A stretch of DNA of 36,197 nt, taken from assembly GCF_003385775.1 (NCBI RefSeq), contig NZ_QRDP01000005.1:1-36197 (forward strand). Direction: 5' to 3'. This document shows positions 1-36,197 of the stretch, piece after piece. Both the position numbers and the translations under genes were made by a program. The notes under the pieces were generated by a model. The model made no database searches and was not told the DNA's origin. It was given only the letters and a program-made list of their open reading frames with translations. Every line of letters starts with the position of its first letter. The first letter of the stretch is position 1. The stretch comes from Parasphingopyxis lamellibrachiae. GTDB taxonomy: Bacteria; Pseudomonadota; Alphaproteobacteria; Sphingomonadales; Sphingomonadaceae.

Positions 1-1
1 A

Positions 2-81
2 GTGGATGGCTCCTTCCATTAGTTGGTCTCAAACAGCACCAGCATGGCACATCATGATGCCGTCGGGGTGGAGCCATCCAC
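2..81. repeat. 12-bp perfect inverted repeat pair
   Basis: The 12 bases at 2-13 (GTGGATGGCTCC) recur as an exact inverted copy at 70-81, enclosing 56 bp with no reading frame of note. The pair lies just outside the left candidate end of the IS6-type remnant. It could be the end of another insertion element or a long-loop hairpin. I do not recognise the sequence. Confidence 0.5.
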
Positions 82-85
82 ACCA

Positions 86-821
86 TCACGTTAACTTGAT
101 TAACGTTCGGGCGAACGAGCGATTAACTGGCGTTGATGGAACCAATCTCATTTGATCGCCATCGCTTTCCACCTGAGATCATCCGATATGCGGTCTGGCT
201 CTACGCCAAGTTCACGTTGAGCTTCCGCGATGTTGAAGATCTCCTGGTCGAACGGGGTTTGGATGTGTCGTACGAGACGGTACGTCGTTGGTGCTTGAAG
301 TTTGGACCCACTATTGCGCGCAATCTGAAAACCAAGCGGCCAGCACCGAGTGACCATTGGCATCTCGACGAGATGGTAATGGTCATTCGAGGAAGACACT
401 ACTGGCTTTGGCGCGGCGTCGATAATGAGGGCGAAGTTCTGGACTTCCTAGTGCAATCACGCCGAAACACAAAGGCTGCGGAAAAGCTCATGCGCAGCCT
501 GTTAAGGCAGCATTGCCGTCCAACCCAAGTTACAATCGACAAGCTGCGCTCCTACTGTGCAGCCTTCAAGAAACTCGCATCAACCGGTTCGAAGGCGAGA
601 GCGAAAGATGCAGCGGTTCAAATCACCTGGATCAGCACAATGCTTCCTCAACCTTCAATCGGCGACCTAAAACAGTTTCTACTTCCAGCGTCATCTGCTC
701 GATCGGGCAACCTTCAAACGATATCGGGCAGGTGCTCTCAATGATTGGACTGCCGCATCCGCGGAAACTTGACCTCACGGATCAACCCGCTTCGTCGCAG
801 CTAAGTCGAGTTAACGTGACA
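86..821 (+). mobile_element. Remnant of an IS6-family-like insertion sequence
   Basis: The broken transposase gene is bracketed by imperfect inverted ends. TCACGTTAACTTGATTA at 86-102 matches the reverse complement of 802-821, sharing an 11-base exact block (TCACGTTAACT) and a partly matching continuation. I see no 8-bp target duplication beside these ends, so either the boundaries are approximate or the flanks have changed. The assignment to the IS6 family rests on the transposase. The element is presumably immobile. Confidence 0.5.
136..772 (+). pseudogene. IS6-family DDE transposase, frameshifted and internally deleted
   Basis: The first about 145 residues read as an IS6-type transposase: an N-terminal helix-turn-helix region (FTLSFRDVEDLLVERGLDVS), the WHLDEM motif with the first catalytic Asp, and the RGVDNEGEVLDF block with the second. 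After DKLRSYCAAFKK the frame breaks. The family sequence resumes one frame over at about 575 (SHQPVRRRERKMQRF) and runs to a stop at 770-772, interrupted by a TAA where a Tyr would be expected (SAT-stop-NSFYFQRHLL). Roughly 20 codons carrying the third catalytic residue (the Glu of the usual NNRAE motif) are missing. ATG at 136 is the likely original start; a TTG precedes it at 133. With a deletion, a frameshift and a nonsense codon, the enzyme is dead. Confidence 0.85.
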
Positions 822-960
822 ACGCCGGTTAACTGACAATGCCCTCACCTGCTCCAAACTGTCAGCATTCTCTATTTGTCTGACGACGGACAGACCGGCA
901 TCAACGGTGCGTCGCGCACAATTTGGTTAGCGATAATTTCGTTGAGACGCATCCTTTCGA

Positions 961-1794
961 TCATTTCAGGCGCGCCGCGTGCCAGGCGATATGATCTGCC
1001 AGGAAGGTCGAGACGAAATAGTAGCTGTGGTCGTAGCCTTCTCTCATATTCAGGGTGAGCGCGATCCCAACATCGGCGCACGCCTTTTCCAGCAAGTCTG
1101 GTTTTAGCTGATCGGTCAGAAACTTATCAGCGGCCCCCTGATCAACAAGCAGTTGGTCGACCCGATGTCCGTCTGCGATCAGAGCGCACGCGTCATGGGC
1201 GCGCCATGCGGAACGATCCTCCCCGAGATAGGCTCCAAGTGCCTTTTCGCCCCAAGGGCAGTTCAAAGGGGAAACTATCGGGGAAAAGGCTGAGACGCTC
1301 CGGAACCTTTCCGGATTGCGCAGGCCGATTGTGAGTGCGCCATGGCCACCCATCGAATGACCGGTGATACCTTGCCGTTTCATGTCTGCCATCGGAAACT
1401 GTTTGGCAGTCAATGTCGGCAATTCCGTCTCGATATAGCTCTTCATCCGAAAATTCTTGGCCCATGGATCTTGCGTAGCATCGACGTAAAAGCCGGCACC
1501 TTTACCGAAATCATAGGCTTCATCATCGGCGACGTCCTCGCCGCGCGGGCTGGTATCTGGCGCAATAAAAATGACACCATGTTCGGCGCACGCAGCTCTG
1601 AATTCCCCCTTTTCAGTAACATTTGAATGGGTGCAGGTGAGCCCGGACAGATACCATATTACGGGAAGTTGTGCGCCATCTTCATGGCCGGGTATGAACA
1701 CCGAAAAAGTCATTGCGGTACCCGTAGTTTTGCTGTCATGCCGATACACGCCCTGTGTTCCGCCATGGGTATTATACTGTTCTATCCGTTCCAT
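961..1794 (-). CDS. fghA: S-formylglutathione hydrolase
   Basis: Cytosolic esterase that hydrolyses S-formylglutathione to formate and glutathione, the second step of glutathione-dependent formaldehyde detoxification. The protein has the esterase-D/FGH pattern: WYLSGLTCTHSN near the N-terminus, the nucleophile motif GHSMGGHGA, and the C-terminal catalytic His in EGYDHSYYF. At 277 residues it is family length. Two consecutive ATGs (1797 and 1794) follow an AGGA; the second has the better spacing. A longer in-frame extension to 1929 overlaps the reductase and has no family match, so I rejected it. It is last in the operon ferredoxin, formaldehyde dehydrogenase, reductase, hydrolase. Its linkage to the dehydrogenase and to a formate dehydrogenase 25 kb away gives a full formaldehyde-to-CO2 route. 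Confidence 0.93.
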   Translation of the reverse strand: MERIEQYNTHGGTQGVYRHDSKTTGTAMTFSVFIPGHEDGAQLPVIWYLSGLTCTHSNVTEKGEFRAACAEHGVIFIAPDTSPRGEDVADDEAYDFGKGAGFYVDATQDPWAKNFRMKSYIETELPTLTAKQFPMADMKRQGITGHSMGGHGALTIGLRNPERFRSVSAFSPIVSPLNCPWGEKALGAYLGEDRSAWRAHDACALIADGHRVDQLLVDQGAADKFLTDQLKPDLLEKACADVGIALTLNMREGYDHSYYFVSTFLADHIAWHAARLK

Positions 1795-1819
1795 CATAAA
1801 TCCTGTGTTGATCGGTTCG

Positions 1820-3046
1820 TTAAACCAGCAACTCCTTGAGTGGGACCAATGCATCGGAAAGGGCAGCTGTGTTGGTTTTCGCTCGCGCTTCAACGAGTTT
1901 GCGACCCTGTACATAATCTTTGGTCGCATTCACACAGTCCAGAGCAATCACGCGGTCTTTCTTGAGATAGACGATGGAAAAGCTGCGATTGGAGGGATCA
2001 CCGCGTATGACAATGTCATCATAACCGGCCGATAGGCCCACGGTTTGCAGTTTGAGATCATATTGGTTTGACCAGAACCAGGGCGTGGCAGCATATTCGG
2101 TCGGCAGGCCGAGGATCGCTTTGGCAGCAACGGTGGCCTGGTCATTGGCATTCTGAACCGATTCCAGTCTGATCGTGGCGTTATCGGCAAATGCGTTCAC
2201 ATGGGCCGCGCAGTCTCCGATCGCGAAAATATCGGGAAGTGAAGTGCGGCATTGGTCGTCGACCGAAACGCCATTGCTGCCATCCGCGCCCGCTGTCGCT
2301 AAGGGTTCGATCGCTGGGGTGATGCCGATGCCGACGATTACCATTTCGGCATCAATAATTTCGCCATCGACCAGTTGAACGCCGGTTGCCCGGCCATACT
2401 CGCCAATTACGCGGCCCACCATCACATTAGTGCGCAGATCGACACCACGGGCGCGATGCTCGGCCTCATAAAAGCGTGACAACTCTTCGCAGGCGACACG
2501 CGCCAGCACCCGGTCAAGCGCTTCAAGCAGTATGACATGTTTGCCTAGTTTGGTCAGAACAGCGGCAGCTTCCAATCCGATAAAGCCGCCGCCGATCACG
2601 ACGACGCGTTGAACACGGTCGAGCTGTTGCATCATGGCATCGCAATCCGCTCGGGTGCGCACGGCATGAATACCTGTCAGATCATGGCCAGGACATGTGA
2701 GTTTGCGCGGGGCACCGCCCGTCGCCCAGATCAGTGTGCCATAACCAAATTTGCCACCATTCTCGAAATTGACACAATGGGCTGTGGCATCGACTTCGAC
2801 CACGCGCCGCCCCAGCAAAATCGATATCTCGCGCTCCGCCCAGAATTTTTCTGGACGGATCATGATCCGTTCGAAAGGCTTGTCGCCGGCGAAATATTCT
2901 TTGGACAAGGGTGGACGTTCATAAGGATATTCAAGCTCATCACCTGCAATGGCGATTGAACCCGTAAACTTCATCTGCCGTAACGCGATCGCCGCCTGTG
3001 CGCCGCCATGGCCCGCGCCGACTATCAAGACGTTCGCCTGGTCCAT
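1820..3046 (-). CDS. NAD(P)H:ferredoxin reductase, glutathione-reductase type
   Basis: FAD-dependent reductase of the putidaredoxin/rhodocoxin-reductase class, passing electrons from NADH to a ferredoxin. It has an N-terminal FAD-binding motif ([14 protein letters not shown]), the PYERPPLSK block typical of the class, a second nucleotide-binding motif for NADH ([15 protein letters not shown]), and the FAD motif DIFAIGDCA before the C-terminal domain. It is about 408 residues. ATG at 3046 is chosen; an in-frame GTG at 3055 is an alternative, and neither has a strong ribosome-binding site. It sits between formaldehyde dehydrogenase and S-formylglutathione hydrolase, downstream of the seven-iron ferredoxin, so it probably serves the Rieske oxygenase at 4847-5992. 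A paralogue at 10031-11266 probably serves the ring dioxygenases. Confidence 0.88.
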
Positions 3047-3064
3047 AGTGCGCACCAGCGGTCT

Positions 3065-4177
3065 CTAGTAAATCACGACGCTGCGGATACTTTCGCCTGC
3101 GTGCATAAGGTCAAAACCCTTGTTGACCTCGTCCAGGCTCAGCGTGTGGGTAATCATCGGATCTATCTCGATCTTGCCATTCATATACCAGTCCACAATC
3201 TTGGGTACGTCGGTCCGGCCCTTTGCCCCGCCAAAGGCAGTGCCACGCCAGTTGCGCCCGGTTACCAGCTGGAACGGCCGAGTGCTGATTTCCATACCCG
3301 CTTCCGCCACACCAATGATAATGCTGGTGCCCCAGCCACGGTGGCAAGCTTCAAGGGCCGTGCGCATGACTTCGGTATTGCCCGTGCAATCAAAGGTGTA
3401 ATCCGCCCCGCCATCGGTCAGTTCGACAATCTTGGCGATTGTCGCGTCGCGGCTCATTCCCTTGGTTTTGAGGAAGTGTGTCATACCGAACTTGCGGCCC
3501 CATTCTTCGCGGTCGGAATTGATATCCACTCCGATGATCCTGTTCGCGCCGGCCATCCGTGCGCCCTGCAACACGTTGAGACCAATCCCGCCCAGTCCGA
3601 AAACAACAACATTGTCGCCGACCTGCACATTGGCGGTATTGGTCACGGCCCCAACGCCGGTCGTCACGCCGCAGCCAATATAGCAGCTGGTCTTGAACGG
3701 CGCGTCAGTGCGGATTTTGGCGACCGCGATCTCGGGCAGCACGGTGAAATTGGAGAAGGTCGAGCAGCCCATATAATGATGGATTGTCTGGCCCTTGTAG
3801 CTGAACCGGCTCGTTCCATCGGGCATCAGCCCCTGGCCCTGCGTCGCACGGATAGCGGTGCAGAGATTGGTCTTGCCGGACAGGCAGCTTTTACACTGGC
3901 GGCATTCGGGCGTGTAAAGCGGAATCACATGATCGTCGGGCGCAACCGAGGTGACGCCCGCACCAACCTCGCGCACAATACCCGCGCCCTCATGGCCAAG
4001 CACGGAAGGGAAAAGCCCCTCGCTGTCCAGCCCGTTCAATGTATAGGCATCCGTATGGCAGATGCCCGTCGCCATGATCTCGACTAAAACCTCGCCCTTT
4101 TTCGGGCTTTCGAGATCCAGCTCGACAATCTCAAGCGGCTTCTTCGCTTCAAACGCTACGGCAGCACGGGTTTTCAT
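3065..4177 (-). CDS. frmA: S-(hydroxymethyl)glutathione dehydrogenase (class III alcohol dehydrogenase)
   Basis: Oxidises the spontaneous adduct of formaldehyde and glutathione to S-formylglutathione with NAD+. The 370-residue protein has all the zinc features: catalytic zinc ligands in GICHTDAYT, the GHEGAG motif and the Cys of [10 protein letters not shown], and structural zinc ligands in the four-Cys lobe [17 protein letters not shown]. The Rossmann motif is [14 protein letters not shown] at 4177 is preceded by GAGGA at good spacing. The next gene starts within about 20 bp of its stop, so the two are probably co-transcribed. Being in one operon with oxygenase electron carriers, it most likely handles formaldehyde released by an oxidative demethylation rather than general stress. 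Confidence 0.95.
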
Positions 4178-4341
4178 GTTTGGTCCTCGTCGTATCTTGG
4201 TGGTTGGTCGCTGACGGGGGACACGTTTTTGGTCTGAGAAAACGGTGGATCAATGACGGTTTGTAAGCCCCGTCGTGAATGCTTTCGAAAATAATGCATT
4301 GGATCCCGTCCTTTCAGGAAATTGCGCCCGTTGAGGTCAAG

Positions 4342-4677
4342 CTATCTCTGGATCGGCGACATGGAGAAGTATTTTTCAAATTTCCCATCAACACCCTTAA
4401 AGTCTTCCACGTCTTCAGGCGGTTCATGCTTCTCTAGCGCTTGGGGCCATTTCTCAGAATACATCCGATTGACCTCGATCCAACGAGCCGCCTCCGGAAA
4501 GCCATCATCAAATATCGCATCTGCTGAGCATTCTGGCTCACAGACGCGGCAATCGATTCATTCGTCCGGATTGATGACGAGCATATTCTCACCCTCATAG
4601 AAGCAATCGACCGGGCAAACGTCCACGCAGTCCATATGTTTGCATTTGATGCATGCCTCGGTGACGATGAAAGTCAT
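4342..4677 (-). pseudogene. fdxA: Seven-iron ferredoxin (FdxA/FdI type) with in-frame TGA at a cluster cysteine; pseudogene or selenoprotein candidate
   Basis: Read through one TGA, this frame gives a 111-residue seven-iron ferredoxin: [20 protein letters not shown], then [14 protein letters not shown], the TGA (codon 40, bases 4558-4560), then IDCRVCEPECSADAIF and an intact tail ending in TAG at 4342-4344. By comparison with Azotobacter FdI, C9, C17 and C50 would bind the [3Fe-4S] cluster, and C21, codon 40, C43 and C46 the [4Fe-4S] cluster. Codon 40 is therefore a ligand Cys in the family, one base change from TGC or TGT. The rest is undamaged. A 13-bp bulged hairpin starts ten bases after the TGA. 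Ended at the TGA, the product would be a useless 39-residue fragment. Its expected role is electron carrier between the reductase at 1820-3046 and the Rieske oxygenase upstream. A nonsense mutation, a base-calling error or selenocysteine are all possible; the first is the default. Confidence 0.85.
4516..4548 (-). other. Hairpin just downstream of the in-frame TGA of the ferredoxin
   Basis: In transcript direction the arms are CGCGTCTG-TGAGC and GCTCA-G-CAGATGCG around a six-base loop CAGAAT. This gives 13 base pairs (one G-U) with a single bulged G. The loop begins 22 nt after the TGA, within the range reported for bacterial SECIS elements. The usual G in the first two loop positions is absent; the G is third. 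It lies inside coding sequence, so it may be coincidental. Confidence 0.45.
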
Positions 4678-4724
4678 ATTGTCTTACGCCCTTCTTCCGG
4701 AATCGCAGGAATGTTTTACTCGAT

Positions 4725-4778
4725 TATATTGTAGTTCATTAATCGTCCTACGATATAGTGCATAGCGCAGGATTTCAA
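4725..4778 (-). promoter_or_regulatory. Promoter and paired operator boxes of the ferredoxin/formaldehyde operon
   Basis: Reading toward the ferredoxin, a -35-like TTGAAA (4773-4778) and a -10-like TATATC (4752-4757) are 15 bp apart, shorter than ideal. Directly downstream of the -10 lies the box CGTAGGACG (4744-4752, minus strand), itself of the form CGT-N3-ACG. A weaker copy, TGTAGTTCA, lies at 4730-4738 on the plus strand. The centres are 14 bp apart, the same spacing as the pair at 21199-21221. The position over the transcription start suggests repression. Confidence 0.5.
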
Positions 4779-4833
4779 GTCAGAAATTGACCGCTATCCC
4801 CAGTTTGATAAGTTCAGATTCAGTCCTGTCCAA

Positions 4834-4859
4834 CCTAGAAAGCCGCTCAGTTTTCTAGG
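4834..4859 (-). terminator. Hairpin at the end of the Rieske oxygenase gene
   Basis: CCTAGAAA at 4834-4841 and TTTCTAGG at 4852-4859 form a perfect 8-bp stem with a 10-base loop that includes the stop codon. It separates the oxygenase from the ferredoxin promoter. It is AT-rich and lacks a clear downstream T-run, so termination is only possible. Confidence 0.3.
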
Positions 4860-5992
4860 CTTTGCGTAAGATAGGCAGCAAGCCGCTTGGTCGCCGCCTC
4901 GAGAGGGCTTAATCTCGACTGACGCGCGAGACCGCTTTCGGCGCCGCGCTGTACCGCTTCGACCCGGACCCGGTCTTCTTCGTTAAAAGCCAGAGCAAGA
5001 TCGAGAAAATACAGGTTTGGGTGATTGCGATCAATCAGGTCCTGGTCGATATCGAACAACCCGCAGAGACCATGGTCGACCCGCACGCTCCTCGCGGAAA
5101 TCGGCTGCATGGAGATCCACCAAACCCAGTCACCCGAAACAGAGAACACAAAGCTCGGGAATATCCCGCCAACGACCGCCTCGCGTTGGCGGGCTTCGTC
5201 GATATCCGGATTGGCGATAGCGATCTTCGGATCAGGCTTGTCGGGAACAAAGCTATCGGAAAGACCGCTAGTATAGTGAAAGCAATCGGCCGGGCCATCG
5301 ACCATTCGAACCTTGCTAACCGGTGCAACTTGGGCGAGCGTATCGGTGTGAGTGGCGTTGATATGATAGGCTTCGAGGCCATTTTCAACGAGGATTTTCC
5401 AGTTGCAATTCCAGATGAAGGTTTCGCGGTGGAGCGTCCGCATCTTGTCAATGCGATAGTCGGCAACGGCATGATCAAGACTGACAATCCTCGGCAATAG
5501 CGGCCGGGCATCCGGGTCTAGACTAACGAAGAGAAAGCCATTCCACTCAGTCAATTGTGCCTGGGTCATTCCAACCCCCGCAGAGTCGAAATCTTTTCCC
5601 ATACGCGGCGCCTGGAGTAGCGTGCCATCCAAAGCGTAGGTCCATGCATGATAGGGACAGACGAACGCGCGCGCGCACCCGGTGCCGGTAGCGACGATCG
5701 TCGCGCGGTGAGCGCAGACATTGACCAAGGCTAAGATACTGCCGTCTTTCTGACGCACGACCAGTATGGGAACCGAGTCCAGATCAGAGGTGAAATAGTC
5801 GCCAGGATCTCGAATTTCATCGGCCCGACCCACACAGACCCAATCACGGCGGAAGATCCTTTCTCGCTCCAACGTAAGAAGATCCTCGTCACAATATACT
5901 TGCGGAGGCATGGAGAATAATGCGTCGTCAGAAGCCAAGGCCACTGCAGAAATATCCTGAAGCAAGTTAGCTACATTCTTCGGTGTGTTCAT
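4847..5992 (-). CDS. Rieske non-haem iron oxygenase, demethylase/betaine-monooxygenase type
   Basis: Terminal oxygenase of a three-component system. The Rieske domain has C93-x-H95 (NVCAHR) and C112-x2-H115 (CPYHAW). The catalytic domain has H210 and H215 in NGLEAYHINATH as iron ligands. The pattern and the 381-residue length resemble the choline/glycine-betaine/carnitine/stachydrine oxygenase group more than ring dioxygenases. There is no beta subunit beside it. An excellent Shine-Dalgarno (GAGAGGG) precedes ATG 5992. The gene follows an EamA transporter and precedes ferredoxin, formaldehyde dehydrogenase, reductase and S-formylglutathione hydrolase. From this context I infer oxidative N- or O-demethylation releasing formaldehyde. 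The substrate is unknown. Its natural ferredoxin partner would be the TGA-interrupted gene downstream. Confidence 0.85.
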   Translation of the reverse strand: MNTPKNVANLLQDISAVALASDDALFSMPPQVYCDEDLLTLERERIFRRDWVCVGRADEIRDPGDYFTSDLDSVPILVVRQKDGSILALVNVCAHRATIVATGTGCARAFVCPYHAWTYALDGTLLQAPRMGKDFDSAGVGMTQAQLTEWNGFLFVSLDPDARPLLPRIVSLDHAVADYRIDKMRTLHRETFIWNCNWKILVENGLEAYHINATHTDTLAQVAPVSKVRMVDGPADCFHYTSGLSDSFVPDKPDPKIAIANPDIDEARQREAVVGGIFPSFVFSVSGDWVWWISMQPISARSVRVDHGLCGLFDIDQDLIDRNHPNLYFLDLALAFNEEDRVRVEAVQRGAESGLARQSRLSPLEAATKRLAAYLTQSLEN

Positions 5993-6025
5993 GTTATTAC
6001 CCTCTCCGATGGATCTGCCTGCGAT

Positions 6026-6934
6026 TCATGATTGTGCACCTTCTTGCCCACCGCGCTGCTCACTCCATTCAGCAAAGGCCAGCCCGGCGAGAATGACGAT
6101 CCCGCCCAGCCATTGATATGCATCGATCCCGGTGCCTAGAATGAGATAGGCAAAGAACAGCGCAAAAACGGGCTGCGTGTATAAAGCGATACCGGTAAGG
6201 CTCGGACCGTTGCGAGCAACGCTGAGATTCCAAAGCAGATATGCACCGACATATGCGAACAGGGCTATATAGAGCAGTGCTATCCACAGCCCGCCCGAAT
6301 CAAAGGACGGATTTCCGTGACCAAGCACAAGATAAAGCGGAGAGAAGCCGATGAGGCCCCCGACGACAATGAGTGTCATGAGCTCCAGTGCCGTGCATTT
6401 AGGCATGCGAAAACGCAGCCCCAATGTGTAAACCGTCATCATGATATTTGCGCCGAGAATCGCATATATACCGGACGAAAACTGTAATCTGACCATGTTC
6501 GACCAATCACCCTCGACTGCCAGATAGGCGGCGCCGGCCAAGGCTATGGCCAAACCCGAAATCCGCAACGCTGACAAGGGCGCTCGAAAGAGCAATCGAT
6601 CCCCGATGCAAATGAATGCCGGCAAGGTAGCCGTAAGCAATGTCACGTCGACCGGGTCTCCGTGAGCGAGCCCCGTATACCAGAGGAACTGAAACCCCGT
6701 TGTTCCGGCAACGCCGATCACCACAAACCATAGAAACCTCTCTCTAAAGATATCCCAAAGGCGCACGAGATTTGCCGACGACAGAATCAATAACACCGCA
6801 GCCGCTAACAGCCAGGAGACGAGTGTGAGAATCAGCGGATTGAGGGATTGCAACGCACCCCATCCGACGACGACCAGACTACCCCAGATCGCAGGTGGGC
6901 TGAGAAGTAGGAATACAGATGTTGCTCGTGCCAC
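6026..6934 (-). CDS. EamA/DMT-family membrane transporter
   Basis: A 302-residue, strongly hydrophobic protein with about ten membrane segments in two homologous halves, the layout of EamA (RhaT/DMT superfamily) exporters and permeases. Recognisable features are the N-terminal PPAIWGSLVVVGWGAL segment and the end-of-repeat segment YTQPVFALFFAYLILG. The start is GTG 6934, preceded by GAGGTGG at good spacing. The Rieske oxygenase begins 33 bp after its stop, so the two probably form one unit, transcribed from the promoter at 6956-7001. It may import the methylated substrate or export a product; the family does not decide direction. Confidence 0.8.
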   Translation of the reverse strand: MARATSVFLLLSPPAIWGSLVVVGWGALQSLNPLILTLVSWLLAAAVLLILSSANLVRLWDIFRERFLWFVVIGVAGTTGFQFLWYTGLAHGDPVDVTLLTATLPAFICIGDRLLFRAPLSALRISGLAIALAGAAYLAVEGDWSNMVRLQFSSGIYAILGANIMMTVYTLGLRFRMPKCTALELMTLIVVGGLIGFSPLYLVLGHGNPSFDSGGLWIALLYIALFAYVGAYLLWNLSVARNGPSLTGIALYTQPVFALFFAYLILGTGIDAYQWLGGIVILAGLAFAEWSEQRGGQEGAQS

Positions 6935-6955
6935 AATGCCACCTCAAAAATCAGA

Positions 6956-7001
6956 CTACATTTATTGTAGGACATTTAGTATGGCTTTGGCAACGCTGCA
7001 A
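6956..7001 (-). promoter_or_regulatory. Promoter and operator box of the transporter/demethylase unit
   Basis: Toward the EamA gene, TTGCAG (6996-7001) and TAAATG (6973-6978) are 17 bp apart and make a plausible sigma-70 pair. The box TGTAGGACA lies on the plus strand at 6966-6974, overlapping the downstream edge of the -10. An additional CTACA at 6956-6960 makes CTACA-N5-TGTAG, almost the same arrangement as at 13658-13671. The box has the TGT-N3-ACA symmetry known for FadR-subfamily GntR operators. The gene for such a regulator ends 28 bp upstream of the -35. Confidence 0.6.
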
Positions 7002-7028
7002 TGCGCGCCGCATCTTTTACATTCAGCG

Positions 7029-7790
7029 TCAGTCGGCTTGCAGTTTTTCCAGCTCGTGCAAGCGCCGATCAAACAGATCTGCAGAGAATTTTTTGGTCAA
7101 GCGCACCCCGGATGCTTCGACATGCTTACGCATAAGCCGTTCTGCTTTATCCGCTTTCCCATCCAGAATAGCCTGTAGAATTTCCACATGTTGCAGCGAA
7201 CTCCTTCGCATTTCTGTTTCACGAAGCAGCGGCTTGAAAACGGCCTTATATCCAGGAATGGCCAGTTGCCGGGTCTGTTCATTCAAAACATCATGATCGG
7301 CAATCACGAGAATATGATCATGAAATTCGGTATTGGCGCTGACGAATGTGTCGATATCATCGCAATAGGTAAATTTTTCCCATTTCTCTTTTTCTTGCGT
7401 GATCCATTTACGATGAGCCGAATTGACTTTTTGCGCAGCAAGTTTGGCAGAATAGGCTTCCAATATCGCACGCACCTCGAACATGCGTCCAAACTTCTGT
7501 TGATCGACACCGCGGACCATGGGACTGCGATGCTTTTCCGCATCGACCAATCCCTCAGCCGCCAACCGGCGGATCGCTTCACGCACAGGGCCGCGACTGA
7601 CGCCATATAGCTTCGTGAGATCGGCCTCGACCAACCTTGCGCCGGGCAAATAATCACCGTCCATGATCCGTTTCCGGAATATGTCAGCCAACGCATCGGC
7701 GACAGATTTCTCGGGCGATCGTTTCTTGATGAATTCGCTCAAAGTGTTCAACTTTGTATCACTTTCTATATTGATGAATGTAGTTGCCAT
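7029..7790 (-). CDS. GntR-family transcriptional regulator, FadR subfamily (FCD domain)
   Basis: A 253-residue regulator. Residues of about 25-95 form the winged helix-turn-helix with the family pattern ALADIFRKRIMDGDYLPGARLVEADLTKLYGVSRGPVREAIRRL. The rest is an all-helical FCD ligand domain with EFHDHI and two further His motifs (SLQHVEILQAI, MRKHVEAS), a metal- and effector-binding layout. It begins 1 bp after the stop of the PsuG-like gene and is the last gene of unit B. FCD regulators typically recognise short palindromes with a GT-N3-AC core. Boxes of this form (YGTAGGRCR) occur at all four minus-strand promoters here, including that of its own operon, so I infer it is the autoregulated repressor of the cluster. 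Confidence 0.9.
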   Translation of the reverse strand: MATTFINIESDTKLNTLSEFIKKRSPEKSVADALADIFRKRIMDGDYLPGARLVEADLTKLYGVSRGPVREAIRRLAAEGLVDAEKHRSPMVRGVDQQKFGRMFEVRAILEAYSAKLAAQKVNSAHRKWITQEKEKWEKFTYCDDIDTFVSANTEFHDHILVIADHDVLNEQTRQLAIPGYKAVFKPLLRETEMRRSSLQHVEILQAILDGKADKAERLMRKHVEASGVRLTKKFSADLFDRRLHELEKLQAD

Positions 7791-7791
7791 A

Positions 7792-8706
7792 TTAGCATGC
7801 TTCTTTGGCTTTTACAGCCAGTGCCAAAGCTGCGGCTGTGTAAATCGCCTCACGAAATGCCGCTTCATTGGCAGCTACAGTCCGGCCATCACTCAATCGA
7901 TCCAGCTCTTGCACTAGGAAAGGTGTCGCGTCAGCTCGGGATACGCATTGCTGTCTCGCTTTGTCTAATGCAACTTGAATCCAAGCTTCAACCTCCAGAT
8001 TATCGATCGCAAATTCTAGAGGAATAGGCGTGGCAACCAACGCAGCCTGACCGGTCAGGGCGTGATGTAGTATCATGGCGTCCTTGACCTTTTCCAAAGC
8101 ATCAAATCGGGCATCAACCCGCTGGCCAGATTCTCGCGAGTACAGCATTGGAATGTCGTCACACCCCACACCGAAAACAGGAACGCCCAATGCCTCAAGT
8201 CGCTCGCAAGTGGCAGCAACATCCAGGAACGGTTTTATGCCAGCGCAAACGAGATGCACGGCCGATCGCGCCAATTCGAAAAGGTCAGCCGAAACATCAA
8301 AATTATTGCCGCGATGTACGCCGCCGATGGCTCCGGTCGCGACTGTCGAAAATCCGGCGATTTTGGCGACACACAAACTGGCAGCCACCGTCAATGCGCC
8401 GCTCATGCGTCGCTCAATGCACCATGCAAGATCCTTGCTACTGATCTTGACGACATCCGGCCTGGACAAAAATTCGGCGAGATCGTCCTTTTCGAGCCCG
8501 ATGCGTATCTCGCCATCTATAAGCGCCAGCCATGCCAGCACTGCGTCGCGATCGGCGGTCGCTTCGCGCAAGTCTTCGGCAAACTCCAACTGGCGTGAAG
8601 ATTCTATCCCCGCCCGAAGTGCAACGGTTTCCACCGCTACGACAGCGCGTCGATCATGAATCGCAGCTTGTACGGATTTGGATCGGACGGTTCTTAGAGC
8701 TAGCAT
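7792..8706 (-). CDS. psuG: Pseudouridine-5'-phosphate glycosidase / indigoidine synthase A family protein
   Basis: A 304-residue member of the PsuG/IndA family, whose best-known member reversibly cleaves the C-C glycosidic bond of pseudouridine 5'-phosphate to uracil and ribose 5-phosphate. The family signature is clear: VETVALRAGI at the N-terminus, the conserved loop VATGAIGGVHRG, VCAGIKPFLD with the candidate active-site Lys, and VFGVGCDDIP. ATG 8706 lies 10 bp after the Rid-like gene, and the regulator follows immediately. No pseudouridine kinase (PsuK) gene is nearby; in nucleoside salvage the kinase normally accompanies it. Sitting inside an aromatic catabolic operon, it may act on a different substrate. 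The fold assignment is firm, the role here unknown. Confidence 0.85.
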   Translation of the reverse strand: MLALRTVRSKSVQAAIHDRRAVVAVETVALRAGIESSRQLEFAEDLREATADRDAVLAWLALIDGEIRIGLEKDDLAEFLSRPDVVKISSKDLAWCIERRMSGALTVAASLCVAKIAGFSTVATGAIGGVHRGNNFDVSADLFELARSAVHLVCAGIKPFLDVAATCERLEALGVPVFGVGCDDIPMLYSRESGQRVDARFDALEKVKDAMILHHALTGQAALVATPIPLEFAIDNLEVEAWIQVALDKARQQCVSRADATPFLVQELDRLSDGRTVAANEAAFREAIYTAAALALAVKAKEAC

Positions 8707-8716
8707 TCTCTATCGA

Positions 8717-9127
8717 TTAAATCGCTGCGACAACCTGGACCTCGACAAGGAACGGTTCCTGGACAAGCCGGTCGACCATCAGCATCGTGTTAGGCGGATA
8801 TTTCCCGTCTGGAAAAAGTTTCGGAAATTCCCGCAACCGGAACTCCATGAATTTCGGAATATCCTGCGAATGCACGAGATATGTCGTAAACTGAACGACA
8901 TTCGCAAAAGTCGCACCGGCAGAAGCAAGGGCGGCCTCGATATTGCGGAATACCTGCATCGCCTGTGCATCGAAATCATCAATGCCAATGATTGCTCCGC
9001 TTTTGTCAGCCGACAGCATGCCGGCAATGAACAGAAACTCATCGGCCTTGACCCGTGTCACATGCGTGTATTGCCCGAGAGGTTCGCCCAAACTTTCCGG
9101 ATTGTAGATTGTGATTTCTGCGGACAT
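8717..9127 (-). CDS. Rid/YjgF/UK114-family protein lacking the RidA arginine
   Basis: A 136-residue protein of the Rid superfamily, small trimeric enzymes that include imine/enamine deaminases and, in some aromatic pathways, 2-aminomuconate deaminases. It shows the core strand-helix pattern (ADEFLFIAGMLSAD, VFRNIEAALASAGATFANVVQFTTYLV) and the terminal PFLVEVQVVAA. The Arg that binds substrate in classical RidA (in the usual PxR motif) is absent: the equivalent place reads YPPNTMLMVDRL. It is therefore unlikely to be a standard RidA. It lies between the FAH-family and PsuG-like genes and may act on a nitrogen-bearing ring-cleavage intermediate, which is speculation. Confidence 0.82.
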   Translation of the reverse strand: MSAEITIYNPESLGEPLGQYTHVTRVKADEFLFIAGMLSADKSGAIIGIDDFDAQAMQVFRNIEAALASAGATFANVVQFTTYLVHSQDIPKFMEFRLREFPKLFPDGKYPPNTMLMVDRLVQEPFLVEVQVVAAI

Positions 9128-9152
9128 GCTGCCCTCTCCTTTATGCGGTTGA

Positions 9153-10034
9153 TCAGGTTACCGGATTACTCAGTGACCCGATCGGTTCAATGCTGACTGT
9201 CACTATGTCCCCAGGCCGCAGGTAGCGGGGCGGATCAAATCCGATCCCGACTCCTTCTGGCGTGCCGGTGGCGATGATGTCGCCGGGCACCAAGGTAATA
9301 TAGGCTGAAATCGTGGCAATCAGGGTCGGAATATCGAAGATCAGATCGGAAATCTGTCCGTCTTGGCGGATTTCACCATTCACCTCAGTGACTAAACGGA
9401 GGCCTGTAACATCCAGATTAGAATTCGCGACCAATATGACTGGCCCCATGGGACAGAAGCCGTCAATTCCCTTGCCGAGGACCCACTGTTTATGTCGCTT
9501 TTGCGCTTCCCTCGCCGTTACATCGTTGAGGACCGTGTATCCGAAGACATGCGACATGGCATCTTGTTTGGCGATGTTCCGGCCACCGGTTCCAATGATT
9601 ACAGCCAGCTCGCCTTCATAGTCGACACTGTCGTCGGGATCGAAGGCCGTACAAATCGGACTCTCCGGCGCAGCAACACTTGTCGTAGCCTTTGTGAAGA
9701 TGATCGGAGCATCGGGAACCTCGTCGCCGCCAGTGTTCCCGCTATCGAACCCGCTCGATCCGAACTCCTTGGCATGCCGCAGATAATTCTTGCCGACACA
9801 AAAGACATCGCGAACAGGATGCGGAATTGGAGCCAATATGCAGATATTGCCGGTCAGCGGAGCTTCTTGCGTGTCAGCATCCCATTGCGAGATATCATGC
9901 AGTCTTTCAGGACCGGCAGCCACGATGTCGAGCATGGTGGAAAACCCTATAGCCGCAAGATCCATAAAGCTTCCATCGCCGCGCTGTAGAGCTACTCCGG
10001 TGCGGTCGCCTTGGGCAAAACTCAGCAATTTCAT
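9153..10034 (-). CDS. Fumarylacetoacetate hydrolase (FAH)-family enzyme
   Basis: A 293-residue member of the FAH superfamily, divalent-metal enzymes that cleave or decarboxylate beta-keto and oxo acids in aromatic catabolism. The metal site pattern is present: the acidic residues in VDYEGELAVIIG and the downstream YTVLNDVTARE, followed by KGIDGFCPMGP and the C-terminal DIIATGTPEGVG. The start codon overlaps the end of the ferredoxin reductase gene by 4 bp (ATGA), showing translational coupling. In this cluster it may process an acyl-pyruvate or oxo-acid made after ring opening. Function within the superfamily cannot be told from sequence. Confidence 0.87.
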   Translation of the reverse strand: MKLLSFAQGDRTGVALQRGDGSFMDLAAIGFSTMLDIVAAGPERLHDISQWDADTQEAPLTGNICILAPIPHPVRDVFCVGKNYLRHAKEFGSSGFDSGNTGGDEVPDAPIIFTKATTSVAAPESPICTAFDPDDSVDYEGELAVIIGTGGRNIAKQDAMSHVFGYTVLNDVTAREAQKRHKQWVLGKGIDGFCPMGPVILVANSNLDVTGLRLVTEVNGEIRQDGQISDLIFDIPTLIATISAYITLVPGDIIATGTPEGVGIGFDPPRYLRPGDIVTVSIEPIGSLSNPVT

Positions 10035-11266
10035 GCGTTTATCTCCATAGAATCTACACTTTCGGCCGGGCTGCAGGGAGCTGCCGCAGCATCTCGCATC
10101 TCGCTCATTTGCCGTGACAAGGCGCGGCGGCGGCGGCCACTGTTGAACAACACCGCACCGGTTATCACATCGCCACGGCTATAAAGATGGACATACTGAT
10201 CCGGTGTTTTTCCGGGTTCAACGGTCATCTGATCCTCGTCGGTCGGAACGCCGACGATTTGGACATTCCGGTCGAACTGATCGGTCCAGAACCAGGGGGG
10301 CGCATCATTTGTTGTGGGCAGCCCGCAAATCACCCGAGCGACCTGCTCAGCTTGCCGCTCGGCATTTTCCCAGGACTCGAGCCGGGCCGGCTTACCGAAC
10401 CATCTATTTGGTGCGATCGCCGCATCACCGATCGCATATATGTCGGAAACTGAAGTCCGGCATTGATCGTCCACCAAAATGCCGTTTCCGCATTCAAGGC
10501 CAGCCGCTTCGGCAAGCTTCATATTGGGCTCCGATCCGATGCCCACAACCACAACGTCAACATTCAAGGACTCGTCATCGTTGAGCAAGAGGCGGATCCT
10601 ACTATTCGTTTCTTTCGTCTCTTTTACCGATGCACCCCAGCGAAATCGCGTCCCATGACGCTCATGCAGATCGACCAAAACTCGCGCAGAGGCCGATGGC
10701 AAAACACGTTCGAGACACTGCTGACCAAGCTCAATCACGGTAACCGTCCAACCCAGCTGGCGAGCGCTGGCCGCCACTTCAAGGCCTATAAAACCGCCAC
10801 CGATAATTGCGATGTCGCCCTGCCTTCCGCTGAGTGTCCGACGCAAGACCTCAGCATCATCGCATGTCCGAAGATAATATGGTTTTGCGGCTTCAGAACC
10901 TGGCCATTCCAACCGCCGTGCACGGGCGCCAGTCGCTAAAATGAGGCGTTGGAAACCCAACCGGTCCCCGTCCATAAAAGTCAGTTCGCGCGTCGCAGAA
11001 TTAATCCATCGCACCGGCATATCGAGACGAAGTTCAATCGAATTCTCGTGATAGACGGATTCGGGATTGACGAGAGCCGCTCCCGCCTGCGCGGCTCCCA
11101 GCAAAACCTCTTTCGAAAGAGGTGGCCGCTCATATGGCGCACGCGCCTCCTGACCGACTAAGATAATCTCGCCGCCATATCCATTTGCCCGGAGGGCGAC
11201 CGCCGCCCGCCCTCCGGCCTGACCTGCCCCTATTATTACCGTTCGTTCCACGCTGGCACTACTCAA
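10031..11266 (-). CDS. NAD(P)H:ferredoxin reductase, glutathione-reductase type (second copy)
   Basis: A 411-residue FAD- and NADH-binding reductase: FAD motif [30 protein letters not shown] motif [15 protein letters not shown], and DIYAIGDAA. It is clearly paralogous to the reductase at 1820-3046 but has diverged throughout. The start overlaps the end of the TonB-receptor gene by 8 bp. Its likely partner is the Rieske ferredoxin at 13768-14088, feeding the CarAa-type and salicylate-hydroxylase-type oxygenases of unit A. In sphingomonads such carriers often serve several oxygenases. Confidence 0.88.
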   Translation of the reverse strand: MSSASVERTVIIGAGQAGGRAAVALRANGYGGEIILVGQEARAPYERPPLSKEVLLGAAQAGAALVNPESVYHENSIELRLDMPVRWINSATRELTFMDGDRLGFQRLILATGARARRLEWPGSEAAKPYYLRTCDDAEVLRRTLSGRQGDIAIIGGGFIGLEVAASARQLGWTVTVIELGQQCLERVLPSASARVLVDLHERHGTRFRWGASVKETKETNSRIRLLLNDDESLNVDVVVVGIGSEPNMKLAEAAGLECGNGILVDDQCRTSVSDIYAIGDAAIAPNRWFGKPARLESWENAERQAEQVARVICGLPTTNDAPPWFWTDQFDRNVQIVGVPTDEDQMTVEPGKTPDQYVHLYSRGDVITGAVLFNSGRRRRALSRQMSEMRDAAAAPCSPAESVDSMEINA

Positions 11267-13571
11267 AACGATAGCTCAGAGTGATCCCATAACTTTGCCG
11301 TGCACCCCGAATCGCGCCGTTCAGGCCAAAGTCCGATAGCGGAAATATTTCGTCATTATATCGCGTTCCTGACAAGTTGCGTATCCAGGCTGTCAGCGAA
11401 TAACGGCCATCAGCCTCTCGAAGTGCAATCGACGCATTGTGCACCCAAAAACGGCGCTGGGAGAGCTCGCTGGCGTTCTCCGGCGTAAAATATTTCCGGC
11501 TGTTATAGGTAAAGTCGTATGACGGAACCAGTTCGAGATTGTCATTGATCGAAATAGTGTAATCGACCGAACCGCTTAGATTAAATCTAGGCGCGACCGA
11601 CAACCGGTTGCCTGACAAATCGACAGTTTCGTCCTGCGGTGTCGTTGGATCATCGACCGCGGCAATGAACCGTGTATATTCAGCATCCAGCAAAGCTCCG
11701 GACAACCGCAATGAGAGCGCTTCCATCGGCCGCGCATCAATCTCGAACTCGAGACCGGACACCCGGGCAGCACCTGCATTCGAATAGCGTGAAGTTGGGA
11801 TACCCGTTGTCGCATCAGGAATAAACTGAAATACCTGCAAATCGCTGAACTCATTATAGAATGCCGAGACATTCAAACGGACTCGGTTATTCGCAAGCTG
11901 AGACTTAAATCCCACTTCGAACGCGTCGACAGTTTCGGGATTGGCCGAATTCACGTCCATCGGCTCAAAAAACGGCGAAGCATTGAATTGGCCGCTTTTG
12001 AAGCCACGATTATAGGACGTGTATAAGAGGATATTGTCCGCCGCTTGATATTCGAGAATCACGTTACCGGTCAGCGCGTCCCAGCTCCGCCTGCGTTCGA
12101 CATCGATCAGGCTGGGGATACCGGCCAACAGCGCAGAATCTGCCGTTGTGAAATAATCCAGCGTCTTGCGATCACGGGTATAGCGGAGACCTGCAGTTAA
12201 GGTGACAGCATCGTTGAAATGATAGGATGCAGAACCGAAAGCAGCGTAACTCCTGGTCCTCTGCGTGTAGAGCTGGCTGATCACAATCGGTGCCGCAGGG
12301 TCAGTTATGTCTGGTATCGCGCCGAAAAGCTCGCGTGCGAAGCGGCCGACATCGAAGCTGTTATTGGCCCGCACACGATCAGAATAGAAATAGCCGCCGA
12401 TTATCCATGTCAGTGGCTTGTCGGGGTCGGAGTCAAGCCGAAGCTCCTGGCTGAACTGCCAGCTTTCATCGCCAAAATCGACGTTGACGTAATTAAGTGG
12501 CGTCCCGTCCGAATCAAAACGCACAAACGCATCGACGGCCTCATAACCCGTCACCGAGTGCAGCGTAGGCCCTCCAAGATAAATTTCGCCATTGAGAGAT
12601 ATTCCGAAGCTCTCGACCTCTTCATCTTGCGGGAGATCCCATTCGCCGTCCCAATACCCGCCCATTGGGCTAAAGGGCGCCGTAACGCCGATAATCGGCA
12701 ACACACCATCGGGATAAAGACCGTTTGGCACGCGCTGGAAATGATATCGAGGACCATCGCCGGTCAACCGACCGCCATGCACATTCAACAACCAGTCCTG
12801 ATTGTCATCCGGCTGCAGCCGCAGCAAGCCCCTGAGAGCCCAACTTTCGGAATCACCAACGCGCTCGCCTGTGAACTGATTCACGCCGCTACCGTTGTTT
12901 GAACGATAGACGCCAGCGAGACGCATGCTGAGTACATCCCCCGCAAGCGGCGCCTGCACGCCAGCTTCAATGTCAAACTGATCGAAACGGCCATAGGTTG
13001 CCGAAGCATTAGCTGCGAAATCACCGTCCGGCTGCCTAGCGAAAAAATTCACCGCGCCGCCTGTGGTATTGCGGCCGTACAGCGTTCCTTGCGGTCCACG
13101 CAGAACCTCAACCCGGTCGAGATCAAACATCTGAAACAACTGACCCGACTGCAAACCTTGATAGACCTCGTCAGCATAAAAACCGACCGCGCCTGATGCG
13201 CTCACGTTAAAATCGTTGGTTCCGATACCGCGTAGAAAGACGTTGGGTTTGGTCTGGCCGTTTGATGACCTGATCTGCAAGCCCGGAGTTTGGGCGGTAA
13301 GTTCACTCGGGTCTGTAAAACCGAACCGAGTGATATCTTCTGCGCCAAAGGCGGTGACGGCTGCAGGCACATCCTGCAAATTTTCATCACGCCGTTGCGC
13401 AGTAACGATGATCACCGAAAGCCCGCCAGTATCTTCCGACACAGATTCGGTCTCATTTTGCGAATTTTGCGCAACGGCTGGCATCGCCAAGAACGGCGAG
13501 AAAAACACTGCCCCAGTCAACAATTTCAACTTGACGCCCACATGCCCGTCCTTCGATCTTTTGCTCACCAC
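11259..13571 (-). CDS. TonB-dependent outer-membrane receptor
   Basis: A 770-residue outer-membrane receptor. The N-terminus has a signal peptide (basic start, hydrophobic LLTGAVFFSPFLAMPAVAQ with cleavage after the AVA-Q region), then the plug domain with VIIVTAQRRDENLQDVPAAV as TonB-box-like start, and the plug motif DLDRVEVLRGPQGTLYGRNT. The beta-barrel follows and ends in SYGITLSYRFE with a terminal Phe-Glu. The start is GTG 13571 (a second GTG follows) behind AGGGAG. First gene of unit B, it probably takes up the aromatic substrate; sphingomonads commonly use such receptors in place of porins. It is transcribed from the promoter at 13609-13675. Confidence 0.93.
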   Translation of the reverse strand: MVSKRSKDGHVGVKLKLLTGAVFFSPFLAMPAVAQNSQNETESVSEDTGGLSVIIVTAQRRDENLQDVPAAVTAFGAEDITRFGFTDPSELTAQTPGLQIRSSNGQTKPNVFLRGIGTNDFNVSASGAVGFYADEVYQGLQSGQLFQMFDLDRVEVLRGPQGTLYGRNTTGGAVNFFARQPDGDFAANASATYGRFDQFDIEAGVQAPLAGDVLSMRLAGVYRSNNGSGVNQFTGERVGDSESWALRGLLRLQPDDNQDWLLNVHGGRLTGDGPRYHFQRVPNGLYPDGVLPIIGVTAPFSPMGGYWDGEWDLPQDEEVESFGISLNGEIYLGGPTLHSVTGYEAVDAFVRFDSDGTPLNYVNVDFGDESWQFSQELRLDSDPDKPLTWIIGGYFYSDRVRANNSFDVGRFARELFGAIPDITDPAAPIVISQLYTQRTRSYAAFGSASYHFNDAVTLTAGLRYTRDRKTLDYFTTADSALLAGIPSLIDVERRRSWDALTGNVILEYQAADNILLYTSYNRGFKSGQFNASPFFEPMDVNSANPETVDAFEVGFKSQLANNRVRLNVSAFYNEFSDLQVFQFIPDATTGIPTSRYSNAGAARVSGLEFEIDARPMEALSLRLSGALLDAEYTRFIAAVDDPTTPQDETVDLSGNRLSVAPRFNLSGSVDYTISINDNLELVPSYDFTYNSRKYFTPENASELSQRRFWVHNASIALREADGRYSLTAWIRNLSGTRYNDEIFPLSDFGLNGAIRGARQSYGITLSYRFE

Positions 13572-13608
13572 TTTCGATCTCCCTGTAGATCAATTGCCCT
13601 ATGATTTT

Positions 13609-13675
13609 TGCCCTACAATATAGACACGCTTGATACGGTAGATGTCAATAGTTTGATTACAATTATTGTAGGACA
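13609..13675 (-). promoter_or_regulatory. Promoter of the TonB-receptor operon with two operator boxes
   Basis: Toward the receptor gene, TTGACA (13643-13648) and TCTATA (13619-13624) are 18 bp apart, a good sigma-70 promoter. One box, TGTAGGGCA (minus strand, 13609-13617), directly follows the -10. A second, TGTAGGACA (plus strand, 13667-13675), lies upstream of the -35 and is part of TACA-N5-TGTA (13658-13670). The centres are 58 bp apart. Boxes on both sides of the promoter suggest repression with cooperative or looped binding. Confidence 0.62.
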
Positions 13676-13731
13676 TTTGAAGCGCGAGAATTGCTGCTAT
13701 TTTCTTTTTGTCCTCAACGGCATGCCATCGG

Positions 13732-13757
13732 CGATCCGGAAAACTGACTCCGGATCG
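13732..13757 (-). terminator. Perfect 9-bp hairpin between units A and B
   Basis: CGATCCGGA at 13732-13740 and TCCGGATCG at 13749-13757 pair perfectly around an 8-base loop, 10 bp past the stop of the Rieske ferredoxin gene and upstream of the next promoter. The location suits a transcript end. There is no T-run on the transcript side, so it may stabilise the 3' end rather than terminate. Confidence 0.45.
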
Positions 13758-13767
13758 GAAGCTGCCT

Positions 13768-14088
13768 TCATTTGGACGCGATAAAAAGCGCATCCTCAAC
13801 CCGTTTCACGGGATAGGTGGCTATAGGAATTGTGCAGGGTCGTTCTGTCGGATTGCCAGTTGCAATCTCGAACCCTCCGCCATGGAAGGGACAAAAAATC
13901 TGCCCGTCTTCGATATCTCCTTCGCTCAATGATGCCATACCGTGCGAGCATGTATCGGCTATGGCGAAGAACGCACCGTCCACCTGACACACGGCCAGCG
14001 GATCATAGCCCGGAACGGTAACGCGCAAGATACCGCTATCCGGAATGTCCGAAATGCAGCACAGACGCAAAAATTTAGAATCGCTCAT
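13768..14088 (-). CDS. Rieske-type [2Fe-2S] ferredoxin of a ring-hydroxylating system
   Basis: A 106-residue soluble Rieske ferredoxin with both ligand pairs: C-x-H in DTCSHGMASL and C-x2-H in FCPFHGGGFE. Length and motifs match the ferredoxins of naphthalene, biphenyl and carbazole (CarAc) dioxygenases. The start overlaps the end of the extradiol dioxygenase gene by 4 bp. It is the last gene of unit A and would carry electrons to the CarAa-like oxygenase and probably also to the alpha/beta oxygenase at the head of the operon, since only one such ferredoxin is present. Confidence 0.92.
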   Translation of the reverse strand: MSDSKFLRLCCISDIPDSGILRVTVPGYDPLAVCQVDGAFFAIADTCSHGMASLSEGDIEDGQIFCPFHGGGFEIATGNPTERPCTIPIATYPVKRVEDALFIASK

Positions 14089-14912
14089 AATGCATTAATT
14101 TCTTTGTTGAATAATTCAATTCCGCCCATCCCGGTCACCCATTCCGGAATCGCCTCATAATAGACACGTTCACCCGGAGACCCAGGCAGTGCTCCGGCCA
14201 TGATTAGCCAGTTAACGACTTCAAGTCCGCCATTTCCGCCTTCGGCAAGTATTTCGGCAGGAGACATGCTCAGAAGGTTTTCAGGATGCGCGCCTGTCAG
14301 TTCATCCATGATCCGATAATCGAAATCGCTGTTGACCTTGCCCATATCAGCCACCGCAAGCCAGTGAGAAAGCCCGCCGGTTCCCACCACAACGACGCGC
14401 TCATCCTGCGGTCTCTCTTCGGCGACGAAACTCCGGATCAATCCGCCAAGCTCCCAGCCCTGCTGCAATGAAGGGGCCGGTTCGAGAGCAGTATTGGTAA
14501 TCAGCGGAATAATCGGAATGGGGCTACCACCGGAGATCAACAATGCGGGAATGACCACACCATGGTCCGGCAGGTAATCACGCATCGCGCACACCGGGAC
14601 TGCCCGGTCAGAACAATAGGCAGCAAAATCTCCGGCAAATTTCGCATCGCCCACAAACGGATCTTTTGGCAAATGCATATCACCGAATGGAATATGCACA
14701 TCTTCCGCAGCGATGCTGAACGCGCTGTCGTCGCCAATCCGAAAATTATAGAAGTGATCCGAAGAAACGATGATGACGCGATCAGGCGCAAGCGCCCTTA
14801 TCCGCCTACCAATTTCTTTCATTCCCGCGAAAACGCGCTCACCAGCTTCACCCGCAGTACCTCGTTTCATCACGAGATGTGCAGTACCGAAACCCCCAAC
14901 AATCAAGCCCAT
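14085..14912 (-). CDS. Class III extradiol ring-cleavage dioxygenase, catalytic subunit (LigB/CarBb-like)
   Basis: The catalytic Fe(II) subunit of a protocatechuate-4,5-/2'-aminobiphenyl-2,3-diol-type dioxygenase, which opens catecholic rings next to the diol. Iron ligands fit the LigB pattern: His12 (FGTAHLV), His53 (SSDHFYNF) and a late Glu (VYYEAIPEW). The acid-base His is in GTGGLSHWLA. It is 275 residues from ATG 14912, close to CarBb and LigB. A GGAG overlapping the upstream gene's stop serves as ribosome-binding site. A longer frame reaching back to 15026 overlaps the small-subunit gene without homology, so I rejected it. With the small subunit just upstream it forms the ring-opening enzyme of unit A. 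Confidence 0.9.
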   Translation of the reverse strand: MGLIVGGFGTAHLVMKRGTAGEAGERVFAGMKEIGRRIRALAPDRVIIVSSDHFYNFRIGDDSAFSIAAEDVHIPFGDMHLPKDPFVGDAKFAGDFAAYCSDRAVPVCAMRDYLPDHGVVIPALLISGGSPIPIIPLITNTALEPAPSLQQGWELGGLIRSFVAEERPQDERVVVVGTGGLSHWLAVADMGKVNSDFDYRIMDELTGAHPENLLSMSPAEILAEGGNGGLEVVNWLIMAGALPGSPGERVYYEAIPEWVTGMGGIELFNKEINAL

Positions 14913-14919
14913 AACACCG

Positions 14920-15192
14920 TTACTCCAAATCTTCGAGATAGTCGCCGAAGCTGATCTGGTCGGCGATTTGGGGATTGCGTGCGAGCGAGTAGACCATCTG
15001 TGCCAAAGGATGCATGCCCAGTTCACCTAGAGCCGGAAATTCACCGTCCAGCAGCAACGCACATTCCGCTTCAGCAAAGCCCTGCTCCGCTAGAACTGCC
15101 CCAGCATCCGCTTCAAACCGCGCGCGCAGCTCCGGCGATTGCCATAAACGGTGCACGAAATCGTGAATATGCTTCCGGTCTTCCATCGCCAT
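14920..15192 (-). CDS. Extradiol dioxygenase small subunit (LigA/CarBa-like)
   Basis: A 90-residue helical protein of the LigA/CarBa family, the structural subunit that closes the active site of the class III dioxygenase encoded next to it. Family features are IHDFVHRLWQSPELRARFEADAG-type helices and the GMHPLAQMVYSLA segment, spread over residues of about 8-75. ATG 15192 overlaps the stop of the hydrolase gene (TGATG); a second ATG at 15186 is possible. The order small subunit then catalytic subunit matches carBa-carBb of carbazole degraders. Confidence 0.87.
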   Translation of the reverse strand: MAMEDRKHIHDFVHRLWQSPELRARFEADAGAVLAEQGFAEAECALLLDGEFPALGELGMHPLAQMVYSLARNPQIADQISFGDYLEDLE

Positions 15193-16010
15193 CAATCCCG
15201 GCGCGCAAACTGATCGACCAAATCGGCGAATTCCGCTGGATATTCGATCATTGGCCAATGCCCGCAATTGGGCATCACCACCCCCCAGCTTTGTGGGATC
15301 AGTTCCAGAAAACGATAAGCGTTGGCGAGCGGGACCACGCCGTCATTCTTACCGGCCACAACCAAAGTCGGGCACGACACGGCAGCGATGCGTTCTTCGG
15401 ATATCTCAAGGCCGCTATTCGCCTTTTGCCAGGCCGTGATCTGCTGATAGGCATATTGCGTATCAGGCTCAATTGACAATGCATGCCGATAGGCAATCAT
15501 TTCGCCGGGCGGGACAAAACCGGGACCGGTCAATGCTTCGACGATCCTGGCCATTCCTTCTTCGCTATGATCATATTCGATAATCGACAGTAGTTCCGGT
15601 GACATTGGAACGGGCAATCCCGCACTGCCCATTAGCAACAGCTTACGCACAAGATCAGGCCGATCATGCGCAACACCGAGCGATGTTAGGCCGCCCATCG
15701 AATTTCCAACCAATATGGCCGGGCCACAATCTATAGCTTCGAGAAATGCCACGAGATGAGCCTCGCGCTCAGCTTGCCCGTAAACAAAATCATCCCTCCG
15801 GGGCTTTTCGGTTTTTCCGAAACCTACCATATCCGGTGCGTACACAGCATAGTTTTCAGCGAGGGAGGTGACCGTCTCCGTCCAGTTGCCGACCGCGTCG
15901 GCCCCGGCCCCACCGCCATGAACAAGGATCACCGACGCTCCGGCCCCCGCCCTAAGATAATGGGTCCGCAGACCACCCGCATCGATAAACTTGCTCTCAA
16001 CTGATGTCAT
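15192..16010 (-). CDS. Alpha/beta hydrolase, meta-cleavage-product hydrolase type (CarC-like)
   Basis: Serine C-C hydrolase of the BphD/CarC/TodF group, expected to split a ring-opened 2-hydroxy-6-oxo-dienoate into a 2-hydroxypenta-2,4-dienoate and a carboxylic acid. The 272 residues contain the oxyanion motif VHGGGAGADA, the nucleophile elbow GNSMGG, an acid in VAGKNDGVV, and the catalytic His in NCGHWPMIE. AGGGGG precedes ATG 16010. It lies directly before the extradiol dioxygenase genes and after the CarAa-like oxygenase. In known car clusters carC follows carBb, so the gene order differs here. The leaving group would reveal the substrate but is not predictable. Confidence 0.88.
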   Translation of the reverse strand: MTSVESKFIDAGGLRTHYLRAGAGASVILVHGGGAGADAVGNWTETVTSLAENYAVYAPDMVGFGKTEKPRRDDFVYGQAEREAHLVAFLEAIDCGPAILVGNSMGGLTSLGVAHDRPDLVRKLLLMGSAGLPVPMSPELLSIIEYDHSEEGMARIVEALTGPGFVPPGEMIAYRHALSIEPDTQYAYQQITAWQKANSGLEISEERIAAVSCPTLVVAGKNDGVVPLANAYRFLELIPQSWGVVMPNCGHWPMIEYPAEFADLVDQFARRD

Positions 16011-16021
16011 TTTTTTGCCCC

Positions 16022-17200
16022 CTAAGCGCGCAAATCTGAAGGTCGCTGGACGCCGCGATTACGTTTGGAAATCAGACGCCGAAAAACAATTATGTTTTCA
16101 TCGGCTTCGAATAGAGCTTCATCGACCCATTGATGGTCGTCGGCATAGCCTTCCTCGGCTGCTTCCCGCGCCCAGATGTCCGGCCCGTTAAACTCTTCCA
16201 AAGCGTAAAAGGCCCAACGGTTATTATATTCCCGTTTGAAATCGCGCTTCTCTTCATCTGTTTCCGCGCGCGTGCCCAAGTTTTGAAAATACATGTGCGT
16301 GGTTTCGTCGATGGGCACATACCATTCAAATTGCGTGGTCTTCGGGTCAGGCCAAGGATCGACTTTAAGCGCACATGGCATCCACATTGAAATGGTCGAA
16401 GGGACGAGATTTTTGCCCGTAACATCGGACGGAACTTTGAGGACGGTTTCGCCTTCGATCTTGCCTTCGAACGCGGGAATAACGTGCGGGCCGTAGATCT
16501 CGATGACGCCTCTGGGGCCGTCTTCGCCATCAACCAGTTCGTGGCTCTGCTCACCCGAAGCCCCAAAGCCCAGTGGCAGGACGAGATCATTTTCCTGAAT
16601 TAGCAATGATTCCCGGTGAATATAGATATGCGTTTTATCGAAGCCGTTTTCCACGCCATGCCGCCAGTTGGACTGAACAGTCTGGCGCTGGGAAAGCACA
16701 TAATTGTCTTCATCGAGGAAATTCGGCGGCACATCATCGATAAGCGGCGGAATATTTCCATCGCGATCTCCGAGGAAAACAAAAACCAACCCTTTGGCTT
16801 CTTCGACAATGTAACTGCGCACCCCGCGAGTGCCGTCAACAATGCGGGTTTCAGGGGCAGCTATGACATCGGTGAGTTTCCCATCTGCCCAACGATAGGT
16901 GTAGCCATGATACCAGCACGTGATCGTAGCTTTGGTATGGCATTCGGGCTTTTTCGAAAATTTCACGCCGCGGTGCAAACATCGATCCCGAATGCAATGC
17001 ACTTCGCCATCAATACGATTTAGAAGCAGGTTCTCGCCGCATAACTTAGCTGTTACAGGCTTGCCTTCCTCAACCTCGTCGGAGAGCAAGACCGGGTACC
17101 AATGGTTCCGAAAGCCCAGCTTGGCTTCAACATAGTCACGCCATCCCTTTACCCTGTCCAGGATATCGGGGTCTACCAGTTGATCATCTTGCGTAGTCAT
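16022..17200 (-). CDS. Carbazole-1,9a-dioxygenase-like Rieske terminal oxygenase (CarAa type)
   Basis: Homomeric-type terminal oxygenase resembling CarAa, which attacks the ring carbon next to a bridging heteroatom (angular dioxygenation). The Rieske ligands are C74/H76 (DRCLHRGV) and C95/H98 (CWYHGY). The catalytic motif ENGFDKTHIYIHRES carries D188, H191 and H195 with the spacing of CarAa D180-H183-H187. At 392 residues it is near CarAa's length and has no separate beta subunit. ATG 17200 is chosen because GAGAGGAAG precedes it; an upstream in-frame ATG at 17224 lacks such a site. Neighbours of CarC, CarBa, CarBb and CarAc type support the assignment to an angular pathway. Carbazole itself is not implied; demethylation of a hetero-substituent by this fold is an alternative. 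Confidence 0.87.
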   Translation of the reverse strand: MTTQDDQLVDPDILDRVKGWRDYVEAKLGFRNHWYPVLLSDEVEEGKPVTAKLCGENLLLNRIDGEVHCIRDRCLHRGVKFSKKPECHTKATITCWYHGYTYRWADGKLTDVIAAPETRIVDGTRGVRSYIVEEAKGLVFVFLGDRDGNIPPLIDDVPPNFLDEDNYVLSQRQTVQSNWRHGVENGFDKTHIYIHRESLLIQENDLVLPLGFGASGEQSHELVDGEDGPRGVIEIYGPHVIPAFEGKIEGETVLKVPSDVTGKNLVPSTISMWMPCALKVDPWPDPKTTQFEWYVPIDETTHMYFQNLGTRAETDEEKRDFKREYNNRWAFYALEEFNGPDIWAREAAEEGYADDHQWVDEALFEADENIIVFRRLISKRNRGVQRPSDLRA

Positions 17201-17236
17201 CAAACTTCCTCTCTCATGTACCATGAACCGCCCTGC

Positions 17237-18595
17237 CTATTCGGCCGCTATCCCATTTCGGGCCGCAAGCGTATCGCGCGTGTAAACATCGTTCCACATG
17301 GCATAGCTGAATTCAGTCGCCAGTCGGGATCGGTTATGATTGGGGGTCAAGTCTACAGTGGCCCCGTCTTTATAGACCGCCAGAATGTTAGCCGGATCAA
17401 GCGGAACCGAAATATCTTCCAGCGGATTTTGAGCGAGCACCAATATGTCGGCGATGCTGCCCTGTGTCAGCGACCCGACATCCGATCCCGCTTGGGTAAA
17501 CCATGCGTTTTCCACGGTCGCCTGCCGCAATACTTCCCGCTCCGAAAACCCGATATATTTCATATGGTTTTCCAGCTCACGGGCATGCCACTCGCCATAA
17601 GGTGTCACGGCAAAGCCGGCTTCGCTGCCAATCAGAAAACGCACACCTGCTTCGCGCGCCCGGCTGAGGTTTTTCGCCGCGGCATCCAGCTCATGTTTGT
17701 GTGCATCAACCAGTGCGGGATAGCTTGGATCACTTGGCTGAGCGAATTCGATATTGTTCACTAAGAGCGAGAGCGTCGGGCAGAGAGCACAGTCATTCTC
17801 GATAACCGCCTCAAGGGCTTGTTCATCCATATAGGACGCATGAAATATCAGATCGGCATCGGCGCGGGCAGCATGGAGAACGCCCTCTGCTCCGCGGGCA
17901 TGCACAACGACCTTGCGACCGAGCCGATGAGCCTCATCCACCAGCAAATCGACCTCGTCCTGCCGGAAGGCACAGGCCAACCGTATCGATGACGGGTTCA
18001 TGGAATCGCCGTCCATCGACAGCTTGATGAAGTCGACCCCATCCTTCACCTGCTGCCGGATGGCATCGAGCCCCTCATCCTTGTTGTGAACGATCTGACC
18101 AATCGAAGTGTCGGGAACTCCGACCCAGGTTGGATACCAATCCACCAACCCTTGGCGCGAGCTGATATTCCGCCCCGAACAGGTCACACGCGGGCCAACA
18201 AAAAGGCCGGCATCAATGGCATCGCGAATAGCCAGACTAACGCGGCCTGAAGTCGTCGGATCACATACCGAGGTATAGCCAGCGCGCAAAATCCTCTGCG
18301 CGGCTTCCATACCGCGCAGTGCACGAAATTCGAGGCTCGCGAAAAGGTCTATATCCTCCTCGGTCTTCGCTTCTCCATAGGATAGGTGGACATGCGCATC
18401 GATCAGGCCAGGCATAACGAAAGCATCGTTATAGTCGATAATCTTGGCCTCAGGCGCAATGGCAGGCGCCTTTCCCGAATGCCCTGCATAAACTATATGC
18501 TGACCTTGCATGACAATGACGGCATCCGAAATCACGATGTCAGCCCCGGGGTCGAACATCGTGCCGCATCTGATAACGTTGGTCTGTTGGTTCAT
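17237..18595 (-). CDS. Metal-dependent amidohydrolase with Glu in place of the usual catalytic Asp
   Basis: A 452-residue amidohydrolase-superfamily enzyme of the prolidase/imidazolonepropionase-like group, which includes hydrolases of amides, ureas and carbamates. Metal ligands follow the family: H68-x-H70 (IDAHVHLS), K191 as likely carboxylated lysine (VDFIKLSMDG), H232 (VVVHARGAEG) and H252 (LIFHASYMD). At the end of strand 8, where nearly all members have Asp in a GTD motif, it reads IGSEAGFA with Glu325. The start codon overlaps the preceding hydrolase gene's stop (ATGA). Its position between two hydrolases and the oxygenases suggests it splits an amide- or urea-like bond of the substrate or an intermediate, which is inference. 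Confidence 0.85.
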   Translation of the reverse strand: MNQQTNVIRCGTMFDPGADIVISDAVIVMQGQHIVYAGHSGKAPAIAPEAKIIDYNDAFVMPGLIDAHVHLSYGEAKTEEDIDLFASLEFRALRGMEAAQRILRAGYTSVCDPTTSGRVSLAIRDAIDAGLFVGPRVTCSGRNISSRQGLVDWYPTWVGVPDTSIGQIVHNKDEGLDAIRQQVKDGVDFIKLSMDGDSMNPSSIRLACAFRQDEVDLLVDEAHRLGRKVVVHARGAEGVLHAARADADLIFHASYMDEQALEAVIENDCALCPTLSLLVNNIEFAQPSDPSYPALVDAHKHELDAAAKNLSRAREAGVRFLIGSEAGFAVTPYGEWHARELENHMKYIGFSEREVLRQATVENAWFTQAGSDVGSLTQGSIADILVLAQNPLEDISVPLDPANILAVYKDGATVDLTPNHNRSRLATEFSYAMWNDVYTRDTLAARNGIAAE

Positions 18596-19443
18596 CGTTC
18601 ATCCTGCCTTGCAAAATGGTTGTGAATGGCACTCAGAAAGGTTTCCGTCCTCTCCATTGCAATGGAATGGCTGCATCGGCCGAGCAGCATGCAATCTGCA
18701 TCCGGCATTTTATCGAGCAACGCGAGCGACCCGGTTTCTGCAGGAAAAGCGAGGTCTTCGCGCCCGTGCAGCATCATGACGGGAACAGAGACGCGCGCCA
18801 AAATATCGTCTGAAACCACGGCAGCATTTATATAATGTTCGAAATCGCCCTCGAACATCGTGTCAAAATAGAGCCGATACTCCTCAGATCCGATGATCTC
18901 CATGCGCGCATCAAGATAGGCGTCCGTAATCAACTCATCGTCGGCGATCAGTGCCTGAGCCGCACTGCGCATCTCCTCGCGCGAAGCCGGGCACCGCCAG
19001 ATCTTTGAAAGAGCCGGAGTGACCGGCATGCGCGCACCCATGGTTCCTGTCGTCATCACGCGATTCACGCGCGTATCTTCGGCGGCTATTCTCAGCGCAA
19101 TAGCGCCCGATATGGAATGGCCGATCACACCGATCTTATCTCTGCCGAATAAATCCAACGCTGCTTTGGCCTGGCGCACCCAAAGCTCAAAATCGAAATA
19201 TGGCGGTTCCGCACGACGGTCCGAGCTTCCAAAGCCGATGAGATCCATCGCGATTACCGAATAGCGGGAGGCCAACCTATCGAGTACCAATCGCCAATTG
19301 CCGATGCTCGACGCCCCGGGACCCGATCCATGGATCAGCAAGAGGGGATCGCCCTGCCCGCCAACATATATGCCTGATTGCAACTCTTCGAACGTGAAGC
19401 TTGCCGCACGCAGCGCAGAAAAGGGAGATGACAGTGCCGCCAT
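18592..19443 (-). CDS. Alpha/beta hydrolase, meta-cleavage-product hydrolase-like (second copy)
   Basis: A 283-residue serine hydrolase with the hallmarks of meta-cleavage hydrolases: LLIHGSGPGASSIGNW (oxyanion region), the nucleophile motif GHSISGAIA, an acid in MLHGREDLAFP, and the catalytic His in GRCSHSIAME. It overlaps the beta-subunit gene by 1 bp upstream and the amidohydrolase gene by 4 bp downstream. It is only distantly similar to the CarC-like enzyme at 15192-16010. The two may act on different ring-cleavage products, or this one may hydrolyse an ester or amide. Confidence 0.85.
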   Translation of the reverse strand: MAALSSPFSALRAASFTFEELQSGIYVGGQGDPLLLIHGSGPGASSIGNWRLVLDRLASRYSVIAMDLIGFGSSDRRAEPPYFDFELWVRQAKAALDLFGRDKIGVIGHSISGAIALRIAAEDTRVNRVMTTGTMGARMPVTPALSKIWRCPASREEMRSAAQALIADDELITDAYLDARMEIIGSEEYRLYFDTMFEGDFEHYINAAVVSDDILARVSVPVMMLHGREDLAFPAETGSLALLDKMPDADCMLLGRCSHSIAMERTETFLSAIHNHFARQDER

Positions 19444-19919
19444 TATAACGGTGCCGCGATGAGGTTTTGCACGGCAAATGTATCGAGGATTACCGTGCGC
19501 TTTTTGAACTTGGGGCCGTCATCGGTTTCGACGATTACATCGCGATATCGGCCCACGGCGTAGGTCTTGGATCGGCCCTCTTCGCAGGTATGGAAGATGA
19601 CGAAATTAGATGATGCCTCAATGATATCATCGCGTGCCGAAATGCGGGTGTTTGTGATGAGATGCCGTGAATATACAAATTCGTAAGTGAGCGCATCGCG
19701 CAGCGCGGTCACCCGATCCTCCATCATTCCCCGGCTATAATAATAGACAAGTGGCGCGGGCAGACCCATCGCTTCATTCTCGCGAGACAATATCTTGTAG
19801 AGCCCGTTTTCGAGAAACAATTCCGGCCATTCCTCAAGCCGATCCTCATCAAGGCAGTCGACATATCGTTCGAGCAAATCCTGAACCGGTGATGAGGTGT
19901 CGCAAACGGCATTCATCAT
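19443..19919 (-). CDS. Ring-hydroxylating oxygenase beta subunit
   Basis: A 158-residue small subunit of the SnoaL-like/ring-hydroxylating beta family, which has a structural role in the alpha3beta3 hexamer. Typical features are the N-terminal DLLERYVDCLDEDRLEEWPELF helix-strand pattern, YYYSRGMMEDRVTALRDA, and the C-terminal YRDVIVETDDGPKFKKRTVILDTF. The start is ATG 19919, overlapping the alpha subunit's stop (ATGATGA) and preceded by AGGAG; the ATG three bases on is an alternative. It is inseparable from the alpha subunit upstream. Confidence 0.88.
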   Translation of the reverse strand: MMNAVCDTSSPVQDLLERYVDCLDEDRLEEWPELFLENGLYKILSRENEAMGLPAPLVYYYSRGMMEDRVTALRDALTYEFVYSRHLITNTRISARDDIIEASSNFVIFHTCEEGRSKTYAVGRYRDVIVETDDGPKFKKRTVILDTFAVQNLIAAPL

Positions 19920-21169
19920 GCTTGCTCCTGCGCTCGGGCAAGGCCCATTGCTTCCGAGTAGCACTTCCAGAAACCGCGTACCGCGACCTCAGTCGCTAGA
20001 GTATCCTGATCCTCAATGGCACCCCGGCCACCCATCTGCACAGTCGAACAATTGTCAGGCTCCCGCCGGTTCACACCGGACTGAACAAGCCTCCCGGCCT
20101 CGCCATCTTCAAGCGAAATATAACCAGCCGGACCCACGAAATTCGATTGCCGCAACTTGCCCTCTGTCGCTTCCGCGTCATCGTCTTCGAAACCCAGATA
20201 TGTCCAGTATAACTCGAATTCGTTGAGGCCTTTGGGACGGACATGACGTGTCTGGAACGTGTTCGCGACCTGACCCAGCATAAGGTTGGGAAAAATCGTC
20301 ATAATCATATTGGTGACCTTGTCGTCATAATCCGGCTTAACGTCGAATAGTGAGGGATCGCGTAGACTGTAGTCGGTTCTGTATTTGTCGATCCCGGCAT
20401 AGGTGGAGTTAACGTCCGCCTGCTCCTCATCGATATCGGCCGTGCGCAAAACGCTATGCCCTTTGCTTTCGTCCATAGTGACGCGGCCCGACATCGTGGG
20501 TCGGTAGATGCCGAAAGTGACATGGAAGAGATGTAACAACCCCGCATGATAAGGGTCTTTGACGTTTTCCAGATACAGCTTCCAGTTGGCCGGAATGACT
20601 TGGCGATAATAGCCGAGCACCTTAACGGGTCGGTCAAATATGCGATCAATCTCCGGTCGTATCTTCGGCCCCAAATAGTCGTAGAGGGGCGGCGTTTCGT
20701 CAGAGAATGTGCCGAATACCAGTCCCTTGTATGACTCGACCCGTATACGGCGAAGACCATGTTTCGATTTGTCGAAATCCTTGGGCATTCCGCCCTGACC
20801 CTTCACACCGCGCTGCTGCGGCACGCCTAACAAGTCTCCACGATCGCTGAAGCACCATTGATGATATGCACAGGTGTGCGAGGTCGCCGTGCCGCGCATC
20901 CTACGGACAAGCTGCGCTCCTCGGTGCGCACAGCTGTTCAGGAAAGCCACGACGTCCCCATCTTCAGTCCGCTGAACAACCACCTGCCGCTCACCGATAT
21001 AGCTGACCACGTACTGACCGGGGTCGCGGATTTCCGCGTCGAGGCAAAGGTAATTCCAATGAGGCCCCGCAAACAGCCGCTTTGACTCGCGTGCATAGAG
21101 TTCCGGATCCGTAAATACTGCATAAGGTATGCGGCTAGAATCTTCAGCAGGCCAAAAATTTGATGTCAT
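19916..21169 (-). CDS. Ring-hydroxylating oxygenase alpha subunit, salicylate/anthranilate-hydroxylase-like
   Basis: Large subunit of a two-subunit Rieske oxygenase. The Rieske ligands are C80/H82 (NSCAHRGAQ) and C100/H103 (CAYHQW). Iron ligands H208 and H213 lie in ENVKDPYHAGLLHLFHVTFG, a motif I associate with sphingomonad salicylate 1-hydroxylases and AndAc-type anthranilate dioxygenases. It is 417 residues from ATG 21169; an in-frame GTG at 21181 is possible. It heads the nine-gene unit A behind a promoter with two operator boxes. The likely role is hydroxylation, with loss of a carboxyl or amino group, of an aromatic intermediate, or the first attack on the substrate. N-dealkylating members also exist in this broad group. 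Confidence 0.87.
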   Translation of the reverse strand: MTSNFWPAEDSSRIPYAVFTDPELYARESKRLFAGPHWNYLCLDAEIRDPGQYVVSYIGERQVVVQRTEDGDVVAFLNSCAHRGAQLVRRMRGTATSHTCAYHQWCFSDRGDLLGVPQQRGVKGQGGMPKDFDKSKHGLRRIRVESYKGLVFGTFSDETPPLYDYLGPKIRPEIDRIFDRPVKVLGYYRQVIPANWKLYLENVKDPYHAGLLHLFHVTFGIYRPTMSGRVTMDESKGHSVLRTADIDEEQADVNSTYAGIDKYRTDYSLRDPSLFDVKPDYDDKVTNMIMTIFPNLMLGQVANTFQTRHVRPKGLNEFELYWTYLGFEDDDAEATEGKLRQSNFVGPAGYISLEDGEAGRLVQSGVNRREPDNCSTVQMGGRGAIEDQDTLATEVAVRGFWKCYSEAMGLARAQEQA

Positions 21170-21190
21170 CTCAATACCCACTCCAATTTC

Positions 21191-22069
21191 CTATTTTTTG
21201 TAGGACGATTCATGTAGGGCTATAGTTTGAGTGATGTCATCCTTCAAGCACTTTTTTGCGTGGAGAAACCTTATCGCTGGTGCTTCTTGCCATTTTATAC
21301 GCCGTCGGATTTTGTAAGCAGCGCCGCAAAGCGCCTTTAGATAGCGATCACGCTCCCACTCATCAGGAGTCTTTTCTCGAAATGAAAGTGAAATGGCAGC
21401 GATAGCTTTTTCATCGGCATCTACCGACGGCACAGCGAGACAATAGAGATCCTCATCTACCTAATGATCGTCCACGGCGAATCCGCACTTTTGCACATTG
21501 GCTATTTCTTCCTGCAATGCTTCGGGCCGAATAATGGTCTTAGCTGGTCAACCAAACAAACGGCCCTTGAGAGAGAAAAGGTAGCGAGTTCTTCTCCACC
21601 GAGCGCTGCCAACAAAATTTTACCGAGCCCTGAGCAATAAGCCTCGAGTTGCATTGTCTCGCGGGTAAAAAGGCTTTGCTTTCTCCTTTCCCGCCTTCAA
21701 CAGATAGATCACCATATCCTGCTCGAATATGCCAAAATGGTCTATGCATCCATAGCGTCGCGCCAATTGCGAGAGGGTGGGCCGGGCGATACCCGCCGCG
21801 ATGGCAGTGGGTTCGAGTTCCGATGAGAGCGCGGTCAGCATAGGACCAGCATGATAATAGCCACGTCGGCTACGGATCAGATAACCCGACTTTTGAAGTT
21901 GCTGTGCAACGCGATGCGCGGTGGCCAGCGGCAAGCCAAGCCTATTCGCTAACACGCTATGTGAGTTCTGACCGCAATTTCGGATGAGGGCCATCAGCAA
22001 TGGCAAAGCTTGCTCCAACGAGCTTCCGCGATCTTCTTTATCTCTCAGATCTTGGGAGATACTATCCAT
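21191..22069 (-). pseudogene. IclR-family regulator, inactivated by a frameshift and two stop codons
   Basis: The N-terminal half is a good IclR protein: the winged helix SVLANRLGLPLATAHRVAQQ and the linker GYLIRSRRGYYHAGP, then the start of the effector domain to about base 21665. There the frame slips; the family sequence continues in another frame (ETMQLEAYCSGLGKILLAAL) but meets a TGA after GRLFG and a TAG after FAVDDH before ISLSFREK near the end. Its sequence parallels the intact regulator at 34994-35758 (GYLVRSRRGHYHAGP, MQLEAYCSAIGKILLA), so it is a decayed paralogue. ATG 22069 is the likely old start; the frame extends to 22180. Its last bases overlap the promoter of unit A. Confidence 0.85.
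21199..21247 (-). promoter_or_regulatory. Promoter and paired operator boxes of unit A
   Basis: Toward the oxygenase alpha gene, TTGAAG (21242-21247) and TATAGC (21219-21224) are 17 bp apart. Two boxes lie at and just below the -10: TGTAGGGCT (21213-21221) and TGTAGGACG (21199-21207), both on the plus strand, 14 bp centre to centre. This covers the expected transcription start, 30-50 bp before the start codon. The region lies in the tail of the IclR pseudogene. Confidence 0.6.
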
Positions 22070-22228
22070 GGAGTGATGGCAGCAATCACTTTGTTCGATT
22101 AGATCGAACCTCTGAGGTAATGCGCAAAAAGAGGAAGGATTGAAGTATATGAACGGTCGAAAAGCCCTGAATTCCGACATTAATCCCCGTCGGAATCAGC
22201 CGTGCGCGCTAGTTGCTAAGCCGATGAT

Positions 22229-25200
22229 ATGAGCGTGTTTCTCCATCGACACCAACATACGCAAATAACGAAGCTGCTCGTCGCAAATCGTTCGGAAATA
22301 GCGATTCGAGTTTTCCGAGCCGCAAGTGAGTTGGGAATAGGAACAGTCGGCATCTATGCCGAACAGGACAAACTCTCACTGCATCGCTTCAAATGCGATG
22401 AAGCATATCATCTCGGTGATGGCAAAGGTGCTATTGATGCCTATCTGGATAGTGATCGGATCATTGCCATCGCGCGCGAGGCAGGCGCAGATGCGATACA
22501 CCCCGGATATGGGTTCCTTTCAGAAGACCCGGCTTTTGCAGAAAGCAGCAAACGAGCCGGGCTCATTTTCATCGGCCCCTCACCAAAAACCATGCACATG
22601 CTCGGGAACAAGGTTTCTGCACGCAAGATTGCGATTGCCGCCGGAGTGCCGGTCATACCCGCGACGGACCCGCTACCAGCCGATCCCAATATCATCAAAG
22701 CTGCCGCAGATGAGCTTGGATATCCAGTGATGCTCAAGGCAAGCTGGGGCGGCGGGGGACGCGGAATGCGGTCAATCAATAGTTCAGGCGCCCTCATCGC
22801 CGCAGTAGACAGTGGCCGCCGAGAGGCACACGCTGTTTTCGGACGCGACGAAGTCTATCTCGAAAAGCTGATTCAGCGGGCTCGCCATATCGAAGTGCAA
22901 TTGCTCGGTGACCATCATGGCAACATCGTCCATTTGTACGAGCGAGATTGCTCTATACAGCGCCGCAATCAGAAGATCATCGAACGGGCTCCTGCCCCCT
23001 ATCTCGATGAGATAACGCGCAACAAGATCTGCGAGGCCGCCTTGGCGATAGGCAGAACAACCAACTATGTCGGCGCCGGCACGGTCGAGTTTCTGCTGGA
23101 TGAAGATAGTGGAAATTTCTATTTCATTGAAGTCAATCCGCGAATCCAGGTGGAGCATACTGTCACCGAAGTTGTGACCGGAATTGATATTGTCAAAGCG
23201 CAGATCAAGATTGCCAATGGAAATCGGGTGGGCGTTGCGGAGGAAACGGGTGTCCCTTGCCAAACCGACATTCAGCTTAATGGCCATGCCCTGCAATGCC
23301 GGGTAACCACCGAAGATCCTCAGAACAATTTTATTCCTGATTATGGGCGTATCGCAGCCTATCGTGGCGCCTTCGGTTTCGGGATCCGTATCGATGGCGG
23401 CACGGCTTATTCTGGAGCAATAGTGACCCGCCACTATGACCCTTTGCTGGAAAAGATCGTTGCATGGGCACCTACTGGTGATGAGGCAATTGCGCGAATG
23501 GTTCGAGCGCTGCGCGAATACAGAATTCGCGGAGTGGCGACCAATCTCCAATTTCTAGTGAATGTCCTCACCCATCCGGATTTCCTAGCAGGTCAATATA
23601 CAACGCGTTTCATCGACGAGGAGCCGGAGCTTCTACGATCGCGCAAACGGCAAGACCGGGCCAGCCGGCTATTGCGATACATTGCCGACGTCACGGTCAA
23701 CGGCCATCCTGATGTCAAAGGCCGCGCACGCCCGGCTACCCATCGAAAATCAACCGTAGCACCACAATTTGATGTTCCCATCCAAGACGGAACGCGCCAG
23801 AGATTCCAAAAGCTCGGCGCAGTGGGTTTTGCGCGATGGATGCGCGAGCACCCGCGAATATTGATAACCGACACGACAATGCGCGACGCGCATCAATCTT
23901 TGCTCGCAACGCGTATGCGCACTACCGATATGGTGCGCATCGCGAACGACTATGCTCGCGGCCTTCCTGGATTGCTTTCAGTTGAATGTTGGGGCGGCGC
24001 AACCTTCGACGTCGCCATGCGCTTTCTCCAGGAAGACCCTTGGGATAGACTGTTCGGAATTCGCGAAACGGCGCCGAACCTTCTTACCCAGATGCTCTTA
24101 CGCGGAGCAAATGGTGTAGGTTACACCAACTATCCCGACAATGTCGTTCGGCATTTCATTGCGGAAGCAGCACAAGGTATAGATATCTTCCGAATTTTTG
24201 ATTGCCTCAACTGGGTCGAAAATATGCGGGTCGCTATCGATGCAGTAGTCGAAAGCGGAAAGATCGCCGAAGGCGCGCTTTGCTACACTGGCGATATATT
24301 GAACCCGGACCGTGCCAAATATAACCTCGCCTATTATGCGGGCCTGGCCCGCGAATTGGAAGCCGCCGGTTGCCACATCCTGGCGATCAAGGACATGGCC
24401 GGATTGTTGAAGCCGGGGGCTGCCACGGCGCTGATCAATGCACTGCGCAATGAAACCGACCTCCCCATTCATCTGCATACTCACGATACATCTGGCGCTG
24501 CAGCAGCTACCATTCTCGCTGCGATCGATGCGGGAGTCGATGCGGTGGATGCGGCAATGGACTCCATGTCGGGCACAACGTCCCAGCCCTGCCTTGGATC
24601 AATCGTCGAAGCGGTGCATCATACTGATCGCGATAGCGGTCTGTCATCCCAGGCTATCCGCCAGTTGAGTTTCTATTGGGAAAACGTACGCAGCTATTAC
24701 ACCGCATTCGAACAGGACCTTAAATCTGGCGCTTCGGAAGTGTACATGCATGAAATGCCGGGTGGGCAGTTCACAAACTTGAAGGAACAGGCCCGCTCTC
24801 TTGATCTCGAGGACCGCTGGCACGAAGTCTCTGCAGCTTATACCGAGGCTAATATGATGTTCGGGGACATCGTAAAGGTTACACCTTCGTCCAAGGTTGT
24901 CGGTGACATGGCATTGATGATGGTTAGCCAGAACCTTTCTGCCAATGATATTCTTGATGAGAATCGCGATATCGCCTTTCCAAGCTCGGTCGAACAGATG
25001 CTACATGGGGATCTAGGACAACCGCCGGGTGGCTGGCCTACTGAAATCCAAAGTCGTGTCCTGAAAGAAATCGAGCCCATAACTGTTCGCCCCGCCTCGC
25101 TGATGCAAGCAGCCGACCTCGAGGCCAAACGGCGTGAAGCTGAAGAACGTTGTGGTCGGAAGCTCCAAGAACGTGAGTTTGCAAGCTATCTGATGTATCC

Positions 25201-25717
25201 CGAGGTGTTCACGGCCTTTGCTAAAGCTCAGGACGAATATGGCATTGTCTCGGTTATCGACACGCCAGTTTATTTCTATGGCATGGAACCGGGCGACGAA
25301 ATCGCCGTTGATATAGAGCGCGGCAAGACACTCATCATCCGGCTGCTTATGGTTTCGCTAGCTGAGGACGATGGCACGGCACGCGTGTATTTCGAACTCA
25401 ACGGCCAACCTAGGGTCATCTCGGTGAAAGACCGGAGTGCCGTATCTGGCAGGCCAACCCGCCCAATTGCGCAAGCGGGCAATACCAATCACATAGGCGC
25501 ACCGATGCCGGGTGTCGTAAGTACGCTTGCGGTCAAGCGCGGCGACACCGTGAAAGTCGGCACCCTACTGATGACACTCGAAGCCATGAAAATGGAAACC
25601 GCATTGACCGCCCTGCGTGACGGCGAGGTAGCGGATATTTTTGTTGAAATCGGCAGTGCAGTCGACGCAAAAGACCTCTTGCTGACTCTAGAAGACGAAA
25701 AGTCCGAACAAGTATGA
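22229..25717 (+). CDS. pyc: Pyruvate carboxylase
   Basis: Biotin-dependent anaplerotic enzyme converting pyruvate, bicarbonate and ATP to oxaloacetate. The 1162-residue chain has the full single-chain layout: biotin carboxylase (about 12-470; LLVANRSEIAIRVFRA, IHPGYGFLSE, the ATP loop SWGGGGRGMR, EVNPRIQVEHTVTE), carboxyltransferase (about 560-840; LITDTTMRDAHQSL, HTHDTSG), the connecting domain, and the biotinyl domain with the EAMKMET motif (Lys1121). Its start is ATG 22229 with a weak ribosome-binding site. The stop overlaps fdsG by 4 bp, so it heads the formate dehydrogenase operon. In context it would turn pathway-derived pyruvate into oxaloacetate to match acetyl-CoA supply. Base composition is visibly less GC-rich than fdsG-fdsB downstream. 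Confidence 0.96.
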   Translation: MSVFLHRHQHTQITKLLVANRSEIAIRVFRAASELGIGTVGIYAEQDKLSLHRFKCDEAYHLGDGKGAIDAYLDSDRIIAIAREAGADAIHPGYGFLSEDPAFAESSKRAGLIFIGPSPKTMHMLGNKVSARKIAIAAGVPVIPATDPLPADPNIIKAAADELGYPVMLKASWGGGGRGMRSINSSGALIAAVDSGRREAHAVFGRDEVYLEKLIQRARHIEVQLLGDHHGNIVHLYERDCSIQRRNQKIIERAPAPYLDEITRNKICEAALAIGRTTNYVGAGTVEFLLDEDSGNFYFIEVNPRIQVEHTVTEVVTGIDIVKAQIKIANGNRVGVAEETGVPCQTDIQLNGHALQCRVTTEDPQNNFIPDYGRIAAYRGAFGFGIRIDGGTAYSGAIVTRHYDPLLEKIVAWAPTGDEAIARMVRALREYRIRGVATNLQFLVNVLTHPDFLAGQYTTRFIDEEPELLRSRKRQDRASRLLRYIADVTVNGHPDVKGRARPATHRKSTVAPQFDVPIQDGTRQRFQKLGAVGFARWMREHPRILITDTTMRDAHQSLLATRMRTTDMVRIANDYARGLPGLLSVECWGGATFDVAMRFLQEDPWDRLFGIRETAPNLLTQMLLRGANGVGYTNYPDNVVRHFIAEAAQGIDIFRIFDCLNWVENMRVAIDAVVESGKIAEGALCYTGDILNPDRAKYNLAYYAGLARELEAAGCHILAIKDMAGLLKPGAATALINALRNETDLPIHLHTHDTSGAAAATILAAIDAGVDAVDAAMDSMSGTTSQPCLGSIVEAVHHTDRDSGLSSQAIRQLSFYWENVRSYYTAFEQDLKSGASEVYMHEMPGGQFTNLKEQARSLDLEDRWHEVSAAYTEANMMFGDIVKVTPSSKVVGDMALMMVSQNLSANDILDENRDIAFPSSVEQMLHGDLGQPPGGWPTEIQSRVLKEIEPITVRPASLMQAADLEAKRREAEERCGRKLQEREFASYLMYPEVFTAFAKAQDEYGIVSVIDTPVYFYGMEPGDEIAVDIERGKTLIIRLLMVSLAEDDGTARVYFELNGQPRVISVKDRSAVSGRPTRPIAQAGNTNHIGAPMPGVVSTLAVKRGDTVKVGTLLMTLEAMKMETALTALRDGEVADIFVEIGSAVDAKDLLLTLEDEKSEQV

Positions 25718-26136
25718 CCACAGCACGCCTCGACGAGATCATCACGGCCCATAGCATCCGCGAAGCACCACTAATGCCGATCCTCAACGAAGTGCAGGCC
25801 GAATTCGGCTGTATCGACGAGGAAGCGAAACGACAGATCGCCAAAGCACTGAACCTGACCCGCACCGAGGTCCACGGCATCGTAAGCTTCTATCACGACT
25901 ATCGCGAGACGAATGCCGAGCTACCGATCATCAAACTGTGCCGGGCCGAAGCCTGCCAGTCGCGCGGATCGGAAGCGCTCGCCGCCAAAGCCGAAACGAT
26001 GGCCAATGGCCGCGCCTCCATTGAACCCGTTTATTGCCTTGGCCTGTGCAGCGTCGGACCCAATGCGATGATCGGCGAGAGCGTCCATGCCCGCCTCGAC
26101 GAACCGGGGCTCGAAGCGCTGATCCGGGAGTTATAG
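25714..26136 (+). CDS. fdsG: NAD-dependent formate dehydrogenase gamma subunit
   Basis: A 140-residue NuoE-like thioredoxin-fold [2Fe-2S] subunit of soluble NAD-linked formate dehydrogenase. The four cluster cysteines are visible in KLCRAEACQ and VYCLGLCSVGP. The N-terminal helical region (LMPILNEVQAEFGCIDEE) is also typical. It passes electrons within the diaphorase module with FdsB. ATG overlaps the pyruvate carboxylase stop (ATGA), and fdsB starts 3 bp after its stop. From this gene on the DNA becomes strongly GC-rich. Confidence 0.93.
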   Translation: MTTARLDEIITAHSIREAPLMPILNEVQAEFGCIDEEAKRQIAKALNLTRTEVHGIVSFYHDYRETNAELPIIKLCRAEACQSRGSEALAAKAETMANGRASIEPVYCLGLCSVGPNAMIGESVHARLDEPGLEALIREL

Positions 26137-26139
26137 GCC

Positions 26140-27666
26140 ATGCGTATCGCCATTTCCGACGACGCGCTCGCCATCGCCTGCGGCGCCGACAAGCTGGCCG
26201 AAGCCTTTGCCAGGGCCGCGCCCGATGCGGAGATCGTCCGCACCTCAAGCTGGGGCATGCAATGGCTTGAACCGCTGGTTGATATCAACGGCATGGGCTT
26301 CGGCCCGGCGACGCCGGGCGATGTCGCCGCGATCCTCGACGGCGGTTCCGACAAGGCGATCGGCAAGATTGAAGATCACCCGTTCATCGCGAAACAGCAG
26401 CGGCTGACCTTCGCGCGTGCCGGCAAGACGCAGCCGCTAAGCCTTGAAGACTATACCGAAACCGGCGGCTGGGTAGCACTAAAAAAAGCCTATGAGATCG
26501 GCCCCGAGGCCACCATCGGGATGGTCACCGAGTCCGGCCTGCGCGGACGCGGCGGCGCGGGCTTCCCGGCTGGCATCAAATGGAAGACGGTCGCCGGCGC
26601 GCCGGGCGATCAGAAATATATCGTCTGCAACGCCGATGAAGGCGATAGCGGTACCTTTGCCGATCGCATGCTGATGGAGGGCGATCCCTATTGCCTGATC
26701 GAGGGCATGGCGATTGCCGGCCACGCCGTCGGCGCGACCAAGGGCTATATCTATCTGCGTTCCGAATATCCGCACGCGATCCGCAAGATGGAAACCGCGA
26801 TCAAGGCTTCGGCGCATCTCGTTTCGCCGTTCAAACTGGAAGTGCGTGTCGGCGCGGGCGCTTATGTTTGCGGCGAGGAAACCTCGCTCCTCAACAGCCT
26901 CGAAGGCAAGCGGGGCGAAGTGCGGGCCAAGCCTCCCCTTCCCGCGCTCGAAGGCCTGTTCGGCAAGCCTACGGTGGTCAACAACGTCCTCACCCTCGCC
27001 GCCGTGCCTAATGTCCTTTCCGAAGGCGCGAAAGCCTATGCGGATTACGGCATTGGCCGGTCGCGCGGCACGATGCCGGTTCAGCTCGCCGGTAACATCA
27101 AACAGGGCGGGCTTTACGAGATTGCGTTCGGCATCACGCTGGGCGAGCTTGTCGAGGAGATTGGCGGCGGCACTGAGAGCGGACGGCCGATCAAGGCCGT
27201 GCAGGTCGGCGGACCGCTCGGCGCCTATTTCCCGCCTTCTATGTTCCACCTGCCCTTCGATTACGAAGCCTTTACCGAAGCCGGTGGCCTGATCGGCCAT
27301 GGCGGCATCGTGGTGTTCGACGACACCGCCGACATGCTGAACCAGGCGCATTTCGCGATGGAATTCTGCGCGGTCGAGAGCTGCGGCAAATGCACGCCGT
27401 GCCGAATCGGCGCGGTGCGCGGCCAGGAAACGCTCGAACGCATTCGTGCGGGCGGCCGCGGAGCCGGTGCCTGCGAAGCGCTGCCCCAGATGCACAACGC
27501 CAAGTCCAGCGAGCGGAGCCTCGAAGACGAAGTCGTCCTGCTGACCGATCTGTGCGAAACGATGAAGTTCGGCTCGCTCTGCGCGCTGGGCGGGTTCACG
27601 CCCTATCCGGTGATGAGCGCGCTGACCCACTGGCCCGAGGATTTCGGGTTAGAGCCTGCGTCATGA
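26140..27666 (+). CDS. fdsB: NAD-dependent formate dehydrogenase beta subunit (FMN/NADH, 4Fe-4S)
   Basis: A 508-residue NuoF-like diaphorase subunit that takes electrons from the molybdenum subunit to reduce NAD+. An N-terminal thioredoxin-like extension (about 1-110) precedes the FMN/NADH-binding core (GLRGRGGAGFPAGIKW, NADEGDSGTFADR, GAYVCGEETSLLNSLEG) and the C-terminal [4Fe-4S] motif ESCGKCTPCRIG. The last codons overlap the mobA start (ATGA). Together with FdsG, FdsA and FdsD it makes the cytosolic complex that oxidises formate from S-formylglutathione hydrolysis to CO2. Confidence 0.95.
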   Translation: MRIAISDDALAIACGADKLAEAFARAAPDAEIVRTSSWGMQWLEPLVDINGMGFGPATPGDVAAILDGGSDKAIGKIEDHPFIAKQQRLTFARAGKTQPLSLEDYTETGGWVALKKAYEIGPEATIGMVTESGLRGRGGAGFPAGIKWKTVAGAPGDQKYIVCNADEGDSGTFADRMLMEGDPYCLIEGMAIAGHAVGATKGYIYLRSEYPHAIRKMETAIKASAHLVSPFKLEVRVGAGAYVCGEETSLLNSLEGKRGEVRAKPPLPALEGLFGKPTVVNNVLTLAAVPNVLSEGAKAYADYGIGRSRGTMPVQLAGNIKQGGLYEIAFGITLGELVEEIGGGTESGRPIKAVQVGGPLGAYFPPSMFHLPFDYEAFTEAGGLIGHGGIVVFDDTADMLNQAHFAMEFCAVESCGKCTPCRIGAVRGQETLERIRAGGRGAGACEALPQMHNAKSSERSLEDEVVLLTDLCETMKFGSLCALGGFTPYPVMSALTHWPEDFGLEPAS

Positions 27667-28196
27667 GGCGTCTCGGCGTCATTCTTGCTGGCGGGCAGTC
27701 AAAGCGCTTCGGATCCGACAAGGCTGAGGCTTTGCTTAATGGTAAACCACTAATCGAGCATGTCCGCGGTCATCTAGCAATCCAGTGTGACGCTATTGTG
27801 ATCTGCGGGCGCGAATATACCGGGACCAAGAGCATTGCAGACAGGCCATCGCCGGGCGAAGGTCCGCTTGGCGGTCTCAATGCTGCGCTCAGCCATGCGT
27901 CAAAAAATGGATTTGATGAGGTGCTCAGCGTTGCGTGCGACAATGCCGATCTCCCCGAGGATATCGCAGAGCAACTGTCTCCGCCGCCGGCCTACGTGGC
28001 ATTGCAGCCCGTTATCGGCCTGTGGCCAGCGACCATGTCCGGACAGCTCAATCAGTGGATGCGCATACAGGACAAGCGCGCGATGATGGCTTGGATAGAG
28101 GAGAGCGGAGCGCGGCCGGTGCAACTTTCACGGAAAACTGCAAATATCAACAACCCCGAAGATCTGACGGCACTGGAGAATCCCAATGGGATATGA
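27663..28196 (+). CDS. mobA: Molybdenum cofactor guanylyltransferase
   Basis: Attaches GMP to molybdopterin to make the guanine dinucleotide cofactor needed by FdsA. The 177-residue protein has the nucleotidyltransferase signature LAGGQSKRFGSDKA and the conserved PSPGEGPLGGLNAAL and VACDNADLP blocks. ATG 27663 overlaps the fdsB stop; a longer upstream frame lies inside fdsB and is rejected. Its stop overlaps the fdsA start by 11 bp. It is nested between subunit genes of the very enzyme it matures. Its codon use is less GC-rich than fdsB and fdsA on either side, suggesting a separate origin. Confidence 0.92.
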   Translation: MRRLGVILAGGQSKRFGSDKAEALLNGKPLIEHVRGHLAIQCDAIVICGREYTGTKSIADRPSPGEGPLGGLNAALSHASKNGFDEVLSVACDNADLPEDIAEQLSPPPAYVALQPVIGLWPATMSGQLNQWMRIQDKRAMMAWIEESGARPVQLSRKTANINNPEDLTALENPNGI

Positions 28197-31032
28197 ACCG
28201 CAAAAGGATTTTGGCACGCCCGCGAGCCGATCCGAGAAGACGATCACTTTGACCATCGACGGCGAGAAGATAAACGTCCCCGAAGGGACGAGTGTAATGC
28301 GCGCGGCGGCCGAGATGGACACTCACATCCCGAAGCTGTGCGCGACCGACAATATAAAGAGTTTTGGTTCTTGCCGCCTGTGCCTCGTCGAGATCGACGA
28401 TGTGCGTGGAACGCCCGCTTCCTGCACCACGCCGGTCGCAAACGGCATGGCCGTACACACCCAGACGCCCAAATTGCAGAAGCTGCGCAAGGGCGTGATG
28501 GAACTCTACATCTCCGATCACCCGCTCGATTGCCTTACGTGCAGCGCCAATAACGACTGCGAACTGCAGGACGAGGCGGCGGCCGTGGGCCTGCGCGATG
28601 TGCGCTACGGCTATGAGGGCGAGAACCATCTCGGGCTCGAGACCGACAGCTCCAACCCCTATTTCGATTTCGATCCGTCCAAATGCATCGCCTGTTCGCG
28701 CTGCGTGCGCGCCTGCGACGAGGTGCAGGGCACTTATGCGCTCACTATTGAGGGTCGCGGCTTCGGTTCGATGGTTTCAGCGGGGACCCCGATCGATGAT
28801 TTTATGTCCTCCGAATGTGTGTCGTGCGGCGCCTGCGTCCAAGCCTGCCCGACGGCGACCTTGCAGGAAAAATCGGTCAAGGAAATCGGGCTTCCCGACA
28901 AATCCGTCATCACGACCTGCGCCTATTGCGGCGTCGGCTGCACCTTCCGCGCAGAGATGCGCGGCGAACAGCTGGTGCGCATGGTGCCGTGGAAAGACGG
29001 CAAGGCCAATCGCGGCCATTCTTGCGTCAAGGGCCGCTTCGCCTGGGGCTATGCTAATCACAAGGAACGTATCCTCAATCCGATGATCCGCGAGAGCATC
29101 GACCAGCCCTGGCGCGAAGTCAGCTGGGAAGAAGCGTTCAGTCATGCCGCGAGCGAAATTCAGCGCATCCAGGAAAAATACGGCACGCGTTCGGTCGGCG
29201 GCATTACGTCGAGCCGCTGCACCAACGAGGAGACCTTCCTCGTCCAGAAACTGATCCGTGCAGGCTTTCACAACAACAATGTCGATACCTGCGCGCGTGT
29301 TTGCCATTCGCCCACCGGTTATGGCCTCAAGACGACCTTCGGCACGAGCGCGGGCACGCAGGATTTCGACAGCGTCGAGCAATCGGACGTGATGTTGGTG
29401 ATCGGTGCCAACCCGACTGACGCTCATCCCGTATTTGCCAGCCGGATGAAGAAGCGGTTGCGCGAAGGTGCCAAGCTCATCGTCATCGATCCGCGCCGCA
29501 TCGATCTCGTGCGTATGCCGCATGTCGAGGCAGCCCACCATTTGCCGCTTCAGCCCGGCACGAATGTCGCGGTGCTGACATCGCTCGCGCACGTCATCGT
29601 GACAGAAGGACTAGTTGATGAAGCGTTCATTCGCGAACGCTGTGACTGGGATGAGTATCAGGACTGGGCGCGCTTTGTATCCGACGAGAGCCACTCACCA
29701 GAACATCTCGAAGCCATCACGAAAGTCCCCGCCGAGGAACTGCGCAGGGCTGCAAGGCTATACGCCACCGGCGGCAAAAGTGCGATCTATTACGGCCTCG
29801 GTGTGACCGAGCATTCGCAAGGTTCATCGACCGTCATGGCGATCGCCAATCTTGCCATGGCGACGGGCAACATCGGTCGACCCGGTGTCGGCGTGAACCC
29901 GCTACGTGGCCAGAACAATGTGCAGGGAGCATGCGACATGGGCAGCTTCCCGCATGAACTTTCGGGCTATCGCCATGTCTCCGATAGAGCGACGCGCAAG
30001 CTTTTTGAAGATGATTGGGGCGTAACGCTAGACCCCGAGCCGGGCCTGCGTATCCCCAATATGCTCGATGCTGCCGTCGATGGAGAATTCAAGGCGCTGT
30101 ACGTTCAGGGCGAGGATATCCTCCAGTCAGATCCCAACACCAAGCATGTCGCGGCTGGCCTCGAGGCTATGGAATGCGTGATCGTCCACGACCTCTTCCT
30201 CAACGAGACCGCGAATTATGCGCATATCTTCCTCCCCGGCTCGACTTTCCTCGAAAAGGACGGAACGTTCACCAATGCCGAGCGACGGATCCAGCTTGTT
30301 CGCAAGGTGATGGAACCGATGAACGGTTTGCAGGATTGGGAGGTAACGCAGGAACTCGCCCGCGCGATGGGCCTCGACTGGAACTATGCGCATCCGTCGC
30401 AGATCATGGACGAAGTTGCCCGGCTGACCCCGACATTCGCCGGCGTCAGTTTTGACCGGCTCGGCGAACTCGGCTCGATCCAGTGGCCTGCCAATGATGC
30501 CACGCCGGACGGCACGCCCGTTATGCATGAAACCGGCTTTGTGCGTGGCAAGGGCAAGTTCGTGGTCACCGACTATGTACCGACCGACGAGAAGACAGGG
30601 CCACGATTCCCGCTGCTGCTAACAACAGGCCGCATCCTCAGCCAGTATAACGTGGGTGCACAAACGCGGCGGACGGAAAATTCCCGCTGGCATGAGGAAG
30701 ACATTCTCGAAATGCATCCTTCGGACGCCGAGAATCGCGGTCTGAAAACCGGCGACTGGACAAACCTCGCCAGCCGGTCAGGTGAAACCACGCTTCGACT
30801 GTTGGTGACCGACCGCGTCGCGCCCGGCGTCGTCTATACGACCTTCCACCACCCGGCGACGCAGGCCAATGTCGTCACCACCGAATTTTCGGACTGGGCG
30901 ACCAATTGCCCCGAATACAAGGTAACGGCGGTGCAGATCTCCCCGTCCAACGGCCCGAGCGACTGGCAGGAAGATTATGAGGCGCATTCCGAGCGCGCCC
31001 GCCGGATCGAAATCCCGGAATCGGCCGAATGA
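28186..31032 (+). CDS. fdsA: NAD-dependent formate dehydrogenase alpha subunit (molybdenum, Fe-S)
   Basis: Catalytic subunit (948 residues) oxidising formate to CO2 at a bis-MGD molybdenum centre. Iron-sulfur domains come first: an N-terminal [2Fe-2S] domain (FGSCRLCLVEIDD, ASCTTPV), a His-Cys-type cluster (DHPLDCLTCSANNDCELQ), and two [4Fe-4S] motifs (CIACSRCVRACDE, CVSCGACVQACPT). The molybdopterin domain begins with CAYCGVGC and a further [4Fe-4S]. The metal ligand is Cys, in NVDTCARVCHSPT, followed by the expected His, so this is not a selenocysteine form. The C-terminal cofactor-binding domain includes LLTTGRILSQYN. It is translationally coupled to mobA and fdsD. Confidence 0.96.
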   Translation: MGYEPQKDFGTPASRSEKTITLTIDGEKINVPEGTSVMRAAAEMDTHIPKLCATDNIKSFGSCRLCLVEIDDVRGTPASCTTPVANGMAVHTQTPKLQKLRKGVMELYISDHPLDCLTCSANNDCELQDEAAAVGLRDVRYGYEGENHLGLETDSSNPYFDFDPSKCIACSRCVRACDEVQGTYALTIEGRGFGSMVSAGTPIDDFMSSECVSCGACVQACPTATLQEKSVKEIGLPDKSVITTCAYCGVGCTFRAEMRGEQLVRMVPWKDGKANRGHSCVKGRFAWGYANHKERILNPMIRESIDQPWREVSWEEAFSHAASEIQRIQEKYGTRSVGGITSSRCTNEETFLVQKLIRAGFHNNNVDTCARVCHSPTGYGLKTTFGTSAGTQDFDSVEQSDVMLVIGANPTDAHPVFASRMKKRLREGAKLIVIDPRRIDLVRMPHVEAAHHLPLQPGTNVAVLTSLAHVIVTEGLVDEAFIRERCDWDEYQDWARFVSDESHSPEHLEAITKVPAEELRRAARLYATGGKSAIYYGLGVTEHSQGSSTVMAIANLAMATGNIGRPGVGVNPLRGQNNVQGACDMGSFPHELSGYRHVSDRATRKLFEDDWGVTLDPEPGLRIPNMLDAAVDGEFKALYVQGEDILQSDPNTKHVAAGLEAMECVIVHDLFLNETANYAHIFLPGSTFLEKDGTFTNAERRIQLVRKVMEPMNGLQDWEVTQELARAMGLDWNYAHPSQIMDEVARLTPTFAGVSFDRLGELGSIQWPANDATPDGTPVMHETGFVRGKGKFVVTDYVPTDEKTGPRFPLLLTTGRILSQYNVGAQTRRTENSRWHEEDILEMHPSDAENRGLKTGDWTNLASRSGETTLRLLVTDRVAPGVVYTTFHHPATQANVVTTEFSDWATNCPEYKVTAVQISPSNGPSDWQEDYEAHSERARRIEIPESAE

Positions 31033-31262
31033 ATAGCCGGGACAATCTCATATATATGGCTAACCAGATCGCCCGAAATTTTGCGACGCTTGACGATGCA
31101 GCTGCCGCCAATGCGATCGCCGCGCACATAGTCAAATATTGGGACCCGCGTATGCGCGTGAAAATTATCGATTCTCTCGAACAGAACGAAAGCAAGCTAT
31201 TGCCGGTCAGCCGCAATGCCGTCGCCGTCTTGCGCGACACCCACCAGTCAGACGCACCTTAA
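31029..31262 (+). CDS. fdsD: NAD-dependent formate dehydrogenase delta subunit
   Basis: A 77-residue small subunit typical of fds operons, recognised by position and by the patterns LIYMANQIARNFATL and AHIVKYWDPRMR. It is needed for a stable or mature complex in other alphaproteobacteria. The start overlaps the fdsA stop (ATGA). The stop overlaps the 3' end of the convergent fdhD gene by 4 bp. Confidence 0.9.
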   Translation: MNSRDNLIYMANQIARNFATLDDAAAANAIAAHIVKYWDPRMRVKIIDSLEQNESKLLPVSRNAVAVLRDTHQSDAP

Positions 31263-32044
31263 CTTGCAAACAATACCGAATCTGATCGCGCCAGAACGAC
31301 GAGATTGAGACCAGCAGCCTTGGCCCGTTCAAGTGCCAAACTCGTTGGCGCAGAGATTGTAACTAGTGTCGGGCAATTGGCAACAGAGGCTTTTTCTACA
31401 AGTTCATAGGAACAGCGCGCACTGAGCAGCGCAAATCCGCCATCCCAATCCAGCTCTTCGCGCGCCATAGCTCCGATCAATTTATCAAAAGCATTGTGGC
31501 GGCCGACATCTTCGCGGGCGAGGCGGATGCGTCCGCCAGCCGAACACAAAGCGGCCACATGGACGGCTCCCGTCTCCGCATTGAGAGGTTGGAAATCGCG
31601 TAACCCTGCAAGCGCTGCGAAAAAGACTGCGTCCTCTGGCAACTCCGCCTTTTCCTGCTTCTGTAAGGGGCGCATCGCTTGTTCGAGATTTTCAATGCCA
31701 CAGAGACCGCAACTTGCATCCGTAGCGCGGTGACGTACTCGTTTAGCGATACGACCGGTCAGGTTTTGCTGAATTGAAATTCGGGCAATTATGCCATCGG
31801 GGGTTTGATGGGTCGAAACGTCCAGTACATCGCGCAGACCGTCTATCAGCCGTTCGGCCAGCGCAAACCCATATGCGAAATCCTCCAGATCGGCCGGCGT
31901 TGCCATCATGACCGCATAGCCAATACCATTAAACTCAATGGCGATAGCTTGTTCGACCGGAATGACCCGCGCGATCTCGCTGCGGGTACCGTCGGAAGAT
32001 AATTGCACAAATCGGCAGGTAGGGTTCGTCATTTTCCAAACCAT
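31259..32044 (-). CDS. fdhD: Formate dehydrogenase accessory sulfurtransferase FdhD/FdsC
   Basis: Maturation factor that binds the bis-MGD cofactor and supplies the sulfido ligand of the molybdenum centre. The protein (261 residues) has the persulfide-carrying C-x2-C loop (CGLCG), the early motif NGIGYAVMMATPADLEDFAYGFALAE, and the late LAREDVGRHNAFDKLIG and SARCSYELVEKA. ATG 32044 is listed; ATG 32032 is an alternative, and neither has a strong ribosome-binding site. It is convergent to fdsD with a 4-bp tail overlap, so antisense interference at the operon end is possible. Confidence 0.92.
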   Translation of the reverse strand: MVWKMTNPTCRFVQLSSDGTRSEIARVIPVEQAIAIEFNGIGYAVMMATPADLEDFAYGFALAERLIDGLRDVLDVSTHQTPDGIIARISIQQNLTGRIAKRVRHRATDASCGLCGIENLEQAMRPLQKQEKAELPEDAVFFAALAGLRDFQPLNAETGAVHVAALCSAGGRIRLAREDVGRHNAFDKLIGAMAREELDWDGGFALLSARCSYELVEKASVANCPTLVTISAPTSLALERAKAAGLNLVVLARSDSVLFAS

Positions 32045-32164
32045 AGTTGGTGCAAGCTGTCCTTACCAATAATTGCTTAGGGCCAACGACTGTCGACGCC
32101 GGCCGCAATCCGTGTTCCGTCGATGAAACTGGTGTACCCCCTCAGGGTGGGCCAACAAGGGCAG

Positions 32165-33190
32165 TCAGGCTTGTCGCGCCAAATCCAACGCGACATCGAC
32201 AATCATGTCTTCCTGTCCGCCCACCATCTTACGGCGACCCAGCTCAACAAGGATGGCCCGCGTATCTACACCATATTCCTCTCCGGCCTTTTCGGCATGC
32301 CGGAGAAAACTCGAATATACGCCGGCGTAGCCAAGCGTTAGTGTTTCGCGGTCCACCCGGACCGGACGGTCCTGAAGCGGCCGCACTAGCTCTTCCGCCG
32401 CATCCATAAGCGCGAAGAGATCGGTGCCATGGTTCCAGCCTTCAACATCCGCGGCGGCAATAAATACTTCGAGCGGCGCGTTGCCGGCCCCTGCCCCCAT
32501 TCCGGCCAAACTCGCATCAACCCGCATCGCACCATTTTTCACCGCGACAATGCTGTTCGCGACGCCGAGCGAGAGATTGTGATGGGCATGCACCCCGCGC
32601 TGCGTCTCGGGCTTTAACACGCGGTCATAGGCCTGCACGCGCGCCGCATATTGATCCATCGTCATCGCGCCGCCACTATCGGTGACATAAACACAATGCG
32701 CGCCGTAGCTTTCCATCAGCACGGCTTGCTGCGCCAGTGCGTCCGGCTCTGACATATGGCTCATCATCAGGAAGCCCGACACGTCCATGCCCAGATTGCG
32801 AGCGGCTTCGATATGCTGCTTCGATACATCGGCTTCGGTACAATGGGTCGCGATGCGCACGGAACGCACGCCCAGATCATAAGAGCGTTTAAGGTCATGC
32901 ACGGTTCCGATGCCGGGGAGCAGCAAGGTGGTCAGCACGCTGTGTTCCAGCACTTCGGCCACCGCGCCGATCCAGTCCCAATCGGTATGTGCGCCAAAAC
33001 CATAATTGAAACTGGAACCCTGCAGCCCGTCGCCATGGGCGACCTCGATGGCATCGACCCTCGCCCGGTCGAGCGCTTTGGCGATCGCCCTGACGTGATC
33101 GAGGCCATATTGATGGTGGACGGCATGCATGCCGTCCCGCAGGGTCACATCCTGGATATAGAGTTTGTCCTTAGCGGGATCGAAGGTCAT
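32165..33190 (-). CDS. mhpE: 4-Hydroxy-2-oxovalerate aldolase
   Basis: Splits 4-hydroxy-2-oxovalerate into pyruvate and acetaldehyde and channels the acetaldehyde to the partner dehydrogenase. The 341-residue DRE-TIM barrel shows [13 protein letters not shown] with the base His and metal Asp, [11 protein letters not shown], and the metal-binding [11 protein letters not shown]. The start overlaps the dehydrogenase stop by 4 bp, and the gene closes the three-gene lower-pathway operon. It is a close match to the DmpG/BphI/MhpE family in length and motifs. Confidence 0.95.
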
Positions 33191-34131
33191 GCGGCCACTC
33201 CTTCGTGCATTCTCGCGGCAACTTTCTCGGCTGTCTTGAGCGCGGCCGAGGTCATTATGTCGAGATTTCCTGCATAGGCAGGCAGATAGTGCGCAGCCCC
33301 TTCCACTTCGAGAAACACCGTGACCTTGAGACCGGTAAATTCCCCTCCCATTTCGGGAATGCGCAAGGGACGGTTCGAACCGATATGTTCAAACTGCACC
33401 TTCTGCTTCAGCCGATAACCAGGCACATATTTTTGGACTTGAGCCACCATATCCTCGATCGATTGCTCGATTTCCCCCTGATCGCCATCCTCGGACAAGC
33501 AATAGACAGTGTCGCGCATAATCAGCGGCGGTTCGGCGGGATTCAGGACGATGATTGCCTTGCCGCGCTCGGCTCCGCCCACATCAACAATGGCCTGGCT
33601 CGTTGTTTCGGTGAACTCGTCGATATTCGCCCGCGTTCCGGGCCCGGCTGATTTGGAAGAGATGGACGCGACGATCTCGCCATAGCGCACCTTCGCCACG
33701 CGATTAACCGCAGCAACGATCGGTATTGTTGCCTGTCCGCCGCACGTCACCATGTTGACATTGGGCTCGTCGAGATTGGTATCGCCGTTGACGGGCGGGA
33801 TAGTGTAAGGGCCGATCGCAGCCGGCGTCAGGTCAATGATCCGCTTTCCTTCGGCACGCAGAATTGCGTCATGATGCTTGTGAGTGCCCGCCGAGGTCGC
33901 ATCGAAAACGATTTCGATGTCCGCAAACTCCGGCATGGCGAGCAACCCTTCAATGCCTTCCGAAGTGGTAGCCACACCCATACGTGCGGCCCTCTTCAAA
34001 CCATCTGACTCCGGATCGATTCCCACAAAGGCACTCATTTCGAGCACGTCGGACAGACGCATCACCTTGATCATCAGATCGGTGCCTATATTGCCGGACC
34101 CGATGATGGCTACGTTGGTTTTCCCGCTCAT
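33187..34131 (-). CDS. mhpF: Acetaldehyde dehydrogenase (acylating)
   Basis: Converts acetaldehyde, NAD+ and CoA to acetyl-CoA, physically coupled to the aldolase. The 314-residue protein has the Rossmann start [17 protein letters not shown] and the catalytic Cys in [11 protein letters not shown], with [16 protein letters not shown] and the C-terminal dimer region, as in DmpF/BphJ. ATG 34131 follows the hydratase stop by 2 bp. Confidence 0.95.
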
Positions 34132-34133
34132 GG

Positions 34134-34916
34134 CTATTCGGCCCCGTAGGAGAAGGAAGCTGAGCCCAGCCCGCCAACCGTCGCCTTGACTTTATCGCCG
34201 GGTACAAGGGCAACCATGGGCCCCAGCGCTCCGGTGAGGAGAATATCCCCGGCCCGCAGCGGTTCTCCGCGTTCAGTGAGCGTATTGGCGAGCCATGTCG
34301 CAGCGATAAGCGGGTGGCCCAGACATGCCGCCCCCGCCCCTAGCGATACGGTTTCGCCATTCACCTCAAGCACCATGCCGCACGTCCACAGATCCAACCC
34401 CGGCAATGCTTTGCGCTCGTTTCCGAGGACGAACATCGCTGAAGACCCATTATCGGCGACGGTATCTGCGAAGGTAATTTTCCAGTCGGCGATGCGGCTG
34501 TCGACGATCTCGATCGCGGCCATGGCCTCCGCCACACAATCCGCCAGTTCATCCCGGGTAATTTCCCGTGCGGGCAAATCCTTGCCCAGAATAAGGGCTA
34601 TCTCCGCTTCGGCCTTGGGCTGTATCACCTTGGACTGTTCAAGAACGCCGCCATCGGCGATTTCCATATCATCAAACAGAACACCGAAATCCGGTTGCCC
34701 CACGCCGAGTTGCGCCTGCACCGCCTTTGCCGTCAGCCCGATCTTGCGGCCAACGATACGCCGTCCCTGCTCTTCCCAAAACCTGGTATTGATCGACTGG
34801 ATCGCATAGGCACCATCGACATCGATCGGGTCCAGCGTATCGCGCATCGGCGGGAGCGTTTTACCTGAATATGCGTCCCGCAGTTTGCGGGCGGCAATTT
34901 CTTGGGCGTCTGACAT
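34134..34916 (-). CDS. mhpD: 2-Oxopent-4-enoate hydratase / 4-oxalocrotonate decarboxylase family
   Basis: A 260-residue member of the MhpD/DmpE/BphH family, adding water to 2-hydroxypenta-2,4-dienoate to give the aldolase's substrate. Family motifs: [41 protein letters not shown] with metal-binding Glu residues, and LTGALGPM near the end. ATG 34916 is chosen for its GGAGAG; upstream in-frame ATGs at 34928 and 34946 are less likely. Decarboxylases of the same family look alike, but the company of aldolase and dehydrogenase favours the hydratase. It is divergent from an IclR regulator that probably controls it. Confidence 0.92.
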
Positions 34917-34986
34917 CTCTCTCTCCATTTGAGATTCATATATCATGTCCCCGAACTTGCAGCGACAATGCCGAACGAGCTATCTC

Positions 34987-34997
34987 TCACATTGTGA
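34987..34997. promoter_or_regulatory. Short palindrome at the divergent hydratase/IclR intergenic region
   Basis: TCACATTGTGA is a perfect 5+1+5 palindrome in the 77-bp gap between the hydratase operon and the IclR gene, overlapping the proposed GTG start of the regulator. It could be an autoregulatory site. No box of the YGTAGGRCR type occurs here, so this operon seems controlled separately. Confidence 0.3.
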
Positions 34998-35758
34998 CAA
35001 ATAGAGAAGAAACTAACAAATCCGTTGCGAAAGCCTTCAAGCTACTTTCGCGGATCGTTTCGGATGGCGGCAAGAGCAGCCTGACGGAGATTGCGGCTCC
35101 CCTGGAAATTCCTTTGCCAACCGCACATCGCATTGCCGAGACATTGATCCGACAGGGCTATCTCGTACGCAGTCGGCGCGGACATTATCATGCGGGGCCA
35201 GAACTGCGCATCCTTCACCCCAACCTCTCGATAGCGGAGGTGGCGTCCGGCATTGCCCGCCCGCTGCTCGCGAAACTGGCAAGAAAATATAAGTGCACGG
35301 CCCATCTCGGCGTTCTGGAAGGCGGAATGGTCACCTATCTCGTCAAGGCGGGGAATACGGAAACGGAGCTGTTCACGCGCGAGAAAATGCAACTGGAGGC
35401 CTATTGCTCGGCAATCGGCAAAATCCTACTAGCGACCGAGCCAGAGCCAGAGCTCGAAGCCTATCTTGATAACGGCCCGTTTGTGAGCCTGACAGCCAAC
35501 ACTCTTGTTTCACCCGATATATTGCGCACCGAGATTGCATCTGTCCGCGACAACGGCATCGCCATCGATAATCGCGAGGTCAGTGAAGACCTGTTCTGCA
35601 TTGCAGTGCCGGTGACAGATCAGGATGGCCGCATCTTCGCAGCGATCTCCCTGTCTTTCCACCAAGCAGAAATAACTTCCCAGAAGATCGATAAATACAT
35701 TCCGGCCCTCAACGATGTAGCATCGACGGTCGCACTAAAGCTCGCGGGCTGTCCGTAG
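34994..35758 (+). CDS. IclR-family transcriptional regulator
   Basis: A 254-residue regulator from GTG 34994. The frame stays open back to ATG 34871, but that would run into the divergent hydratase gene, so the GTG is preferred. Residues of about 8-70 form the winged helix (KLLSRIVSDGGKSSLTEIA, LPTAHRIAETL); the rest is the effector domain (EAYCSAIGKILLA, REVSEDLFCIAVPV, FAAISLSFH). Divergence from the hydratase-dehydrogenase-aldolase operon suggests it controls those genes in response to a pathway intermediate. The pseudogene at 21191-22069 is its decayed paralogue. Confidence 0.9.
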   Translation: MTNREETNKSVAKAFKLLSRIVSDGGKSSLTEIAAPLEIPLPTAHRIAETLIRQGYLVRSRRGHYHAGPELRILHPNLSIAEVASGIARPLLAKLARKYKCTAHLGVLEGGMVTYLVKAGNTETELFTREKMQLEAYCSAIGKILLATEPEPELEAYLDNGPFVSLTANTLVSPDILRTEIASVRDNGIAIDNREVSEDLFCIAVPVTDQDGRIFAAISLSFHQAEITSQKIDKYIPALNDVASTVALKLAGCP

Positions 35759-36197
35759 AGCATAAGCAATCGACCTCCGGTTCTCACACGTCAGCAACCC
35801 GGTCGAGATTTCCAGTTTCCGCTTGCCTGACCTTCGGCAATAGCTTGATAAAAGCCGAAAGGATCTGCTCGGCCTGAAACGCGCCCTTGGTTACGTTCCC
35901 TGCACCGTGGACGGGCTTCCCTGCTCCGCGGAATAAATACCCTGTTAACTTGGTCAGGGAATTTGCTCTTGAAAGCCTGAAATTCTGACATTTCTCACGG
36001 CGATGACCGCCCAAATATGCTCAAAAGCTACCGATTACCCTGCAAATTCCCGCAGAACAGGGTATTTCGCATCAGAGACCGGTTCGCTCCGGACTGCGTC
36101 GCGCACCACACAGTTTATCCTTCCAAATCAATAACTTAGCCTGCGCATTAACTCGGCGAATTGAGGCGCAATTACCGCCCCTTAGCCCTATTATGCG
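35759..36197. repeat. Gene-free right end with degenerate short repeats
   Basis: I see no convincing gene in these 439 bp. CCCTG occurs at 35898, 35919 and 35940, exactly 21 bp apart, each at the head of a degenerate unit. It occurs again at 36038, with inverted CAGGG at 35955 and 36058. TACCCTG (36036-36042) and CAGGGTA (36058-36064) make a 7-bp stem. A small minus-strand frame (35791-35991, starting MSEFQAFKSKFPD) results from these repeats. Its beginning resembles DNA just upstream of the IclR pseudogene near 22155-22180. Confidence 0.45.

Follow-up and report, generated by a model that had tools for sequence, protein, structure and literature searches.

Can an in-frame TGA on a cluster-ligand codon of a ferredoxin gene, followed at the right distance by a hairpin, be read as a selenocysteine codon, or is it simply the stop of a broken gene? 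The question is posed by a locus in the window analysed here, an entire contig (C2; 36,197 bp) of a host assembly that comprises 2.95 Mb in 12 contigs and is rated 100% complete.

The interrupted ferredoxin gene and its surroundings

The locus consists of the following features.

4342-4677, minus strand: fdxA-like seven-iron ferredoxin gene with one in-frame TGA, read as a pseudogene (translation; NCBIfam FdxA_Protbact; DUF3470 tail)
4558-4560, minus strand: the TGA, codon 40 of that frame (translation; a Cys codon in the compared relatives)

The frame runs from 4677 to 4342 and has 111 codons, a terminal TAG and one internal stop, the TGA at codon 40; the 333-bp frame is otherwise open and the rest of it is intact. 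The preliminary description had reported a single TGA in an FdI-type ferredoxin frame, at the equivalent of Cys39, with the downstream cluster cysteines and the tail preserved. Translation bears out both statements and adds the strand, which had gone unstated. Codon 40 corresponds to what we take to be Cys39 of Azotobacter FdI, a [4Fe-4S] ligand (FdI numbering).

With cysteine placed at the stop, the product matches FdxA, the family of Azotobacter vinelandii ferredoxin I ([3Fe-4S][4Fe-4S]), over its full length, and it exceeds the curated cut-off of the NCBIfam equivalog for proteobacterial FdxA (FdxA_Protbact, NF045490; 146.8 bits against 135). Like these proteins it keeps the other cluster cysteines (9, 17, 21, 43, 46 and 50, all encoded) and the C-terminal DUF3470 domain, detected with Pfam. 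Unlike them it has an in-frame TGA at a ligand position, so that not all seven cluster ligands are encoded, and five residues that are near-invariant in the family are changed.

Two further genes of the window are broken as well.

21191-22195, minus strand: IclR-family regulator pseudogene, its pieces in different frames and with an extra in-frame stop (HTH piece; IclR_C; frames judged by eye)
127-744, plus strand: IS6-family transposase, its last part without a family match (NF033587: residues 8-156 against profile positions 1-150 of 202)

The IclR_C piece scores 22.2 bits, just below the cut-off of 24. The IclR pseudogene and the partial family match of the transposase indicate that gene decay occurs on the contig, and the earlier remark that other genes in the window carry lesions is right for these two, the ones examined. 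An open IclR-family frame is also present at 34871-35758 on the plus strand, and the transposase, near the left end of the contig, is flanked by 14-nt inverted repeats at 86-99 and 806-819.

A sequencing or assembly error, under which the true codon would be Cys and the accessory ferredoxin intact, is in our judgement unlikely. TGA differs from a Cys codon by one base and the remainder of the frame is undamaged, as such an error would have it. However, long open genes in the contig (770, 1162 and 948 aa) speak for good base quality, and the several changes in the IclR gene resemble real decay, though one wrong base is still compatible with them.

The immediate neighbours of the ferredoxin gene are these.

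4847-5992, minus strand: alpha subunit of a Rieske oxygenase, lying upstream of the ferredoxin gene and probably its electron acceptor (Pfam)
3065-4177, minus strand: S-(hydroxymethyl)glutathione dehydrogenase / class III ADH (TIGR02818, 599.3 bits against a cut-off of 543.95)
1820-3055, minus strand: oxygenase-type ferredoxin reductase, probably the electron donor (Pfam; best NCBIfam match below its cut-off)
961-1929, minus strand: S-formylglutathione hydrolase, its start probably over-extended (TIGR02821, residues 48-320)

The ferredoxin gene has the gene of the oxygenase alpha subunit on one side and, on the other, those of glutathione-dependent formaldehyde oxidation and of a ferredoxin reductase, an arrangement that suggests a demethylating oxygenase. 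The formate dehydrogenase of the window had been described as using Cys, a claim that stands as far as its frame is complete and without a stop.

Decoding of UGA in the host genome

Selenocysteine insertion depends on machinery that can be searched for, and the preliminary description had proposed looking for selA, selB, selD and a tRNA-Sec gene; none was found in the assembly. A profile search of the 2.95 Mb gave no match for selA. The same model scored over its cut-off in E. coli, as a positive control. Of 397 family genomes 2 also passed, whereas the 9 further genomes from the genus, not all of them complete, gave no hit over it. The search is therefore effective; selenocysteine use is rare in the family, where it is nevertheless probably present. 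The two family genomes carry their selA genes at loci L204 and L205.

The SelB model gave eight matches in the assembly, all under the cut-off of 242.25. The best (195.6) is EF-Tu, and the others bear the NCBIfam names IF-2, CysN, LepA, TypA, YihA/YsxC, EF-G and Era. Two SelD-model matches lie far under the cut-off of 125 (best 42.3) and are ThiL and PurL. All 12 matches to the tRNA-Sec model in the assembly (150 of 342 first-look candidates scored) coincide with ordinary tRNAs: ARAGORN reads eight of them as Ser, Gly, Arg, Leu or Tyr tRNAs, and the remaining four coincide with tRNA-Cys, tRNA-Arg, tRNA-Gly and tRNA-Leu. One tRNA-Ser exceeds the Rfam gathering score for tRNA-Sec (49.9 against 47) and is a false positive, because its anticodon is UGA. 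A review describes some Alphaproteobacteria in which tRNA-Sec is nested inside selB (PMC13188914). Such an arrangement does not rescue the idea of selenocysteine here, since selB was not found in the host.

Other ways of decoding UGA fare little better. Among the 43 host tRNAs (Rfam tRNA model, all 81 candidates scored; anticodons by ARAGORN) none has a UCA anticodon, and a suppressor tRNA was rejected on this ground. Reassignment of UGA was likewise rejected: the genome encodes RF2 (509.3 bits), and of the 29 window genes tabulated 17 have TGA as their stop. The tRNAs read include neither tRNA-Ile(GAT) nor tRNA-Ala(TGC), whose absence is a sign that the host contigs may lack an rRNA operon.

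Low-level readthrough of the UGA, in which a near-cognate tRNA (Cys or Trp) would let through a small amount of functional ferredoxin, is very unlikely, more so than a sequencing error. The cluster residues beyond the TGA are intact, and UGA followed by A, as here, is a rather leaky stop context. Against this stand RF2, the lack of a UCA anticodon among the 43 tRNAs and the normal use of UGA as a stop in the window; moreover, the ligand would be restored by Cys only. The narrower proposal that UGA at the cluster-ligand position is partly misread as Cys, to give the accessory ferredoxin at a low, growth-dependent level, would be slightly less probable still.

The codon and the hairpin among relatives

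The comparison covered 136 relatives: the host's own chromosomal paralogue and 135 loci, made up of the best 80 of 590 confirmed stretches, 29 loci from the 57 genomes (of 60) that gave a match, and 26 further, new loci from the 384 (of 397) that did so. They encode 132 distinct proteins, and at least one gene is present twice (L062 and L136 lie at an identical place on contigs of identical length). The position of codon 40 is Cys in all 136, as TGC in 124 and TGT in 12, and TGA occurs there in none of them.

The window copy is a divergent one. Its best identity to any of the 132 distinct proteins is 68.5%, whereas the nearest neighbours of the relatives themselves share at least 75.9%. It also departs from the family at five columns conserved to at least 97% (Y3F, E19D, G44R, P51S and N79Q), against at most 3 such changes in any of the distinct relatives. 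These changes would fit relaxed constraint or specialisation of a paralogue, and the data do not divide the two.

The genes around the window ferredoxin (oxygenase, ADH, reductases, EamA, GntR and esterase) had no match at the relatives' ferredoxin loci; as a test of operon conservation this is weak, since the loci from the genome searches came with only about 1.5 kb of flank. A search of plasmids with positions 1-25000 returned 20 records, each covering at most 4% of the query and mostly matching the ADH gene. At the protein level, plasmid-borne ferredoxins reach about 63% identity (best 30 of 225) and oxygenases stay below 60%.

Downstream of the TGA lies the second element of the selenoprotein idea.

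4516-4548, minus strand: predicted 13-pair bulged hairpin, interpreted as a by-product of the coding stretch (folding)

Folding confirms, as a prediction, the hairpin that had been described: 13 pairs with one bulge, a stem that begins 9 nt after the UGA and an apical loop that starts 22 nt after it. How rare such a structure is varies with the measure. The 76-nt stretch that holds it has a folding z of -2.08, a strength equalled by 6 of 200 shuffled versions, and equally strong folding is found in 11% (plus strand) and 20% (minus strand) of the 1445 windows of 76 nt per strand. By contrast, the 50 nt from the TGA are matched in fold strength by only 1.6% of 5876 codon-start 50-mers from 17 minus-strand genes. 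Overall, these predictions make the hairpin moderately unusual.

Bacterial SECIS elements carry a G early in the hairpin loop, within its first two bases. The loop here is CAGAAU, and the earlier observation that it lacks the usual early G is correct. Nor is the structure conserved together with a TGA: the 136 Cys-encoding relatives retain between 6 and 11 of the 13 pairs, most commonly 8 or 9. Two of them, L122 and L125, keep 11 pairs and fold with an energy similar to that of the window copy. In 8 of the 136, these two included, the same 50 nt fold at -20.5 kcal/mol or below, and the hairpin therefore needs no selenocysteine explanation; the similar folds are probably incidental to conservation of the coding stretch. 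No Rfam family reaches its gathering score anywhere in the 36,197 bp. The alignment of orthologous loci that had been suggested as a check on codon and hairpin thus gives TGC or TGT throughout and a hairpin that is incompletely kept, in relatives none of which is close (68.5% identity at best).

Prokaryotic selenoproteins of iron-sulfur systems have been described. An HgcB ferredoxin and ferredoxin-thioredoxin reductase are named as such in one paper (PMC13188914), and ferredoxin-thioredoxin reductase is so named in another (PMC2398784). The window gene is like them in having a UGA within an iron-sulfur-related gene, and unlike them in that its host has no detected Sec machinery and no compared relative has a TGA. 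Literature on FdI Cys39 yielded nothing relevant by title among the matches listed.

The probability that a selenoferredoxin is made, with Sec inserted at the UGA under the guidance of the hairpin, is accordingly rated as close to nil. The TGA falls exactly on a Cys position, and the hairpin loop lies at the distance given, in a stretch within the top 1.6% of the codon-start 50-mers tested. Against these stand the failure to find selA, selB, selD or tRNA-Sec in the assembly, the missing loop G, the partial retention of the stem in Cys-encoding relatives and the lack of an Rfam match in the window. Selenocysteine at codon 40 was rejected, the machinery being missing and the relatives all having Cys. 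The preliminary description had offered this alternative, and it falls on both counts as far as the assembly allows; it is refuted for the host genome as assembled and would need sel genes that lie outside the assembly. A tempting selenoprotein candidate is thereby settled as a false lead, with two practical lessons: a TGA on a Cys position can coincide with a suitably spaced hairpin even where the genome has no detectable Sec genes, and equally strong folds can appear at the same site in relatives that encode Cys.

The case for a nonsense mutation

The locus is very probably an ordinary broken gene, an accessory and divergent fdxA copy struck by a recent nonsense mutation. This had been the favoured reading from the start, and it gains support from the failure to find Sec genes and from the uniform Cys codon of the relatives. 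Its other supports are the stop itself, the two other broken genes of the contig, the presence of other intact ferredoxins, and the five unusual residues in so far as they fit relaxed constraint. Counted against it are the 50 nt from the TGA, whose fold is stronger than that of about 98% of comparable codon-start stretches, and the same five residues, which could instead mark specialisation of a paralogue; in addition, no relative lies above 68.5% identity by which the mutation might be dated or polarised.

The course of events may be pictured as follows. A nonsense mutation would have hit the codon for the FdI Cys39-equivalent [4Fe-4S] ligand in a divergent accessory fdxA copy of an aromatic-degradation cluster. 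Translation would then stop after 39 residues, and presumably no working ferredoxin would be made. The 333-bp frame is open but for this one lesion, which points to a recent mutation, and any decay must be recent because the tail is complete and no other cluster cysteine is lost. The cluster would most likely have its electrons carried instead by its Rieske-type ferredoxin or by the chromosomal fdxA, an open frame 61% identical to the window ferredoxin. Two features of the cluster are relevant here.

13768-14088, minus strand: open frame of 106 aa that carries a Rieske domain, interpreted as a Rieske-type [2Fe-2S] ferredoxin and a possible substitute carrier (PF00355, 58.6 bits)
10031-11266, minus strand: second ferredoxin reductase (Pfam; best NCBIfam match below its cut-off)

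Another genome of the comparison (G282) offers a parallel. A 19.5-kb stretch of it carries the oxygenase (55%) and a large part of the aromatic block in a different arrangement, with no match to the window ferredoxin, ADH or reductases; the two fdxA-like matches of that genome both lie off the stretch. Loss of the window copy is plausibly tolerated, because other intact ferredoxins exist and the G282 stretch lacks a match to it. Locally, this suggests that one ferredoxin copy of the degradation cluster is dispensable.

The aromatic-degradation block itself occupies 11259-21181 on the minus strand and includes a TonB receptor, LigB, hydrolases, a CarAa-like oxygenase and a two-subunit dioxygenase. 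Its counterparts in G282 (locus L202) reach a protein identity of up to 78.5%.
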